NCBI RefSeq assembly: GCF_017355885.1
Contig: NZ_JAFEUU010000018.1
Span: 1-60,599, forward strand
Direction: 5' to 3'
Length of the DNA: 60,599 bases
Source of the DNA: Sabulicella rubraurantiaca
GTDB taxonomy: Bacteria; Pseudomonadota; Alphaproteobacteria; Acetobacterales; Acetobacteraceae
This document shows, in pieces, positions 1 to 60,599 of this stretch (position 1 is the stretch's first letter; the number at the start of each line of letters is the position of its first letter). A program made the position numbers and the translations under genes. The notes under the pieces are model-generated. The model was given only the letters and a program-made list of their open reading frames with translations. It was not told where the DNA came from and made no database searches.

Positions 1-2
1 AG

Positions 3-77
3 GCGGGGGCGGGGGAGGAGATGGTGGTCATGGTCTGGGTCCTTTGGCTCTCGGTGGGTCCCGTGCTGCGGGAGTGA
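3..77 (+). CDS. possible C-terminal end of a membrane protein (partial at left edge)
   Basis: An open frame enters from the left edge and stops with TGA at 75-77. Its last residues are strongly hydrophobic (MVVMVWVLWLSVGPVLRE), which would suit the final membrane segment of a protein encoded mostly outside the window. There are only 24 codons, so this could be chance. The rest of the stretch up to 286 shows no convincing gene, RNA or repeat. Confidence 0.2.
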   Translation, partial: AGAGEEMVVMVWVLWLSVGPVLRE

Positions 78-286
78 GGCCATGCTACCGATCCAGCATG
101 ATCGGCCCAGACAATAGAGGCGATGAACGCGATAGAGAGCGCCTATGGAGAGGGAGTGCCGGGTATTATCCATCCTCAGCCCTACCGGCCGACCATCGTC
201 ACCACGCTATGACGTAATTCGCGCTGCACAGCATAGTGGCAGGAGGCTGCAGGAAGCGTCACAGCCACACGAAAGCACCCTCACTC

Positions 287-1726
287 CTACACCCTGAGCA
301 CGGCCTTCTCATCGGATGCCTTGCGCGGCATCGAGGCAATCTCCGCCACGGTGATCGGCTTCACCGGCGAGCGCAGCCGGTAGTATCCGACATCGGCCGG
401 CGAGACGCCGCGCGCGGCGGCGACCGCCTCGACCACGGTCAGCCCGCAGAGCCGTCCCTGGCATGGGCCCATGCCGCAGCGGAGCATGGACTTCATCTGG
501 TTCGGACCCGGCACGCCAAGCGCAGCCACTTCGCGCAGCTGGCGGCCGGTGACCTCCTCGCAGCGGCAGGCCAGCGCTTCATCATGCGGAAGGCGGAAAT
601 GGTCGCTGGGCCGGTAAAGCCGGTCGAGGAACTCGCGGCCCCGGTCATAGGTCGCAATCCTGGCGCGGATTGGCGCCGCCAGCTTGTCACGCGCCTCGGC
701 ATCCATGCGGCCGAGTTCGCAGGCGGCATCGAGGCCCGCCAACTGGCCGCGGAGCGCCGCGATTTCAGCGCCGGCAATCCGGGACCCGTCACCGGTGATC
801 GCGATGCCTTCGATGCTCGACCGGCCCCACGCGTCGGATCGGGGCCGGAAGCAGGCTTGCAGCTCACTCCATTCGAGGGCGCAGCCGGCGGCATTTGCCA
901 GGTTGACGTTGGGCGTCACGCCCTGATGCAGCAGCACATGATCCGCTGCCATTCGCTCCGCGGGGCGCATGCCTCGATGAAACACGAGCTCGGCGGCACA
1001 TGAAGCGCCGGGTTCGATGGCAAGCTCGGTGACGCCGGGGACGACCCGCACGGCCCGGCGCACCCGCATCAGCAGGCGCAAGCCCTTCGCGAGATAAGGG
1101 GAGCGCAGGAAGCCAGGAAACGCACGGACGGCATGCCGCCAATTTCCCGTGGGCGTGGTGTCCAGGATCGCGGTCGGTGGATGGCCGGCAGCGACAAGCT
1201 GGCTCGCAAGCAGCCAAAGCAGCGGTCCGGTTCCGGCGAGCACAACGCGCCCCTGCGGCACCATGCCCGAGGCCTTGAGCAACGTCTGCGCGGCACCGGC
1301 GCTCATCACGCCAGGCAGCGTCCAGCCCTTGACCGGGAAGGGCCGCTCGAGGGCGCCTGTCGCCAACACGGCGCGCCGCGCCGTCACCGCAGCGGCACGT
1401 CCTCCCACTGAAAGCCCGAACTGGAGCCCTGCATCCAGGTGCCAGACCGTGGCGCCGGGCAGGTAGTGCACACCACTCGCAAGCAGGCTGTCCGCCGCCG
1501 CACGACCCCTCCAGTAATCCTCGCCTAGCACCTCGCGATTCCGCAGCGGCGTTTGGGTGATCGCGCGAAAGATCTGTCCACCCGGCGAGACGGCCTCATC
1601 GACCAGCAGCACCTCCAGGCCATGCGCCGCGGCTTCGGTAGCAGCGGCCATGCCGGCAGGACCGGCGCCGACCACGACCACGTCGTAGCTCGGCTGGAGG
1701 TCGCTGACCTGTTCGAGGCGGGTCAT
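287..1726 (-). CDS. HcnB/OoxA-like FAD-dependent oxidoreductase, large subunit
   Basis: This is a 479-residue flavoprotein of the kind found as one subunit of cyanide synthase, opine oxidase and D-hydroxyproline dehydrogenase complexes. A Rossmann FAD motif (VVVVGAGPAGMAAATEA) lies near residue 15. The C-terminal part carries a BFD-like cysteine cluster (CRCEEV, then CGMGPCQGRLCG) expected to bind a 2Fe-2S centre. The frame is open 38 codons further upstream, but the ATG at 1726 places the FAD motif at the normal distance and overlaps the ferredoxin stop by 4 bp (ATGA). It is the third gene of a leftward operon with the 2Fe-2S subunit and the DAO-type subunit. The electrons probably come from an amino acid or opine; the substrate cannot be read from sequence. 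Confidence 0.88.
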   Translation of the reverse strand: MTRLEQVSDLQPSYDVVVVGAGPAGMAAATEAAAHGLEVLLVDEAVSPGGQIFRAITQTPLRNREVLGEDYWRGRAAADSLLASGVHYLPGATVWHLDAGLQFGLSVGGRAAAVTARRAVLATGALERPFPVKGWTLPGVMSAGAAQTLLKASGMVPQGRVVLAGTGPLLWLLASQLVAAGHPPTAILDTTPTGNWRHAVRAFPGFLRSPYLAKGLRLLMRVRRAVRVVPGVTELAIEPGASCAAELVFHRGMRPAERMAADHVLLHQGVTPNVNLANAAGCALEWSELQACFRPRSDAWGRSSIEGIAITGDGSRIAGAEIAALRGQLAGLDAACELGRMDAEARDKLAAPIRARIATYDRGREFLDRLYRPSDHFRLPHDEALACRCEEVTGRQLREVAALGVPGPNQMKSMLRCGMGPCQGRLCGLTVVEAVAAARGVSPADVGYYRLRSPVKPITVAEIASMPRKASDEKAVLRV

Positions 1727-2031
1727 CGCCCGATCTCCCGCTTGCCGGCCTGGGTTTCCACGACCATCCCCTCGCGCAGCGGAACCAGGCAGCCCTGCCG
1801 GTTGCCGACGCCGTCGATCACCACCAGGCAGTCGAAGCACACGCCCATCATGCAGTATGGGCCACGTGGCGAACCGGAAACCGCGGTCTGGCGGCAGGTG
1901 TCACGGCCCAGTGCCAGCAGTGCCGCAGCCACGGTGTCGCCTGCGAAACCTTCGGCGGGGAGGCCATCCAGGGTGAAATGGATGCTCGTCCGGCTTGCCG
2001 AATCACAGGCCTCAGGAAGCCGCTGGAACAT
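1723..2031 (-). CDS. 2Fe-2S ferredoxin-like subunit (HcnA-like)
   Basis: A 102-residue protein with the cysteine pattern of a plant-type 2Fe-2S domain: YCMMGVCFDC gives C-x4-C-x2-C, and a fourth cysteine follows in QGCLVP. The length matches HcnA and the small subunits of opine oxidases (about 100 residues). The ATG at 2031 has a GGAG five bases upstream. The frame stays open to 2055, but that start is less well supported. It overlaps the upstream DAO gene by 20 bp and the downstream flavoprotein by 4 bp, so the three are almost certainly co-translated as a heteromeric dehydrogenase that passes electrons between flavins. Confidence 0.87.
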   Translation of the reverse strand: MFQRLPEACDSASRTSIHFTLDGLPAEGFAGDTVAAALLALGRDTCRQTAVSGSPRGPYCMMGVCFDCLVVIDGVGNRQGCLVPLREGMVVETQAGKREIGR

Positions 2032-3133
2032 GGAATCTCCTGGGGTGGAAGGCATCGAGGGCGTCGGTGAGTCCGCCAGCGGCGATCATCGGCGCGACGG
2101 TCAGGGCATGGACGGCAGCCAGGGTGACTCCGCTGTGGCAGGTCGCCAGGAAGGCGCCCGGCGCCGCGTCCGATTGCTGGTAGATCGGGAACCCGTCCTT
2201 GGTCATGACGCGCAGCGCAGACCAGGTGCGGACGATGTTGGCCTGTCCCAGCTTGGGGAACATCCTTGCGGCGCGGTCCGCCATGGCGCCCAGGATGCCG
2301 AGGCCCGTGGATTCATCGAAACCGGCTTCTTCCTGGCTGTCGCCGATCATCACGCCGCCTTCATCCGTCTGGCGCAGCGTGACAATCGGGTGGCTCAGGA
2401 AGGGCGCGATCTTCTCGGTGACCAGCGCCTGGCCACGTAGCGGACGCACCGGCGCTCCCAGACCGACCATCGGCGCCAGCCGTGCATTGCCGATGCCCGC
2501 CGCCAGGATCACCCGCTCCGCTTCGATGCTGCGGTCACCCGAGAGGATGCGGAAACCGCCTCCCGGCAGCTGCGTGATGTCCTGGGCCGGGAAGTTCGGG
2601 AGGTAGGCGCCGCCGCGGCGGGCGAAGACGATGTGCTGCGCCCGGAACAGCCGCAGCGAGTTCACGTGCCCATCCAGCGGGCAGTAGATCGCGCCTGCCA
2701 CTTCGGGCCCGATCTCCGGAAAGACCTGGCGAAGCTGTGCACGGTCCCAGACCTCGTAGTCCAAGTGCTCGAAGCCGGGCTGCATGACCAGCCGCGCCAT
2801 GTTCGCGGCGCGACGCTCCAGCTCGCCTTCACTCAGGGCCAGGGTGAAGCCGCCGGGCTGATGGAGCGACACGTCGATCCCCGCTTCCTCGCGCAGGGAC
2901 GCGGCAAAGCCGGGCCAGAGCCGTACGGACTCGCGCGTCCAGGACGAGTAGCGCGGCATGCCCATGCCTTTGCTCTGCACCCAGACCAGGGCGAAATTCC
3001 CGCGGCTGGCGCGGTGCGCGACATCCCCTTCGTCCAGGATGGCGGTCCTGAGCCCCTGCCCGGCCAAGCCGAGCCCGATGGCGGTGCCAACCAGACCGCC
3101 GCCAAGGATCGCCGCGTCATAACTCTCGCCCAT
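2012..3133 (-). CDS. DAO-family FAD-dependent oxidoreductase (HcnC/OoxB-like)
   Basis: A 373-residue glycine/D-amino-acid-oxidase-type flavoprotein. The N-terminal motif AAILGGGLVGTAIGLGLA is a GxGxxG dinucleotide fold, and a conserved C-terminal block (LATCHSGVTLAAVHA) matches the FAD-binding end of the family. It is the first gene of the leftward three-gene operon and probably the subunit that oxidises the amine or imino acid. The gene order DAO, ferredoxin, HcnB-like differs from pseudomonad hcnA-hcnB-hcnC and is more like opine oxidase or D-hydroxyproline dehydrogenase loci. The ATG at 3133 is the only sensible start. The 198-bp gap upstream is a divergent promoter region shared with a TctC gene. 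Confidence 0.87.
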   Translation of the reverse strand: MGESYDAAILGGGLVGTAIGLGLAGQGLRTAILDEGDVAHRASRGNFALVWVQSKGMGMPRYSSWTRESVRLWPGFAASLREEAGIDVSLHQPGGFTLALSEGELERRAANMARLVMQPGFEHLDYEVWDRAQLRQVFPEIGPEVAGAIYCPLDGHVNSLRLFRAQHIVFARRGGAYLPNFPAQDITQLPGGGFRILSGDRSIEAERVILAAGIGNARLAPMVGLGAPVRPLRGQALVTEKIAPFLSHPIVTLRQTDEGGVMIGDSQEEAGFDESTGLGILGAMADRAARMFPKLGQANIVRTWSALRVMTKDGFPIYQQSDAAPGAFLATCHSGVTLAAVHALTVAPMIAAGGLTDALDAFHPRRFHVPAAS

Positions 3134-3331
3134 TCATCGCCCTCGGCTAGCGCGCCTCTCTGTCGCGGCAAGGTCAGGGGAGGCGAAGCTTAGGTCAATC
3201 CGATCCCGCTGCCAGCACCCTGTGGTTCACAAAGGGTAGCACATGGCTGTGCTTGATGCTTTGCTCCCATTGGCGTCGGCTTCCGTGTCCGCTGCACGAG
3301 TCAAGCGATCCGCGCCTCTGGGGAGAATTCG

Positions 3332-4315
3332 ATGACGCAACCGTGGAAGCCTATCCTGGCGGCACTGGTGCTGGCCACAGGCATCGCCATGGCGCCCGGC
3401 GCCGGGGCCCAGGAAGCCTGGCCCCAGCGCCCCATTCGCATGATCGTGCCCTTCCCGCCCGGTGGCGGCACGGACACGCTGGCGCGGATCGTGGCGACCC
3501 GGCTGCAGACGGTTCTGGGGCAGCCCGTCGCGGTCGAGAATCGCAGCGGCGGCTCGGGCGTGATCGGGACGGAGGCCGTGGCACGCGCCGCTCCGGATGG
3601 CTACACCCTGGCCATGACGGCGAGCGGGCCGATGACCATCCTGCCGCAGATGATGCCCAACCCGCCCTATGACCCGGTGCGTTCCTTCGTGCATGTCGCC
3701 CTTCCCTCGGCGACGCCGTTGTTCATGGTGGTCCAGCCCACCTTCCCCGCACGCAGCGCGTCCGAATTCGTCACCTGGGCGCGTCAGAACCGTGGCCGCG
3801 TCAACTACTGCTCGATCGGCGTCGCCTCTCCCTCGCATCTGGTGGCGGAGATCTTCCGGCAGCGCTTCGAGCTGGAGATGGAGCACATTCCGCATCGCGG
3901 CAGCGCACCGGCGCTGACAGACGCGATGGCCGGCAATTGCCACGTGCTGTTCGACAGCGGCACATCCGCCTCGCCCCTCGTTCGCCAGGGGTCGCTGCGC
4001 GCGCTGGGCGTCAGCGCGGCGCGGCGCATGCCAAGCTTCCCCGATCTTCCGACGATCGCCGAACAAGGCGCGCCCGGCTTCGAGGCCAGCACCTGGTCCG
4101 CCGTGATCGCCCCCGCTGGAACGCCAGCCCCGATCGTGGAGCGACTGAACACCGAGATCCGCCGCCTCATCGCCACCCCGGCCGAGCAAGAGCGGATCGC
4201 AGCCCAGGGCGGCATTCCCCTGGACCTGACGCCGGCGCAGTTCACCGCCTTCCTGGAGCGCGAAATCCAGGCCTGGGGGCAGGTCATCCGCGCAGGGAAC
4301 ATCCGGATCGACTAG
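3332..4315 (+). CDS. TctC/Bug-type periplasmic solute receptor 1
   Basis: A 327-residue extracytoplasmic receptor with a signal peptide (hydrophobic residues 8-26, cleavage near AGA-QEA). It has the family hallmarks RPIRMIVPFPPGGGTD near the mature N-terminus, then VENRSGGSGVIG and the AAPDGYTL block. Such receptors bind carboxylic acids, amino acids or nicotinate-type ligands for a TctAB transporter. No TctA or TctB gene is present anywhere in the window, so this is an orphan receptor. It is divergent from the dehydrogenase operon and convergent with the Liv-type operon. Confidence 0.9.
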   Translation: MTQPWKPILAALVLATGIAMAPGAGAQEAWPQRPIRMIVPFPPGGGTDTLARIVATRLQTVLGQPVAVENRSGGSGVIGTEAVARAAPDGYTLAMTASGPMTILPQMMPNPPYDPVRSFVHVALPSATPLFMVVQPTFPARSASEFVTWARQNRGRVNYCSIGVASPSHLVAEIFRQRFELEMEHIPHRGSAPALTDAMAGNCHVLFDSGTSASPLVRQGSLRALGVSAARRMPSFPDLPTIAEQGAPGFEASTWSAVIAPAGTPAPIVERLNTEIRRLIATPAEQERIAAQGGIPLDLTPAQFTAFLEREIQAWGQVIRAGNIRID

Positions 4316-4351
4316 CGCCTCATCGCACCGGACGTGACCGAGCCAGACGGA

Positions 4352-4368
4352 GCGGCGTCGGCCGCCGC
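4352..4368. terminator. GC hairpin between two convergent genes
   Basis: GCGGCG and CGCCGC flank a five-base loop in the 85-bp gap between the convergent TctC and receptor genes. There is no T-run, so a terminator role is only suggested by position. Confidence 0.3.
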
Positions 4369-4400
4369 AACCGTCATGAGTCACACGGCCCCAGGGAGGG

Positions 4401-5657
4401 TCAGAGCGCCTGGGTGCTGAAGTCGAAGCGCGGCGGCAAGTTCTCGGCCAAGCTCTCCTTCGTCACCTTATGCACCGGGGCCAGGACGTTGTTGGTGACC
4501 CGGCTGATATAGGTATCGACCATGCCGCTATGGTCCTGCTTGCGGAGCGTCTTGGCCCCCTGTGGGTGAGCCAAGCTGTTCGGCATCTCCATGCCTTCCA
4601 GGGCCTCGACCACGCCGGGATCGTCCCTCTTGGTGCGCCAGCCGGAGCTCTCGATGGCGCGCTTGAGCAGGAACAAATTCTCCCAGGCCTGCCAGGCATG
4701 GCTCTTGGCATAGACACGGCGGCTACTCGCCTCCCGCGCGTGCACATCATCCACTTCCATCAGGCGCAAGTGCTCCCGGTGGAACTCGTCATCCTTGGCG
4801 GAGAGCACGCGCGGGAAGTTCTCGACCACCACGACGCCTTCGGCGGCGCCGTCGATATCCTCGGGAGCGATCGCCTCGATCGTGCCAGACACGCTGTACA
4901 TCCTCATGGTGCGTGCGAGGCCCATGGATTTCGCCTGGGTGTAGAAGGCAATGGACTGCGCCCCGAAGAAGACGCTGAACAGCACCTCGGTGTCCTGCGG
5001 GATGCGCGTGAGGTAGGGAAGGAGGTCGCGCGCATCCAGCGGCACCGCGATGGGGTCGTAGACCTTCCCCCCGAGGCGCTCGATCACCGCCTTGTGTTCC
5101 TGGTAATGGCTGTGTCCCCACGCATAGTCGGGGAAGATCATGGTCCAGGTCTTGCCGAGGTTGTTGAACGCCCAGGGAGCGGCAGCGCCTGCGAGGGAGT
5201 AGGTGTCCGACCCAGTGCGAAAGGCCCAGCGGGAGCCGCGGGAGCCCGTCGCCTCCGTCGCCTCGCCGGTCGAGAAGTAGATGGTCTTCAATTCCGCAGC
5301 CAGGGGAATGGAGGCCAGCATGACGCCCGAGTGGACGGAGCCCTGGATGAAGGAGGCGCGATTGCGCTGCACCAGGCTGCGCAGCTTGCGTGCCCCGGCG
5401 GCCGGGTTGCTCTCCGTATCCTCGGTGACCAGGTCGAGGCGGCGCCCGGCAATGCCGCCGCCCTCGTTGATCAGCTTCGCCGCAGCCTTGGCTGCCTTGT
5501 CGTGCCAATAGCCCCAGGAGGAGAAGCCGCCCGTCAGCTCGATCTGGTGGCCGATGACGATGGGCCCCGAGGCCTGGGCATAAAGGTCGCGGGTGATGGC
5601 CACCGATGCGAGGCCACCCGCGAATGCGGTCTGGAGGAAACTGCGACGATGGGTCAT
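4401..5657 (-). CDS. branched-chain amino-acid-type ABC transporter receptor (LivJ-like)
   Basis: A 418-residue periplasmic binding protein of the Leu/Ile/Val or amide/urea receptor superfamily. The N-terminus HRRSFLQTAFAGG fits a twin-arginine signal, and the mature protein begins near QASGPIVIGHQ, followed by a typical type-I fold (AAKLINEGGGIAGRR, then the NPAAGARKL block). The frame is open 24 codons further upstream, but the ATG at 5657 directly precedes the signal peptide. It is the last gene of a leftward operon livH-M-G-F-receptor, 22 bp after livF. Of the three receptors of this class in the window, it is the only one with its own permease and ATPase genes. Confidence 0.9.
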   Translation of the reverse strand: MTHRRSFLQTAFAGGLASVAITRDLYAQASGPIVIGHQIELTGGFSSWGYWHDKAAKAAAKLINEGGGIAGRRLDLVTEDTESNPAAGARKLRSLVQRNRASFIQGSVHSGVMLASIPLAAELKTIYFSTGEATEATGSRGSRWAFRTGSDTYSLAGAAAPWAFNNLGKTWTMIFPDYAWGHSHYQEHKAVIERLGGKVYDPIAVPLDARDLLPYLTRIPQDTEVLFSVFFGAQSIAFYTQAKSMGLARTMRMYSVSGTIEAIAPEDIDGAAEGVVVVENFPRVLSAKDDEFHREHLRLMEVDDVHAREASSRRVYAKSHAWQAWENLFLLKRAIESSGWRTKRDDPGVVEALEGMEMPNSLAHPQGAKTLRKQDHSGMVDTYISRVTNNVLAPVHKVTKESLAENLPPRFDFSTQAL

Positions 5658-5679
5658 CGATCGTTCTCCTTGAGGATCA

Positions 5680-6393
5680 TCACGGTATACCGACGCCAAG
5701 CAGGCGGTGAACGAGATCCGGGTCGGCACGTAGGCTCGCTGGCGGCCCGGAGAAGGCGGAGCGGCCGCGCTCCATCACGACCACGTGATCGGCGATGGCC
5801 AGGGCGGCCTTCAGATTCTGCTCGACCAGCAGCACCGCGATGCCACTGGCTGCGATCTCCGCGATGAAGCGGCGGATCTCGCTGACGAGCCGGGGCATGA
5901 TCCCCTCCGTCGGCTCATCCAGGATCAGCAGGCGCGGCTTGGTCATGAGCGCGCGGGCGATGGCGAGCATCTGCTGCTCGCCCCCCGACATGGTGCCGGC
6001 TTTCTGCGACAGCCGCTCCCGCAAACGCGGGAAGCGGTTCAGCAGTGCCTCCTCGATGGTGGCATCCGGCACTCCGCGCACGCCGAGGCGCAAATTCTCC
6101 CGCACGGTCAGCAGGGGAAAAATGCCACGCCCCTGTGGGACATATCCGATGCCGAGCCCTGGCCGACGATGGGCGTCCAGCCGCGTGATGTCGGCGCCGG
6201 CGAAGGAGATGCTGCCACCGGTGGCGGCGATCGTGCCCATCACGCAGCGCAGCGAAGTCGTCTTTCCGACGCCGTTCCTGCCCAGCAGCCCGACCACGCT
6301 GCGCCCAGGCACGGCCAGCGAGACATCCAACAGCACCGGGACGCGTCCGATACTCGCGGAGATGCCCCGGACCTCAAGCAGAGGAGTGCTCAT
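5680..6393 (-). CDS. livF: ABC transporter ATP-binding protein LivF-like
   Basis: A 237-residue ATPase with Walker A GRNGVGKT (residues 38-45), signature MSGGEQQMLAIARAL and Walker B LLILDEPTEGI. The TEGI form is characteristic of LivF in branched-chain amino-acid and amide transporters. It sits at the cytoplasmic face as one half of a LivG-LivF dimer. Its ATG overlaps the livG stop by 4 bp, so translation is coupled. The substrate may be an amide or short amine rather than a branched-chain amino acid, because the receptor is divergent. Confidence 0.93.
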   Translation of the reverse strand: MSTPLLEVRGISASIGRVPVLLDVSLAVPGRSVVGLLGRNGVGKTTSLRCVMGTIAATGGSISFAGADITRLDAHRRPGLGIGYVPQGRGIFPLLTVRENLRLGVRGVPDATIEEALLNRFPRLRERLSQKAGTMSGGEQQMLAIARALMTKPRLLILDEPTEGIMPRLVSEIRRFIAEIAASGIAVLLVEQNLKAALAIADHVVVMERGRSAFSGPPASLRADPDLVHRLLGVGIP

Positions 6394-7136
6394 GCCGCCT
6401 CCTCATCCTCGCCGAGATAGGCCTCGCGGACCGCTGGTTCCCGGGCGATGACGGCTGGTGGTCCGTCCGCCAGCACGCGGCCCTCGGCCAGCACCACGAC
6501 CCGGTCGGCCAGGCCGAAGACGACATCCATGTCGTGTTCCACGATCACGACATCGGTGGTGGCGCTCAGAGTGCGGATGCGGGCCACGGTGCGCTCGGTC
6601 TCGGACGGCGACATGCCGCAGACAGGCTCGTCCAGCAGGAGCAGGGCGGGCTGCGTCGCAAGGGCCATCGCGATCTCGAGCAATGCGATGTCGCCATAGG
6701 CCAGGCTGCCGGCCTGGCGACCGGCCATGGCCTCCAGCCCCATGGTTTCGAGCGCGGCCTCGGCCGCGGCACGGGTGGCCCGGTCATTGGCGGCCGGCCG
6801 AAAGGGATCGAGCGGGCGGTGACGCTGGCGCGCCGCGATCCATGTGTTCTCGAGCACGGTCAGGCCGGCAAAGACCTGCTTGATCTGCAAGGTGCGCGCC
6901 ATGCCGAGCTTCGCGCGACGATGCGCCGGCAGCTTGGTGATGTCCTGGCCACGAAACCGGATGCGGCCGCTGCTGACCGGGAGCAGGCCTGACATCAGGT
7001 TGAAAAGCGTGGTCTTGCCGGCCCCATTCGGGCCGATCAGCGCCGTGATGCCGCTGCCGATGGAGAGCGTCACGCCATCCACCGCCCGCAACCCGCCGAA
7101 TTGCCGGGAGACGCCTTCAAGCTCCAGCACGCTCAT
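6390..7136 (-). CDS. livG: ABC transporter ATP-binding protein LivG-like
   Basis: A 248-residue ATPase with Walker A GPNGAGKT (residues 35-42) and Walker B LLLLDEPVCGMSPSE. The signature region is LAYGDIALLEIA, the LxYGD form normal for LivG proteins. It pairs with LivF. It overlaps livM upstream and livF downstream by 4 bp each, so the block is tightly coupled. Confidence 0.93.
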   Translation of the reverse strand: MSVLELEGVSRQFGGLRAVDGVTLSIGSGITALIGPNGAGKTTLFNLMSGLLPVSSGRIRFRGQDITKLPAHRRAKLGMARTLQIKQVFAGLTVLENTWIAARQRHRPLDPFRPAANDRATRAAAEAALETMGLEAMAGRQAGSLAYGDIALLEIAMALATQPALLLLDEPVCGMSPSETERTVARIRTLSATTDVVIVEHDMDVVFGLADRVVVLAEGRVLADGPPAVIAREPAVREAYLGEDEEAA

Positions 7137-8101
7137 CGGCCCAGGACCCGTGCCAGCATGAGGTTCCAGCCCCCGGCGATTCCCTTGGGCGCGAAGACGA
7201 CAACCGCGATGGTCAGCGCGCCGACGATCAGCGGGTAATGCTCCCAGACGGTCGAAAGCTCCTCGCGCACAAGGATCAGGAGCGCGGCGCCGATCGCTGG
7301 CCCAAGAAGCGTTCCGGCGCCGCCCAACACGGTCCAGACCACGGCCTCGCCGGAAACCGTGTAGTACATGTGGGTGGCGGAGGCGTAGCGGCCGAACAGC
7401 GCGAAGAGCGCACCGGCCAGCCCCGCCAGGCCGCCCGCGATGACGAAGGCGATCCAGCGCACGCGCAGCACGTCGATCCCGAGCAGCGAGGCCTTGCGTT
7501 CGCCTTCCCGCACAGCTGCGAAGGCGCGCCCCAGGGCGCTGGCGCGAAGCCGGGCTTGCAACGCGAAGGCCAGCACGACGATCAGCAGTACGAACCAGTA
7601 CTGCGTCGCGTCATCCCCCAAGGTCAGGCGAAGACTCCCCCAGTCGAGGATCGGCGGCGCAGCGAAGGACAGCCCGTCATCGCCGCCGGTGATCGGCTTC
7701 AGCCGCAGCGCCAGGAAGTAGAAGATCAGCGAGAATACCACCGTGATGATCGCGAAGTAGTGCCAGGTGAGCCGCACCGCGACGAGCCCGGCCACGGCCG
7801 CCATGCCCAGCGAGGCCGCGATGCCCAGCCCCATCGCCGGCCACAGGCCGAGGCCGAAGCGGTCGATGCCGATCGCCACGCCATACATGCCGAAGCCGAA
7901 ATACAGCGCCTGCCCAAAGGAGAGCAGGCCCACCTGCCCGAAGAGCAGGTTGGCGGAGGACGCGAGGAGTCCCCAGATCAGGATCTCAGTCAGTACGACC
8001 AGCCAGAAATCCACCTCCATCCAGCCGAGCAGCGGAGGAGCAGCGACGAGCGCGATCAGCAGGAGAAGCGTCAGCGCGCGATTGACGGACAGGGCGCTCA
8101 T
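7133..8101 (-). CDS. livM: ABC transporter permease LivM-like
   Basis: A 322-residue integral membrane protein with eight or more hydrophobic segments and the LivM loop region (LGIDVLRVRWIAFVIAGGLAGLAGALFA). The chosen ATG at 8101 overlaps the livH stop by 4 bp. The frame is open 20 codons further upstream into livH, but those residues do not resemble the family. It forms the translocation channel with LivH. Confidence 0.92.
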   Translation of the reverse strand: MSALSVNRALTLLLLIALVAAPPLLGWMEVDFWLVVLTEILIWGLLASSANLLFGQVGLLSFGQALYFGFGMYGVAIGIDRFGLGLWPAMGLGIAASLGMAAVAGLVAVRLTWHYFAIITVVFSLIFYFLALRLKPITGGDDGLSFAAPPILDWGSLRLTLGDDATQYWFVLLIVVLAFALQARLRASALGRAFAAVREGERKASLLGIDVLRVRWIAFVIAGGLAGLAGALFALFGRYASATHMYYTVSGEAVVWTVLGGAGTLLGPAIGAALLILVREELSTVWEHYPLIVGALTIAVVVFAPKGIAGGWNLMLARVLGR

Positions 8102-8958
8102 GCCCGTGCCCCCGCGAAAAGCCCGTGCGGGCGAAGGAACAGCACAGCGGACATCAGGCATAGGCTGACGATCCGCGCCGCCGAGGGGTCGAGCACCGCA
8201 CTGACCACGCCCTCCGTCACCGCGAGCAGGACGGCAGCCGCCGCCGTGCCGGGCAAATTGCCAAGGCCGCCGATGATGACCGCCATGAAGCAGGTCGGCA
8301 AAATCTCGATACCCGCGCGGAAATCCACGGTCGTGATGGGGGCGGCGATGACCCCGCCCAGCAGCGCCAGGCCGGCCCCGATGCTGAAGGTCATGAGCTG
8401 GACGCGTTGTACGGGGATGCCGAGCGTCATGGCGGTTTCCCGGTCATGGCGCACGGCGCGCATCCATGTGCCGAAGCGCGTCCGTTGCTGGAAGGCGAAG
8501 AAGGCCAGGAGCGCCAGGGCAGCCGCCCCGGCGGCCACCAGGCGGTAGGTGTCATACAGAACACCGCCCGGCAGCGTGACCGTGCCCCCTACGGGCGCCA
8601 GGAGGCGGCGGGGGGTCGCGCCGAAGGTGGCGCGAACACCCTCCTGCAGCATGAGACCAAGACCGTGCGTGGACACCACCGTGAGGACGATGGTGGACAG
8701 CACCGGGCGGATGGCGATGCGTTCCGTGACGGCGCCGAGCAGCAATCCGAAGAGGGGCACCAGGACTAGCGCGATCGCGAAGCTGCCGGTCACATCCACC
8801 GCGACCCAGGCCAGCACGGTACCAACCATGAAGAAGTCGCCATGCGCGACATTGATGACGTCCAGAAGCCCGAAAATCACGGATAGACCCAGCGCGATCA
8901 ACGCAATGATGAGGCCCCAGGCGAGCCCGTTAAGGGCAAGTATGACGATGTCTTGCAT
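8098..8958 (-). CDS. livH: ABC transporter permease LivH-like
   Basis: A 286-residue permease. The N-terminus LNGLAWGLIIALIALGLSVI and the motif INVAHGDFFMVG are typical of LivH. The ATG at 8958 is preferred over one at 8973 because the hydrophobic start follows immediately. It is the first gene of the livHMGF-receptor operon. A 121-bp gap separates it from the isonitrile-hydratase-like gene upstream on the same strand, so read-through from that gene is possible. Confidence 0.92.
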   Translation of the reverse strand: MQDIVILALNGLAWGLIIALIALGLSVIFGLLDVINVAHGDFFMVGTVLAWVAVDVTGSFAIALVLVPLFGLLLGAVTERIAIRPVLSTIVLTVVSTHGLGLMLQEGVRATFGATPRRLLAPVGGTVTLPGGVLYDTYRLVAAGAAALALLAFFAFQQRTRFGTWMRAVRHDRETAMTLGIPVQRVQLMTFSIGAGLALLGGVIAAPITTVDFRAGIEILPTCFMAVIIGGLGNLPGTAAAAVLLAVTEGVVSAVLDPSAARIVSLCLMSAVLFLRPHGLFAGARA

Positions 8959-9079
8959 GCATCTCCGATCCATCCGCGGCCGGCCGGCGCTTCCCTGTTA
9001 CGCAACCTTAATGCCCCCGACGGAAGCCGCCACGGACATACGTGCAACGGCACTTGCAGCGGTTCCAGGGCCCGCGGCC

Positions 9080-9799
9080 CTATCCGCCGACGGCCGCCGT
9101 CTCCACGCCAAGCCTTGCGGCGATTCGCCGTGCCGTCGCTTCCCGCTTCTCCGTGATGGCAGAAACCGCCGTGCGCGCGGCAGCGAGGACCTCCCTCGGG
9201 GCGGTGTCCGGCGTGCCGGAGGCGAAAGGCGGCTCTGGCGCGTATTGCATGTAGAGCTGGATGCCCTGGGCGGCCGCGTCGCCTCGCACCCGCGCCGCCA
9301 CTCGGAGGGCGCCGTCTATGCCAGCGGTGACGCCCGCGGCGCAGACCAGATTGCCGTCCTCCACGACCCGCTCATCGACCGGGATTGCGCCGAAATAGGG
9401 CAGCAGATGGAACGCGGCCCAGTGCGTGGTGGCGCGCCGGCCGCGAAGCAGGCCAGCAGCGCCGCAGATCAAGGCCCCCGTGCAGACCGAGAAAATGCAA
9501 AGCGCATCTGCGGCCTGGGCGCGCAACCAGTCCAGGACCTCCGCATCCTCCATCAGCGCTTCCTGGCCGAAGCCGCCGGGGACATGGAGGATGTCCAGCT
9601 GCGGCGCATCCGCCAGCCGCGCATCGGGCGAAAGCCGCAAACCGCGGACGTCCCGAACCGGCTCTGCCGTCTTGCTGAAGATGCGGTAAGTGGAGTTCGG
9701 AATGCGCGACAGCACTTCGAAGGGCCCCGTCAGGTCGATCTGGTCGAGCCCTTCGAACAGCAGCGAGCCGATCTGCAAGTGACGGTCGGGGTCGATCAT
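9080..9799 (-). CDS. DJ-1/PfpI-family protein, isonitrile hydratase-like (copy 1)
   Basis: A 239-residue member of the class-I glutamine-amidotransferase/DJ-1 superfamily. The N-terminal IGSLLFEGLDQIDLTGPFEVL and the nucleophile elbow FSVCTGALICGAAGLL match isonitrile hydratase (InhA of pseudomonads), which hydrates isonitriles to N-formamides. The cysteine in SVCTGA is the likely nucleophile. The ATG at 9799 was chosen because upstream residues are not family-like. It is divergent from a nitrilase across a 277-bp promoter region that holds an inverted repeat, which suggests linked nitrile and isonitrile metabolism. A second copy lies at 32174-32872. Confidence 0.82.
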   Translation of the reverse strand: MIDPDRHLQIGSLLFEGLDQIDLTGPFEVLSRIPNSTYRIFSKTAEPVRDVRGLRLSPDARLADAPQLDILHVPGGFGQEALMEDAEVLDWLRAQAADALCIFSVCTGALICGAAGLLRGRRATTHWAAFHLLPYFGAIPVDERVVEDGNLVCAAGVTAGIDGALRVAARVRGDAAAQGIQLYMQYAPEPPFASGTPDTAPREVLAAARTAVSAITEKREATARRIAARLGVETAAVGG

Positions 9800-9987
9800 G
9801 CTCTTGGCCCTTCTGGAAAATGGGGGCCGCTTGCAGCAGAGCGCGGCGTGCAGCTCAGGACGCAAGCGTAGCCGCCATCAGGATCGAGGAATCACTTCCC
9901 TAGCTCCTCGAGTTTGGACGCAAGAGGATGGGCCCGCAACTCCGATCACCGTTCAACGGGCCGTCACGCCGCCAGGGCCGGAGGCCT

Positions 9988-10013
9988 GCGCAAACGCGCG
10001 ACGGCGTTTGCAA
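9988..10013. promoter_or_regulatory. inverted repeat in the isonitrile hydratase/nitrilase divergent promoter
   Basis: GCAAACGC at 9990-9997 and GCGTTTGC at 10004-10011 form a perfect 8-bp inverted repeat with a six-base spacer. The site lies about 65 bp before the nitrilase start and 190 bp before the divergent gene. It could be an operator for the LysR-type regulator encoded just after the nitrilase. Confidence 0.45.
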
Positions 10014-10076
10014 CGATGGCGGGTGCCACTGCCCACTATCGTCACGGCATGATCGGGGAAACCGAGGAACGCCCTC

Positions 10077-11093
10077 ATGCCCCTGCCGAGGATCATGGTT
10101 GCCGCTGCACATTTGGCGCCGGTATGGATGGACGCCGCCGCAACGGCGGATAAGGCCTGCGACGCGATTGCCGAGGCTGCGCGGAAGGGCGCCGGGCTGA
10201 TCGCCTTCCCGGAGAGCTTCATTCCCGGCTTTCCGGCATGGACGGCGCTCGCTGCGCCCATCCTCACCCATGATTTCTTTGCACGCTTCGCCGCCAACTC
10301 CATCCGCGCCGACGGGCCAGAGGTCATGCGGCTTCGCCAGGCTGCGCGGCGGCATGGCGTTCACGTCTCCTTCGGCTTCAGCGAATCCACCGATGCTTCG
10401 CTTGGCTGCCTGTGGAACAGCAACATGCTGCTGGGGCCGGACGGCACGGTGCTGAACCACCGCCGCAAGCTGGTGCCGACCTATTACGAAAAGCTGGTCT
10501 GGGCGCCGGGCGACGCCGAGGGGCTGCGCGTGGTGGATTCACCCATGGGACGCGTCGGCGTTCTGATCTGTGGCGAGAACACCAATCCCCTCGCCCGCTA
10601 CAGCCTGATGGCCGAGGGCGAGCAGCTCCACCTCGCCACCTTCCCGCCGATCTGGCCCACACGCGTGCCCGGCGATGCCGCAGCCTACGACATCGAGGAG
10701 GCGATCCGCATCCGCTGCGGCGCGCATTCCTTCGAGGCCAAGTGCTTCACCCTCGTCGCCTCCTCCCTGCTCGGCCGCGTGGCGGCTGAGGCGCTCTCCT
10801 CCCTTTCGCCCGAGGCGGCCCGCGTGGTGAAAGGCACGCCACGGGCGGTGAGCATGGCGATCGGGCCCGATGGCCGGCAGATCGGCCAGAGCCAGCGCGA
10901 GGAAGGGCTGCTGCTCGTGGAGATGGACCTCGCCGCCTGCGTCGAGCCCAAGCAGTTCCATGACGTGGTCGGCTACTACAACCGCTTCGACATCTTCCGC
11001 CTGTCCGTGGACCGCACGCCGCGCGAGCCCATCCGCTTCGAGGACAGCCCTGGCCTGGGCCGCACCTATCCCGACATCGACCCGGCAGCCTGA
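10077..11093 (+). CDS. nitrilase-family carbon-nitrogen hydrolase
   Basis: A 338-residue nitrilase superfamily enzyme with the full catalytic set: Glu46 (FPES), Lys131 (HRRKLVPTYYE) and Cys165 (ICGENTNP). The CGEN context and the length of about 340 residues match true nitrilases (arylaceto- or aliphatic nitrile to acid plus ammonia) better than amidases. GAGGA lies 8 bases before the ATG. It is followed after 68 bp by a LysR gene and is divergent from an isonitrile-hydratase-like gene. Confidence 0.88.
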   Translation: MPLPRIMVAAAHLAPVWMDAAATADKACDAIAEAARKGAGLIAFPESFIPGFPAWTALAAPILTHDFFARFAANSIRADGPEVMRLRQAARRHGVHVSFGFSESTDASLGCLWNSNMLLGPDGTVLNHRRKLVPTYYEKLVWAPGDAEGLRVVDSPMGRVGVLICGENTNPLARYSLMAEGEQLHLATFPPIWPTRVPGDAAAYDIEEAIRIRCGAHSFEAKCFTLVASSLLGRVAAEALSSLSPEAARVVKGTPRAVSMAIGPDGRQIGQSQREEGLLLVEMDLAACVEPKQFHDVVGYYNRFDIFRLSVDRTPREPIRFEDSPGLGRTYPDIDPAA

Positions 11094-11161
11094 ACACGAC
11101 GCTTGCCTGCCCGGCCAGCAGCCTGCGAGCATCCGGCATCCCATTCATGGATGCAGGAGTG

Positions 11162-12073
11162 ATGCCGAGACAGCTCGACTGGAGCACCCTGCCGTTCTTC
11201 CTGGAGCTGGCGAGGCAAGGCCGGCTCGCCCCGGCGGCGCGCCGCCTCCGCGTGGACCACACGACGGTGAGCCGGCGCGTGGCGGAGCTGGAGAAGGCGC
11301 TCGACCTCAAGCTGTTTGACCGCAACGCCGATGGCTTCGCGCTGACCGAGGCCGGCCGGACCCTGATGCCGCACGCCGAGGCAATGGAGGCCCAGGCCCT
11401 CGCCATAGCCGACCGCCAGGCAGGGCCAGGAGCCGGCGTCTCGGGCCGGGTGCGTGTGGCGAGCATGGAGGGCATCGCGGCGCATTATCTGGCGCGGCGC
11501 CTGCCCCTTCTCGCGCAACGCCATCCCGGAATCATGGTCGAGCTGGTCACCTCGCCGGCCCTGTTCAACCTCACGAAGCGCGAGGCTGATATCAGCCTGT
11601 CCTTCGTGCCGATGCGCGGACCGAAGCTGGAGATCCGGCGCATCGGCGGCTTTGCGCTGTTCCTCTACGCATCCCCGACCTACCTCGCGGAGCACGGCAC
11701 GCCCAAGGCGCCCGAGGACCTCGCGCATCACCGCTTCGTGGATTACGTCGAGGATCTCGTGCAGATCCCCGAGGTACACTGGCTGCTGGACGTGGTCTCC
11801 GCGCCGCAGGTCTGTTTCCGGTCCTCCTCCATGTATGCGCAGGCGACCGCAGCGGCAAACGGGGCTGGGCTGGTACTGCTGCCCTCCTTCGCAGGCGAAA
11901 CCGATCCGCGCCTCGTGCCCGTGCTCAAGCCGCATGTCCGGACGGAGCGGCCGGTCTATCTCGCGGTGCACGAGGATCTGGCCTGGGTGCCGCGGCTGCG
12001 CGAGACGGTGCGCTTCCTGGAGGAGACGCTGGCGGCCGACCACCGCTTCCTCCTGGAAGGCGCGGAGGAGTGA
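11162..12073 (+). CDS. LysR-family transcriptional regulator
   Basis: A 303-residue LysR protein. The winged-helix domain is visible at residues 5-65 (FLELARQGRLAPAARRLRV, then TTVSRRVAELEKAL), followed by a co-inducer-binding domain. An in-frame ATG at 11147 would add five residues. The later ATG fits the family N-terminus better, although its AGGAG sits close. It follows the nitrilase in the same direction and precedes a molybdoenzyme by 76 bp. It may regulate the nitrilase, the divergent isonitrile-hydratase-like gene or the molybdoenzyme. Confidence 0.88.
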   Translation: MPRQLDWSTLPFFLELARQGRLAPAARRLRVDHTTVSRRVAELEKALDLKLFDRNADGFALTEAGRTLMPHAEAMEAQALAIADRQAGPGAGVSGRVRVASMEGIAAHYLARRLPLLAQRHPGIMVELVTSPALFNLTKREADISLSFVPMRGPKLEIRRIGGFALFLYASPTYLAEHGTPKAPEDLAHHRFVDYVEDLVQIPEVHWLLDVVSAPQVCFRSSSMYAQATAAANGAGLVLLPSFAGETDPRLVPVLKPHVRTERPVYLAVHEDLAWVPRLRETVRFLEETLAADHRFLLEGAEE

Positions 12074-12149
12074 GAAGGCGCGTGGCTGCACGGCCCCTCG
12101 CGCCGATGCCGCCTTCTTCCACGGCCCCGGATTGGCGCAGCCTTTCGGC

Positions 12150-13151
12150 ATGACCGAGATGCCCGAAGCAGCGCCGCGCGTCACACTGGATCCTCCCGGG
12201 CTGACGCGTCGCATTCCGTTGCAGCCGCACCAGATGACGGCTGCCGTGACGCCCACCGACCAGCTCTTCATGCTGGCGCATCTGGGCATCGCACGGCCGC
12301 AGGTTTCCGGGTGGAGCCTGCGCGTCGAGGGCATGGTGGATCGGCCGCTGACCCTGTCGCTCGACGAGCTGAAGGCGATGCCGCAGGCGAGGGTGGAAGC
12401 AGTTCACCAATGTGCCGGCAGCCCGCTGGAGCCGACCGTGCCAACGCGTCGTGCCGCCTGCGTCATCTGGGAGGGGGTCCGGCTGACGGAGGTGCTCGCT
12501 TCAGCCGGCGTCACGCCCGGTGCCGCCTTCCTCTGGTCGGACGGCGCCGATGGCGGGACCTTCGCGGGAACTCCGGTGCCCTTCTATCGAAAGGACCTGC
12601 CTCTCTGGCGTGTGGCGGAAGACGTCCTGCTGGCAACCCGCCTGAACGGCGCGCCCATCCCAGATGAACATGGCGGGCCCTTGCGGCTGGTGGTGCCTGG
12701 CTTCTTTGGGACGAATTCCGTCAAATGGCTTTGGCGCCTCATCCTGGCCGAACGCCGCGCCGATGGTCCCTTCACCACCACCTACTACAATGACCGCTTG
12801 CCGGATGGGACCGCCCGGCCTGTCTGGTCGCTGGCGCCCGAGGCCGTCTTCACCACGCCTGCGCCCGGTGATCTCCTCGGAGCCACTTCCCAGCTGCGCG
12901 GCTGGGCCTGGTCCGACGCGCCTGTCACCCGGGTCGAGGTCAGCGAGGATGGCGGCGAGGGCTGGTGCGTGGCCCGGCTGGATGAGAGGCGCGACCGGGC
13001 ATGGCAGGCCTGGTCCCTCCAATGGCATTTCCTCCGCCGCGGCGCGACCCGGCTGATGTGCCGCGCCACCGATGCGGCAGGCGCCACCCAGCCGCTGGAT
13101 GGCGCCCGCAACGCCGTCCATGCCGTGGAGGTTGTGGTGCGCGAAGGCTGA
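12150..13151 (+). CDS. sulfite-oxidase-family molybdopterin enzyme
   Basis: A 333-residue protein with the sulfite oxidase fold: an oxidoreductase molybdopterin domain (residues 20-210) holding the molybdenum-ligand cysteine Cys88 in VHQCAGSP, then FFGTNSVKWLWRL, and a C-terminal Mo-cofactor dimerisation domain (residues 225-330, RGWAWSDAPVTRVEVSEDGG). No heme domain and no clear Tat signal are seen, so it may be cytoplasmic unless a longer N-terminus exists. The frame is open far upstream through the LysR gene, but the first family-like residues follow the ATG at 12150. It ends 9 bp before the convergent NrtABC-like operon. The substrate is unknown. Confidence 0.85.
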   Translation: MTEMPEAAPRVTLDPPGLTRRIPLQPHQMTAAVTPTDQLFMLAHLGIARPQVSGWSLRVEGMVDRPLTLSLDELKAMPQARVEAVHQCAGSPLEPTVPTRRAACVIWEGVRLTEVLASAGVTPGAAFLWSDGADGGTFAGTPVPFYRKDLPLWRVAEDVLLATRLNGAPIPDEHGGPLRLVVPGFFGTNSVKWLWRLILAERRADGPFTTTYYNDRLPDGTARPVWSLAPEAVFTTPAPGDLLGATSQLRGWAWSDAPVTRVEVSEDGGEGWCVARLDERRDRAWQAWSLQWHFLRRGATRLMCRATDAAGATQPLDGARNAVHAVEVVVREG

Positions 13152-13160
13152 AGGAGGGCT

Positions 13161-13934
13161 TCAAGCCGCCGCGTGGTGGCCGCCATAGAGGAAGTCCAGC
13201 ATCTGGTGCTTCAGCGAGGCGTAGCCCGGCTGCTCGGCCAGGGTCCGGCGGTCACGCGGCCGAGCCAGCGGCACGGGCACCACGCGTGCGATCCGCGCAC
13301 CGGGCCCCGTGCTCATCAGCGCGACGCGGTCGGCGAGAAGCAGCGCCTCGTCCACATCATGCGTGACGAGCAGGACCGTGGTGCCGCTCGCCTCCACGAT
13401 ACGGGACAACTCCTCCTGCAGCCCGCCACGGGTCAGTGCGTCCAAGGCACCGAAGGGCTCGTCCAGCAGCAGCACCTGCGGTTCGATCGCGAGGGCGCGC
13501 GCAATTCCGACCCGCTGCTTCATGCCGCCGGAAATCTCATTCGGCCGACGCTCTGCCGCGGCGGAGAGGCCAACCCTGCCCAGGGCTGAGTCCGCCCGTT
13601 CCCGCAGCCGCGCCTGTGCCTCGCCCCGGAACCGGGGGCGCAGAGCCAGCAGCACGTTCTCTCGGCAGCTCAGCCAGGGAAGCAGGGCGTGGCTCTGGAA
13701 CACCATGGCCCGGTCCGGCCCAGGGCCGGTGACAGGGCGGCCGCCCGACGCGACGCTTCCGCCCGACGCGGCCTGGAGGCCGGCCACCGCGTTCAGCAGC
13801 GTGGACTTGCCGCATCCCGAATGCCCGATCAGCGCCACCACCTCTCCCGGGCGCACCGACAGGGAGACGCGGTCCAGCGCAAGGTAGGGACCGAAGCGAA
13901 CCGACAGGTCGCGGATCTCGACGGCGGCGCTCAT
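13161..13934 (-). CDS. NitT/TauT-family ABC transporter ATP-binding protein (NrtD/SsuB-like)
   Basis: A 257-residue ATPase with Walker A GHSGCGKST (residues 37-45), signature ISGGMKQRVGIARAL and Walker B VLLLDEPFGALDALT, followed by VTHDVDEALLLADRV. These are typical of nitrate, sulfonate, taurine and cyanate importers. The ATG at 13934 overlaps the permease stop by 4 bp. The same frame stays open antisense through the permease, but that part is not protein-like. It is the last gene of the leftward receptor-permease-ATPase operon. Confidence 0.92.
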   Translation of the reverse strand: MSAAVEIRDLSVRFGPYLALDRVSLSVRPGEVVALIGHSGCGKSTLLNAVAGLQAASGGSVASGGRPVTGPGPDRAMVFQSHALLPWLSCRENVLLALRPRFRGEAQARLRERADSALGRVGLSAAAERRPNEISGGMKQRVGIARALAIEPQVLLLDEPFGALDALTRGGLQEELSRIVEASGTTVLLVTHDVDEALLLADRVALMSTGPGARIARVVPVPLARPRDRRTLAEQPGYASLKHQMLDFLYGGHHAAA

Positions 13935-14815
13935 TCGGCGAAGCCCCATCGCCGCCCGGCCGCGGCCAGTGCCTGATCCAGCGCCAATCCGACGCCGCCG
14001 ATCAAGAAGATGGCCACGATCATCGCCGCGATCTGCAGGTTGTTCCATTCGTTCCAGATGAAATAGCCGATGCCCGACTGCGCCCCCACCATCTCGGCCG
14101 CGACGATGACGAACCAGGCGATGCCGATCGAAAGCCGGGCGCCGACCAGGATCATCGGCACGGTCGCCGGCAGGACCACGCGCCACACCGTTTCCAGCCG
14201 CGACAGGCCGAAGACGCGTGCGACGTTGCGCCATTCGGCGCGCAGTCCGGCAGCGCCCGCCGCGGTGTTCAGCAGGATGGGCCAGAGCGCCGAGATGAAG
14301 ATGATGAAGATCGCCGCCGCCGCGCTGTCCTTCAGCGCGTAAAGGGCGAGCGGCATCCAGGCGAGAGGGGAGATCGGCCGCAGGATCTGGAAATACGGAT
14401 CCAGCGCGCGGCTGAGGCGTGGCGAAAGGCCGATGGCGAAGCCCAGCGGCAGCCCCACGGCGAGCGCCATCACCCAGCCCAGCGCGACGCGGCCCAGCGA
14501 CACTAGGAGGTGGAGCCCAATGCCCAGATTGCCGGGCGTCGAGCCGTCGAAGGCACGGGCGGCGAGTTCGCCTGCCTTCTCCAGCACCGCGGCAGGCGAA
14601 GGCAGCCCGGCTCCGGCCTGTGCAGCAGCGCCCCCCATCAGCGCGGCGTATTCGGGATCGACGGCCTCGGTGACGGAGCCACCAGTCGTCGCCCAATGCC
14701 ACGCCGCCAAAATGACGATGCCAAGGAGGATGGCACCCACGCCGGGCCGGTCCAGCGGGTGGACCCTGGGCTTCGGCTGCACCATCGCTTGCGGCTCACC
14801 CGCGTCGAGCGGCAC
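13931..14815 (-). CDS. NrtB-like ABC transporter permease
   Basis: A 294-residue inner-membrane permease with the family segment ILRPISPLAWMPLALYALKD and the EAA-type loop around GLSRLETVWRVVLPATVPMIL. NrtB and CmpB share the long periplasmic region before the second membrane helix seen here (residues 50-100). The start is a GTG at 14815 with AAGG upstream, overlapping the receptor gene by 20 bp. An ATG at 14785 is an alternative. It works with the adjacent ATPase and receptor. Confidence 0.9.
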   Translation of the reverse strand: MPLDAGEPQAMVQPKPRVHPLDRPGVGAILLGIVILAAWHWATTGGSVTEAVDPEYAALMGGAAAQAGAGLPSPAAVLEKAGELAARAFDGSTPGNLGIGLHLLVSLGRVALGWVMALAVGLPLGFAIGLSPRLSRALDPYFQILRPISPLAWMPLALYALKDSAAAAIFIIFISALWPILLNTAAGAAGLRAEWRNVARVFGLSRLETVWRVVLPATVPMILVGARLSIGIAWFVIVAAEMVGAQSGIGYFIWNEWNNLQIAAMIVAIFLIGGVGLALDQALAAAGRRWGFAE

Positions 14816-16112
14816 GGAGTTCGCCTTGCGGATCGTTGCTGTCGAAGGGCCGGCCCAGCACGGTCAGCCGCCCGAAGCCGGGCTCGGGAGCCGAGGCGCC
14901 GGCCTCGCGCAGAAGGCGTTGCGCGTCTGTCGCCAGCATGACCTCACGCGCCAGGGCCTTCGCATCGGTGCTGCCGGGCAGCATGTTCCAGCGCTGCATC
15001 TGCACCGTCAGCCACACCGCCATCGCATAATCGGGGAAGGGATTGTAGGTGACGCGATCCGTGGTGCTCCTCACCTGCCCCAGCCCGTCGGCGTAGCGGC
15101 CGGTCAGGACCTGGTTCAGGACCACCTCCGGCGCATTCACGTATTCGGCCCGAGCCAGGATCGGCGCCATGCCCGAGCGCGAGGCAGGATCCGCACAATG
15201 CACGCCGGACTCCACCGCGCCACGGAACGCGGCGAGGAACGTGTTGGGGTGCTGCTGGATCCATGCGCTCGTCGCGGTGATGGAGCAGCAGGGATGCCCG
15301 TCCCAGATCTCCTTGGATAGGGCATGGATGAAGCCCACGCCTTCATAGACAGCGCGCTGTGGTCCCGGCTCGCCTCCGAAGAACCCATCCACGCTGCCGA
15401 CGCGCAGCTGGGAGACGTATTCACTTGGCGGCGTGACGCGGATGACGATGTCGCGATCCGGATCCAGCCCCGCATTGGCGACATAGGCGCGCAGTTGCAG
15501 GTTCTGGTGCGACTGCTCGAAGGGAACGGCGAAGCGGAAGCCCCGCCAGTTACGCGGATCGCGATTCTCCCGGTGGCGGTTGGCCAGAACCAGCGCGTTG
15601 CCGTTCTGGTTCAGCACGGTCAGCACCTTGGTCGGGATTACTGTGCCGCCGACGCCCGCGGTGGTGGACAGAGCGACCGGCATGACCTGCTGCGAGATGT
15701 CGAGTTCCCCGGCCAGCATGCGGTCGCGGATCAGCGCGATGCCAGGAACCTTGACGAGGTCGAGGGCGATGCCGTGCTTCGCGTAGATGCCGCGCTCATG
15801 ACCGATGACCAGCGGCGCGGCGCAGGTGAGGGGCAGGAATCCCGCCTTGAGGGTGCGCTTCTCCGGCGCAGCCCGCTCCTGCGCGAGGGCATGGAGGTCG
15901 CCAAGCGGCAGCAGGTCGCCGAGTGCGGCCAGGAGCGTGCCGGCACCGACACTGCGCAGAAGGCGCCGTCGCAGCACCCGGTCCGGGAAGACGGCACGGA
16001 TCAGCCCGCCCTCCACCGCGGACGAGGTCGCCCCGGCCGGTGAGCAGCCGAGAGGCTGATCGCCGCAGCCGCACAGCCCAGGCCCATGACGGCCTGCCAT
16101 CCTCGGTCTCAT
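14796..16112 (-). CDS. NrtA/CmpA-like ABC transporter receptor with Tat-type signal
   Basis: A 438-residue receptor of the nitrate/bicarbonate/cyanate class. A twin-arginine-like signal (RRRLLRSVGAGTLLAALG) lies about 48 residues in, preceded by an unusually long N-terminus. The start is supported by AGGAGG placed five bases before the ATG at 16112. The NrtA-like blocks LKAGFLPLTCAAPLVIGHERGIY and GVGFIHALSKEIWDGHPCC are visible. It is the first gene of the operon. No assimilatory nitrate or nitrite reductase lies nearby, so the ligand may be cyanate, a nitrile-derived acid or another small anion. Confidence 0.88.
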   Translation of the reverse strand: MRPRMAGRHGPGLCGCGDQPLGCSPAGATSSAVEGGLIRAVFPDRVLRRRLLRSVGAGTLLAALGDLLPLGDLHALAQERAAPEKRTLKAGFLPLTCAAPLVIGHERGIYAKHGIALDLVKVPGIALIRDRMLAGELDISQQVMPVALSTTAGVGGTVIPTKVLTVLNQNGNALVLANRHRENRDPRNWRGFRFAVPFEQSHQNLQLRAYVANAGLDPDRDIVIRVTPPSEYVSQLRVGSVDGFFGGEPGPQRAVYEGVGFIHALSKEIWDGHPCCSITATSAWIQQHPNTFLAAFRGAVESGVHCADPASRSGMAPILARAEYVNAPEVVLNQVLTGRYADGLGQVRSTTDRVTYNPFPDYAMAVWLTVQMQRWNMLPGSTDAKALAREVMLATDAQRLLREAGASAPEPGFGRLTVLGRPFDSNDPQGELRAARRG

Positions 16113-16343
16113 CTTCGCCTCCTTGTCTTTGTGGGGAGGCTAACAGCAGGCCCGGACAGACGGTGCGGGAATCTCTGCAAGGGGCCTCGCCGGCGCGCGC
16201 AACGGGCCGGGGTCGCCCGCGCGGTTTGAACAACGCGCGGAGAAAGGGACGCGCAGCCCTGCAAATGGTCTCGCGATTTTTCCCCAGGGACATCGGCCTG
16301 GCCCCTGTCATGCTGAGCGGCATCACGACGGGGAACTCACCTC

Positions 16344-16667
16344 ATGGCCGTCCCTTACCAAGTGAAATCGGTGGAGGCGGTGATGACCGGCACCGACATC
16401 ACCGTCCGCCGCCTCACACTCGCGCCAGGGGAGGAGATTCCCTGGCACCGGCATAGCGCCACGGACGATCTCTGCGTGCTTCTCGAGGGCGCGCTGAATG
16501 TAGAGTTGCGCGAGCCCGAGGAGAAGCTGCGGCTCACGCCCGGCGGCAGCCACCGGACCCCTGCCGGACGGCCGCATCGTCTGTCCAATGCAGGCGGGGC
16601 CGATTGCTCCTTCCTCCTCATCCAGGGCGTGGGCACGCGCGATTTCCAGCGCCTGAGGGACGCATGA
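16344..16667 (+). CDS. small single-domain cupin
   Basis: A 107-residue cupin. The metal-binding first motif is PGEEIPWHRHSATDDLCVLLEG (His-x-His, with a later acidic residue) and the second is GGSHRTPAGRPHRLSN. Small cupins of this kind bind a metal and act as isomerases, dioxygenases or sensors. The function here is unknown. The stop overlaps the start of the next gene, a TctC receptor, by 4 bp (ATGA), so the two are translated together. The cupin may act on or sense the compound imported through that receptor. Confidence 0.82.
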   Translation: MAVPYQVKSVEAVMTGTDITVRRLTLAPGEEIPWHRHSATDDLCVLLEGALNVELREPEEKLRLTPGGSHRTPAGRPHRLSNAGGADCSFLLIQGVGTRDFQRLRDA

Positions 16668-17623
16668 CCTCGCGCCGCCTGCTGCTCGCCCTCCCTGCAC
16701 TCCTCGCCGCGCACGCAGGCCAGGCCCAGGCGTGGGCGCCCACGCGTCCGATACGTTTCGTGCTGCCGCTCGCCTCGGGTGGCAGCCTGGACGCGCTGGC
16801 CCGGCTGATCGGAGCCAAGATCTCCCCTGCACTGGGTCAGCCCGTGGTGGTGGAGCCCCGGCCCGGCGCGGGCGGCAACCTGGCTTTCGAGCACGTCGCC
16901 CGCGCCGCGCCGGATGGCCACACGATCCTGGTCGGCTGGGACTCGCTGGTGATCAACCCGGCCCTCTATGGCCGTGTCCCCTATGACCCGATGCGCGATT
17001 TCGCGCCGGTGATCCAGACGATCGCGGCGCCACAGACCCTGGTGGTCCGCGCCGATGGTCCGCGTGACCTGCCAGCCCTGCTCGCCGCGGCGCGGAGCGC
17101 CCCCTTGAGCTGGGCATCCCCCGGCAATGGGAGCATCGGCCACCTGACAGGAGAGTTGTTCCGCGGCGCCGCTGGCCTGCGTGATTTCGAGCACGTGCCC
17201 TATCGCGGCGCGGCCCCGGCCGTGACGGATTTGCTGGCGGGCGTGGTCAGCGCGCTCTGGGTCAGCCTGCCCGCCGTGACCGAGCATGTGCGCGACGGCC
17301 GCTTCCGCGCGCTGCTCGTCACCGGGGAAGCGCGTTCCCCTGCCCTGCCGGCCGTGCCGACGGCGAGGGAGGCCGGTTTCGCGGATCTGGTGGTGGTGTC
17401 CTGGCAGGGCCTGCTGGCCCCTGCGGCCACTCCCGGCGCGATCCTGTCCCGGCTCAACGCCGAGGTGAATGCGGCTCTCGCCACCCCCGAGCTGCGGAGC
17501 TGGCTGGCTGCCCAAGGCTCCGAGCCCGTGGGTGGCCCACCAGAAGTCCTGAGAGCGCAGCTTCGCGGCGACCTGCCTCGCTGGGCCGAGGTGGTGCGCA
17601 GTTCGGGCGCGAAGCTGGACTGA
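16664..17623 (+). CDS. TctC/Bug-type periplasmic solute receptor 2
   Basis: A 319-residue receptor with signal peptide SRRLLLALPALLAAHAGQAQA and hallmarks RPIRFVLPLASGGSLD and VEPRPGAGGNLAFE. The ATG at 16664 overlaps the cupin stop, which fixes the start even though the frame is open 20 codons upstream. It is an orphan with no TctAB in the window. A short hairpin follows at 17630. Confidence 0.9.
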   Translation: MTSRRLLLALPALLAAHAGQAQAWAPTRPIRFVLPLASGGSLDALARLIGAKISPALGQPVVVEPRPGAGGNLAFEHVARAAPDGHTILVGWDSLVINPALYGRVPYDPMRDFAPVIQTIAAPQTLVVRADGPRDLPALLAAARSAPLSWASPGNGSIGHLTGELFRGAAGLRDFEHVPYRGAAPAVTDLLAGVVSALWVSLPAVTEHVRDGRFRALLVTGEARSPALPAVPTAREAGFADLVVVSWQGLLAPAATPGAILSRLNAEVNAALATPELRSWLAAQGSEPVGGPPEVLRAQLRGDLPRWAEVVRSSGAKLD

Positions 17624-17629
17624 CGGCAC

Positions 17630-17646
17630 GGGCGGCTGGGCTGCCC
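17630..17646 (+). terminator. hairpin after TctC receptor 2
   Basis: GGGCGGC, a three-base loop and GCTGCCC form a seven-pair stem with one G-T pair, starting 7 bp after the receptor stop. No T-run follows, so it is a weak terminator candidate. Confidence 0.35.
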
Positions 17647-17816
17647 GCAGCTTCATCGCACGCGGCTAGCCCTCCGGACGAACCACTCTAGCGCCAGCGC
17701 AGCGACTGCGGAGAAGCGCATCGTTGCGCGGTGGTTAGCCGCCGATCTCGACGTTTGCCTCCATCGCCTCGACAATCAGCGTCTTCGCTATTCGGCGAGA
17801 TCGGGAGAGGCACGCG

Positions 17817-18443
17817 ATGAGCTTCGAGTTTTGGCTGGTTTACCTCGTCGCTGCGATCGGGCTTTCGCTCACGCCGGGGCCGAACGGGCTGCTCGCGCTC
17901 ACTCATGGCGCCCGCTTCGGTTTGCGCTCGGCCACTTGGACCGTGCTGGGTGGCGCGCTTGGTTTTCTCCTCCTGATCGCCGCCTCGCTCGCCGGCATGG
18001 GCGCGCTTCTCGCAGCCTCCGAGGTGGCGTTCACGGCGGCGAAGTGGGCGGGCGCCGCCTACCTCGTCTATCTCGGCGTGCGGCTCTGGCGTGCACCGGC
18101 ACCGGTCCTGACCCGTGATCCCGACCCGCAGGGAGAGCGCGATGCAGCACGCGCGCTGCGGCTGTTCGGGGACGGGTTGTTCGTTGCCGTGTCGAACCCC
18201 AAGGCGCTGCTGTTCTTCGCGGCCTTCATGCCGCAATTCATGGTTCCGGGCGTCCCCTTCGCCACGCAGCTACTTCTGCTCGGTGGCACATTCGTCGTGG
18301 TGGAGGTGATCTACGAATTGCTGTTGGCCGGCCTTGCCGGGCGGATCGCGCCGTGGCTGGGTCGCCATGGAAAGGTGTTCAACCGCGCCGCAGGCGGCAC
18401 CTTCGTGGGGATCGGGGCGGTGCTGGCCACGACAACCCGGTAG
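17817..18443 (+). CDS. LysE/RhtB-family amino-acid exporter
   Basis: A 208-residue membrane protein with about six hydrophobic segments and the family N-terminus LTPGPNGLLALTHGARFG. The middle block AVSNPKALLFFAAFMPQF is the conserved NPKxxLFF motif. Such proteins export amino acids such as lysine, threonine or homoserine lactone. GGGAGAGG lies upstream of the ATG. It appears to be monocistronic, and the shared terminator hairpin at 18581 separates it from the convergent PEP-CTERM gene. Confidence 0.92.
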   Translation: MSFEFWLVYLVAAIGLSLTPGPNGLLALTHGARFGLRSATWTVLGGALGFLLLIAASLAGMGALLAASEVAFTAAKWAGAAYLVYLGVRLWRAPAPVLTRDPDPQGERDAARALRLFGDGLFVAVSNPKALLFFAAFMPQFMVPGVPFATQLLLLGGTFVVVEVIYELLLAGLAGRIAPWLGRHGKVFNRAAGGTFVGIGAVLATTTR

Positions 18444-18580
18444 CGCCGGATCTGCAGCCCGTCCGCAGGTGCTTTCCGTGACGTAGGGGCACCCGGCCGC
18501 CTCCGGGACGACATTGACGCCCTCTCTTGCAACGCCGCTGCCATGCCGCCTGCCTGCAGCCGCAGGCCCCATACAGAAGC

Positions 18581-18606
18581 GGCCCTGGCTCGCGAGAGCC
18601 AGGGCC
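18581..18606. terminator. perfect 10-bp hairpin, likely shared terminator
   Basis: GGCCCTGGCT and AGCCAGGGCC flank the six-base loop CGCGAG. It lies between the convergent LysE gene and PEP-CTERM gene, 37 bp beyond the latter. A smaller hairpin (GCCTGC/GCAGGC) sits at 18552-18567. There is no long T-run on either strand. Confidence 0.6.
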
Positions 18607-18642
18607 ACCCTGTTTCACACCGCTCGAGAAAGCGGCTTGTGC

Positions 18643-19326
18643 TTAGGCAGCGACCTTGCGACGAACCGCGGCGAGGCCGAGCAGGCCAATGCCGAGGAAG
18701 GCCAGACCCGCCGGCGCCGGCACGGCCGAAGCGCTCGCATTGCCGCTGACGCTCGCCGTGAAGCTGCAGATCGTCGAGCCGCAAATGCCGAGCGCCTGAG
18801 ACAGCGCCGTGAAGGTGAAGCCGATGGAGGACGGGTCGCCGAGCTTGGAGGCGGGGATCTGGTCGGAGGTGAAGCTCACGGAGCCCGGCGGATCACTCGC
18901 GACCAGGCTGGCCTGGAAGCCCCCGTTGGGTCCAGCGACGCGAGAACCGGCCAGGGCGATGTCGGCGAAGGTGCCCGACAGGTAGTTGATGCCGGCGCCG
19001 CCCAAGCCCGAGGTGATGGTAAAGCTGCCGGCGAAGGGCTGAAACACGTCGGTCCCCGCGACGAGCGACGCGGCGCCCGTGCTGGTCGCATTCAGGGTCA
19101 GGTAGGCATCAAAGGGAGTCGGCGTGCTGTCCGCGTAGCCAGAGACCGTCACCAGAACGTTCGTCCCGGCCAGCGTCGTCGCGGTGTTGCCGCCGTTGGC
19201 GGTGGCGGTGATGGTGTTCGCCGTCGCGTCCTGCGCAAAGGTGATGATCGTCGTCGGCGCCGCCTGGGCCATAGCGCTCAGACCCACAAACGCGGCGGTC
19301 GTCGCAAGTAGTGCCAGCTTCTTCAT
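18643..19326 (-). CDS. PEP-CTERM sorting-domain surface protein
   Basis: A 227-residue secreted protein with an N-terminal signal (KKLALLATTAAFVGLSAMAQA), a Thr/Ser/Ala/Gly-rich body with few charges, and a C-terminal tail that begins VPAPAG, continues with a hydrophobic helix and ends in RRKVAA. That tripartite tail is the PEP-CTERM signal recognised by exosortase, which cleaves and anchors or releases exopolysaccharide-associated proteins. The ATG at 19326 has AGGAGG 8 bases upstream. No exosortase gene is in the window. A candidate sigma-54 promoter lies about 115 bp upstream. Confidence 0.85.
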   Translation of the reverse strand: MKKLALLATTAAFVGLSAMAQAAPTTIITFAQDATANTITATANGGNTATTLAGTNVLVTVSGYADSTPTPFDAYLTLNATSTGAASLVAGTDVFQPFAGSFTITSGLGGAGINYLSGTFADIALAGSRVAGPNGGFQASLVASDPPGSVSFTSDQIPASKLGDPSSIGFTFTALSQALGICGSTICSFTASVSGNASASAVPAPAGLAFLGIGLLGLAAVRRKVAA

Positions 19327-19440
19327 CAATTAGTCCTCCTGGGACCGGTGTATCGTTGGTGCGTCCAGACCCTGCAGAGTTCGGCGACGAGCCCTTCAAG
19401 GTTTTGCAACGAGCAGTCCGGCCCGTCGATTGCATGAAAA

Positions 19441-19456
19441 AGCAAGCATTATGCCA
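19441..19456 (-). promoter_or_regulatory. candidate sigma-54 (-24/-12) promoter for the PEP-CTERM gene
   Basis: On the minus strand the sequence TGGCATAATGCTTGCT matches the RpoN consensus TGGCACG-N4-TTGCW with exact GG-N10-GC spacing; two positions differ in the -24 box. The gene start is about 115 bp downstream. PEP-CTERM genes in other proteobacteria are known RpoN/PrsR targets, which supports the reading. The surrounding 100 bp are AT-rich compared with the window. Confidence 0.6.
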
Positions 19457-19641
19457 AAGCGATAAGCCATTGTTATTGCAAGATTTTTTTTCTGATCCGC
19501 TTGCAGCCAAGCTAGACTGTAAAGAATACCGACAGGGCTCAAGCATGCTGTTTTCGGCACGTTCTACCGTCCGCCGGGGTCGCCCCGGACCCGAGCCGAT
19601 GGCCGACGAAAACCTATCGTCCCACAGGCGTTATGGCTCTT

Positions 19642-19771
19642 GTCCCCGCTCCTCCACTCAGAAGAGCGGTGCCGGGGATGCAAGTCCTCGGGGACGCCCC
19701 AGGCCGGAGCCGCCAACCACTCACTATCTTTCTGCGGCTTCGAGAAGCCCCGCCAGCCCTCGGCGGGGCTT
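19642..19771 (+). ncRNA. candidate structured RNA ending in a terminator hairpin
   Basis: In a 450-bp stretch without genes (19327-19778), the plus strand can form GTCCCCG (19642-19648) paired with CGGGGAC (19689-19695), or alternatively CCGGGGA (19672-19678) paired with TCCTCGG (19685-19691). These are mutually exclusive stems. A terminator-like hairpin closes the segment. No downstream plus-strand gene follows for almost 2 kb, so it would be a stand-alone small RNA. High GC makes chance stems common. Confidence 0.25.
19745..19771. terminator. bidirectional terminator hairpin
   Basis: AAGCCCCGCC and GGCGGGGCTT form a perfect 10-bp stem with a seven-base loop. On the minus strand it begins 8 bp after the stop of the 72-residue gene. 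On the plus strand it is followed by TTCGTCGTTT. Confidence 0.7.
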
Positions 19772-19778
19772 CGTCGTT

Positions 19779-19997
19779 TCAGGGCTCAAGACCGTACCGC
19801 TTGCGCTCCAGGCGCAGGTGCTCGCGCATCTGCTCCAAGGTCGCGAGGAAGGTCTCAAGCGTCGCCCTGCCCAGCGCGGCGGCTTCAGGGTGATTGTCCC
19901 GCTCCAGCTCCTCGACGATGGCGCGCTGGCGCGTCACGCGCTCCTCGCCCTCGCGAACGTGCCGTTCCGCCTGGGCCAGGGAATCCTCGTTCGCCAC
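19779..19997 (-). CDS. small conserved-looking coiled-coil protein
   Basis: A 72-residue, charged, alpha-helical protein (LAQAERHVREGEERVTRQ, later LEQMREHLRLERKRYGLEP). It has no membrane segment. The start is a GTG at 19997 with AGGAGG six bases upstream, and a terminator follows directly, so it looks like a real monocistronic gene. Similar short proteins are seen as hypothetical genes in alphaproteobacteria; no function is known to me. Confidence 0.7.
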   Translation of the reverse strand: MANEDSLAQAERHVREGEERVTRQRAIVEELERDNHPEAAALGRATLETFLATLEQMREHLRLERKRYGLEP

Positions 19998-20121
19998 CGT
20001 GTGACCTCCTTCGCAAGGGAATGCCCTGAAACTTAAGCCTTCACTTGCCTTATAATTCCGAGCGGCATGACGGCGGACACCGCCTCACCTCGGCTCACAG
20101 GGCCGCCGCCCTCCCGCCCGC

Positions 20122-21414
20122 TCAGGCGGCGACGCGTTCGCTGGCGGCGATCGCCGCGGCTTCCTCGAAGGCCGAGACCGCGTCGCTCACATCCTTCTCG
20201 TCATGGGCGAGAGAGACATAGATCTTGCTGTCGCCCTTCAGGACGCCACGCTCGCGCACTAGGTCGTTGAAGCGACGCATGGTGGGCCGATGGATGTCGA
20301 TGGACTCCCGGTAGTTGTTGACGCTCGCGCGGCTGGTGAAGATCGCGTCGAACATCGGCGGCTCGCCCTTGATGACCGCCGGGATGCCGTTCCTCTGCAG
20401 CGCATTGGCAAGGCCCTCGCGGATGGCATTGCCGGTGGCGTGGAGCTTTTCGTAGGCGCCGGGGCGCTTCAGGATCTTGAGCGTCGCGAGGCCCGCGATC
20501 GAGGCGACCGGATTGCCGCTCAGCGTGCCGATCATCGGCATGAAGCCTGCGCCGGCCCTCTCCTTGTCGAAATGCGCCATGATCTCGGCGCGTCCGGCAA
20601 TCGCCGAGAGCGGATAGCCACCGCCGATCACCTTGCCCAGCGTGCAGAGGTCAGGCGTGACGCCGTAATAGGTCTGACCGCCGCCATAAGCGAGGCGGAA
20701 GCCCGTCACCACCTCGTCGAAGATCAGCAGGATGCCGAGTTCCGCGGTGATGTCGCGCAACCCCTGCAGGAAGCCCGGAACCGGTGGCAGCAGGCGCTGC
20801 ATCGGCTCGACGATGACGCCGGCGAGTTCCGCCTTGTGGCGATGGATGATCTGCTTGGTGGCTTCAAGGTCATTGTACGGGGCGACGAGCATCTCCCCCT
20901 GGATCGAGTCCGGAATGCCGGCCGAGTCTGGGATCGGGCGCTCCGAGTTGCTCGACCGTTCGGGGGCGAGACTCATGAGGGCGTAGTCGCTCATGCCATG
21001 GTAGCCGCCCTCGAACTTGAGGATCTTGCTCTTCCCGGTGAAGGCGCGGGCCGCGCGCATGGCGATGGCGTCAGCCTCGGTCCCGGTGCAGGCAAATCGC
21101 ACCTGGTCGGCGCAGGGCAACGCCTCGACGATCTCGTTGGCAAGCATGATGCCGTATTCGTTGTTGGCGAAGAAGGTCGATCCACGCCCGAGCTGCTCGG
21201 CGACCGCCGCATTCACCTCGGGATGGGCGTGACCCACGAGCATTGGGCCGGATCCGATGAGGAAGTCGACGAACTCGTTGCCGCTGACGTCGCGGACGCG
21301 GCCACCGCGGCCTTCACGAATGATGACCTCGGCAGCCACGTTGCCGAAGGAGCCGGCGGGCAGCACGCGGCGCGCCATCTCCACCAGCTTCTGCTGCTCG
21401 CTGCTCACATGCAT
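20122..21414 (-). CDS. HemL-like class-III PLP aminotransferase
   Basis: A 430-residue fold-type-I PLP enzyme of the glutamate-1-semialdehyde aminotransferase group. The PLP lysine is Lys261 in TLGKVIGGGYPLSA, the ring-binding Asp233 is in IFDEVVTGFR, and substrate or cofactor motifs GTEADAIAMRAARAFTG and GGYHGMSD are present. Differences from canonical HemL and the catabolic setting argue for an accessory 2,1-aminomutase or omega-aminotransferase rather than the tetrapyrrole enzyme. GAGAGG precedes the ATG. It is divergent from a receptor-hydrolase operon, which may supply its substrate. Confidence 0.88.
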   Translation of the reverse strand: MHVSSEQQKLVEMARRVLPAGSFGNVAAEVIIREGRGGRVRDVSGNEFVDFLIGSGPMLVGHAHPEVNAAVAEQLGRGSTFFANNEYGIMLANEIVEALPCADQVRFACTGTEADAIAMRAARAFTGKSKILKFEGGYHGMSDYALMSLAPERSSNSERPIPDSAGIPDSIQGEMLVAPYNDLEATKQIIHRHKAELAGVIVEPMQRLLPPVPGFLQGLRDITAELGILLIFDEVVTGFRLAYGGGQTYYGVTPDLCTLGKVIGGGYPLSAIAGRAEIMAHFDKERAGAGFMPMIGTLSGNPVASIAGLATLKILKRPGAYEKLHATGNAIREGLANALQRNGIPAVIKGEPPMFDAIFTSRASVNNYRESIDIHRPTMRRFNDLVRERGVLKGDSKIYVSLAHDEKDVSDAVSAFEEAAAIAASERVAA

Positions 21415-21441
21415 CTTCGGCCTCTCCGCTTCCTCGCGCCG

Positions 21442-21573
21442 ATACTATGCCCCCAACACAAGGGCGGACCGCAAGGGGACCGGCGCGCCAGCACCCCTAC
21501 CCTCCCGCACCAGTTGCTGGGCTGCGAAGCTGTGAAATGCCGCCTGCCGGATGGGCGGCTGGCCGCATAGTAT
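21442..21573. repeat. paired inverted 9-bp sites in a divergent promoter region
   Basis: ATACTATGC at 21442-21450 and its exact reverse complement GCATAGTAT at 21565-21573 lie 114 bp apart in the 317-bp gap between the aminotransferase and the receptor operon. Both contain TAGTAT, which resembles a -10 element pointing towards each flanking gene. They could be two sites for one regulator or mirrored promoters. No other gene is seen in the gap. Confidence 0.35.
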
Positions 21574-21731
21574 TGATCTTTCGGCACGGGCCTCGGTCAG
21601 ATCTGCCTTTCGAGGGCGCGGAGGGACACGGCCTCGGCCAGGGGGCGGAAAAGGAGGGTCCGGAGCCCTTCAACTCATCCGACCTGTGCTGCAAGCTTCG
21701 GACCAAGCATCGAATTGGGAGGAGACGGAGC

Positions 21732-22964
21732 ATGAGAACACAGAGCGGCAGGCGCTCCCTGCTGATCGGCAGCGCCGTTGCAGCCACGTCGCTTGCTGCG
21801 CCGGCTATCCGGGCGCAGCCGGCGCGCAGCGTGAAGATCGGCGTTCTCAGCGACATGAACGGCCCCTACTCTGCCAATACCGGGCAGGGCTCGGTGGTCG
21901 GCGCGAAGTTGGCGGCCGAGGATTTCATGCGGTCCCGTCCAGGGTTGCGGGTGGAGGTCATCCAGGCAGACTTCCAGAATCGCCCGGATGTTGGCCTCGC
22001 TGTGGCGCGCGACTGGCTCGATCGGCAGGGCGTGGACGCCATCCTGGACGTGCCGGTCTCCTCGGTCGCGCTTGGCTTGGCGGGGCTGGTAGCCGAGAAG
22101 GACAAGGTCGCGCTCTTCACCGGCCCCGCCTCCGCAGCCCTGACAGGGGCGAATTGCGGCCCGAACCACGTGCACTGGACCTACGACACCTGGTCCCTCG
22201 CCGCTGGCACCGGGCGCGCCCTGGTGGCGGACGGGGCGGATACCTGGTTCTTCATCACGGCTGATTACGCCTTCGGCCACGCGCTTGAAGCCGACACGGC
22301 GGGCTTCGTGCGGGAGGCCGGAGGCCGCGTTCTCGGCACGGCGCGCCCCCCCTTCCCCGGCACGACCGACTTCTCCTCCTTCCTCGTGCAGGCGCAGGCC
22401 AGCCGGGCGAAGGTGATCGGCTTGGCGAATGCCGGCATCGACACGGTCAACTGCCTGAAGCAGGCGGCCGAGTTCGGCATCACCCGCCGCGGCACGCGCC
22501 TCGCTGCGCTGCTGTTCCAGATCGCGGACGTGCACGCCCTGGGATTGCAGGCAGCGCAGGGGCTGACGCTCACCGAGGCCTTCTATTGGGACATGAACGA
22601 GGACACACGCGCCTTCTCCGCCCGCTACGCGCCCCAGATGGCCGGGCACAAGCCGGGCATGATCCACGCCGGCGGCTATTCCGCCGTGCTCCACTACCTC
22701 AAGGCGCGCGAGGCGCTGGGCGGGAATGCCAGCGGCCGCGCCGCAATCGCCTGGATGAAGGCGAACGGCACCGATGATCCGCTCTTCGGGCAGGGAACGG
22801 TGCGCGCCGATGGCCGCAAGGTGCACGACATGTATCTTTTCCGCGTCAAGACACCGGAGGAAAGCAAAGGTCCCTGGGACTACTACGACACCGTCCGCAC
22901 CATCCCCGCTGAACGGGCCTTCCGACCCATGGCGGGCGCGGGTTGCGCCATGGTGCCAGCATGA
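21732..22964 (+). CDS. branched-chain amino-acid-type ABC receptor, orphan (copy 2)
   Basis: A 410-residue periplasmic receptor. The signal RRSLLIGSAVAATSLAAPAIRAQ precedes VKIGVLSDMNGPYSANTGQGS, the type-I receptor start. Blocks such as DFSSFLVQAQASR and LTEAFYWDMNEDTRAFS are shared with the receptor at 54042, so the two are close paralogues. The ATG at 21732 has GGGAGGAGA upstream. It is the first gene of a three-gene operon, and no permease or ATPase is linked. Confidence 0.9.
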   Translation: MRTQSGRRSLLIGSAVAATSLAAPAIRAQPARSVKIGVLSDMNGPYSANTGQGSVVGAKLAAEDFMRSRPGLRVEVIQADFQNRPDVGLAVARDWLDRQGVDAILDVPVSSVALGLAGLVAEKDKVALFTGPASAALTGANCGPNHVHWTYDTWSLAAGTGRALVADGADTWFFITADYAFGHALEADTAGFVREAGGRVLGTARPPFPGTTDFSSFLVQAQASRAKVIGLANAGIDTVNCLKQAAEFGITRRGTRLAALLFQIADVHALGLQAAQGLTLTEAFYWDMNEDTRAFSARYAPQMAGHKPGMIHAGGYSAVLHYLKAREALGGNASGRAAIAWMKANGTDDPLFGQGTVRADGRKVHDMYLFRVKTPEESKGPWDYYDTVRTIPAERAFRPMAGAGCAMVPA

Positions 22965-23338
22965 CCCCGGAGGAGCTTCCGGGCCTCGTGAATGGCGACC
23001 CGATGCTGCGCCGCTGGGGCCGCTTCCTGGATGCCGACGTGCTGCTCGCCATCGGGGCCGAGGAATGGCTGCTGCGGCTGCGCGACGGCGCGGTGGAATC
23101 CGTGCGCCGCGGTCCCTTCCTCATGCCATCCTGGACCCTTGCCATTCGCATCGAGCCAGAGGCGTGGCGCGCCTTCCTCTCGCCCGAGCCGCCACCCGGA
23201 CGTCATGACCTGATGGCCCTGTTGCGCGGGAGGGAGCTGCGGCTGGAAGGCAATCTGCATCCCTTCATGAGCCATCTGCTGTGGTTCAAGGCCGCCTTCG
23301 CCACGCTGCGCAGCCAGACGATGAGCGCCGCGGCATGA
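22961..23338 (+). CDS. uncharacterised protein with SCP2-like sterol-carrier fold
   Basis: A 125-residue cytoplasmic protein. The pattern EEWLLRLRDGAVESV, then IEPEAWRAFL, then LRLEGNLHPFMSHLLWFKAAF is like the SCP2 sterol/lipid-carrier family, but I call it only by pattern. The ATG overlaps the receptor stop and its own stop overlaps the next gene, both by the ATGA arrangement, so the three are translated together. Its role is unknown; it may bind a hydrophobic acyl substrate for the hydrolase. Confidence 0.75.
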   Translation: MTPEELPGLVNGDPMLRRWGRFLDADVLLAIGAEEWLLRLRDGAVESVRRGPFLMPSWTLAIRIEPEAWRAFLSPEPPPGRHDLMALLRGRELRLEGNLHPFMSHLLWFKAAFATLRSQTMSAAA

Positions 23339-24195
23339 TGGAGCCGATCCGCGGCGGCTACATGGCCGTTTCCCTCGGTGGCAGGCCGCACCGAATTTAT
23401 ATCGAGGAAGCAGGCCAAGGCATTCCGCTGCTGTGCCTGCACACCGCTGGCTCCGACACACGGCAATGGCGTGGGCTGTTGAACGACCCGCAGGTCACGC
23501 AGCATTTCCGCTGCATCACCTTCGACCTGCCTTGGCATGGCAAGTCCTCCCCGCCCGATGGCTGGTGGCGCGAGGAGTACAGGCTCACCACCGCCTCCTA
23601 TGTCGAGGCGATCCTCGGCGTTTCCGACGCGCTCGGCCTGGACCGGCCGGTGGTGATGGGCTGCTCCATCGGCGGACGCGTGGTGCTGGAACTGGCGGCG
23701 GCACATGGTTCGCGTCTGGGCGGAGTCATCGGCCTGCAATCCTCCTCTCACGTCGATCCCTACTACGACACCGAATGGACCCACCGGCCGGACGTGCATG
23801 GCGGCGAGGTCTGCGCCGGCATCGTGTCCGGACTCATGGCGCCGCAATCGCCTGAAATGGAGCGCTGGGAGACGCTGTGGCACTACATGCAGGGCGGCCC
23901 CGGGGTATTCCGCGGCGACCTGCACTTCTACAAGGCCGAAGGCGACCTGCGCGCGCGTCTCGCCGCCATCGACACGGCGCAGTGTCCCGTCTGGCTGCTG
24001 ACCGGGGAGTACGACTACTCCTGCTCACCGGAGGCCACGCGGGAAACGGCGCGGCACATCCCCGGCAGCGATGTGACGATCATGTCCCGGCTCGGCCATT
24101 TCCCCATGAGCGAGAATTACGAGCATTTCGCCCAGTTCCTGCGGCCGGTGCTGGAGCAGGTTCGCTCTGCGGCGATGGCGCGAATGGCACCATGA
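23335..24195 (+). CDS. alpha/beta-fold hydrolase
   Basis: A 286-residue hydrolase with oxyanion region HTAGSDTRQW, the DLPWHGKS loop, nucleophile elbow GCSIGG (Ser111), acidic region TGEYDYSCSPE and a late His (RLGHFPMSENYEHF). This is the meta-cleavage-product hydrolase/esterase/haloperoxidase type. The ATG overlaps the previous stop by 4 bp, and a terminator hairpin follows. The operon pairs an orphan receptor with an ester or carbon-carbon hydrolase. Confidence 0.88.
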   Translation: MMEPIRGGYMAVSLGGRPHRIYIEEAGQGIPLLCLHTAGSDTRQWRGLLNDPQVTQHFRCITFDLPWHGKSSPPDGWWREEYRLTTASYVEAILGVSDALGLDRPVVMGCSIGGRVVLELAAAHGSRLGGVIGLQSSSHVDPYYDTEWTHRPDVHGGEVCAGIVSGLMAPQSPEMERWETLWHYMQGGPGVFRGDLHFYKAEGDLRARLAAIDTAQCPVWLLTGEYDYSCSPEATRETARHIPGSDVTIMSRLGHFPMSENYEHFAQFLRPVLEQVRSAAMARMAP

Positions 24196-24211
24196 GGCTG
24201 TAAATTATCGT

Positions 24212-24240
24212 GACAAACCCCGCGACTGGCGGGGCTTGTC
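24212..24240 (+). terminator. terminator hairpin after the receptor/hydrolase operon
   Basis: GACAA-A-CCCCGC, a five-base loop and GCGGGG-C-TTGTC form a 12-position stem with one mismatch, starting 17 bp after the hydrolase stop. The following 167 bp up to the VOC gene hold no gene that I can support. Confidence 0.6.
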
Positions 24241-24407
24241 GTGATGGTCCCCGGGCTTCTGGCTGCCAGAAAGGCAGGTGGCGCGGAGGCCCTCGCGGCG
24301 CCCCAGTCCTCATTCCGGGGCTCCAACTCGTTGGGGGGAGGACCTCCTCGAACCCCTGTCGCTTCAGAGTCTCTTTAAGTTCTGCGCGGCGAGTACGCCG
24401 TTTGGGA

Positions 24408-24800
24408 TTATAGGGTCGGCTTGCGCTCGATCATCTCGATGCGCACGCGCTCGGGACCTTCGATGAAGGCGATGCGGACGCCAGGGCGGACCTGTTCGAT
24501 GCCGGCCCCGAGCAGGCTCACGCCGTGCGCCGCAAGCTTGGCCTGCGCCGCGTCCAGATCACTGACGGCGAAGCCGACATGCTCCAGCCCCATGAAAGGG
24601 GCCGGCGGAGGCGAGGGCGTGGTGTCCGGCACCGCCTCGATGAAGATGTTCAGCCCGCCGAGTTCCACCATGCGCCGGAGAGCACCACGAGCCTGCACGC
24701 TGCCGGCGTCGCGGGCGCCGAGGACATCGACATAGAAGCGGGCCGTGCGCTCTGGATCTGGGGAACGCAGGTGAATGTGGTCACACCGAAACTCGACCAT
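24408..24800 (-). CDS. VOC-family (glyoxalase-like) protein
   Basis: A 130-residue single-domain member of the vicinal-oxygen-chelate superfamily. Two beta-alpha-beta-beta-beta halves are visible: FRCDHIHLRSPDPERTARFYVDVLG and GLEHVGFAVSDLDAAQAKLAAHG. Metal ligands are likely His8 region, the His in LEHVGF, and the final Glu in RVRIEMIER. Candidates are a lactoylglutathione lyase-like or fosfomycin-resistance-like enzyme or a binding protein; the substrate is unknown. GGAG precedes the ATG. It may share a transcript with nothing else. Confidence 0.82.
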   Translation of the reverse strand: MVEFRCDHIHLRSPDPERTARFYVDVLGARDAGSVQARGALRRMVELGGLNIFIEAVPDTTPSPPPAPFMGLEHVGFAVSDLDAAQAKLAAHGVSLLGAGIEQVRPGVRIAFIEGPERVRIEMIERKPTL

Positions 24801-24980
24801 GGGTCTCTACTCCTGGCGGGGAAGGAATGTTTGAGGCGGATCAGCGGCGGAGGCTAGCTCATTCGGGCCAGGCGATCTCCACGCTCTGCCGCTCTCACCC
24901 GGCCGAAGCTATTCGCTCGCTGGCGCGTCCACCGCGTGGAAGCGCGGCTGTGGCCAACCGGCCTATGACCGCCCGAAGCT

Positions 24981-25964
24981 TCAATCAACGGTCACGCCAT
25001 TCTCGACGATCAGCCGCCCGTTGCGTTCGAATTCCGCAGCGAGGAACTCGTTGAATTGTGGGCGCGCCATCGGCCGCGTGGTCAGTCCGACCTGCGCCAA
25101 GCGCGCAATGCTCGCAGGCTCCGCCAAGGCCTGCGCGACGGCGCTGTGCAGGCGGTCGAGGATCGGTGCCGGCACGTCGGCCCGGGCCACCATGCCGAAC
25201 CAGGAATTCGATACGACGCCCTGCACGCCCACTTCATCGAAGGTCGGCACCTCGGGCAGCAAGGCATGGCGGCTGGAATCCGCCACGGCAATCGCCCGTA
25301 CCCGGCCCTCACGAACGGCGCCGACGGCGTCGGGAAGGTTGGCAAACATCAGATCCACTTGGCCACTGATCACATCGGTGATGGCCTGGGCCGACCCGCG
25401 ATACGGGATGTGGGTGAGCGGCGCGCCGGTGCTCGCCTGAAAGCTCAACCCCCCGAGGTGCAGCGACGTGCCGGTTCCGGACGAGGCGTAGGAGAGGCCA
25501 CCGCGGGCCCGCGCGGCAGCGACCACCTCGGCCACCGTGCCGGCATTCAGCCGCGGCGATGCCACAAGCACATGCGGGTTGAAGCAAAGGAAGTTGACGC
25601 CAGTGAACTCGCGCCGCGCGTCGAACGGCGGATTCCGGATCAGCGTGGCATTGATCGTGAAGCTGTTGGCGATGAGCAGGATGGTGTAGCCATCCGCCGG
25701 CGCCTTCGCCACGGCGTCGGTGCCGATGATCGTGCCGCCCCCCGGCCGGTTCTCGGTGATGGCGCCCTGACCGATCAGCTCCTGCAGCCGTGGCGAGAGC
25801 AGGCGCGCGACGATGTCCAGCGAGCCGCCAGCGGTGAACGGCACGACGAAGCGCAGCTGCCGTGTCGGCCAGGTCTGTGCTTGAGCGCGCGCGGACATGG
25901 CGACGGCGGGGCAAGCGAGAACCGCCCGGCGAGAAAGCGAAGCATGCGACATGTGGAGATCCAT
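24981..25964 (-). CDS. TctC/Bug-type periplasmic solute receptor 3
   Basis: A 327-residue receptor with a short signal (SRRAVLACPAVAMSARAQAQ) and hallmarks RQLRFVVPFTAGGSLD and TENRPGGGTIIG. The frame is open 127 codons upstream, but that part is not protein-like. The ATG at 25964 has AGGA upstream and gives the usual family length. It is an orphan. It is divergent from the gamma-glutamyltransferase operon across a 484-bp gap. Confidence 0.88.
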   Translation of the reverse strand: MDLHMSHASLSRRAVLACPAVAMSARAQAQTWPTRQLRFVVPFTAGGSLDIVARLLSPRLQELIGQGAITENRPGGGTIIGTDAVAKAPADGYTILLIANSFTINATLIRNPPFDARREFTGVNFLCFNPHVLVASPRLNAGTVAEVVAAARARGGLSYASSGTGTSLHLGGLSFQASTGAPLTHIPYRGSAQAITDVISGQVDLMFANLPDAVGAVREGRVRAIAVADSSRHALLPEVPTFDEVGVQGVVSNSWFGMVARADVPAPILDRLHSAVAQALAEPASIARLAQVGLTTRPMARPQFNEFLAAEFERNGRLIVENGVTVD

Positions 25965-26130
25965 AAATTTCCTGGCCATCGGCGAGATGCGTGCAGCAGG
26001 TTTCGTGACGCGCCAACTCGCGCGGCATTTCCCCGGCCGACACGGCTCGACCGGATAGAACGAGATGGCGGCGCGTTGTCCAAGCGGGCATGACCCGAGA
26101 AATCGTGGACTCTGATGGCCAGCACGCACA

Positions 26131-26277
26131 TCATTGCGTGCTGGGCAGGCAAAACTTGAGCAGTTGCTTGAAGGACAGGCGGCCGCGTGCACCCAGCTTC
26201 CGCCATTCCTCACCAATAGCGCGGCTTGGCGACAAGAAGGCAGTGCCGGGCCGCACCAGCAATGACACCCGCTTGTG
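26131..26277 (-). pseudogene. possible remnant of a LysR-type effector domain
   Basis: Within the 484-bp gap (25965-26448) the minus strand encodes about 48 residues, including LLVRPGTAFLSP and EWRKLGARGRLSFKQLL, which recall the middle of a LysR effector-binding domain (normally leading into a PLxLPS motif). It then stops. No HTH region is found upstream. If real, it is a short relic; the similarity was judged by eye and is weak. Nothing else is seen in this gap. Confidence 0.2.
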
Positions 26278-26448
26278 TCGCTTGGCACAACAGCCATAAG
26301 CGGTTTTCCGTTCCCTGATTCGATGCCTCGGCTCCTCGCGACCACGAAGGTGCGGCGGTGGACGGCCCCACCAGTTCAGCCGATAGTTCCGCTCACTGGC
26401 GCGCCCGGCTCCCGTCGGGACTGGTGCATGAGCAGGAGCTGAACCAGT

Positions 26449-28140
26449 ATGACCCATTGGCGCGAACGCGCGGGAGCCTCGTTTACAACCGAAAAGGCGC
26501 CGGTCATCGCCGAAGGCGGCATGGCCGTCACCAATCACCCCCTGGCATCCGCGGCCGCGGTGGAGATCTTCGCCGCCGGGGGGAACGCGATCGACGCCAC
26601 CGTCGCCGCCCTGTTCACGCTGACCGTGGTCGAGCCGATGATGGTCGGCATCTTTGGGGGTGGCGTCGCCCTCATCCGCTTGGCCGATGGCCGGGAGGTC
26701 GTCCTCGACAGCCTGTCCACGGCACCGGCAGCGGCAAGCCCCGACATGTACCGGCCGATCGCCGACACATGGCCGGACTACATGGAGACTGAGGGCCGCG
26801 CGAACCGGGTGGGCGCGAAAGCCGTCGCCGTGCCCGGCACGCTGAAGGGCTGGTGCGAAGCGCTCGACCGCTACGGCACCATGCCCCTGCGGGCGGTCCT
26901 TGAACCTGCGATCCGGCACGCATCGCAGGGCTTTCGCGTCACCGCCTACCTCGCCTCCTGCATCGACGAAATCGCACCGGACCTGGCGCTGGACCCGGGC
27001 ATGGCCGCCATGTTCCTGCCCGGCGGCACGCCCCGTCCCGAGGGGGCCTGGCTGACGATGCCCGACTACGCAGAGACGCTCAGGGCCATCGCGGACAAGG
27101 GGCCCGACCATGTCTATGGCGGCGCGCTCGGCGCGCGGATCGTCGAGCATCTGAACACCCTGGGCTCCAGGATGGCCCTGTCGGACCTCGCCACCTATCG
27201 GACTGAAACGCGCGAGCCCGTCCGCGGCACCTACCGAGGGGTTGAGGTCATCGGACCTCCACCGCCCTGCTCGGGCGGCGTCCATGTGATCCAGATGCTG
27301 AACCTGATGGAGGGTTTCGACCTGGGCTCGTCAGGCTTCGCGACGAGGGAGACCCTGCACCTCGTTCTCGAGGCATTGAAGATCGCAGCTGCTGACCGCC
27401 GCGCCGCGACGGCCGACCCGGCCTTTGTCGACGTCCCGGTCGCCCGCCTCATCTCGAAGGATTACGGCGAGCAGCGCCGTCCCGAGATCGACCGCACGCG
27501 CAGCCAGGAGTTCGGATCACGCGTGCTGACGAATGAGTCCGCCAACACCACCCACGTCACCATCGCGGACCGGCAAGGCAACATCGTCACCTCCACCCAG
27601 ACGATCAACAGCCTGTTCGGCGCCCGCATCATGATCCCCGGGACCGGGATCATCCCCAACAACTACATGTACCTGTTCGATCCGCATCCCGGCCACGCGC
27701 TGTCGCTTCAGCCCGGCAAGCGGATCACCAGCGGCATCTCTGCGATGATCGGGTTCCGCCATGGGCAGCCATACTTCGCCGTCGGCCTGCCCGGGGCGCA
27801 TCGGATCCCCTCTGCCGTCTTCCAGTTCGTCATGAACCTGGTGGACCACGGCATGAGCGTGCAGGAGGCCGTCGAGGCTCCCCGGGTCTTCACCCATGGC
27901 CCGGATGCCGAGATCGAGCGCGGCGTACCGGAGGCAATCCAGAGCGCGCTCGCGGCCATGGGGCATCCGGTGACGCTAGTCGATCACGTGGCAGGCGGCA
28001 TGGGCGCCATCCTGTTCGAAGGCGCGCGCATGACCGGGGCGTCGTGCTGGCGCGCCGATGGCGTCCCGATGGGAGTTGGCGGAGGTCTCGCCCGCAAGGG
28101 CACGTCCTTCTGGCCCGACCCGCGCCGAGGCCGCTTCTAG
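26449..28140 (+). CDS. gamma-glutamyltransferase-family Ntn hydrolase
   Basis: A 563-residue member of the gamma-glutamyltransferase family. The autoprocessing site and nucleophile are seen in ANTTHVTIADRQGNIVTSTQ, with Thr367 as the probable new N-terminus after cleavage. The large-subunit start GGMAVTNHPLASAAAVEIFAAGGNAIDA and the PGKRITSGISAMI block near 430 are typical. No signal peptide is evident, so it may be cytoplasmic, as in acylase-type members. The region GTGIIPNNYM replaces the usual LLNNxMDDF, hinting at a changed substrate. It starts an operon with an amidase (13 bp) and a peptide-type receptor. Confidence 0.9.
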   Translation: MTHWRERAGASFTTEKAPVIAEGGMAVTNHPLASAAAVEIFAAGGNAIDATVAALFTLTVVEPMMVGIFGGGVALIRLADGREVVLDSLSTAPAAASPDMYRPIADTWPDYMETEGRANRVGAKAVAVPGTLKGWCEALDRYGTMPLRAVLEPAIRHASQGFRVTAYLASCIDEIAPDLALDPGMAAMFLPGGTPRPEGAWLTMPDYAETLRAIADKGPDHVYGGALGARIVEHLNTLGSRMALSDLATYRTETREPVRGTYRGVEVIGPPPPCSGGVHVIQMLNLMEGFDLGSSGFATRETLHLVLEALKIAAADRRAATADPAFVDVPVARLISKDYGEQRRPEIDRTRSQEFGSRVLTNESANTTHVTIADRQGNIVTSTQTINSLFGARIMIPGTGIIPNNYMYLFDPHPGHALSLQPGKRITSGISAMIGFRHGQPYFAVGLPGAHRIPSAVFQFVMNLVDHGMSVQEAVEAPRVFTHGPDAEIERGVPEAIQSALAAMGHPVTLVDHVAGGMGAILFEGARMTGASCWRADGVPMGVGGGLARKGTSFWPDPRRGRF

Positions 28141-28153
28141 GGGACATGCTTCC

Positions 28154-29590
28154 ATGCCGAATGACCGCAGCCTGATTGACCTGACCGCGACGGAGGCCGT
28201 GGCCCTCCTGCGCCGTCGCGCCGTTTCGCCCAGCGAACTTGTGGAAGCGGCCTCTGCGCGCATCGCGGAAATCGAGCCGGCCGTGAACGCGCTACCTATC
28301 CTGTGCCTCGACCGCGCGCGCGATCAGGCCCGCGCCGTCGAAGCCGGCGGCGCGCGTCCTTACGACGCGAACTGGCTGGCGGGATTGCCGGTCACCATCA
28401 AGGACCTCGATGAGGTTGCCGGCGTGCGGCACACCTTCGGCGGCTCCGTCCTGTTCGAGGACAATGTCTCGCAACGCTCCAGCCCATCCGTCGAATTGCT
28501 GGAGGGGAACGGCGCGATCACGCTGGGGAAATCCAACTCGCCGGAGTTTGGCTTCAACGCCAGCACGATCAATGCGCTGTTCGGCCCCACGCGGAACCCC
28601 TTCGACACGCGGCTGACGGTCGGTGGATCGTCCGGTGGTGCAGCGGCCACTGTCGCCACCGGCGAAGCATGGATGGCGCTCGGGTCTGACCTGGGCTCTT
28701 CCATCCGGCTGCCGGCCGCTTTCTGCTCGGTGGTCGGGCTGCGCCCCTCGCCCGGTCGCGTGCCGCGGGCACGGCGCGGCATGAGCTTCAACATGCTGCC
28801 CGTCGTCGGTCCAATCACCCGCACCGTCGCCGATTGCGGGCTGATGCTCGACGCGATGGCGGGCGAGGTGTGGACGGATCCGCTGAGCCTTCCCAGCGCG
28901 CCGCCCGGCAGTTTCGCCACCGCTGCCGCCACTCCTCGCCGCCCCGGCCGGGTCGGATTCTCGATGGACCTTGGAGTGACACCCGTCGCCCCCGATGTGG
29001 CTGCGGTCGTGGAAGCGGCGATCGCGCGCCTCGCCGACGCAGGGGCCCGGATCGAGGATGAGGCGCCCGACCTGTCGCAGGGACGAGACGTCTTCCACGC
29101 CATCCGTGGCGTGAATCATCTGGCGGCCTTCGCACCACTAATCGCGCAGCACGGTGATCGCGTGATTCCCGAGATCCATTCGAGCACGGAGCGCGCGACC
29201 GGCCTGCCCATCGCCGACTTCGCCCGCGCGGAGAATGCGCGCGTGGCGATGTTCCAGCGCCTGATGGATTTCCTGGCCGACCACGACGCCCTGATCTGCC
29301 CCACGGCGGTGATGACGCCCTTCCCGGCCGAATGGCGCCGCGTGGAACGCCTCGGTGATCACCAGTTCGAGTCCTACATCGACTGGATCGCGATCACCTT
29401 CACCCTGTCGCTCACTGGCTGCCCGGTCATTTCCATCCCCTGCGGCTTCACCGCGGATGGAATGCCCGTGGGCCTGCAGATCCTCGGTCGCCCGCGTGGG
29501 GAGGAGGCGCTGCTCCGCATCGCGGCCTGGTGCGAGGAGGTGCTTGGCGCCTTCGGCCGAAAGCCGGTCGATCCCGCCATCCGTCATTGA
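28154..29590 (+). CDS. amidase-signature-family enzyme
   Basis: A 478-residue amidase with the Ser-cisSer-Lys triad: Lys83 (TIKDLDE), cis-Ser at 159-160 (VGGSSGGAAA) and nucleophile Ser183 (DLGSSIRLPAAF). The family hydrolyses amides to acid and ammonia; the same fold also includes GatA, but no GatB or GatC is present. The ATG at 28154 is 13 bp after the gamma-glutamyltransferase stop. The context suggests breakdown of gamma-glutamyl or other amide compounds taken up from outside. Confidence 0.9.
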   Translation: MPNDRSLIDLTATEAVALLRRRAVSPSELVEAASARIAEIEPAVNALPILCLDRARDQARAVEAGGARPYDANWLAGLPVTIKDLDEVAGVRHTFGGSVLFEDNVSQRSSPSVELLEGNGAITLGKSNSPEFGFNASTINALFGPTRNPFDTRLTVGGSSGGAAATVATGEAWMALGSDLGSSIRLPAAFCSVVGLRPSPGRVPRARRGMSFNMLPVVGPITRTVADCGLMLDAMAGEVWTDPLSLPSAPPGSFATAAATPRRPGRVGFSMDLGVTPVAPDVAAVVEAAIARLADAGARIEDEAPDLSQGRDVFHAIRGVNHLAAFAPLIAQHGDRVIPEIHSSTERATGLPIADFARAENARVAMFQRLMDFLADHDALICPTAVMTPFPAEWRRVERLGDHQFESYIDWIAITFTLSLTGCPVISIPCGFTADGMPVGLQILGRPRGEEALLRIAAWCEEVLGAFGRKPVDPAIRH

Positions 29591-29615
29591 TCAAGCCAAG
29601 CGGAAGGAACGAGCC

Positions 29616-31193
29616 ATGACCATTGCAAGCACACGACGCGGCATCCTGCAGGGAAGCGTCGGGCTGGCTGCTGCCTCGGTCGTCTCCCCGGCCACGGCGC
29701 AGGGCGGGCGGACGCTGAAGGCGGTGATGCATGCGACGCTTGGCGTGCTCGATCCCTTCGTCACGACCGCATACATCACGCGAAACCATGGCTATCTGAT
29801 CTACGACACGCTCTTTGCGATGGATGCCCAGAACCGCCCCCAGCCGCAGATGGTGCAGGAATGGTCCGTATCCCCCGATCGCCTGATCTATGACTTCCGG
29901 CTGCGTCCGGAGCTGAAGTTCCATGACGGCGCTCCGGTCACCTCGGCCGACGTCATTGCCTCCCTCGCACGCTGGTCGCCGCGCGATGCGCTGGGAACGC
30001 GCCTCGCCGGCGTGACCGACCGGTGGGAAGAGGTGGGTGCGCAGCGCTTCCGCCTCCACCTCAAGCGTCCCTATGGGCTGGTGCTGGAAACCCTGGGCAA
30101 GCCGGGTGGTCCGGTTCCTTTCATTCTCCCCAAGCGCGTGGTGGACATCCCGGCCGACCAGCGGATCACCGATACCACCGGATCAGGTCCCTTCCGGTTC
30201 GTCGCGTCCGAGCACCGCTCCGGCGCCCAGGTGGTCTATGAGCGGTTCGCCGGCTACGTGCCGCGGAGCGAGCCCGCCTCGGGTCTGGCTGGCGGCAAGG
30301 TCGCGAAGGTGGACCGCGTCGAGTGGATGGAGATCGCCGATACGCAGACCGCGGCGAATGCCCTCATCTCGGGCGAGATCCAGGTCATGGAGAATGCCCC
30401 GCCCGACCTGATGCCCCTGCTTCGTCGCTCGCGGGGCGTGACGCTGAAGCCGAGGGGCGTCGGCAACTTCATGATCATGCGCTTCAACAGCGCACAGCCG
30501 CCCTTTAACAACAGAAAGGTGCGTCAGGCGGTCATGGCCGCCGTCAACCAGGACGACTACCTGAGGGCGCAGGTCGGCGACGACACGCTGACGCAAAGGT
30601 GCAACTCAATCCTGAGTTGCGAGTCGCCCTATGCCGCCGATGTTCCGGGCCCCGGCGCCAATCTCGAGCGCGGCCGCGCCCTGTTGCGGGAAAGCGGCTA
30701 TGCCAATGAGACGGTGATCATCATGCACCCGGCCGACCTGCCCTCGGGCAGCGCGATGGCCCCGGTGACCGAACAGCTCCTGAAGTCGATGGGCATGAAC
30801 GTGCAGGTCGATTCGATGGACTGGAACAGCCTGCTGGCCCGCCGCAACCGGAATGTGCCGGTGGAGCAAGGCGGCTGGAGCATCGCCTGGGGGCTGTGGT
30901 CGAATCTCGACCTGATGAGCCCGGTCACGAACCTGAATCTCGATGGCCGGGGCGCTCGCGGCTATGTCGGCTGGGCGGATAGCCCGCAAATGGACCGCCT
31001 CCGCGACGCCTTTGCCTTCGAGACCGATCCTGCGAAGCAGCAGGAGATCGCGGCCCAGCTCCAGCGCCTGTCGAACGAGGAAGCCTTCTCGATCCCGCTC
31101 GGCGGCTACAAGGCGATCACGGCGCATCGGTCGAATGTGCGTGGCGTCGTGGCCGACCAGATCCTCGTCTTCTGGAATCTGGAAGTCGCCTGA
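29616..31193 (+). CDS. peptide/nickel-type ABC receptor (DppA-like), orphan copy 1
   Basis: A 525-residue cluster-C solute receptor with Tat-like signal STRRGILQGSVGLAAASV and the blocks NHGYLIYDTLFAMDAQNRP, FRLRPELKFHDGAPVTSADV and DTTGSGPFRF. These receptors bind peptides, opines or similar compounds. The gene is 25 bp after the amidase, the third gene of the operon. No Dpp-type permease or ATPase is in the window. A close paralogue lies at 48246 beside an amidohydrolase. Confidence 0.9.
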   Translation: MTIASTRRGILQGSVGLAAASVVSPATAQGGRTLKAVMHATLGVLDPFVTTAYITRNHGYLIYDTLFAMDAQNRPQPQMVQEWSVSPDRLIYDFRLRPELKFHDGAPVTSADVIASLARWSPRDALGTRLAGVTDRWEEVGAQRFRLHLKRPYGLVLETLGKPGGPVPFILPKRVVDIPADQRITDTTGSGPFRFVASEHRSGAQVVYERFAGYVPRSEPASGLAGGKVAKVDRVEWMEIADTQTAANALISGEIQVMENAPPDLMPLLRRSRGVTLKPRGVGNFMIMRFNSAQPPFNNRKVRQAVMAAVNQDDYLRAQVGDDTLTQRCNSILSCESPYAADVPGPGANLERGRALLRESGYANETVIIMHPADLPSGSAMAPVTEQLLKSMGMNVQVDSMDWNSLLARRNRNVPVEQGGWSIAWGLWSNLDLMSPVTNLNLDGRGARGYVGWADSPQMDRLRDAFAFETDPAKQQEIAAQLQRLSNEEAFSIPLGGYKAITAHRSNVRGVVADQILVFWNLEVA

Positions 31194-31216
31194 CCGGTCT
31201 GCATCGCTGTCATCCT

Positions 31217-31244
31217 GGCGTTCAAGAAGCCTGGCTTGAACGCC
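31217..31244 (+). terminator. terminator hairpin after the GGT/amidase/receptor operon
   Basis: GGCGTTCAAG and CTTGAACGCC form a perfect 10-bp stem with an eight-base loop, starting 23 bp after the receptor stop. A second hairpin (GGCCGGCG/CGCCGGCC, 31298-31319) lies further on, in the leader of the SDR gene. Confidence 0.6.
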
Positions 31245-31398
31245 GATTCATCTCGAGCCGCGACGAGCGGTCCGAAGCGGGAATGCCTCACCCAACGGGC
31301 CGGCGAACTCCCGCCGGCCACTCGCGACACGAGACCATGGGTGATGTCAGTATCGGCGGCGTCGCGCGCCGCTCTCAGGGCGCCGTAGGGAGAAAGAC

Positions 31399-32103
31399 AT
31401 GGCAGGGGAAAAGGTCGCACTCGTCACCGCGGGCGGCAGCGGCATGGGCGCGGAGGCCGCGCGCCGGCTGGCAGCGGACGGCTTCAGGGTTGCCATTCTC
31501 TCGTCCTCCGGGAAGGGCGAGGCACTGGCCGATGAGCTTGGCGGCCTCGGCATCACCGGCTCCAACCGGTCGAATGACGATCTGCAGCGTCTGGTCCAGG
31601 GGGCGATGGATCGCTGGGGACGCATCGACGTTCTCGTCAACAGCGCCGGGCATGGCCCGCGGGCACCCATTCTCGATATCAGCGACGAGCAATGGCACAC
31701 GGGGCTCGACGTCTATCTGATGAACGTCATCCGCCCCACGCGGCTGGTGGCGCCGATCATGCAGGCGCAGAAGTCAGGTGCCATCATCAACATCTCGACG
31801 GCCTGGGCCTTCGAGCCAAGCGCGATGTTTCCGACTTCCGCCGTGTTCCGGGCTGGGCTCGCCGCCTTCACCAAGATCTTCGCGGACACCTATGCGGCCG
31901 ACAAACTGCGCATGAACAACATCCTGCCCGGATGGATCGACAGCCTCCCCGCGACCGATGAACGCCGGCAGAGCGTGCCGATGCAGCGTTACGGGACAGC
32001 GCAGGAGATCGCCGCGACGGTCGCGTTCCTCGCCTCGGAGGGGGCCGGGTACATCACGGGCCAGAATATCCGCGTCGATGGCGGGCTGACACGCTCCGTC
32101 TGA
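31399..32103 (+). CDS. SDR-family protein with substituted active-site Tyr/Lys (copy 1)
   Basis: A 234-residue short-chain dehydrogenase fold. The cofactor motif TAGGSGMG (residues 10-17) and NSAG (81-84) are intact, as is the catalytic Ser133 in INISTAW. The position of the YxxxK pair reads PTSAVFRAGLAAF, so Ser147 and Arg151 take the place of Tyr and Lys. The C-terminus GYITGQNIRVDGG is normal. It could be a non-reductase SDR, a binding protein or an enzyme with another mechanism. It follows the terminator of the GGT operon and is convergent with the second isonitrile-hydratase-like gene. Confidence 0.85.
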   Translation: MAGEKVALVTAGGSGMGAEAARRLAADGFRVAILSSSGKGEALADELGGLGITGSNRSNDDLQRLVQGAMDRWGRIDVLVNSAGHGPRAPILDISDEQWHTGLDVYLMNVIRPTRLVAPIMQAQKSGAIINISTAWAFEPSAMFPTSAVFRAGLAAFTKIFADTYAADKLRMNNILPGWIDSLPATDERRQSVPMQRYGTAQEIAATVAFLASEGAGYITGQNIRVDGGLTRSV

Positions 32104-32173
32104 CATGGCCTGCCCGCGGTCGAAGATCGGTTGAGTGCCGCCACGCGGACGCACACGCGGCGGCACTTGTGCA

Positions 32174-32872
32174 TCAGCCCGTCGTGAGAAGATTGGCGGC
32201 CGCCTGGGCCACTGCTGTCTCGCGGATGCGCCGCCGTTCCGCCGTGACGGCGAGCGCCCGCTCGACGATATGGCGGGGGGCGACCTTCGGGGTTCCAGCC
32301 CGGAATGGCGGCTCCGGATCGTACTCGATTTGCAGCTGGATTTGCTGCGCCACCTCCTCACCCGCGAGGTCGCCCACCACGCGCAGCGCCATGTCGATGC
32401 CCGACGTCACACCGCCCGCGGTGTAGATATTGCCGTCCTGCGTCATCCGCTCGTCGCGCACCTCCGCGCCGAACTGGGCGAGGAGGTCGCGCGCCTGCCA
32501 ATGCCCGCCCGCCCGGCGGCCGCGGAGCAGCCCGGCCGCCCCGAGCAGAAGCGATCCCGTGCAGATGCCGAACACGTGGCGCGCGCCCATCGCCTGGCGA
32601 CGGACGAACTCCACCGTCTCGGGATCGAGGATCGCCTCGTCAGTTCCCGGGCCGCCCGGCACGGCGATGAGATCGTATTGGGGCGCGGAGGCGAAGTCGG
32701 TGGCCGGCGCGATGACGAGACCCTTATCCGTCCGGACGGGCTCAAGTGTCTTGGCGACGATCTCGGTCCTCCAGCCGGGCAGGCGCGCGAGCACCTCGAA
32801 CGGACCGGTGAGGTCGAGCTGCGTCATAGCGGGAAAGAGCAGCAATCCTGCGATGGGCTGATGGGATGTCAT
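32174..32872 (-). CDS. DJ-1/PfpI-family protein, isonitrile hydratase-like (copy 2)
   Basis: A 232-residue paralogue of the gene at 9080. It shares AMTQLDLTGPFEVLARLPG, the VPGGPGTDEAI turn, the nucleophile elbow FGICTGSLLLGAAGLLRGRR (Cys in GICTG) and the end block EPPFRAGTPKVAP. AGGACGAC precedes the ATG at 32872. Directly upstream on the same strand is the wreck of an AraC/GlxA-type regulator. Such DJ-1/AraC regulators often sit beside DJ-1 family genes. Confidence 0.83.
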   Translation of the reverse strand: MTSHQPIAGLLLFPAMTQLDLTGPFEVLARLPGWRTEIVAKTLEPVRTDKGLVIAPATDFASAPQYDLIAVPGGPGTDEAILDPETVEFVRRQAMGARHVFGICTGSLLLGAAGLLRGRRAGGHWQARDLLAQFGAEVRDERMTQDGNIYTAGGVTSGIDMALRVVGDLAGEEVAQQIQLQIEYDPEPPFRAGTPKVAPRHIVERALAVTAERRRIRETAVAQAAANLLTTG

Positions 32873-32966
32873 GTCGTCCTCCGATGGGAGAAGACTGACG
32901 TGCCGCGCCTCCGGCAGGAATGACAAAGGAGGCACAAAAACTGCCAATGCCGGTTGGCATCGACGT

Positions 32967-33320
32967 TCAGGTGGGTGCCGGTGACCCGAAGCGGGCGCGC
33001 CATTCGAGCGGTGGCACGGCGAAGCTCCGGATGAAGGCCCGGCGTATCCGCTCCTCCGACCCGAAGCCGGCGCGGCGCGCGATCTCCGCTGTGGAAGCGA
33101 GCGTCGTTTCCATCAGGACCCGCACGCGGTCGAGCCGCAAGAGCTCGATCGCCTTCCCTGGGTGGTGCCCGTGGCGGCGAGGAAGTGCCGATGGAAGCTG
33201 CGGGGCGGCATTGCCGCGCGGTCGGCCAGGGCTTCGGCCGAGAGGGGCAGGTGGAGGTTCTCGGCGGCCCAGGCGATGCAGGCTTCGGCCATGGCTCCAG
33301 CAGCCACGGCGCTTGGTGCC
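32967..33320 (-). pseudogene. AraC/GlxA-family regulator, N-terminally truncated and frameshifted
   Basis: The minus strand first encodes an AraC HTH start (AEACIAWAAENLHLPLSAE, then RAAMPPRSFHRHFLAATGTT). The frame then breaks, and the domain continues in another frame as GKAIELLRLDRVRVLMETTL, EIARRAGFGSEERIRRAF and RSFAVPPLEWRARFGS before a TGA at 32967. Adding one C in ACCACCCAGG restores a single frame, so one base was lost near 33165 (or miscalled). The N-terminal DJ-1-like sensor domain of about 200 residues is missing, because the DUF983 gene ends at 33325. It once probably controlled the neighbouring isonitrile-hydratase-like gene. Confidence 0.8.
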
Positions 33321-33324
33321 TCCG

Positions 33325-33696
33325 TTACTGCCTTGCGCTGTCCCGGGTGACGCCGGTCGCCCAGGCGAAACCGACGACGAGGCCCTTCATGTAGGGCAGC
33401 GTGACCAGAGTAATGACCGTGATCAGCGGCAACCAGACCGCAAACATCACCCAGAGTGCCGGTTCCCACGCCTTGTCCATCCAGAACATGAACGGGATGA
33501 TGAAGTGGCCAACCATAAAAAGGGTCAGGTAGGGCGGAGCGTCATCACAGGGGTAGATGGTGTTGTCGGCGCCGCAGACCTCGCATTGGTCGCTCACCTT
33601 GAGGTAGCGGCCAAAGAGGCGGCCTTCGCCACAATGAGGGCAACGCAGGCCAAGGCCCCGGCGGACGCCCACACCGATCTTTGACTTTTCGGTCAT
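33325..33696 (-). CDS. DUF983-family zinc-ribbon membrane protein
   Basis: A 123-residue protein with an N-terminal zinc ribbon (RCPHCGEGRLFGRYL, then CEVCGADNT) and two membrane helices (LTLFMVGHFIIPFMFWMD and ALWVMFAVWLPLITVITLV). This is the DUF983 pattern of alphaproteobacteria; its role is unknown, although the family is often found near cytochrome oxidase genes. Here it is isolated. The ATG at 33696 starts the family-like sequence, although the frame is open upstream. It is divergent from a MocR regulator, so the ATACAA boxes between them may affect it too. Confidence 0.88.
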   Translation of the reverse strand: MTEKSKIGVGVRRGLGLRCPHCGEGRLFGRYLKVSDQCEVCGADNTIYPCDDAPPYLTLFMVGHFIIPFMFWMDKAWEPALWVMFAVWLPLITVITLVTLPYMKGLVVGFAWATGVTRDSARQ

Positions 33697-33740
33697 CAAA
33701 CAGGTCTCCGATGTGACGCTGGCTTGTCCGACGCCCTCGC

Positions 33741-33806
33741 CATACAATATCCCGGCCCACGCATACAATTCCGTTGCGCTTGTGGGTATATATTGGTTTT
33801 GTATGC
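33741..33806. promoter_or_regulatory. MocR-type operator: two direct and one inverted ATACAA boxes
   Basis: CATACAAT occurs at 33741-33748 and again at 33762-33769, exactly 21 bp (two helical turns) apart. The inverse TTGTATGC lies at 33799-33806 and mirrors GCATACAA at 33761-33768. Direct repeats plus an inverted copy are the known layout for MocR regulators such as GabR, PdxR and TauR. The site is directly upstream of the MocR gene, consistent with autoregulation. Confidence 0.6.
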
Positions 33807-33826
33807 GGACAAGCAACGGATAATCC

Positions 33827-35257
33827 ATGCAGAAACCGCCAGAATCCATGCAAGCTGCGCGACCCTGGGCTCCCCGCCTCGCTGGTCGAGGCGGTCCGAT
33901 CTACCTCGCGATCGCCGACGCCATCGATGAGGCCATCAAGTCTGGCGAATTGCCCGGCGGCGCCCGCCTCCCCACTCACCGCGCCATGGCGGAGGCCCTG
34001 GGTGTCGATCTCACGACGGTCACGCGCGCCTATCGGGAGGCTCGCCAGCGTGGCCTTCTCGAAGCGACTGTGGGGCGCGGCACCTTCGTCCGAAAGACGT
34101 CGCCGGAAGCTGCATCCGTGGGACGCGCGGAGGGGCGCGGCCTTATCGATCTCAGCATGAACCTGCCGCCGGAGCCTTCCGATCCTCCCTTGCGGCAGCT
34201 GATCCAGACGGGCCTTGCCGATCTGCTGTCCGGACCTGACGCGGCGAGCCTCCTCACCTACCGTCCTGGCGCCGGCTCGGCGGAGGAGCGTGCTGCCGGC
34301 GCAGCCTGGGTGAGCCCGACACTGGGGGAAGTTGACCCGGGACTCGTTCTTGTTTCGCCGGGGGCACAGCCAGCGCTTCTCGCAACGCTCGGCCTGGTGG
34401 CCCGGGCCGGCGATCTCGTGCTGACGGATGCGCTCACCTATCCGGGCTTCCGCGGTGCAGCAGCCCAGCTTGGCATCCGGCTCTGTCCCGTGGCCTGCGA
34501 CGCGGATGGGATGCTGCCGGACGCTGTCGAGGAGGCCTGCCGGGGCGATGACCGCCCCAGGGCGCTCTACTGCATCCCGACCCTGCAGAACCCGACCTCG
34601 ATCACCTTGCCGCTGGAGCGGCGGCAAGCCCTCGTCGATGTCGCGCGGCGCCATAGGCTGCGCATCCTGGAGGATGACGCCTACGGGGTGCTTCCAGTCC
34701 GGCCCCTGCCCGCGCTCGCAGCCCTTGCACCTGAAATCACTTTCCACGTCTCCACGCTGTCGAAGGTGATCTCGCCGGCCCTGCGCGTGGCCTATGTGGT
34801 CGCCCCTGACCAAGGCTGCGCGGCGAAGCTGGCCGCCGCGCTCCGAGCGAACGTGCTGACCGCGTCCCCCTTGCTGACGGCCCTCGCGACGAAGTGGGTC
34901 CGCGACGGCACCGCCAGATCGTTGCTCTCAGCCGTGCGGCGGGAGTGCATGGCGCGTCAGGAGATTGCGCGGGAGATCCTGCCGGCCGGCTCCTTCCTCG
35001 CGCAGCCGGAGGGCCTGCATCTTTGGCTGCGCCTCCTGCCGCCTTGGAGGCGCCTGGATTTTGCGTCGAGGATCCGGGAACAAGGATTGGCGATCGTGCC
35101 GAGCGACGCCTTTGCCGTGGGAGAGGGCACGCCGCCGGATGCGGTGAGGGTGTCGCTTGGGGCGGCCCCAAGCCGGGAGCAGCTTCGGATCGCCCTGCGC
35201 GCGATCGCCACGGTGTTTGCCGGCGAAGCCTCTGCCCCCTTCCTGGAAATCGTCTGA
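33827..35257 (+). CDS. MocR-family (GntR-HTH + aminotransferase-like) regulator
   Basis: A 476-residue fusion regulator. The GntR winged helix occupies residues 22-90 (IYLAIADAIDEAIKSGELP, then DLTTVTRAYREARQRGLL). The fold-type-I aminotransferase domain follows from about 110, with PLP-site residues Asn255 (LQNPTS), Asp284 and Tyr286 (EDDAYG) and Lys313 (STLSKVISPALR). MocR proteins use PLP to sense amines, taurine or vitamin B6. The downstream EamA exporter, 79 bp away, is a likely target. A second in-frame ATG at 33848 is possible; neither has a strong Shine-Dalgarno. Confidence 0.9.
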   Translation: MQKPPESMQAARPWAPRLAGRGGPIYLAIADAIDEAIKSGELPGGARLPTHRAMAEALGVDLTTVTRAYREARQRGLLEATVGRGTFVRKTSPEAASVGRAEGRGLIDLSMNLPPEPSDPPLRQLIQTGLADLLSGPDAASLLTYRPGAGSAEERAAGAAWVSPTLGEVDPGLVLVSPGAQPALLATLGLVARAGDLVLTDALTYPGFRGAAAQLGIRLCPVACDADGMLPDAVEEACRGDDRPRALYCIPTLQNPTSITLPLERRQALVDVARRHRLRILEDDAYGVLPVRPLPALAALAPEITFHVSTLSKVISPALRVAYVVAPDQGCAAKLAAALRANVLTASPLLTALATKWVRDGTARSLLSAVRRECMARQEIAREILPAGSFLAQPEGLHLWLRLLPPWRRLDFASRIREQGLAIVPSDAFAVGEGTPPDAVRVSLGAAPSREQLRIALRAIATVFAGEASAPFLEIV

Positions 35258-35336
35258 CCCGCTCACCCTGGGCCCTGCACGTTGCCGGAAGCGCGCCGCT
35301 GCGGCACTCTGTTTCGCAGATGACGAGCTATCCGTC

Positions 35337-36221
35337 TTGACCTCGTCGGCTGCGGCGGGAGCCTCGCGCCGAACCCTGCACGGCATCCTCTGCATGTGCA
35401 CGGCTGGCCTTCTGTTCCCGATGATGAGCGGCTTTGCCAAGTTCCTGGGCCAGGACTACTCCTCGCTCCAGGTGTCCTGGGCGCGGGCCTTCGTCCACCT
35501 GCTTTTCCTCTCGGCGCTGTTCCTACCGCATTCGGGGCTGGGCGTTCTGCGCAGTCGACGGCCAGGGCTGCAGCTGGTGAGGGCTGCGATGCTGACCACG
35601 TCGAACCTCGCCACCTTCTATGCCCTGACCTTCATACCGCTCGCCGAACAGGCCGCGATCCAGCTGACTGCTCCGCTGATCGTGGCCCTGCTGGCGTGGC
35701 CGGTGCTGCGAGAGCGCACGACGGTGGCCAGCATCAGCGCCGTGGCGATGGGCTTCGTCGGCGTGTTGGTGCTCTTGCGCCCGGGCAGCAGCATGTTCCA
35801 GTGGCCGGCGCTCTGGGTGCTGGTCTCAGCGATCGCCTACGGCGTGTACCAGATCCTCACCCGGCTTGTGGCGCCTCACGACCCACCGGCCACCTCGGCG
35901 CTTTGGTGCCCACTCGTCGGCGCGTTCGGGCTGATGCTCGCCCTGCCCTTCGTGTGGCGGACGCCTGCGAACCTGTCCGATCTGCTGATGTTTCTCGGAT
36001 GCGGCGCATTCGGCGCCATCGGACACTACTTCGTGGCACGAGCCATGGTGCACGCACCGGCCAATGTCATTTCACCCTTTCAATACTTCCAGCTGATCGG
36101 CTCGGTCATCATCGGTTGGCTGTTCTTCAGCCACCTGCCAGATGCGGCCACCTGGATCGGTGCCACCATCATCGTCACATCTGGGCTTTATCTCGGCTGG
36201 ACGCAGCACCGGACCCGCTGA
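35337..36221 (+). CDS. EamA/DMT-family transporter
   Basis: A 294-residue membrane protein with ten hydrophobic segments in two EamA repeats (first about residues 15-145, second 155-285; for example AEQAAIQLTAPLIVALLAWPVL and APANVISPFQYFQLIGSVIIGWLFF). The family exports amino acids and metabolites. The start is not certain: a TTG at 35337 gives a complete first helix, while the first in-frame ATG (35394) would cut into it. It follows the MocR regulator and is probably controlled by it. Confidence 0.87.
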   Translation: MTSSAAAGASRRTLHGILCMCTAGLLFPMMSGFAKFLGQDYSSLQVSWARAFVHLLFLSALFLPHSGLGVLRSRRPGLQLVRAAMLTTSNLATFYALTFIPLAEQAAIQLTAPLIVALLAWPVLRERTTVASISAVAMGFVGVLVLLRPGSSMFQWPALWVLVSAIAYGVYQILTRLVAPHDPPATSALWCPLVGAFGLMLALPFVWRTPANLSDLLMFLGCGAFGAIGHYFVARAMVHAPANVISPFQYFQLIGSVIIGWLFFSHLPDAATWIGATIIVTSGLYLGWTQHRTR

Positions 36222-36246
36222 GGTCTGGTCCCCGAGGCAGGACTGT

Positions 36247-36558
36247 TCAGCCAAAGCGCCCCCACAGCGCGAGGCCCGCAGGGAGGGCGAGAAGCAGCGC
36301 GGCCAGCATCGGCCAGCGACCGGACCAGGCAATGACGAAGGCCGGCAGGATGCACACCATGAGGAGCGCGGCCGCGATATAGCCGAGCGGTCGCACGATT
36401 TGCCACGAGCGATCCTCCATCAGGCCCCACCACATCAGCGTGACCGCCCCGATCGCCTCCAACGTCGCCGCGAAAAGCAGCACGCGGCGCAGCCAACGCC
36501 GCCTCAGCCCCGCGTGGTTGGTTTGGCGGTTCGAGGGGGCTGGAAGCCGCTCAGACAT
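36247..36558 (-). CDS. small uncharacterised membrane protein
   Basis: A 103-residue protein with a basic N-terminus (RRRWLRRV) and three hydrophobic stretches (VLLFAATLEAIGAVTLMWWG, IAAALLMVCILPAFVIAW, MLAALLLALPAGLALWG). I do not recognise the family. It is convergent with the EamA gene (25-bp gap) and downstream of the XRE regulator on the same strand. The start lacks a clear Shine-Dalgarno, but composition and hydrophobicity favour a real gene. Confidence 0.6.
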   Translation of the reverse strand: MSERLPAPSNRQTNHAGLRRRWLRRVLLFAATLEAIGAVTLMWWGLMEDRSWQIVRPLGYIAAALLMVCILPAFVIAWSGRWPMLAALLLALPAGLALWGRFG

Positions 36559-36697
36559 ACAGCGACTATCGCTTCACCGTCTTGAACCGCGGTGCCCAGA
36601 GCCCCGCATCCCGTGCCGCGACGTCCGCGAGGATCGCGCGCCCAGCCAGCGCCGGCGCGACAAGGCTGCTGGACGGGCCGTCATGGCCGGGCCTCTG

Positions 36698-37354
36698 CTA
36701 GCCATTCTGCTTGGCGACGCGTCTGCGACGGCCTGCCTTCGCGTGAGCACTCGGCTCCGAAGCAGAGGTGCCGTGGCCCTTGTCCATGGCATCCTCGAAG
36801 ACCTTCATCTGCAGGAAACCGGGCGGCGAACGCGCGATCAGGATACGCGCCGGCTCGTCGCCGGCATTCTCGACCCGGTGGGGGATGCTGCCATCCCAGT
36901 GGTAGCTGTCGCCAGCGCTCACCTCGAAGCCTCGGCCGCCCTGGATGGCCCGGATCCGGCCCTGCAGAACCAGATGGCATTCGTCGCCATCATGCAGGTG
37001 GTTGCGGCCGCCCGCATCGTAGCCGATCGGGATCTCCAGGATGACCATCTCGACCTGCCGCCCCGGCGCCGAGAGGAATGACAGCCGCCTCCCCTCCTGC
37101 CCCTCGCTGAAGGTGACGACCGGGCGGTCACGCTCCCTGAGCACCATTGCAGGACGTGCTACCTCCTGGAACAGGTGAGCGAGCGGGATCTCGAGCGCGG
37201 CTGCCAGCTTGCCGAGCGTCTGCAGCGATGGCGTCGCCTTTCCGGTTTCCACTTGGCTGATATATGGCCGGGAGAGACCGGTCAGCTCGACGAGATCCTC
37301 GATGACGAGGCCCCGCACCTGCCGGATCCGGCGCAGTCGCGCCCCGATATCCAC
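36698..37354 (-). CDS. XRE-HTH/cupin regulator (PuuR-like architecture)
   Basis: A 218-residue regulator. The XRE helix-turn-helix covers residues 5-58 (LRRIRQVRGLVIEDLVELTG, SRPYISQVETGKATPSLQTL) and a cupin sensor domain covers about 100-175 (HLHDGDECHLVLQG, SIPHRVENAGDEPARILI). The tail is basic (KAGRRRRVAKQNG). The start is a GTG at 37354 with GGAGG upstream. It lies downstream of a TctC gene on the same strand and near a ring-cleavage-like gene set, which it may control through the inverted repeat at 38519. Confidence 0.88.
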   Translation of the reverse strand: MDIGARLRRIRQVRGLVIEDLVELTGLSRPYISQVETGKATPSLQTLGKLAAALEIPLAHLFQEVARPAMVLRERDRPVVTFSEGQEGRRLSFLSAPGRQVEMVILEIPIGYDAGGRNHLHDGDECHLVLQGRIRAIQGGRGFEVSAGDSYHWDGSIPHRVENAGDEPARILIARSPPGFLQMKVFEDAMDKGHGTSASEPSAHAKAGRRRRVAKQNG

Positions 37355-37454
37355 CTTCGCCTCCGCTTCTCGCCGAAGTGCGGCGTCGTCCCACGGGCGG
37401 CCTATCCTTCAGGCACCCGTGCAGCGTCAACCGCGCCCCGTGGCCAACCTAGCA

Positions 37455-38435
37455 TCAGCCCAGCGTAATACCCGCCTCGCGAATGATGCGGCCCCAACGC
37501 GCCCGTTCCGCGCGGATGACCTGGTCGAATTCAGACGGGGTGTTCGCCACGAAGCGCAGGCCGAGACGCTCGCCCATCGCCTGGGGGCCGGGCTGACGAA
37601 TTGCGGCGACGATCTCCCGGTGCAGCCGCTCGACCACTGGTGGCGGCATGCCTGCAGGCCCGACCACGCCGAACCAGGGCGACATCTCATATCCCGGCAG
37701 GCCAGCCTCGGGGGAGCTTGGCACATCCGGCAGCAGCACATGCGGCTCCTTCGAGGCAACGACGAGCGGCCGGAACGCACCCGAGCGGATATGCGTCACG
37801 ACATTCGGGATGTTGTCCACGAGCCCATCCACCTCACCCGCCAGCAGCGCCTGCACCGAGGGCGCCGCGCCGCGATAGGGCACGTGCGTCACCCGCAAAT
37901 TGGCCATGCTGGTGAACAGAGCGAGGCCCAGATGGCCAGTCGTGCCGTTCCCGGCCGAACCGAAGTTGAAGCGCCCGGGTTCGGCGGCGGCCAGCGCACG
38001 GAACTCCGCAAGCGTGCGTGCCGGCGTGCGCGGATGCACCACCAGCACCTTCGTCATGTCGGCGACCAGCGACACCGGCGCAAATCCACTCTCCGGGTCG
38101 AAGGGCAGCGAGGGGTAGAGGAACTGGTTGGCGGAGAGGATGCCGGTCGAGGACATCATCAGCGTGTGTCCATCGGGTGCCGCACGGGTGACGAACTCCG
38201 CGCCCACATTGCCGCCAGCGCCGGTCCGGTTCTCGACGATCACCGGCTGGCCCAGGCTCCGGGCCATCTCCTCGCTGACCGTCCGCGCCAGCACGTCGGC
38301 AAGCCCACCGGGCGGGAAAGGCGCGACCAGCCGGATCGGCCGGTCCGGCCAGGATTGCGCAAGGGCCGGGGACGCGACAATCCCCGCGAGCGCTGCCGTC
38401 AACACCCCGCGCCGCGGCAGGTGCATCAGCGTCAT
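37455..38435 (-). CDS. TctC/Bug-type periplasmic solute receptor 4
   Basis: A 326-residue receptor with signal RRGVLTAALAGIVASPALAQ and hallmarks RPIRLVAPFPPGGLADVLA and VENRTGAGGNVGAE, then HVPYRGAAPSVQALLAGEV. GGAGG lies upstream of the ATG at 38435. It is divergent from the two-domain VOC gene, and the gap holds a perfect 9-bp inverted repeat. It probably delivers the substrate of the nearby ring-cleavage-like enzymes, but no TctAB is present. Confidence 0.9.
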   Translation of the reverse strand: MTLMHLPRRGVLTAALAGIVASPALAQSWPDRPIRLVAPFPPGGLADVLARTVSEEMARSLGQPVIVENRTGAGGNVGAEFVTRAAPDGHTLMMSSTGILSANQFLYPSLPFDPESGFAPVSLVADMTKVLVVHPRTPARTLAEFRALAAAEPGRFNFGSAGNGTTGHLGLALFTSMANLRVTHVPYRGAAPSVQALLAGEVDGLVDNIPNVVTHIRSGAFRPLVVASKEPHVLLPDVPSSPEAGLPGYEMSPWFGVVGPAGMPPPVVERLHREIVAAIRQPGPQAMGERLGLRFVANTPSEFDQVIRAERARWGRIIREAGITLG

Positions 38436-38518
38436 GGTGTTTCCTCCGTGTTGCGCGTCCGGCCCAGGCTGACGGCCCAGCTCCGGACGTGCCATGCTGA
38501 CAGCAGCACACAAAATTT

Positions 38519-38549
38519 GGAACCATCAATCTTTAGGGCGGATGGTTCC
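38519..38549. promoter_or_regulatory. perfect 9-bp inverted repeat (operator candidate)
   Basis: GGAACCATC at 38519-38527 and GATGGTTCC at 38541-38549 are exact inverse copies with a 13-bp spacer, centre-to-centre about two helical turns. The site lies in the 169-bp gap between divergent TctC and VOC genes. The XRE-cupin regulator next door is the leading candidate to bind it. As RNA it could also fold as a leader hairpin. Confidence 0.6.
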
Positions 38550-38604
38550 GGCGGGATTTTGCGCCTGGCCTGGCGCACCGAAGGCCGAGGGGAGGAGCGC
38601 ATTC

Positions 38605-39522
38605 ATGACCGAGGCGAGAGTTACCCTGCTGCGCAGCGTCGATGTCGGCGTCACGGATCTGGCCCAGGCGCGCCGGTTCTATTCCGAGGTGTGGCTGCTG
38701 ACCGAGGTTGCGGAGGATGACGGCGTGGTGCGGCTCGCCGGCACCGGGCCGATCCATCATGTGCTGACGCTGCGCGAGTCGCCGCGGCCAGGGGTTCTTC
38801 GCGTGGAGCTGGGCGCCAGTGATGCGGCTGCGGTCGATGCCCTCCATCGCAGGATCATGGAGGCCGGGCGCCCCGTCTCCGGTCCGCCAGCCCGCCTTGC
38901 CCGGCCGGGTGGCGGCTACGGGTTTTCCTTCCAGGATCCCGAGGGGCGGAATTTCTCGATTGTCGCCGAGGCGGCGGATGGCGACCGCCCTGGCGGGGCT
39001 TCTCCGCTCGCACCGGTCAAGCTCTCCCACGTCAACCTAAACTCCGCGGATAACGAGACGAGCTTCGCCTTCATGCGGGACGTGCTGGGCTTCCGCCTCT
39101 CCGACCAGACCAGCAAGTTCCGCTTCATTCGATGCAACGCAGATCATCACAGCCTCGTCCTCGGCTTCAACGAGGAGGCCACGCTGAACCACATCGCCTT
39201 CGAGCTTCCCGACCTCGAGGCGCTCATGCTCGGGATCGGGCGGATGCGAGATCATGGCTACCCGAGCGAATGGGGGCCGGGGCGGCACGGTCCAGGCAAC
39301 AACGCCTTCGCGTATTTCGTCGGACCGGAGGAGCTTCCGCTCGAATACACTGCCGAGATGATGCAGGTCGACGACGGCTATCCCGTCGGCATGCCGGAGC
39401 GGTGGACCTGGCCGAAGGGCCGGGTCGATCATTGGGGCCTGACGCCTGGTCCTAGTGCGCGCGTGGTGCGAACACAGAGGCTGTTCCGCTTTCCGCCCGA
39501 GGGCTACCGCCTGGCTCTGTAG
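38605..39522 (+). CDS. two-domain VOC protein, extradiol-dioxygenase-like
   Basis: A 305-residue protein with two VOC modules (residues 8-125 and 137-255), the size and layout of BphC-type ring-cleavage dioxygenases. The second module carries a plausible 2-His-1-Glu iron site: His142 (KLSHVNLN), His196 (LNHIAFEL) and Glu247 (PLEYTAEM). The residues around SDQTSKFRFIRCNADHH fit the substrate side. GGAGGA lies upstream of the ATG at 38605. Its partner is the ACMSD-like gene, which ends 4 bp away on the other strand. A 2,3-dihydroxybiphenyl-like or catechol-type ring cleavage is inferred. Confidence 0.85.
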   Translation: MTEARVTLLRSVDVGVTDLAQARRFYSEVWLLTEVAEDDGVVRLAGTGPIHHVLTLRESPRPGVLRVELGASDAAAVDALHRRIMEAGRPVSGPPARLARPGGGYGFSFQDPEGRNFSIVAEAADGDRPGGASPLAPVKLSHVNLNSADNETSFAFMRDVLGFRLSDQTSKFRFIRCNADHHSLVLGFNEEATLNHIAFELPDLEALMLGIGRMRDHGYPSEWGPGRHGPGNNAFAYFVGPEELPLEYTAEMMQVDDGYPVGMPERWTWPKGRVDHWGLTPGPSARVVRTQRLFRFPPEGYRLAL

Positions 39523-39526
39523 TCCC

Positions 39527-40552
39527 CTACCCGCCTGCCGCGATCGATAGCGACGCGGGGTCCGGCTGGTTCAGGAAACGCAGCGCATTGCGCCACGCGA
39601 CAGAGGCTGCATCCTCCGGCTCCAGCCCCATCGCGGCCAGTGAGCCGCCTGGGTCGGCGTCGCCCATGCCGAAGGGATAGTCGGTGCCGACCATCAGGCC
39701 CTGGGGGCCAAGCTGCTCGACAAGGGCACGAACCACCACCGCGTCATGCGCCAACGTGTCCGCGAAGATGCGGCGGAAATCCTCGATCGGGTCGCAGGCC
39801 AGGACGGCCTTCGCTTCCGGACGGACGCGCCACCCATGGCGCAGCCGACCGAGAATGGCGCAAAGCCCCCCGCAGCCATGGGAGAAGCAGATGCGCAACT
39901 TGGGCAGGCGTTGCAGCACACCTCCGAACACGACATTCGCTGCCGCCAGCGCGCTCTCATACGGATTGCCGACGAGGTTGCGGAAGTAATAGCGGTCGAG
40001 CCTCGCATCGCCGAGGACCGGCGAGCCCGGATGCACGAACACTGCCATGTCCAGCTCGACGCAGGCCGTGAAGAAATCGAACAGCGCCGGATCGTCGAGA
40101 TCCCGCCCGCCGGGGCAGGTCCCGATCTCCACCGCACGCAGCCCCAGGGCATTGCGCGCATGGTGAAGCTCCTCGATCGCGAGGGACGGATCCTGCAACG
40201 GAACCACCGCCATGCCCGACAGGCGGCGGGGCGCGCGGGCGCAGAAGCTTGCGATGTGCTCGTTCTGCATGCGCGCAAAGGCTTTTCCCTGCTCGGGCGG
40301 CGCCCAATAGGCGAACATGAAAGGCGGCGGGGAGACAACCTGATGCGCGACGCCACGCGCATCCATGTCGGCCACGCGCCGCTCGAGGTCCCAGCATTGG
40401 TCCGTCACCTTGCGGAAGAACCGCTGCCCCATCATCACATTGGCCGAGCACGCATCCAGCCGATCGAGCCACGGCCAGCGGTCGCAGCCGAAGCGCGCCG
40501 CGAAATCCTCCCAGCCCGGCGGCAGGATATGAGCGTGGATGTCGACGAGCAT
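39527..40552 (-). CDS. ACMSD-like amidohydrolase (decarboxylase/hydratase)
   Basis: A 341-residue metal-dependent amidohydrolase_2 protein. The metal site includes His6 and His8 (DIHAHILPPG), a middle His (AVFVHPGSP), FSHGCGG and the final Asp (VGTDYPFGMGD). This is the pattern of 2-amino-3-carboxymuconate-6-semialdehyde decarboxylase and of 5-carboxyvanillate or gamma-resorcylate decarboxylases. GGAGAGGA precedes the ATG at 40552. With the VOC protein and SDR it suggests an aromatic meta-cleavage pathway. The exact ring compound is unknown. Confidence 0.88.
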   Translation of the reverse strand: MLVDIHAHILPPGWEDFAARFGCDRWPWLDRLDACSANVMMGQRFFRKVTDQCWDLERRVADMDARGVAHQVVSPPPFMFAYWAPPEQGKAFARMQNEHIASFCARAPRRLSGMAVVPLQDPSLAIEELHHARNALGLRAVEIGTCPGGRDLDDPALFDFFTACVELDMAVFVHPGSPVLGDARLDRYYFRNLVGNPYESALAAANVVFGGVLQRLPKLRICFSHGCGGLCAILGRLRHGWRVRPEAKAVLACDPIEDFRRIFADTLAHDAVVVRALVEQLGPQGLMVGTDYPFGMGDADPGGSLAAMGLEPEDAASVAWRNALRFLNQPDPASLSIAAGG

Positions 40553-40590
40553 GCGGCAGTTCCTCTCCCTGGCGCCGTCACGCGGCTTGA

Positions 40591-40624
40591 TTGATGCTAG
40601 CAAACACAAATTGATACTGGCAAA
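40591..40624. promoter_or_regulatory. 20-bp-period direct repeat overlapping the ACMSD-like promoter
   Basis: TTGATGCTAGCAAA (40591-40604) and TTGATACTGGCAAA (40611-40624) differ at two positions and start 20 bp apart, so they would face the same side of the helix. On the minus strand TTGCCA (at 40618-40623) and TAGCAT (at 40594-40599) with an 18-bp spacer could be -35 and -10 elements, 40 bp before the ACMSD-like gene. A regulator bound to the repeats would cover the promoter. Confidence 0.5.
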
Positions 40625-40680
40625 TTGCCGAAAGCCGGCGCGACGCTGGCGTCGCGCGACAGAAGGAAGGACTCTCGCAG

Positions 40681-41460
40681 ATGGATCTCGGTATCAGCGG
40701 CCGGACGGCGCTTGTTTGCGCGGCGAGCAAGGGCCTGGGGAAAGCCTGCGCGCTGGCGCTGGCGCGCGAGGGCGTCCAGGTGACGATCGCCGCGCGAGGC
40801 GAGGCTACGCTGAAGGCGACAGCGGAGGAAATCTCCACCCTCACCGGCCAGCCGGTCGCGGTGGTTGCCGCCGATGTCACGACCGCGGCGGGGCATGACG
40901 CTGTTCTCGCGGCCTGTCCCAACCCCGACATCCTCATCAACAACGCCGGCGGTCCCCCGCCGGGCCACTACCAGGACTGGCGTCGGGAGGACTGGATCGC
41001 GGCGCTCGACGCGAACATGCTCACGCCGATCGAGCTGATCCGGCGCACCGTGCCGGGAATGGTGCAGCGAGGCTTCGGCAGGATTGTGAACATCACCTCG
41101 AGCGCAGTGAAGGATCCCATCTCCGTGCTTGGGCTTTCGAATGGTGCTCGCGCCGGGCTGACCGGTTTCGTCGCAGGCTTGGCGCGCGAACTGGCGCCGA
41201 CAGGCGTAACCATCAACAACCTGCTTCCTGGGCCCTTCGACACCGATCGCATCCGAAAGGTCGTCGAGGCGCGGGCGAAGAAGGAAGGCCGCCCCTTCGA
41301 GGAGATGTGGCAGCTCCGCATGAAGGAGAGCCCGATGCACCGCGTCGGAGCCCCGGAGGAGTTCGGCGCCGCCTGCGCGTTCATTTGCAGCAGCTTGTCC
41401 GGCTACATGACGGGGCAGAACATCCTGCTCGATGGCGGGGCCTATCGCGGCACGTTCTGA
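40681..41460 (+). CDS. SDR-family protein with substituted active-site Tyr/Lys (copy 2)
   Basis: A 259-residue SDR. The cofactor motif reads CAASKGLG (13-20) instead of TGxxxGxG, and NNAG (87-90) is intact. Ser140 and Ser141 are in NITSSAV. The usual YxxxK is replaced: the segment GLSNGARAGL puts Ser153 and Arg157 at the Tyr and Lys positions. The C-terminal SGYMTGQNILLDGGAYRG is typical. It is divergent from the ACMSD-like gene and shares its promoter gap. It may be a dehydrogenase or lyase-like enzyme of the ring-cleavage set. Confidence 0.86.
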   Translation: MDLGISGRTALVCAASKGLGKACALALAREGVQVTIAARGEATLKATAEEISTLTGQPVAVVAADVTTAAGHDAVLAACPNPDILINNAGGPPPGHYQDWRREDWIAALDANMLTPIELIRRTVPGMVQRGFGRIVNITSSAVKDPISVLGLSNGARAGLTGFVAGLARELAPTGVTINNLLPGPFDTDRIRKVVEARAKKEGRPFEEMWQLRMKESPMHRVGAPEEFGAACAFICSSLSGYMTGQNILLDGGAYRGTF

Positions 41461-41519
41461 AGTTCAGCGCTTGGGCGAGCGGGGTAGTCATGGGGCGCTA
41501 CCCCGCCGTCAGACATGGG

Positions 41520-41930
41520 ATGCTCTCCTCCGTTGCGCGGCTTCGCTCCAACCACCGCCGTAGACGGCGAAGTGAGATAGTGACTCTCCTCGCAGGCTGT
41601 CTCGTTTTCTCGCTCCTGGCCCCTGGCATTGGTGCAGCGGATCCCTGGAAGGATGGAAGCGGCTACGGGCGGCGTGACCGCCGGGACCATCGGGATTGGC
41701 GCGACAGCCGCGAGCGGGTGAGCCGCCGTGACCGGAAGCGCTATGAGAGATGGGAGCGTGATTGGGATCACGGCCACCGGCAGCATGACGGACAGGCGCC
41801 CGTTCCGCGTGGCTATTTGCCCCCGCCTGGAGAACACCGGGTCTGGTATCCCGGCGTCCCGGCGGGCCAGCAGCCTCCCCCGTATAGGTGCCAGCGCGGC
41901 GCGGTCGATCTCAAGGGAGTGAACCTCTGA
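41520..41930 (+). CDS. small secreted basic/proline-rich protein
   Basis: A 136-residue protein. An arginine-rich start (LRSNHRRRRRSE) leads into a hydrophobic signal (TLLAGCLVFSLLAPGIGAA). The mature part is first highly charged (RRDRRDHRDWRDSRERVS) and ends with the motif PRGYLPPPGEHRVWYPGVP then GQQPPPYRC. That proline/tryptophan tail recurs in small secreted proteins of alphaproteobacteria, as I recall, and has no known function. Starts at 41490 (ATG) or 41580 (GTG) are alternatives; 41520 gives a good n-region. Confidence 0.65.
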   Translation: MLSSVARLRSNHRRRRRSEIVTLLAGCLVFSLLAPGIGAADPWKDGSGYGRRDRRDHRDWRDSRERVSRRDRKRYERWERDWDHGHRQHDGQAPVPRGYLPPPGEHRVWYPGVPAGQQPPPYRCQRGAVDLKGVNL

Positions 41931-42190
41931 TGCCCGCGGCGGACCCCTGTCGGGCCGAAGGCAAAGCGCATTGCAGCTTAGAGGGCCCACGACGCGGAGT
42001 GCGGGTCACCATCTCGATTTTCCGCGACGAACGCAGTCACGTGCGACTCAGGAAATCCGCGGCGCAGCTTCGGTATGTTGCGGATATTCCTTCGTTCTTC
42101 CGACAGGGTTAAGCCCAGAGAAGCTGGATCGGTCCACGTCCCTCAAAGTGAGGGCTTCCCATCCCGCATCCCCTTCGGAAGCCCCAACCC

Positions 42191-42466
42191 GTGCCGTACC
42201 GCTCCTCCTACGCGCCTAACCTGGTGATCATCGCATGCGAGAACTCCATCGAGGTGACGATGGACGGCCGCGTTGTCCGCTTCCAAGATGCGAGCCCCCT
42301 CCTCATGGAGACCGTGCGACGCGGCGCTGCCTTCTCGCCTCTTCGCAACTACCTCCGCTACCTGACCTATTCCGGGGTCTGGCCGCTCCATGAGAGCGAA
42401 CTCACCCTTCCGGCTTCTGTCTTGGAAGGCGTCTTCTGCGGCGCACGCCTGATCGAAGCAGCCTAA
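42191..42466 (+). CDS. uncharacterised 91-residue protein, tandem paralogue A
   Basis: A 91-residue protein of no family I recognise, starting with GTG at 42191 and with GGAAG upstream. Residues SYAPNLVIIACENSIEVTMD, RRGAAF and WPLHESEL are shared with the next gene. It looks cytoplasmic and globular, without a signal or membrane helix. The start was chosen because the second copy, aligned at the same point, gives exactly the same length. It lies between the small secreted protein and a receiver-only response regulator. Confidence 0.75.
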   Translation: MPYRSSYAPNLVIIACENSIEVTMDGRVVRFQDASPLLMETVRRGAAFSPLRNYLRYLTYSGVWPLHESELTLPASVLEGVFCGARLIEAA

Positions 42467-42567
42467 CGGGCGAAGCTACGTCCCGCTGACGGAACTTGTC
42501 TCACTTGCAAGCCGTTTTCCGGCAACGGTTTCAGACCATGCGACAACAGGAAGATGAATAAGAGGAA

Positions 42568-42610
42568 AGCTGAACTTATTTGTTGTAGATCAAACCATTT
42601 TTGTTCAGCT
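42568..42610. repeat. 8-bp inverted repeat in an AT-rich gap before paralogue B
   Basis: AGCTGAAC (42568-42575) and GTTCAGCT (42603-42610) are exact inverse copies around a 27-bp AT-rich centre. The 227-bp gap between the two paralogues is clearly less GC-rich than the window. It may be an operator or a long hairpin regulating the second copy. Confidence 0.4.
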
Positions 42611-42693
42611 ATGGTTAAGTTCGGAACGCTGGCTTGGTCTATGGCCCTCATGGTGGAGGCCGCTCCCTGCCACCCCATTCGGAAGGTCAACTC

Positions 42694-42969
42694 TTGCAGG
42701 ACGGTTTCTCCTACGCGCCCAGTCTGGTGATCGTGGCCTGCGAGAACACCATCGAGGTGACGGTGGATGGGCGCCTCATTCGCTTCCTGGACGCCGATCC
42801 CAAGCTTGTCCTGACAGTGCGGCGCGGTGCCGCCTTTCCGCCTCTTTGGGCACTCCTGCGCCACCTCACCTCGCCTGAGTTCTGGCCGCTCGATGGGAGC
42901 GAGCTCAACCTCCCGGCCGCCATCCTCGAAAGCGCTTTCCGCGAGGCGAGCCTTCTCGAAGCCGCATAG
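42694..42969 (+). CDS. uncharacterised 91-residue protein, tandem paralogue B
   Basis: A 91-residue protein about 60 percent identical by eye to the preceding gene (SYAPSLVIVACENTIEVTVD, TVRRGAAF, WPLDGSELNLPA). The start is a TTG at 42694 with GGAAGG upstream. An ATG at 42634 is in frame, but the region before the TTG aligns with the non-coding leader of copy A, so the TTG is favoured. The duplication therefore includes the translation start region. The function is unknown. Confidence 0.75.
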   Translation: MQDGFSYAPSLVIVACENTIEVTVDGRLIRFLDADPKLVLTVRRGAAFPPLWALLRHLTSPEFWPLDGSELNLPAAILESAFREASLLEAA

Positions 42970-43151
42970 CGCCGCCGCCAAGCCTTCTGACTCTTTCAGG
43001 AATAGAGAAGAAGCAGCCTGCTCGGCCGCCAGGGCAAAGCTTCCAGCCATCGTATCGGGACTTTCCCCAGCTACTCCCTCACCAAATCCTCGGCTTTAGA
43101 TCGCCACAGATCGATGCATTTTTCCGGCGCGAGGGCGCCGGGGAGGCGAGA

Positions 43152-43556
43152 ATGGCGTCAGTCGAGGCTTTCCAGGGGCCCAGGGTTTTGGTGGTCGAAG
43201 ACGAGTACGTCATCGCCTGGGATCTGGCGCGATCGCTGGAGGGGCTCGGCGCGAAGGTTGTCGGCCCGGTGGGCACCCTCGACGCAGCCCTGGATCTTCT
43301 CGCACGTGATGGGGACATCGCCGGAGCGGTGCTCGATGTGGAGCTCCGGGGCGAAGTCGTGTTCCCTGTGGCTGCGATCCTGCAGGAGAAAGGTCTTCCC
43401 TTCGTGTTCCTGTCGGCAAAGAAGCGTGCAAGCGCCCCCGCGGCCTTCCGCGACGTGCAGTGGTTCGAAAAGCCGGCCCAGATGAGCAAGGTGGCCAGCC
43501 ACATCCTTGGACAGATCAAGGCCCCGGCGGCCGTAGCGACGGTCGCGCCTCTCTGA
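43152..43556 (+). CDS. receiver-domain-only response regulator
   Basis: A 134-residue single REC domain. The acidic pair Glu16-Asp17 (VVEDEY), the phospho-acceptor Asp62 (AVLDVEL), the switch Ser88 (FLSAK) and Lys107 (FEKP) are all present. No output domain follows. Stand-alone receivers of this class relay phosphate or act through protein contacts, for example in general stress or chemotaxis circuits. No kinase is encoded nearby. GGGAGGCGAGA precedes the ATG. Confidence 0.9.
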   Translation: MASVEAFQGPRVLVVEDEYVIAWDLARSLEGLGAKVVGPVGTLDAALDLLARDGDIAGAVLDVELRGEVVFPVAAILQEKGLPFVFLSAKKRASAPAAFRDVQWFEKPAQMSKVASHILGQIKAPAAVATVAPL

Positions 43557-43703
43557 GGCAGAGGCCCTTCGGCTCATGGGCAGGACAGCCTGACTGGGCT
43601 CTGACGCAGCCCCGGATGATCTCCGTGGCTTGTCCGTGACATCATGTGCCGCTCGGCCAGCAGAGGCGGAGAAGAGCTTCGCTGTCGTGCCAACTGGCTA
43701 ACC

Positions 43704-43724
43704 CCGCTGGCATTGCCCCAGCGG
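43704..43724. terminator. hairpin between convergent genes
   Basis: CCGCTGG and CCAGCGG flank a seven-base loop in the gap between the response regulator and the convergent coiled-coil gene, 26 bp beyond the latter. There is no T-run on either strand. Confidence 0.45.
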
Positions 43725-43749
43725 TCCCCCACCGCCCACTAAACTCCCG

Positions 43750-45288
43750 TCACCTCGGCGGCGTGGCGGGGCTTTGCTCGCCTTCCGGGGCCGCGCGCAG
43801 GCGGGCCGCAGCTTCTTCGAGGGCGCTCACCTCCTGACGCCGCTCGGCAGCCAGACGTTCGAGTTGGTCGGTTTCGTTGCGCAGGCGCTCCAGCCCCGCG
43901 GTGGCCGAAGCCACCTCCGCCTCCAGGGCAGTGGCGCGGCCTTCCAGGGAGCGGAGGCGGGTCGTGGCTTCCTCGACACCCCGGCCCGCTTCTGCAACCC
44001 GTGCCGCGGCAGCCTCTGCCTCCGATCGCCGGGCCGTCAGCTCGGTTTCGATCTGGGCAGCGGCGTCGCGAAGCGAGGCGAGGCGCTGCTCCGCCTCGGC
44101 CAGTGCCTGCTGACGGCCGGCCAATGCGGCTTCCGCCTCGCTGGCCTGCGCGCGCAGGGAGGCGGCGCGCTCTTCCAGGCCGCTGGCGCGGCGCATCGCC
44201 TCTGTCACGCTTTGCTCGGCGGTGGCAAGCTGCGTGTTCAACTCACCTAGCCGCGCCTCAAGGGCTGCCGCGGCGGCTTGCCGTTCCGTGAGGGCAGCAC
44301 CTGCGGCCTCGGAGGTGCGGCGCAACTCCGCGAGGCGGGCCTCGGCCGCTGTCGTTGCGTTCGCCAGTTCGGCAATGCGGGCCTCGGCGGCGCGGATTTG
44401 TTCGGTCGATCCCTCGCTCGCACGGGTGATCTCGGCCAGCCGCGCCTCCGCCCCGGCCTGGGCTGCCTGGCGGGCCGCCAGGTTCGCCTCCGCGTCGGAA
44501 ATCGACCTGCGGAGCGTCTGGATCTGACCTTCGGCCCCGGCGATGGCGGCCTGCCGTTCCGTCAGCGCCTCCTGGGCCTGCCCGGCCTCGGCCACCAGCG
44601 CGGCGACGCGCGCCTGGGCCGCCTCGGAGCGGGCCGCAAAGTCGGCGGCCTGTGCCTCCGCCTGACGCAAAGCATTCCCCGCTGCCTCCTGCTGAGCAGT
44701 GAGCCGCTCCAGTTCGGCACGGCGCTCAGCCAGCGCTGCCACGGCCGTCGTCGTGTCGGTGCGGGCGGTGGCGAGTTCGGAACTGGCGGCCTCGATGCCT
44801 TGGCGCAGCTCGGCGAGGCGCGCCTCGCTGGCGGTGATGGCAGCGGTCAGTTCCGCAAGCCGCGCTTCGCTTGCTGTCACCTGCTGGCCGAGCTCGGAGA
44901 GGCGGGCCTGGGCCTGGGCGACGCTGGCCTCGGTTTCCCGGTTGCGGGTTTCGGCCGCGGCGATGGCGGCGCGGGCCGCCTCAGCGCGCTGGTTCAGAGC
45001 AGCGAGATCTCCGGCAACACTGCGCTCCCGTGTTAGCGTGCCCTCCAGCTCCGCCAGCCGGGTGGCGCTGGCTTGGTTGGTGGCCTCGGCGTTCTGCAGC
45101 CGGCCGCCACGCGACATGGCGAGCGACCAGCCGAGAATGAGCAGGATCAGGAAGCCGGCCGCTATGGCAAGGAGAGGCCAGGAGATGCCGAAGGCGCCCG
45201 CCCGGCTGACGGGTGCCGCAGCGATGGTGGGAGCAGGCGGGGCTCCGCGCGCGGGGCCAGCTCCATTCTTGTGCTGCTTGTTGGCCAT
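43750..45288 (-). CDS. membrane-anchored long coiled-coil protein
   Basis: A 512-residue protein. A short N-terminal cytoplasmic tail is followed by one membrane helix (about residues 32-56, WPLLAIAAGFLILLILGWSL). From about residue 65 to the end it is an almost uninterrupted, alanine/glutamate/arginine-rich coiled coil with recurring ARLAEL units, for example ASEARLAEL twice within 15 residues. No catalytic motif is visible. The frame is open 21 codons further upstream; the ATG at 45288 was chosen for the MANKQHKNG start. It may be a structural or cell-envelope scaffold. Low-complexity sequence makes homology searches unreliable. Confidence 0.82.
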   Translation of the reverse strand: MANKQHKNGAGPARGAPPAPTIAAAPVSRAGAFGISWPLLAIAAGFLILLILGWSLAMSRGGRLQNAEATNQASATRLAELEGTLTRERSVAGDLAALNQRAEAARAAIAAAETRNRETEASVAQAQARLSELGQQVTASEARLAELTAAITASEARLAELRQGIEAASSELATARTDTTTAVAALAERRAELERLTAQQEAAGNALRQAEAQAADFAARSEAAQARVAALVAEAGQAQEALTERQAAIAGAEGQIQTLRRSISDAEANLAARQAAQAGAEARLAEITRASEGSTEQIRAAEARIAELANATTAAEARLAELRRTSEAAGAALTERQAAAAALEARLGELNTQLATAEQSVTEAMRRASGLEERAASLRAQASEAEAALAGRQQALAEAEQRLASLRDAAAQIETELTARRSEAEAAAARVAEAGRGVEEATTRLRSLEGRATALEAEVASATAGLERLRNETDQLERLAAERRQEVSALEEAAARLRAAPEGEQSPATPPR

Positions 45289-45676
45289 TGGTTCGCATCT
45301 CCCGGACATGTCACATAGTCCGCACCCCTCCAGGCGCGGTGGTCTTGCCACTGCGGGCCTCGACAGGCTCCCACAACGCGCGGGGGCACAGGATGGCGGC
45401 GTGGCAGCGAGTCAATTTGCTGCCTTTGCATGCGATTGAAAATGTTTTCCTTCAGTTAAGGCGCCACCACCGCATGCATCGTCCGGCAGGCGCCCTCCCC
45501 TTGCATGGACTAACACGAGGTGACGGAGAGCCGTGGCTGGAAGATCATCGTTCGCCGTCTATTCCCCGAGGATGGTTCCCGGAACTGCGCTTGAAGCAAT
45601 CGGCCTGCTCGAAGAGAAAATCCTCCTCAAGACTACGCAGCCAAACCTCATCCCTCAAACCTGCGAGCACGAACCC
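45289..45676. other. 388-bp intergenic region between divergent genes
   Basis: This gap lies between the divergent coiled-coil and DHCW-cupin genes. The centre (about 45410-45470) is AT-richer, with TTGCATGCGATTGAAAATG, and probably contains both promoters. No convincing gene, RNA or palindrome was found, although the plus frame leading into the cupin is open from 45533. Confidence 0.5.
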
Positions 45677-46009
45677 ATGATCATCCCTGCGCTTCCGTTC
45701 ACCGTGACGGACTGGTCGAAAGTTCCGGAGACGAAGCATCCCGGGGAAACGGGTCACGCCACATGGCGGACATTTACGGTCGGCGACCTGCGGGTGAGAC
45801 ACGTCGAGTACTCCCCGGGCTACCTTGCGGATCACTGGTGCGACCGAGGTCACGTCCTCTACGTGCTGGAAGGCGAACTGGTCACCGAGCTTCGAGATGG
45901 ACGGCGCTTCAGGCTCTCGCCTGGCATGAGCTACCAGGTCTCTGACCACGGCGACGCCTCGCACCGCTCCTCGACCGAAACCGGAGCCAAGCTCTTCATC
46001 GTGGACTGA
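45677..46009 (+). CDS. DHCW-motif cupin protein
   Basis: A 110-residue cupin starting MIIPALPFTVTDWSKVPETK. The motif YLADHWCDRGHVLYVLEGEL holds the Asp-His-x-Cys set that names this small family, and the end MSYQVSDHGDASHRSSTETG matches the second cupin motif. The frame is open 48 codons upstream, but family members begin at this methionine. The function is unknown; metal binding through His and Cys is likely. It ends 37 bp before a convergent DUF1772 gene. Confidence 0.87.
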   Translation: MIIPALPFTVTDWSKVPETKHPGETGHATWRTFTVGDLRVRHVEYSPGYLADHWCDRGHVLYVLEGELVTELRDGRRFRLSPGMSYQVSDHGDASHRSSTETGAKLFIVD

Positions 46010-46046
46010 CCGCAGGTGGTGGGGCTGGTTCCGTTGCCTTGAGTGA

Positions 46047-46478
46047 TTACGAGATGGAGGCCCAAAGGAAGACCAGCACCGCGGCGAAGCCGAGCGACGT
46101 TCGAGCCGCATGGAGCGCGCCCCAGCGCCCGACCATAGAGCGGGTTTCCGGGCCAGCATTCCTTGGCTCGGTTGCCATCAGCTTGCGGTTGGTGGGCATG
46201 ATGGCGAGGAAGGTGACAGGCCAATTGGCCAGCATCAGCAGCCCTCCGATGGCCCATCCGGCGTGGCCCGTTCGCCACCACGTCACGAGGCCGAGCACGA
46301 AGCCAATGACGGCAAGCGGGGCCTGCAAGGCCGTGCCGCGCTTATAGGCAAGCTTCCACTCGGTCAGCAGCGGCCCATCGTCCAACTGCATGCGTGCGGG
46401 CTGCTCCACGAGGTTGATGTAGAGGGCAGCGCCGGAGAAGACTGCGGCGACGATGAGCGCGAGCTGTCCGAGGAACAT
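46047..46478 (-). CDS. DUF1772-family (anthrone-oxygenase-like) membrane protein
   Basis: A 143-residue membrane protein with four hydrophobic segments. LYINLVEQPARMQLDDGPLL, EWKLAYKRGTALQA and LANWPVTFLAIMPTNRKLMAT are the characteristic DUF1772 blocks. The family includes fungal anthrone oxygenases; bacterial members are mostly uncharacterised. The ATG at 46478 has AGGAAGG six bases upstream, which fixes the start. It appears monocistronic. Confidence 0.87.
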   Translation of the reverse strand: MFLGQLALIVAAVFSGAALYINLVEQPARMQLDDGPLLTEWKLAYKRGTALQAPLAVIGFVLGLVTWWRTGHAGWAIGGLLMLANWPVTFLAIMPTNRKLMATEPRNAGPETRSMVGRWGALHAARTSLGFAAVLVFLWASIS

Positions 46479-46619
46479 ATCTGCCTTCCTGTGCTCTTCG
46501 CCACTCCAATGCAGTCCTCGACAGCGCTTCACCTAGGTGCGACCGAACTGAGCGCACGCTTAGGCCGCGCGGATCAGGAAGGCGGTGCCGGAATGGCACT
46601 GCGCGCCGGCGGCAGGGCC

Positions 46620-48065
46620 TTATGAGGATCGGGGTGGCGCGAGGGCCTGATTCTCCGCCGGAAGCGGCTCGGCGGGTGCGTCGGGAAGGGGCCGGAAGCC
46701 CGCGGGCACCTCGATCTGCGGGTTGCGGGCGAAGAGGCGCGACCAGGCGCGGTCCGCCACCGCCTCTGCCTCGCGGATGATGCGCGCCTCATCCATCGTC
46801 AGTACCACCCCGTCGCGCATGACCCAGCGCCCATCCACCATCACATCCTCGACGTCCCGCGCCTGGCCCTGGTGCACGAAGACCGAGACGGGGCGGAGGA
46901 AGGGCGCGAGATGCGCGCGATCCACCCGCAGCATGATGAGATCGGCGAGGTTCCCCTCCGCCAGCCAGCCGCCATCCGGCACGCCCATCGCGCGATACCC
47001 GTTGCGCGTGGCCCAGCGCAGCGCCTCCTCCGGGGTTGGGTTGCGCCCATCGCGCCGCCGCACCCGCTCCATGAAGAGGCCGGTGCGCATCACCTCCACC
47101 ATATCCTCGGCCATGTTGTCGGTGCCCATGCCGACGTTGCAGCCCGCCATCTCCATCTCGCAGACACGCGGGCTCAGCCCCCGCCGCGCGGCGATCGCGG
47201 AATTGAAGGCGACGTTCACCCGGTGCTTTCCGAGGATCTTCTCCTCCAGCGGCTCCATGCAGCGGCAATGCGCCGCAACCAGACGCTCGCTCAGGAAGCC
47301 GATGCTCTCCAGGAACTCGGAAGGCAGCATGTTGTGATGCGCCTGCACCGCCGCGACCTCGCCCCAGATCTGGTTGAGATGGATGGTGGCGATGGTGCCG
47401 AGCCGGTCCTGCAGCGCCCGCGCGTCTCGCAGCAGCTCGGGGGAGCACATGTCGGGCGCCCAGGCGGCGACGCCGACGTGGATGCGCCCTTCTCCGGCTC
47501 CATCCCATCGCGCGTGCAGCCGCTCGATGCGCTCCAGCCCCGCACGGCCAACCGCTTCGTCGCGGCGGAACTCGGAGGGATCGCCGATCGAGGCGCCGGC
47601 GCGGTCCCAGCAGCGCTCGGCCAGCAGCATCCGCAGCCCGGTGCCCACCATCTCGTCCGCATAGTTGGCGATATCCACCCCGTCTTCCAGCAGCGCCGTG
47701 GTGCCGGACCGGATCGCCTCCAGCGCGCCGAGCTGGCACATCACCGCCTGCTCCTGCGGGGTCATCGGCGGCAGCGGAATGGGCGATAGCCCGCCATGAA
47801 ACGGTGGTTCGTGAGGCGGGGACAGATCCTCGAAGACGCCGCGAGCGAGCGTCATCACCAGATGCGTGTGGATGTTCGCGAAGCCCGGCAGGACAACGCG
47901 GCCCGCGCCGTCCACCCGCTCGGCATCCGGAAAGCGGCCGGCAACCGCTTCGCGCCGGCCGATCGCGGCGATCCGATTGCCCTCGATGGCCAGCGCCCCG
48001 TCGTGGTGGATGGTGCCCGCGTCGTCGCCTGTCACGACGATCGCGCCTTCGATCAGGATGGTCAC
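46620..48065 (-). CDS. deaminase/chlorohydrolase-type amidohydrolase (copy 1)
   Basis: A 481-residue metal-dependent amidohydrolase of the cytosine deaminase/AtzA/TrzA group. Metal ligands are His66 and His68 (ANIHTHLVM), a later His in TIHLNQIWGE and AAHCRCMEPLEE, and the Asp in GMGTDNMAED. The C-terminal composite domain (ARDVEDVMVDGRWVMRDG) is normal. The start is a GTG at 48065 with GGGGAGG upstream. It is divergent from a receptor-amidohydrolase pair across a 180-bp gap, suggesting shared control. Deamination or dechlorination of an N-heterocycle or guanidine-like compound is inferred. Confidence 0.88.
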   Translation of the reverse strand: MTILIEGAIVVTGDDAGTIHHDGALAIEGNRIAAIGRREAVAGRFPDAERVDGAGRVVLPGFANIHTHLVMTLARGVFEDLSPPHEPPFHGGLSPIPLPPMTPQEQAVMCQLGALEAIRSGTTALLEDGVDIANYADEMVGTGLRMLLAERCWDRAGASIGDPSEFRRDEAVGRAGLERIERLHARWDGAGEGRIHVGVAAWAPDMCSPELLRDARALQDRLGTIATIHLNQIWGEVAAVQAHHNMLPSEFLESIGFLSERLVAAHCRCMEPLEEKILGKHRVNVAFNSAIAARRGLSPRVCEMEMAGCNVGMGTDNMAEDMVEVMRTGLFMERVRRRDGRNPTPEEALRWATRNGYRAMGVPDGGWLAEGNLADLIMLRVDRAHLAPFLRPVSVFVHQGQARDVEDVMVDGRWVMRDGVVLTMDEARIIREAEAVADRAWSRLFARNPQIEVPAGFRPLPDAPAEPLPAENQALAPPRSS

Positions 48066-48245
48066 GAATCCGGCCTCCCCTGCTAACCCGCCCGAGTTTG
48101 GGCGAGAGGTGACGCGGCGTCACGCCCCGTGATTGCCGCGCAATTGGGCACGGCATGGGTCGGCGATGGCGCAGGCGATCGAATTCTCGTTGCGGCAGGC
48201 GGAGACGGGCCCCACGATGCGGATCTGACGACCGAGGAGCTCCGC

Positions 48246-49829
48246 ATGCCCATCCGCCGCCGTCACCTGGGTTTGATTGCCGCGCCAGCCCTGCTGAGCG
48301 TGGAATCGCGGCGGGCCATGGCCCAGGATCCGCGTCGCGTCATCCGCTCCGTTCCGATCGGCGACCTGCGCGCGCTCGACCCGATCTGGACCACCACCTA
48401 TCTCACGCGGAATCACGGCTACCTCGTCTGGGACACGCTTTTCGCGATGGACGCCCAGAACCGGCCCCAGCCGCAGATGGTCGGGGAGTATGGGAATAGC
48501 GGGGACGGCAAGGAGTGGACCTTCCGCCTGCGCGACGGCCTGCTCTGGCACGACGGCACACCGGTCACGGCCGCGGACTGCGTCGCATCCATCCGCCGCT
48601 GGGGCGTGCGGGACGGCATGGGCCGCGCCCTGATGCGCGTGACCGAGAGCCTCGAAGCGCCGGACGCACGGACCATCCGGCTGCGCCTCACGCGTCCCGT
48701 GGGCTTCGTGCTGGAGGCCCTGGGCAAGATCGACAGCAACGTGCCCTTCATGATGCCGGAGCGCCTGGCGCGCACGGACCCGAACACCGCCATCACTGAC
48801 CCGGTTGGCTCCGGTCCCTTCCGCTTCCGGCGGGATCAATGGGTGCCCGGGGCGCGCGTGGTCTATGAGCGCTTCGCGGAATACGTGCCGCGCGCGGAGC
48901 CGCCCAGCCAGGCGGCGGGCGGCAAGGTGGTCAAGGTGGACCGCATCGAGAGCCTCTACACCCCCGATGCCGCGACCGCTGCGAACGGCCTCGCGGCCGG
49001 CGAGATCGACCTGCTGGAGAGCCCAGCGCCTGATCTCGTGCCCCGCCTGACGCGGATGCGCAACGTCACCGTCGTATCGAACGATCCGCTAGGCTACGTG
49101 CTGTTCCTGGCCATGAACCACCTTCAGCCGCCCTTCGACAATCTCGAGGCGCGGCGGGCACTGATGGGGGTGATCCGGCAGCCGGACTTCATGGTGGCCA
49201 CCGTCGGGCAGGACCAGCCCTGGCGCGAATGCGGCGCCCCCTTCGGCTGCGCCCCCTCCGAGACGCCGCAATTCGACACCCTGGGCTGGCCGCGTTTGAC
49301 CGACCAGCAAGGGCGCGACGCCTTCCGGGCCGCAGGCTACGACGGAAGGCCGATCGTGGTGATGGACCCGGCGGACAATGCCGTGCTCCATCCCGGTGCA
49401 CTCCTGGCGGCGGAAGCGCTGCAGCGCATCGGCGCGAATGTGGACTTGATCGCGATGGATTGGAGCGGACTGGTCCAGCGCCGTTCCTCTCGCAATCCGC
49501 CTAACCAGGGGGGATGGAACGTCTTCGTCACCAACGCGACCATCACCGGTGTCCAGAACCCGCTGCTGAACGTCTTCGTCGGCAATTGCGAGAGCGGCTG
49601 GTTCGGCTGGCCCTGCGACGCGCGCGTGCCGCAGCTGAACGACTCCTGGACCTACGAGACGGACCCGGCGCGGCGCCAGGAAATCCTGAAGGAGCTGGAG
49701 CGCGTGCACATCGCCAATGCGACCAACATCCCGCTGGGCCAGTACCGCAGCGTCGTCGCGCACCGATCGAATATGCGCGGCCTGCTGCCGGGCCCAGCCC
49801 TGTTCTACTGGAACCTCGAGAAGCTCTGA
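48246..49829 (+). CDS. peptide/nickel-type ABC receptor (DppA-like), orphan copy 2
   Basis: A 527-residue receptor with a twin-arginine-like start (MPIRRRHLGLIAAPALLS) and the blocks NHGYLVWDTLFAMDAQNRP and DPVGSGPFRF. It is a close paralogue of the receptor at 29616. GAGGAG six bases before the ATG at 48246 supports this start over an open extension of 39 codons. The amidohydrolase gene follows 13 bp later. No permease is linked. Confidence 0.9.
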   Translation: MPIRRRHLGLIAAPALLSVESRRAMAQDPRRVIRSVPIGDLRALDPIWTTTYLTRNHGYLVWDTLFAMDAQNRPQPQMVGEYGNSGDGKEWTFRLRDGLLWHDGTPVTAADCVASIRRWGVRDGMGRALMRVTESLEAPDARTIRLRLTRPVGFVLEALGKIDSNVPFMMPERLARTDPNTAITDPVGSGPFRFRRDQWVPGARVVYERFAEYVPRAEPPSQAAGGKVVKVDRIESLYTPDAATAANGLAAGEIDLLESPAPDLVPRLTRMRNVTVVSNDPLGYVLFLAMNHLQPPFDNLEARRALMGVIRQPDFMVATVGQDQPWRECGAPFGCAPSETPQFDTLGWPRLTDQQGRDAFRAAGYDGRPIVVMDPADNAVLHPGALLAAEALQRIGANVDLIAMDWSGLVQRRSSRNPPNQGGWNVFVTNATITGVQNPLLNVFVGNCESGWFGWPCDARVPQLNDSWTYETDPARRQEILKELERVHIANATNIPLGQYRSVVAHRSNMRGLLPGPALFYWNLEKL

Positions 49830-49842
49830 CGGGAGGCGCGCC

Positions 49843-51291
49843 ATGATCACGCCTCTCCTGATCCGCAACTCGGCTTGGGCTGTCGTCTGGGACGCCGCCG
49901 GCCGCCACGTCTTCGGCCGAGATCTCGACATCCTGCTGCGCGACGGACGGATTGAGCGCATCAGCCCGCATGATCCTTCCTCCGCGCCCGAGCCGGGAGC
50001 GGAGGTGGTGGATGGGCGCGGCCTGCTTGTCCTGCCCGGTCTGGTGAACATCCACACCCACCCGACCACCGAGCCGGGCTACCGTGGCGTACGCGAGGAC
50101 CACGGCGTCCCGGAACAGGGGATGAGCGGCCTTTTCGAGCGCTCCCAGGCCTTCCGCCTTGATGAGGCAGGGCGGGAAGCGGCGATGCGCCTCGCCTACG
50201 CGGAGCTGATGTCCTCGGGGGTGACCTCGGTCGTGGACCTCTCAGCCCCCTTCCCCCGCTGGCTCACGGTCATGGCCGAAAGCGGACTGCGAAGCTGGGC
50301 CGGGCCGGGCTATGCGGCGGCGCGCTGGGGTATGTCCGCGCCGCAGACCGTCACCTGGATGTGGAACCGCGAGGATGCGTCCCGCCAATTCGAAGCGGCA
50401 AAGCAGGTCATGCGGGAGGCTGAGGCCCATCCTTCGGGCCGGCTGAGCGGCATCGTCTTCCCTGCCCAGATCGACACGGTGGAGGAGGAGATGCTGCGCG
50501 AGGGCGTCGCCTATGCCGCCGAAACCGGGCGGCCCTTCACCACCCACATCGCCCAGGCGATCGTGGAGGTGCAGGAGATGATCCGCCGCCATGGCGTCAC
50601 CCCTATCCAATGGGCCGCCAATATCGGGCTGCTGACGCCGCGAACCATCCTCGGCCATGCGATCTTCGTGGACGAGCATCCCTCCGTCCGCTGGCACACT
50701 TCGCGCGACGTCGGGCTGATGGCAGAGCATGGCGCGAGCGTCGCGCACTGCCCCTCCCCCTTCGCGCGCTACGGGGAGCATCTGCGGACATTCGGTTCCT
50801 ACCGGGCGCGCGGGATACGGATCGGCTTCGGCACGGATGTCGCCCCGCACAACCTGATCGAGGAGATGCGGACCGCCCTCATCCTGGCGCGCAACGCGGC
50901 GCGCGACCTCGCGGCGGCGACGACGGAGGGCGTCTTCCACGCCGCGACCATTGGTGGCGCGGAGGCGCTGGGGCGGGACGATCTGGGCCGGCTGCAAGCG
51001 GGGGCGGCGGCCGATGTGGTGCTGGTGGACCTTCACCATCCGCTGATGGCGCCGCCGCGCGATCCACTCCGCTCATTGATCTACCATGCGGCGGACCGCG
51101 CGGTGCGGCGCGTGCTGGTGGCGGGGGAGACGGTCTGGGCCGATGGCTGCCCGACGCGGCTCGACGTGACCGAGGCTGCGGGCATCCTTGCGGAGTCCCA
51201 GGCACGAATGCTGCGCGACGCATGTGGCCGGGACTATCGTGGACGCGATGGCGACGAGATCGCGCCGCTCAGCCTGCCAATGCTGACCTGA
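49843..51291 (+). CDS. deaminase/chlorohydrolase-type amidohydrolase (copy 2)
   Basis: A 482-residue amidohydrolase. Metal ligands are His71 and His73 (VNIHTHPTTEPG), then FTTHIAQ, LGHAIFVDEHP and Asp in GFGTDVAPHN. It has the composite beta domain at both ends (ADVVLVDLHHPLM, VRRVLVAGETVWADG). GGGAGG precedes the ATG. It is co-transcribed with the receptor and is a diverged relative of copy 1. Together they may act on successive or related imported substrates. Confidence 0.88.
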   Translation: MITPLLIRNSAWAVVWDAAGRHVFGRDLDILLRDGRIERISPHDPSSAPEPGAEVVDGRGLLVLPGLVNIHTHPTTEPGYRGVREDHGVPEQGMSGLFERSQAFRLDEAGREAAMRLAYAELMSSGVTSVVDLSAPFPRWLTVMAESGLRSWAGPGYAAARWGMSAPQTVTWMWNREDASRQFEAAKQVMREAEAHPSGRLSGIVFPAQIDTVEEEMLREGVAYAAETGRPFTTHIAQAIVEVQEMIRRHGVTPIQWAANIGLLTPRTILGHAIFVDEHPSVRWHTSRDVGLMAEHGASVAHCPSPFARYGEHLRTFGSYRARGIRIGFGTDVAPHNLIEEMRTALILARNAARDLAAATTEGVFHAATIGGAEALGRDDLGRLQAGAAADVVLVDLHHPLMAPPRDPLRSLIYHAADRAVRRVLVAGETVWADGCPTRLDVTEAAGILAESQARMLRDACGRDYRGRDGDEIAPLSLPMLT

Positions 51292-51420
51292 GGCTGGGCT
51301 GAAAATCCAGGCGCCATCCACAACGAGGCGGAAGCGCGGGCCATGCCGGGCATGCACTCCATCCGCCGCCTGTCCGGCGCCATGGCCATCATGACGCCCG
51401 GCCTGTGAGGCGCCATTTTT

Positions 51421-51446
51421 CTTGTTGATTTAGCTAAATCGACAAG
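51421..51446. promoter_or_regulatory. 26-bp MarR-type palindrome next to the marR start
   Basis: CTTGTTGATTTAG (51421-51433) and CTAAATCGACAAG (51434-51446) pair as inverted halves with a single mismatch. The ATG of the MarR-family gene begins two bases later, so a bound dimer would block both transcription and ribosome access. The AT-rich core contrasts with the surrounding GC-rich DNA. Confidence 0.75.
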
Positions 51447-51448
51447 CA

Positions 51449-51985
51449 ATGATCCAAGGCATGGAGCCAGCCCCCACTGTATCGCGCCCAGCTCTGATGC
51501 CCGATGGGACCGACGCGGCATTCCGCGCCATGGTTCACGACACGCTCGCCTTCGCGGCGCGGATCGAGGAGGTCCGGCGCCTATTTGGCGAGCTGATCGA
51601 CCTGTCCGCTTCCTCGTACACGCTGTTGATCACCGTGCGTCACCTCCAGAAGCAGGACGGCGTGAGCGTCAGCGAGGCGGCGACGCACCTGCATCTATCC
51701 GGCTCCGCCGTGACGATCGAGGCGAACCGCCTGTCGAAGCTCGGGTTGGTGACGCGTCATCCTGACCCGCAGGACCGGCGGCGCGTGCTGCTCCGCGTCA
51801 CGCCCTTGGCGGAGGCGCGTCTGCGCCAGCTCGCGCCGGTGCAGGCACAGGCGAATGACGCGCTCTTTGCCTGCCTGGATGCGGAGGGCTTCCGCCGCTT
51901 CGCCGGCACGATGCGTGGCCTGGTCGGCTGCGCGGAAGATGCACTGGGCATTCTGGAACATGCCACGCGCCGCAAGGCCGGATGA
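51449..51985 (+). CDS. MarR-family transcriptional regulator
   Basis: A 178-residue winged-helix protein. The DNA-binding domain spans about 55-120 (YTLLITVRHLQ, VSEAATHLHLSGSAVTIEAN and the wing HPDPQDRRRVLLRVT). Such regulators sense aromatic or phenolic ligands. A start at 51461 (MEPAPTV) is an alternative. Its stop overlaps an ATG of the next frame, and an HpaB-type monooxygenase follows directly, so they form one operon, most likely self-repressed through the adjacent palindrome. Confidence 0.9.
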   Translation: MIQGMEPAPTVSRPALMPDGTDAAFRAMVHDTLAFAARIEEVRRLFGELIDLSASSYTLLITVRHLQKQDGVSVSEAATHLHLSGSAVTIEANRLSKLGLVTRHPDPQDRRRVLLRVTPLAEARLRQLAPVQAQANDALFACLDAEGFRRFAGTMRGLVGCAEDALGILEHATRRKAG

Positions 51986-51999
51986 AGGAGGACACGGAG

Positions 52000-53487
52000 A
52001 TGAACGTGAAGACCGGCGCGGAGCACCGCGCGTCACTGCGCGACGGGCGCGACATCCGCATCGAGGGCCGCCGCGTTGCCGACGTGACGGAGGATCCTGC
52101 CTTTCGCGGCGCCGTCGCCTCGGGCTGCGCGCTGTATGACGCACAATCCGCCCCCGAAGCCGTGGAGCGCCTGACCTATGAGGTTCCTGGCCTCGGCGGC
52201 CGCCGCGCCAACCGTGCCTGGCAGGCACCACGGAGCTATGCCGAATTGGTGACGCGTCGCGAGGCGCTGGAGGAATGGGCGGAGGGCCATGTCGGCTTCA
52301 TCGGCCGCTCGCCCGATCACGTCGCCTCCTGCCTGGTCGGGATGGAAATGGATCCGGCCCCGTTCGAGGCGCATGACCTGAAGCGCGCGGGCGCGCTGCG
52401 CGACTACGTGGCATTCGCCCGCGCGAAGGACCTGTTCCTCACCTATGTCATCATCAACCCGCAGGCTGACCGCTCGAAGCAGGCCAGCCAGCAGAGCAAC
52501 CCCGACCTTGCCCTGCACATCGTGGATGAGGACCATGAGGGGATCACGGTGCGCGGCGGGAAGATGCTCGCCACCTCCTCGGTCATGGCAAACGAGATCT
52601 TCGTTTCCACCATCCAGCCCATGGCGCCGGGCGATGAGCGCCATGCCGTCTGCTTCGCCATTCCTGTTGCAACGAGGGGCCTGCGTCTGCTGTCGCGCAA
52701 GTCCTATGAGGCCGCCGCCGGTCATCCGTTCGATGCGCCGCTCGCCTCCCGCTTCGACGAGAACGACGCCGTCGCCTATTTCGATGAGGTGAAGGTGCCG
52801 TGGGAGCGCGTCTTCGCCACGCGCGACCTGCGCATCATGCAGGCCATGTGGCACGAGACGCCGGCCCACGTCCTGCAGAACTACCAGTGCCAGATCCGCC
52901 TGCTGGTGAAGATGCGCTTTCTGGCCGGCATCGCCCGTCGCACTGCCGAGATCAACGGCACCATCGGGATGCCCCCGGTGCGGGACACGCTGGGCCAGCT
53001 CGCCGCCGAGGTGGGCATGGTGGAGGGATTGCTGCGCGGCATGGAGGCGAAGGGGCGGATGCACAACGGCTTCTTCGTTCCGGACCGCACCCTGCTCTAC
53101 TCCGCCCAGGTGCTGACGCAGCAGCTCTATCCGCGCTTCGTGGACACGCTGCGCGAGCTGGCGGGCGGCGGCCTCATCATGCTGCCCTCCTCCGCGGCCG
53201 ACTATGGCGACGCCCAGATCGCGCACGACATCGCGGCGACGCAATGCTCCTCGGTGGCCGGGCCGATGGAGCGGGTGAAGTTCTTCAAGCTGGCCTGGGA
53301 CGCGGTGGGGAGCGAGTTCGCATCGCGCCACGTGCAGTACGAGAAGTTCTATGCCGGCGCGCAGTTCGTCACGCGTGGCCACTCCTTCCGGACTTTCGAT
53401 TGGACGCGCTCCTCCGCGGCCGTGGACCGCATCTTGGGGGAGACGCCGGAGCCGGTTCCCGCCACCATGCCGATCGCGGCCGAATAG
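52000..53487 (+). CDS. HpaB-type FADH2-dependent monooxygenase
   Basis: A 495-residue protein of the 4-hydroxyphenylacetate 3-monooxygenase oxygenase (HpaB/PvcC) family: N-terminal HpaB domain (ASLRDGRDIRIEGRRVADV) and the central acyl-CoA-dehydrogenase-like core (VRGGKMLATSSVMANEIF, FFKLAWDAVGSEFASRHVQYEKFYAG). The family hydroxylates phenols or other rings using reduced FAD supplied by a separate HpaC-like reductase; none is present in the window. The ATG at 52000 has AAGGAGG 8 bases upstream. An overlapping ATG at 51982 is an alternative. It follows the MarR gene and precedes a cupin. Confidence 0.9.
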   Translation: MNVKTGAEHRASLRDGRDIRIEGRRVADVTEDPAFRGAVASGCALYDAQSAPEAVERLTYEVPGLGGRRANRAWQAPRSYAELVTRREALEEWAEGHVGFIGRSPDHVASCLVGMEMDPAPFEAHDLKRAGALRDYVAFARAKDLFLTYVIINPQADRSKQASQQSNPDLALHIVDEDHEGITVRGGKMLATSSVMANEIFVSTIQPMAPGDERHAVCFAIPVATRGLRLLSRKSYEAAAGHPFDAPLASRFDENDAVAYFDEVKVPWERVFATRDLRIMQAMWHETPAHVLQNYQCQIRLLVKMRFLAGIARRTAEINGTIGMPPVRDTLGQLAAEVGMVEGLLRGMEAKGRMHNGFFVPDRTLLYSAQVLTQQLYPRFVDTLRELAGGGLIMLPSSAADYGDAQIAHDIAATQCSSVAGPMERVKFFKLAWDAVGSEFASRHVQYEKFYAGAQFVTRGHSFRTFDWTRSSAAVDRILGETPEPVPATMPIAAE

Positions 53488-53497
53488 GACAGCATGC

Positions 53498-53878
53498 ATG
53501 GCCATCAACAAGGCACACCTCGAGTTCCACACGCTCGATCTGGAATCGGGATGGGAGGTGCCGCCGGGCTATCCGGCCGGCATCCAGCAAAAGATCCTTG
53601 CCGGCACGCTCGACGAGGCCAACAAGCGTGGCTGCCGCACCCGGCTCCTGCGCTTCGCCCCCGGTGCCTTCACCACGGCGCCATTCGTGCACGATTACTG
53701 GGAGGAGGTCCTCCTGGTGAGCGGCGACCTTTGGGTGGGCAATGACGCCGATGGCAAGGGCGGGACGAAATTCCCGCCGATGACCTACGCGTCCCGCCCG
53801 CCCGGGGCCTGGCACGGGCCTTTCCGGAGCGATGGCGGCTGCATTCTCTATGAAAGCCACACCTACGACCCCGCCTGA
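53498..53878 (+). CDS. ChrR-like cupin (copy 1)
   Basis: A 126-residue cupin with His/Glu metal-site candidates in FVHDYWEEVLLVSGDL and RPPGAWHGPFRSD. It is very similar to the cupin at 57531 (shared GYPAGI, QKILAG, NKRG, RTRLLRF, FTTAPFVHDYWEEV). It starts 10 bp after the HpaB-type gene, and a strong terminator follows. It may catalyse a step on the hydroxylated product or act as a metal-dependent hydrolase. The family has no defined reaction here. Confidence 0.83.
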   Translation: MAINKAHLEFHTLDLESGWEVPPGYPAGIQQKILAGTLDEANKRGCRTRLLRFAPGAFTTAPFVHDYWEEVLLVSGDLWVGNDADGKGGTKFPPMTYASRPPGAWHGPFRSDGGCILYESHTYDPA

Positions 53879-53936
53879 CAGCAGGATCGCGGGGCACTGA
53901 CATCTTCGGTTGCCGGACGTCCCGATCCGGTGACGT

Positions 53937-53959
53937 TGGCCGCTCTGCGGCCAGATTTT
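53937..53959 (+). terminator. intrinsic terminator of the MarR/HpaB/cupin operon
   Basis: TGGCCGC, loop TCT and GCGGCCA form a perfect seven-bp stem followed by GATTTTC. It ends the three-gene operon 60-80 bp after the cupin, so the next receptor gene needs its own promoter. Confidence 0.7.
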
Positions 53960-54041
53960 CCGAGGCGGGCTATGGAGCCTGTCCCGAGTGGGAAGCCAGC
54001 ACGCGGCGAAAGACCGCGAGTATTCGAGAGAGGAAGTTCCG

Positions 54042-55256
54042 ATGAAGCGTTCCATCCTGGCCGCCCTGCTGGGCGGCGCACTGGGCCTGGCAGGCACGGC
54101 GCAGGCGCAGGTCTCCGACAATGCCGTCCGCATTGGCGTGATGAACGACCAGTCCGGCCTGTTCGCCGACCTGGCCGGGCCGGGTTCGGTCGAGGCTGCA
54201 CGCATGGCGGTGGCCGATTTCGGCGGCACGGTGCTGGGGCGCCCGATCGAGGTGGTCGCCGGCGACCACCAGAACCGCGCCGATGTCGGCTCGGCCCTGG
54301 CTCGGCGCTGGTACGACAATGACCGCGTGGACGTCATCATGGACATCCCCAATAGCGGCGTGGCGCTGGCGGTGCAGGGCGTGGCGCGCGAGAAGCAGCG
54401 TCTCGTGATCTTCTCCTCGGCTGCCGTGTCGGATCTCACCGGGCGTGCCTGCTCGCCCTACGGCATCCAGTGGACCTTCGACAGCTACGCGCTCGCGCGC
54501 TCCACCGCGACGGCGGTGATGAGGCGCGGCGGCGATTCCTGGTTCTTCCTCACCGTGGACTATGCGCTGGGCCACACTTTCGAGCGTGACGTGGGCCAGG
54601 TGGTGCAGGCGGGGAATGGCCGGGTGGCGGGTGCGGTGCGCCATCCGCTGAACACGGCCGACTTCTCCTCCTACCTGCTCCAGGCGCAGGCCAGCCGGGC
54701 GCGGGTCCTGGCCTTCGCCAATGCAGGCGGTGACCTGTCGAACAGCATCAAGCAGGCTGCCGAGTTCGGCCTGTTCCGTCGCATGACGCCGACCGCGATC
54801 ATGGCCTTCCTGACCGACATTCACGCCATCGGCCTCCCGACCGCCCAGGGCCTTCAGCTCACCGAGAGCTTCTACTGGGACATGAACGAGGAGGCGCGCG
54901 CCTGGTCCCAGCGCTTCTTCGCCGCGCGCGGGCGGATGCCGACCATGCCGCAGGCGGGCGTGTACACGGCGACGATGCACTATCTGCGCGCCGTGCAGGC
55001 GGCGGGGACGGACGACGCGCTGAAGGTGGCCGAGCAGATGCGCGCCATGCCGATCAACGACTTCATGACGCAGAACGGTCGGGTGCGTGAGGACGGGCGC
55101 GTTCTGCGCGACTTCTACCTGTTCCAGGTGAAGGCACCGGCGGAGAGCCGCGGGCCATGGGATCTCTACCGCCTCGTCGCCACCGTCCCGGCGGCCGACG
55201 CGGCGCGCCCGCTGGCCGAGGGCGGCTGCGCCCACCTCAGCCAAAATCCTGGCTGA
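54042..55256 (+). CDS. branched-chain amino-acid-type ABC receptor, orphan (copy 3)
   Basis: A 404-residue receptor with a Sec signal (KRSILAALLGGALGLAGTAQA) and mature start VSDNAVRIGVMNDQSGLFA. It is a close paralogue of the receptor at 21732 (shared DFSSYLLQAQASRA, FYWDMNEEARA, ETC-type loops). GAGAGGAAG precedes the ATG at 54042. There is no transporter partner in the window. It stands between two monooxygenase operons and probably feeds the same pathway. Confidence 0.9.
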   Translation: MKRSILAALLGGALGLAGTAQAQVSDNAVRIGVMNDQSGLFADLAGPGSVEAARMAVADFGGTVLGRPIEVVAGDHQNRADVGSALARRWYDNDRVDVIMDIPNSGVALAVQGVAREKQRLVIFSSAAVSDLTGRACSPYGIQWTFDSYALARSTATAVMRRGGDSWFFLTVDYALGHTFERDVGQVVQAGNGRVAGAVRHPLNTADFSSYLLQAQASRARVLAFANAGGDLSNSIKQAAEFGLFRRMTPTAIMAFLTDIHAIGLPTAQGLQLTESFYWDMNEEARAWSQRFFAARGRMPTMPQAGVYTATMHYLRAVQAAGTDDALKVAEQMRAMPINDFMTQNGRVREDGRVLRDFYLFQVKAPAESRGPWDLYRLVATVPAADAARPLAEGGCAHLSQNPG

Positions 55257-55466
55257 AGCAGCGCTCCGCGGCAAAGGGGCGGAGGGGCTACCCTCCTCCT
55301 CGTGCCGCGCGGGACACGCGGAAGTGCAGTTCCCCGTGCGCCCGCCTTTCACCTGCGCGGTTGGCGTCCCGTAGCCAGCACGCCGCGCCCCAGCGTCGTC
55401 TCGTATCCCTCAAGCAGCATGGAATTTACGCGACCGGGAACGGAGGCCCCGGTCTAGTCGCCCAGA

Positions 55467-55493
55467 TCTGAAATATCACTGTGAAATTTCAGA
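55467..55493. promoter_or_regulatory. 27-bp near-perfect palindrome upstream of the FAD monooxygenase operon
   Basis: TCTGAAAT at 55467-55474 and ATTTCAGA at 55486-55493 are exact inverse arms. The inner bases TCAC-t-GTGA are also paired, giving 12 of 13 matches around the central T. The site lies about 120 bp before the monooxygenase start in a 356-bp gap that holds no gene. The GntR-family regulator ending this cluster (59232) is the obvious candidate to bind it. Confidence 0.7.
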
Positions 55494-55612
55494 CTTGCAC
55501 GCCCGGCCACTCTGTGTGCAGCATCCGGCCCCGGCGGCGGGCCTCATGACGTCTCATGCGTCACACGCGCCGTGGCGCGGCCTTTGGGGCCATGAGAAGG
55601 AGACTCGAGACG

Positions 55613-56803
55613 ATGCGCGCACCCGAACCTGTTCTTGTCGTGGGCGCGGGCCCTGTTGGCCTCGTCGCCGCTGCCGAGCTGGTTCGTCACGGCGTGCCCG
55701 TCCAGGTGCTGGAGGCCGGGCCGGAACTCTCAGGCGAGATGAGGGGCTCCACCTTTCACGCCCCGACGCTCGACATGCTGGACGACCTCGGTGCCGCCAA
55801 GGCCATGATCGAGCAGGGCATCGTCGCCCCGCACATGCAGTATCGCAGCCGCGACCAGGGCATCATTGCCGCCTTCGATTTCGGCGTGCTCGCCGACGTC
55901 ACGCGCCATCCCTTCCGCCTGCAATGCGAGCAGTTCAAGCTCACCCGCATCCTCCATGACCTGCTGCGTGACAAGCCGGGCTTCTCCATCCGCTTCGATG
56001 CCCGCGTCAGCGGCTGCGTCTCGCATGGCGATTCGGTGGAGGTGACCCTCGATGACGGCGAGCGCATCGCCGGCTCCTACGTGATCGGCGCGGATGGCGC
56101 CCGCAGCCCCATCCGCAAATCGTCCGGCATCGAGTTCGAGGGCTTCACATGGCCCGAGCGCTTCCTCGTGCTCTCCACGCCCTTCGACTTTGCCGAGATC
56201 ATCCCGGACCTCGCCGACGTGTCCTACTACGCCGACCCGGAGGAATGGTTCTTCCTCCTGAAGGTGCCGGGCGTCTGGCGCGCCATGTTCCCCGTCCCGG
56301 CCGAGGTGCCGGACGAGGAAACCCTGACCGACGCCTATGCGCGCGCGCGCTTCGCCCGGATCGTCGCGGGGCGGGACGACTACCCCACCCGGCATCGCAC
56401 CCTGTACCGCGTGCACCAGCGCGTGGCGAAGACCTTCCGCCAGGGGCGCGTGCTACTGGCCGGCGATGCCGCGCACATCAACAACCCGCTCGGCGGCATG
56501 GGGTTGAACGGCGGCGTGCACGACGCCTTCAACCTGGCGGCCAAGCTCGCCCAGGTCTGGCATGGCGAGGCGGAGGAAACCCTGCTCGATCTCTATGACC
56601 GTCAGCGTCGCGGCGTCACGGTGGAGCACGTGCAGCGCCAGACCATCGCCAACAAGCAGAACCTGGAGGCCAAGGAGCCGGAAGCGCAGCGTGCCTTCCG
56701 CGAGCGGATGGCGGATACCGCTGCCGATCCCGCCAAGGCTCATGCCTATCTGCTGGGTGTCTCCATGATCAACAGCCTGCGCCGCGCGGCTGAGATCGCC
56801 TGA
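55613..56803 (+). CDS. FAD-dependent aromatic hydroxylase (PheA/TfdB-type)
   Basis: A 396-residue flavoprotein monooxygenase of the PHBH/PheA class. FAD motifs are VVGAGPVGLVAAAELVRHG near the N-terminus, the DG motif VIGADGARSPIRK and the GD motif LLAGDAAHINNPLGGMGLNGG. It lacks the C-terminal thioredoxin-like domain of some phenol hydroxylases. It uses NAD(P)H directly. A start at 55592 is an alternative. It begins an operon with DUF2848 and a cupin, 23 bp and 14 bp apart. Confidence 0.9.
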   Translation: MRAPEPVLVVGAGPVGLVAAAELVRHGVPVQVLEAGPELSGEMRGSTFHAPTLDMLDDLGAAKAMIEQGIVAPHMQYRSRDQGIIAAFDFGVLADVTRHPFRLQCEQFKLTRILHDLLRDKPGFSIRFDARVSGCVSHGDSVEVTLDDGERIAGSYVIGADGARSPIRKSSGIEFEGFTWPERFLVLSTPFDFAEIIPDLADVSYYADPEEWFFLLKVPGVWRAMFPVPAEVPDEETLTDAYARARFARIVAGRDDYPTRHRTLYRVHQRVAKTFRQGRVLLAGDAAHINNPLGGMGLNGGVHDAFNLAAKLAQVWHGEAEETLLDLYDRQRRGVTVEHVQRQTIANKQNLEAKEPEAQRAFRERMADTAADPAKAHAYLLGVSMINSLRRAAEIA

Positions 56804-56826
56804 GAAGCGGCGGGGAGAAGCACAAA

Positions 56827-57516
56827 ATGATTGAGTTGACCTTCGACTTCCAGACCGGCGGAACGACGGAGCGCCGCCGCATCGCGCTGCGCGATCTGGT
56901 GATTGCCGGCTGGACGGGCCGCGACCCCCACAAGGTGCAGGAGCATATCGAGGAGCTGGCCGCCCTCGGCGTCGCCCCGCCCCCCAGCACGCCCTGCTTC
57001 TATCGTGCCGGGCTGGAGACGCTGACCACCAATCCGGAAGTCGATTGCCTGGGCAGCGGATCGAGCGGCGAGGCGGAGTTCGTCATCGTTGTCGATGAAG
57101 CGGGCAAGTGGTGGGTCGGGCTCGGCTCGGACCACACGGATCGCGAGGTGGAGAGCTACTCCATCAGCGTCTCCAAGCAGATGTGCCCCAAGCCCGTCGC
57201 GCCTCTCCTTTGGGCCTTCGACGATGTCGGGGATCATTGGGACAGCCTCCAGCTGCGCGCCTGGGTCCGGGAGGAAGCGGGCTGGGTATCGTACCAGGAG
57301 GGCAGCGTCGCCGCGATGCGCGACCCGCGCGACACCGTGGCCGCGCATGAGGCCCAGGGCCGCGGCGCGCTCGGCGCCGGGACGCTGATGTTCGGCGGCA
57401 CGCTGCCGGCGATCGGCGGCATCCGTCCGCGTCAGGAATTCCGGATGGAACTGCGCGACCCCGTTCTCGGGCGCGCCATCACCCACGAGTACACGGCCCG
57501 CTGGCTGGCCGCGTAG
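56827..57516 (+). CDS. DUF2848-family protein (fumarylacetoacetase-like fold)
   Basis: A 229-residue protein with the DUF2848 pattern: LVIAGWTGRDPHKVQEHIEEL, the middle GSGSSGEAEFVIVVDEAG and GLGSDHTDREVE. The acidic/His residues there may bind a metal, as in fumarylacetoacetate hydrolases. DUF2848 has no established reaction that I know. Because it lies between a ring hydroxylase and a cupin, carbon-carbon bond hydrolysis or decarboxylation of a ring-opened product is a reasonable guess. Confidence 0.83.
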   Translation: MIELTFDFQTGGTTERRRIALRDLVIAGWTGRDPHKVQEHIEELAALGVAPPPSTPCFYRAGLETLTTNPEVDCLGSGSSGEAEFVIVVDEAGKWWVGLGSDHTDREVESYSISVSKQMCPKPVAPLLWAFDDVGDHWDSLQLRAWVREEAGWVSYQEGSVAAMRDPRDTVAAHEAQGRGALGAGTLMFGGTLPAIGGIRPRQEFRMELRDPVLGRAITHEYTARWLAA

Positions 57517-57530
57517 GACGGAGACAGATC

Positions 57531-57917
57531 ATGCCGATCACCAAGGAGCATCTCGAGTTCCACGTCCCGGATACGGGCACGGGCTGGGAAGTGCCGAAGG
57601 GATATCCCGCGGGCATCGAGCAGAAGATCCTGGCTGGCAGCCTGGACGAGGAGAACAAGCGCGGCCACCGCACGCGCCTGCTGCGCTTCCAGCCCGGCGA
57701 GTTCACCACCGCGCCCTTCGTGCATGATTACTGGGAAGAGGTGTGGCTGGTTTCCGGTGACCTGATCGTCGGCAACGACGCCCAAGGCAATGGCGGCGAG
57801 AGCTTCGACCGTTCCGCCTACGCCTGCCGTCCGCCAGGCGCCTATCACGGCCCCTTCAAGTCGGAGACGGGCTGCACCCTGCTCGAGATCCACTACTACG
57901 ACGAGACGCCGAAGTGA
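57531..57917 (+). CDS. ChrR-like cupin (copy 2)
   Basis: A 128-residue paralogue of the cupin at 53498, with the same His/Glu candidates (FVHDYWEEVWLVSGDL, RPPGAYHGPFKSE). It starts 14 bp after the DUF2848 gene, with GGACGGAG upstream. A duplicate enzyme placed after each of the two monooxygenases suggests that each branch needs the same type of step. A 185-bp gap without a clear feature follows before the TctC gene. Confidence 0.83.
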   Translation: MPITKEHLEFHVPDTGTGWEVPKGYPAGIEQKILAGSLDEENKRGHRTRLLRFQPGEFTTAPFVHDYWEEVWLVSGDLIVGNDAQGNGGESFDRSAYACRPPGAYHGPFKSETGCTLLEIHYYDETPK

Positions 57918-58102
57918 GCATCGCCGCTGCCTTGAACTCCAAGACCTCGCGAGTGGCTTCGGCTGACTGAGCGGGCGGCCCGCGTCCCATTCGCAGGCCC
58001 AGTCCTGATGTCCACCGGAACGCCAGTCACACGCGGCCGTCTTCAAGGGACCGGCAGAGTCCCGCGACGGCAACAACTCATGCTTCGCAAGGAGGCGAGA
58101 CG

Positions 58103-59119
58103 ATGTTGCATTCGACCAAAGGCCAAACGAGACCCTGGAAGGCGGCTCGCGGGCTGGCAAAGGCCCTTACGGTCCTGGCAGTGGTAGCCGGCGCCGGTCC
58201 GGTTCAGGCACAGGCGCCCGGCAACTGGCCCGACCGGCCCATCCGCGTGGTGGTTCCATTCGCGCCGGGCGGCATGACGGACAGCGTCGGGCGCCTGAGC
58301 GCAGAATGGCTCAGCAGGTCGCTCGGCCAGCCCGCGCCGGTCGAGAACCGCAGCGGTGCCAATGGCGCCATCGCGGCCGAGGCCGTCGCGCGCAGCGCGC
58401 CCGACGGTTACACGCTGTTCACGGCGAGCGCTTCGCAGATGGTGATGCTTCCCGCCCTCACCCGGCTGAGCTTCAATCCGGCGACTGACTTCGCTCCGGT
58501 TTCCATCGTGGCCAGCAACCCGATGGTGATCGCGGTCAGCAGTGCGCTGAACGTTACGACGCTGGAGGAATTCGTTGCCCTGGCCAAATCCCGTCCGGGC
58601 CAGTTGGATTATTCCTCCGCCGGCAACGGCTCTTCCACCCATCTCGCCATGGCGCTGCTGATGCAGCGGGCGGGAATCGACATGCAGCACGTGACGTATC
58701 GCGGCGGTGCACCGGCTATGCAGGCCCTGCTGGCGGGAGAGGTCGCGGCCTATTTCGGCAATCCGTCGGACATGATCCCGCATCTGCAAGGCGGCCGCAT
58801 CCGCGTGCTCGCCGTAGCGGGCGCGGAACGGCTTGCCAGCCTGCCTGATGTGCCGACGGTGGCGGAGAGCGGCTATCCTGGCTTCCGCGCGGAAACCTGG
58901 AACGGGATCGCCGCTCCGGCCGGGACCCCCGCGCCCATCGTGAACCGCATGGCTGCGGCCCTGGGCAATGCCTGTGCCGATTCCCAGTTCCGCGCGTCCC
59001 TAGAGCGCCTGGGCACCACCCCGGTCTGCAGCACGCCGGAGGCCTTTGCCGAGGCGATGCGCCGTGACGCGCCTCTCTGGCAGGAGGCGGTGCGCGTCTC
59101 GGGCGCCAAGCTGGACTGA
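58103..59119 (+). CDS. TctC/Bug-type periplasmic solute receptor 5
   Basis: A 338-residue receptor with signal (ALTVLAVVAGAGPVQAQA) and hallmarks RPIRVVVPFAPGGMTD, VENRSGANGAIAAEA and HVTYRGGAPAMQALLAGEV. AAGGAGG precedes the ATG. It follows the oxygenase/DUF2848/cupin operon and precedes the GntR regulator by 112 bp. It is an orphan without TctAB. Confidence 0.9.
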   Translation: MLHSTKGQTRPWKAARGLAKALTVLAVVAGAGPVQAQAPGNWPDRPIRVVVPFAPGGMTDSVGRLSAEWLSRSLGQPAPVENRSGANGAIAAEAVARSAPDGYTLFTASASQMVMLPALTRLSFNPATDFAPVSIVASNPMVIAVSSALNVTTLEEFVALAKSRPGQLDYSSAGNGSSTHLAMALLMQRAGIDMQHVTYRGGAPAMQALLAGEVAAYFGNPSDMIPHLQGGRIRVLAVAGAERLASLPDVPTVAESGYPGFRAETWNGIAAPAGTPAPIVNRMAAALGNACADSQFRASLERLGTTPVCSTPEAFAEAMRRDAPLWQEAVRVSGAKLD

Positions 59120-59231
59120 ACACCTGGCCGGCCGGGAGACCGTCGCGCCAAGCCCGTCCGACGGAAGCTTGGCGGGCCAACCCGGCCGCCGCAAAACTGA
59201 TGCGCAGAGACAAAGGGAGGAAGGCGAGACG

Positions 59232-59951
59232 ATGCGCGCCCCGGCGACGAAGACCGACCGCTGGCTGGCCCGCGCCGCGGGCTCAACGCCGAGTGGCTAC
59301 CTGAAGCACGCACCTGCCGTACCGCTCAAGGATCAAGCCTATGAGATCATTCGGCATCACATCATCACCTGTCGCTTCGCGCCGGGAGAGAAGCTGAACG
59401 AGGCGCAGGTCGCCGACTCGCTCGGCCTCAGCCGCATGCCGGTCCGCCATGCGCTCGCGCGGCTGCGGCTGGAGGGGCTGATCACGATCCGGCCGAGGAA
59501 GGGCATCGAAGTTCGCCCGATCGATCCAGCGGAGCTGCTAAAGATCATCGAGGCGCGCACTGTGAACGAGTGCCACGCCGTGCGTCTTGCCGCGGCTCGC
59601 TTCAGCCCCGAAGACATCGCCGCCATGGACGGCATGCTTCGCGACACGGAAGCGGCGTTGGAACAGCATGACACGGAGGCGCTGATGCTGCTGGACACCG
59701 CCTTCCACGCGCTGATCGCACGCGCCTCAGGCAATGAAGTCTTTGCGGAGATCCTCGGCAATCTGCACGATCGGGCGGTCCGCTTTTGGTTCATCTCCCT
59801 GGATGAGCCGAATCATCAGAGAAGCGTGCTTCAGGAGCATCTCGAGATCCGGAACGCTCTGGCTGCGCGCAATGCGGATGAGGCAAGCGCGGCCATGGAG
59901 CGCCACATCGCCGCATTCCGCCGAAATGTCACGCATCTGATTGGGCAGTGA
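59232..59951 (+). CDS. GntR-family regulator with FCD domain
   Basis: A 239-residue FadR-type regulator. The winged helix lies at about 33-95 (KDQAYEIIRHHIITCRFAPG, DSLGLSRMPVRHALARLRLEG) and the all-helical FCD effector domain at about 105-232 (His and Asp metal-site residues in DTAFHALIARASGN and MERHIAAFRR). GGGAGGAAGG precedes the ATG at 59232. It is the last gene of the catabolic cluster and probably represses it through the palindrome at 55467. Confidence 0.9.
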   Translation: MRAPATKTDRWLARAAGSTPSGYLKHAPAVPLKDQAYEIIRHHIITCRFAPGEKLNEAQVADSLGLSRMPVRHALARLRLEGLITIRPRKGIEVRPIDPAELLKIIEARTVNECHAVRLAAARFSPEDIAAMDGMLRDTEAALEQHDTEALMLLDTAFHALIARASGNEVFAEILGNLHDRAVRFWFISLDEPNHQRSVLQEHLEIRNALAARNADEASAAMERHIAAFRRNVTHLIGQ

Positions 59952-59990
59952 CGTTCACCTCGCCCTTGGAATGTCCGCGGGAAAATGACT

Positions 59991-60205
59991 TCATGCGGCG
60001 AGGCCCCTGGCGCGCAGCCCCGCGGCCACGTGGTCCACGAAAGCGTGCACCTTCGGGGCGATGAGCCGGTTGGTCGGATAGACGGCGCAGATGCCGCTCG
60101 ATGGGGTCTCCGCATCCGGCAGTACGCGCTGCAGCAGGCCGGCGGCCAGCGCATCGGTCACCGACCAGTCCGGCACCGCCGCCAGCCCGACCCCAGGCCT
60201 CGCGC
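59991..60205 (-). pseudogene. C-terminal fragment of a LysR-family regulator cut by an IS
   Basis: The minus strand encodes the end of a LysR effector domain (GVGLAAVPDWSVTDALAAGL, then NRLIAPKVHAFVDHVAAGLRARG). Towards the right, LysR similarity ends at about 60205 and low-GC IS DNA begins. The DNA-binding N-terminus would lie on the far side of the insertion, outside the window, if it survives. It was probably a local regulator, convergent with the GntR gene. Confidence 0.7.
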
Positions 60206-60599
60206 TAGTACAAGCAGCTTCAGGCCACTCCCAACTGAGCCGCTTAAATTGTCTCAGAAGAGAGCCGCGCATTTCAGAGGCTAACAGCCCTATGAGACCG
60301 ATAAAGGTTGAATACTCCAACAATTTAACACAAGAAGGCGTACTTCACAGAAAATTCTAAAATCCCGCTTCATGAAGTGCGTGCGATGCGGCGCAGAAGC
60401 ACGGCCGCGGCGGCGAGTGTGAAGAACGCGGCGGCCGAACTCGCCATGGCTTGGTGGTCACGGGCGAGACGCCCGGCAGCGGCTGGTCCAGCCGAAGGTG
60501 CGCTCGATCACCCAGCGACGGGGCTGAACCGCGAAGCCTTGTGCATCCGGAGCACGGCCGACCAGCTGGACCGTGACGGGCGTCGCGGTGGCGACGCGC
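60206..60599 (-). mobile_element. insertion sequence end (IS5-family-like), partial
   Basis: From a CTAG at about 60206 the sequence becomes AT-rich (60210-60365, unlike the rest of the window) and then enters a transposase C-terminus on the minus strand. The terminal inverted repeat and target duplication cannot be fixed with only one end in view. The AT-rich strip is non-coding IS end or a second inserted fragment. Confidence 0.65.
60370..60599 (-). pseudogene. IS5-family-like transposase C-terminus, partial and frameshifted
   Basis: The minus strand reads APDAQGFAVQPRRWVIERTFGW, a DDE-transposase end of the IS5/IS427 type with the catalytic Glu in VIERTFGW. One extra G near 60472 shifts the frame; correcting it continues the protein as RCRRLARDHQAMASSAAAFF and AVLLRRIARTS before TGA at 60370. 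The frameshift is either inactivation or a base-call error. The rest lies beyond the right edge. Confidence 0.7.

Follow-up and report, generated by a model that had tools for sequence, protein, structure and literature searches.

Do two flavin monooxygenases encoded side by side, each with its own cupin, carry out two successive hydroxylations in one ring-degradation pathway, or do they stand in for each other? The question is raised by a locus at 51449..59951 of a 60,599-nucleotide stretch of DNA (here the window) from Sabulicella rubraurantiaca (GCF_017355885.1, contig NZ_JAFEUU010000018.1, 1-60,599). Nine genes, all on the + strand and with open frames, lie where the first-pass annotation had placed them. 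The first unit encodes a MarR-family regulator (51449..51985; PF12802, 3.7e-10), the oxygenase component of an HpaB-type (group D) flavin monooxygenase, whose start overlaps the MarR gene by 4 bases (51982..53487; PF11794, 1.5e-81; PF03241, 2.9e-52), mono-domain cupin 1 (53498..53878, from sequence alignments) and a LivK-type ABC solute-binding protein of the Peripla_BP_6 family (54042..55256; PF13458, 1.6e-102). The second encodes a PF01494 (group A) FAD monooxygenase (55604..56803; 2.1e-64), a DUF2848 protein (56827..57516), mono-domain cupin 2 (57531..57917; Cupin_7, 1e-06), a TctC-type solute receptor (58103..59119; PF03401, 5e-63) and a GntR-FCD regulator (59232..59951; PF07729, 5.5e-28; PF00392, 1e-17). 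The cupins, described earlier as paralogous, are 72.6% identical over 124 aa.

Many genomes carry these parts as a group, and the locus is thus a recurring catabolic cassette. In a class sample of 385 genomes (the source genome included, the best candidates per genome scored, and thresholds of 1e-25, 1e-90 and 1e-130 chosen by us), the cupin occurred with HpaB in 13 genomes against 1.3 expected, with DUF2848 in 23 against 3.9, and with the FAD enzyme in 18 against 2.7 (12, 22 and 17 without the source genome). The parts adjoin one another in alpha-, beta- and gammaproteobacteria, and contigs assigned to other phyla show the same adjacency. Across 86 loci (80 around the closest cupins, the best 80 of at least 567, plus five plasmid loci and the window), open reading frame clusters contained the cupin in 85, DUF2848 in 70, HpaB in 46, MarR in 40, amidase in 39, flavin reductase in 37, TctC in 28, GntR in 23 and the FAD enzyme in 21, counts that err on the low side (for example, the HpaB seen in locus L104 is absent from the clusters). 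The usual cassette also includes a flavin reductase and an amidase, and the window has neither. Receptors and regulators recur as well: the window LivK is 50% identical to one within a Caballeronia HpaB-amidase-DUF2848 operon, and the TctC receptor (67-85% identity) and GntR-FCD regulator (59-75%) occupy the same positions in loci L064-L068, L070 and L072. The genes of the proposed ring-degradation pathway do co-occur elsewhere, contrary to the refuting case named in the first-pass annotation, so a ring-degradation cassette stands, on co-occurrence above expectation and adjacency across taxa; the serial order of hydroxylation is weakened.

The two oxygenases appear to substitute for each other and not to act in sequence. 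Near the cupin, the 80 loci carry HpaB only (42), the FAD enzyme only (19), both (1) or neither (18; Fisher p 2e-7, with relatedness uncorrected in this and the other Fisher tests over these loci), and absence calls are weak in the last group because some of its contigs are short (for example L137, 3083 bases). A single type is present in 61 of the 62 loci with any oxygenase. Sister cupins (support 100/91) in loci of similar layout are accompanied by HpaB in one (L087) and by the FAD enzyme in the other (L093), and ten genomes of the family, chosen for holding the cassette, have the FAD enzyme only (3), HpaB only (3) or both (4). These distributions weaken the earlier proposal of a ring hydroxylation followed by a second one. 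At genome level, both oxygenases are present in 8 of the 31 cupin genomes of the class sample, among which neither predicts the other (p=1); they are therefore not mutually exclusive, and two-substrate or serial use is possible in some strains. An FAD homologue is found in 8 of the 16 HpaB genomes of this sample against 1.4 expected, nearly always unlinked. HpaB lies at most 3 kb from the cupin in 10 of the 12 other class genomes having both, whereas the FAD enzyme is near the cupin in 0 of the 17 other class genomes having both, the two genes being on separate contigs or, in genome G357, 208 kb apart. The FAD-cupin link is thus seen mainly in Acetobacteraceae and in a few loci besides; linked loci include L032, L090, L093 and L126. 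Seven of the 12 HpaB-cupin genomes hold an FAD homologue elsewhere, and an unlinked serial step would give the same pattern.

HpaB_N and HpaB domains span the full length of the window HpaB (PF11794, 274.4 bits; PF03241, 177.2 bits), which shares these domains and the HpaB fold with the 4-hydroxyphenylacetate 3-monooxygenase HpaBC. However, the window protein scores far below the curated cut-offs for that enzyme (TIGR02309, 295.9 vs 480.2; TIGR02310, 268.7 vs 885.2), no reductase gene is adjacent, and its related loci have amidase, cupin and DUF2848 neighbours instead of the meta-cleavage genes that hpa clusters contain. As previously remarked, the expected HpaB reductase is missing from the window; three Flavin_Reduct (PF01613) proteins are encoded in the genome, all on other contigs, and only one of the three matches any of the reductases of related loci at E 1e-5 (31% identity). 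The FAD enzyme has PF01494 with the GxGxxG, DG and GD motifs and belongs to group A. Its nearest solved relatives, PnpA (6ain, 1.1e-55) and then HspB (7da9, 8.1e-51), a 6-hydroxy-3-succinoylpyridine 3-monooxygenase, are likewise single-component flavin monooxygenases, but a general look over the genes surrounding the window enzyme brought out none of the pnp or nicotine pathways.

DUF2848, to which the first-pass annotation could assign no reaction, is predicted to adopt a fumarylacetoacetate-hydrolase (FAH) fold and is a candidate acylpyruvate-type C-C hydrolase. Its E82, E84 and D102 are invariant across 53 sequences and align with E62, E64 and D93 in four FAH proteins encoded by the same genome, so that the alignment contains the E-x-E...D metal triad of the superfamily (which includes fumarylpyruvate hydrolase and FAHD1). 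DUF2848 differs from that superfamily in having no PF01557 match at E<=0.001, forms its own Pfam family, and reached only 45% probability (E 2.2e-4) in a profile comparison with FAH. The predicted fold suggests FAH-type chemistry, and the family is no longer structurally blank. DUF2848 is present in 48 of the 385 class genomes, with none in the 14 control genomes, and in 16 of 25 loci drawn from an order sample it occurs without a nearby cupin of this kind. Both cupins are single-domain proteins of 126-128 aa without a match to any NCBIfam model, and at least 567 related sequences occur in one genome collection. The model of cupin 2 has a cupin fold (pLDDT 93.3), and H65, E69, E70 and H106 are invariant across 57 sequences; H65, E69 and H106, which we take to be possible metal ligands by hand assignment from the cupin motif, would form a facial site.

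The amide hydrolases of related loci hint at a nitrogen ring such as hydroxypyridine, since an enamidase homologue can take the place of the amidase. Among the 80 loci, the enamidase homologue is present in 11 and the amidase in 35, never together (p 0.0018), and the former matches the Eubacterium barkeri enamidase (PDB 2vun) over its full length at 8e-93 and 1e-101. In Mariluticola, such an enamidase adjoins an FAD enzyme 48% identical to that of the window, and HspB, second among the solved relatives of the window enzyme, also points to a nitrogen ring. The window differs from the E. barkeri system in having oxygenases and no enamidase; the nicotinate route of E. barkeri is a fermentation. 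Elsewhere in the S. rubraurantiaca genome, an orthologue-like amidase is encoded at C62:203549-204781 (median identity 51%, from 19 genome Amidase proteins against 34 pathway amidases), and contig C11 carries an enamidase homologue 44% identical to that of Bradyrhizobium. The molybdenum hydroxylase adjoining the latter passes the xanthine dehydrogenase large-subunit model, so this enamidase locus may serve purines.

Tentatively, and as a possibility rather than a probability, we read the window as two partial copies of a small-ring cassette in which the oxygenases are alternatives. The substrate is most likely a hydroxylated N-heterocycle, for example a hydroxypyridine or pyridine carboxylate, and we infer the reactions and their order from gene content and predicted folds. 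Either receptor, LivK- or TctC-type, would bind a solute, and a hydroxyl would be added by the PF01494 enzyme, or by HpaB with a reductase supplied in trans. Ring opening would follow, most likely by the cupin with its 2-His-1-Glu metal site. An amidase could then hydrolyse the N-acyl enamine so formed, as could an enamidase in other lineages; in this genome either one would be encoded on another contig. The FAH-fold DUF2848 would act last by splitting an acylpyruvate-like product. MarR and GntR-FCD would control the two units. It is fairly unlikely that the cassette represents, more broadly, a widespread and so far undescribed aerobic N-heterocycle pathway with exchangeable parts, comprising two unrelated monooxygenase types for one step, two unrelated amide hydrolases for another, small 2-His-1-Glu cupins as a new family of ring-opening dioxygenases and, in DUF2848, a new branch among FAH acylpyruvate hydrolases.

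A variant of this reading, itself somewhat doubtful, is that the units handle two ring compounds in parallel and have in common only DUF2848, acting downstream, and a remote amide hydrolase. Each unit has its own regulator and receptor; cupins 1 and 2 fall in different regions of a tree built on few columns and with unsettled bootstrap; the window HpaB is divergent (a long branch of 1.22, and differences at 6 of 106 columns invariant among 47 relatives; the FAD enzyme differs at 0 of 81 columns invariant among 17); and Roseomonas rosea (L064) has both oxygenases beside a single cupin and a single DUF2848. The cupins are nevertheless still close in sequence, and nothing points to a difference in substrate. 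Rather unlikely, too, is a cupin that acts as an accessory isomerase or reactive-quinone handler while the ring is opened by the enamidase-like protein, as in the kpi system, or by the amidase through lactam hydrolysis. According to the excerpted account of kpi, the ring opener there is the enamidase-related protein itself (PMC7356986), which counts against the cupin role in our preferred reading; however, the cupin is present with either amide hydrolase, albeit in loci selected by cupin, and its three possible metal ligands are all kept. A benzenoid, gentisate-like route would start with para-hydroxylation of a phenol and continue with ring opening by the cupin and a step by DUF2848 resembling that of fumarylpyruvate hydrolase, with the amidase working upstream on an amide substrate; it is improbable, because enamidase homologues replacing the amidase fit a cyclic enamide and not a benzenoid, and the cupins lack any NCBIfam match. 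Serial action of HpaB and the FAD hydroxylase on one ring, with a separate cupin after each, is quite improbable: both occur together in the window and R. rosea, FAD homologues are in excess in HpaB genomes, and two HpaB genes are present in each of L110, L117, L121 and L139, but single-type loci, family genomes with either oxygenase alone and independence given the cupin argue against it.

Among known systems, a precedent for the preferred reading is kpi, the 4-hydroxypyridine cluster of Arthrobacter sp. IN13. As the excerpted source describes it, the hydroxylase there is a PF01494 enzyme, an amidohydrolase related to enamidase is also encoded, a deformylase hydrolyses the N-formyl product, and a member of the FAH family is suggested to act last (PMC7356986). 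The kpi set differs in that KpiC opens the ring, its deformylase is an alpha/beta hydrolase and not an amidase-signature enzyme, and cupin, HpaB and DUF2848 are absent from the Table 1 rows examined (PMC7356986). Auxin (iad/iac) degradation was considered because MarR and LivK are present, and those loci also share plant-associated hosts. It was rejected because the gene sets described in the available portions of three sources differ, naming IotA/IorB-type, COG4638 and Rieske-type genes (PMC9613470, PMC11630574, PMC12633357), and none of the terms cupin, HpaB, flavin, amidase and 4-hydroxyphenylacetate turned up in PMC9613470. Riboflavin/lumichrome catabolism, considered because of the cupin, amidase and FAH, was set aside since the available part of PMC12746152 describes no matching gene set. 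A description of the cassette was not found in titles and abstract openings of the open-licence literature, although one may exist in subscription or full-text sources, and no paper on DUF2848 was found in that literature. If correct, the preferred reading would provide a reaction class for DUF2848, a Pfam family of unknown function, and for a cupin family of at least 567 relatives, and would place a further route for degrading nitrogen rings in common genera of soil and plant habitats, Bradyrhizobium and Cupriavidus among them. Adjacent oxygenases are easily misread as two steps, which they need not be.

We note that an IscS gene is present in 12 loci and UbiD/UbiX/TPP genes in some, neither giving a further clue to function. 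The locus possibly extends upstream over 46620..51291, which encodes an Amidohydro_1 protein (46620-48065, - strand), a family-5 peptide-type receptor (from 48249, + strand) and a second Amidohydro_1 protein (from 49843, + strand). Both Amidohydro_1 proteins were rejected as stand-ins for the enamidase, as they match the Bradyrhizobium enamidase in short stretches only. In Rubritepida (L120), which holds the closest relative of cupin 1, the adjoining receptor is 74% identical to the family-5 receptor of the window.

The nine genes at window positions 51449-59951 (+) encode a MarR regulator, an HpaB-type monooxygenase, a first cupin and a LivK receptor, then a FAD enzyme (PF01494), a DUF2848 protein, a second cupin, a TctC receptor and a GntR-FCD regulator, all in open frames and with the coordinates and domains reported in the first-pass annotation. 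Intergenic gaps are short within each of the two units: MarR and HpaB overlap by 4 bases, 10 bases separate HpaB from cupin 1, and gaps of 23 and 14 bases precede DUF2848 and cupin 2, respectively. The two cupins are 72.6% identical. A flavin reductase was not found anywhere in the window; this HpaB forms a long branch with no adjacent reductase, but departs at only 6 of 106 invariant columns, compared with at most 5 in each of 47 relatives. The window also encodes a further LivK-type receptor (21447-22964) that is 45% identical to the LivK of a Caballeronia HpaB operon. Just upstream of the locus (46620-51291) lies a peptide-type receptor with an Amidohydro_1 (TRZ/ATZ-like) protein on either side, and a 74% identical receptor adjoins a cupin-1 relative in Rubritepida (L120). 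Of a LysR-type regulator near the contig end, only a C-terminal fragment was found (59991-60323 (-); PF03466, profile positions 139-207), and the final bases look like insertion-sequence DNA.

The gene set, correctly observed at first pass, is a real cassette. A cupin alignment scanned against one genome per species yielded at least 567 relatives, of which the closest 80 were retained. Clustering of open reading frames across a total of 86 loci, made up of these 80, five from plasmids and the window itself, detected the cupin in 85/86, DUF2848 in 70/86, HpaB in 46/86, MarR in 40/86, amidase in 39/86, flavin reductase in 37/86, TctC in 28/86, GntR in 23/86 and the FAD enzyme in 21/86. In Cupriavidus, Caballeronia, Martelella and Devosia, the operon typically combines MarR, a flavin reductase, HpaB, the cupin and an amidase, and DUF2848 and a Liv transporter lie within it or next to it; in Roseomonas, the typical set is the FAD enzyme, DUF2848, cupin, amidase, TctC and GntR. 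Because the 80 loci were selected via the cupin, two less biased samples were drawn, one from the class and one from the order. Among 385 class genomes, including that of S. rubraurantiaca, 31 encode the cupin, 16 HpaB, 34 the FAD enzyme and 48 DUF2848, and the cupin shares a genome with HpaB in 13 (1.3 expected), with the FAD enzyme in 18 (2.7 expected) and with DUF2848 in 23 (3.9 expected). Linkage is uneven: excluding S. rubraurantiaca, no more than 3 kb separates HpaB from the cupin in 10 of the 12 class genomes with both, and the FAD enzyme lies near the cupin in 0 of the 17 that encode those two. Two contigs of Roseomonas sp. SXEYE001 each carry a partial unit, FAD enzyme-cupin-TctC-GntR without DUF2848 (L068) versus DUF2848-cupin (L069). 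In other genomes, single in-frame stops in two cupin matches (G278:C135:47117-47491 and G392:C122:18142-18516) and one HpaB match (G562:C22:15901-17343) possibly reflect decay or assembly error.

The pathway appears undescribed in the openly licensed literature searched, largely at title and abstract level, and its parts and logic are of known kinds. Amidase (35/80) and an enamidase homologue (11/80) never share a locus among the 80 closest cupin loci (P = 0.0018). The enamidase homologue of related loci matches 2vun (8e-93 and 1e-101) far above every other solved chain, and that enzyme, according to PMC7356986, hydrolyses 6-oxo-tetrahydronicotinate. Such an enamidase adjoins a FAD enzyme 48% identical to that of the window in Mariluticola, and a PF01494 enzyme in Agrobacterium vitis; in Sulfitobacter, a molybdenum hydroxylase occurs in the vicinity of a remoter homologue (43%). 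Among solved structures, the second-best match to the window's FAD enzyme is HspB, which acts as a hydroxypyridine monooxygenase. PMC7356986 also describes the kpi cluster for 4-hydroxypyridine, which follows a similar logic: it comprises a hydroxylase, an enamidase-related protein, a deformylase and an FAH protein, and the route is proposed to end in the cleavage of formylpyruvate. The enamidase-amidase exclusion, enamidase-linked FAD enzymes, HspB likeness and kpi logic hint at a nitrogen-ring substrate, with a gentisate-like route for a benzenoid ring as a live rival.

In the window, the interval from cupin 2 to TctC contains no amidase-signature gene; relatives L064, L065 and L067 have an amidase there, and L066, L070 and L072 likewise do without. 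Comparison of all 19 Amidase-family rows of the S. rubraurantiaca genome with 34 pathway amidases identified an orthologue-like amidase at C62:203549-204781 (43-55% identity, median 51%), with a distant PF01494-like match (25-28% identity) as the single other hit to the query set in the surrounding ~10 kb. The genome also encodes an enamidase homologue (44%; C11:187680-188822), and given these two genes, amide hydrolysis could be supplied from outside the window. The enamidase locus (L168, G000:C11:179500-190000) comprises xanthine-dehydrogenase-type subunits, AA_synth (PF06684), the enamidase homologue, a UPF0280 homologue, LivG/LivF and two LivK proteins 55-56% identical to the window's LivK. 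It may serve purines, since its large subunit passes the xanthine dehydrogenase model; the small subunit falls below it. It is also a possible second N-heterocycle locus of this genome. Elsewhere (G000:C11:757356-759559; L144, L169), a canonical PF01557 FAH gene has an amidase gene as its neighbour, a pairing that resembles amidase plus DUF2848; this amidase falls outside the pathway type (33%).

The first-pass proposal that HpaB and the FAD enzyme hydroxylate one ring serially is less likely: within 10 kb of the 80 closest cupins, HpaB occurs alone in 42 loci, the FAD enzyme alone in 19, both in 1 (Roseomonas rosea) and neither in 18 (Fisher P = 2e-7, kinship ignored), so that 61 of 62 oxygenase-bearing loci hold one type only. 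The cupins of Lacisediminimonas (L087) and Herminiimonas (L093) are sisters (support 100/91) and have similar surroundings but different oxygenases: L087 carries HpaB with a reductase, L093 the FAD enzyme. Across the cupin tree the oxygenase label switches repeatedly, with starred branches forcing at least six changes each for HpaB and FAD, and bootstrap unsettled. Among ten Acetobacteraceae genomes picked for having the cassette (thresholds 1e-60 and 1e-40), three encode only the FAD enzyme (G012, G129 and G196), three only HpaB (G168, G019 and G084), which also argues against serial use, and four encode both (G000, G022, G105 and G180). Given the cupin, the two are independent in the class sample (HpaB in 13, FAD enzyme in 18 and both in 8 of 31 genomes; P = 1), and four loci (L110, L117, L121 and L139) carry two HpaB genes each, which weakens a strict swap. 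From these locus, tree and genome counts, one oxygenase of either type is enough for a cassette, and strains with both may apply them to two substrates or serially.

The distribution of DUF2848 is broader than the cupin cassette. It was detected in 26/200 genomes of the order sample, and 9 of the 25 neighbourhoods retrieved (S. rubraurantiaca excluded) contain a cupin of the cassette kind; 7 have an adjoining MFS transporter instead, and the remaining 9 have neither. Among L163, L166, L031 and L027, DUF4286 proteins stand, as if in the cupin's place, alongside enamidase and FAD enzyme (A. vitis, Mariluticola) or amidase, DUF2848 and MFS (Pantoea, Phyllobacterium).
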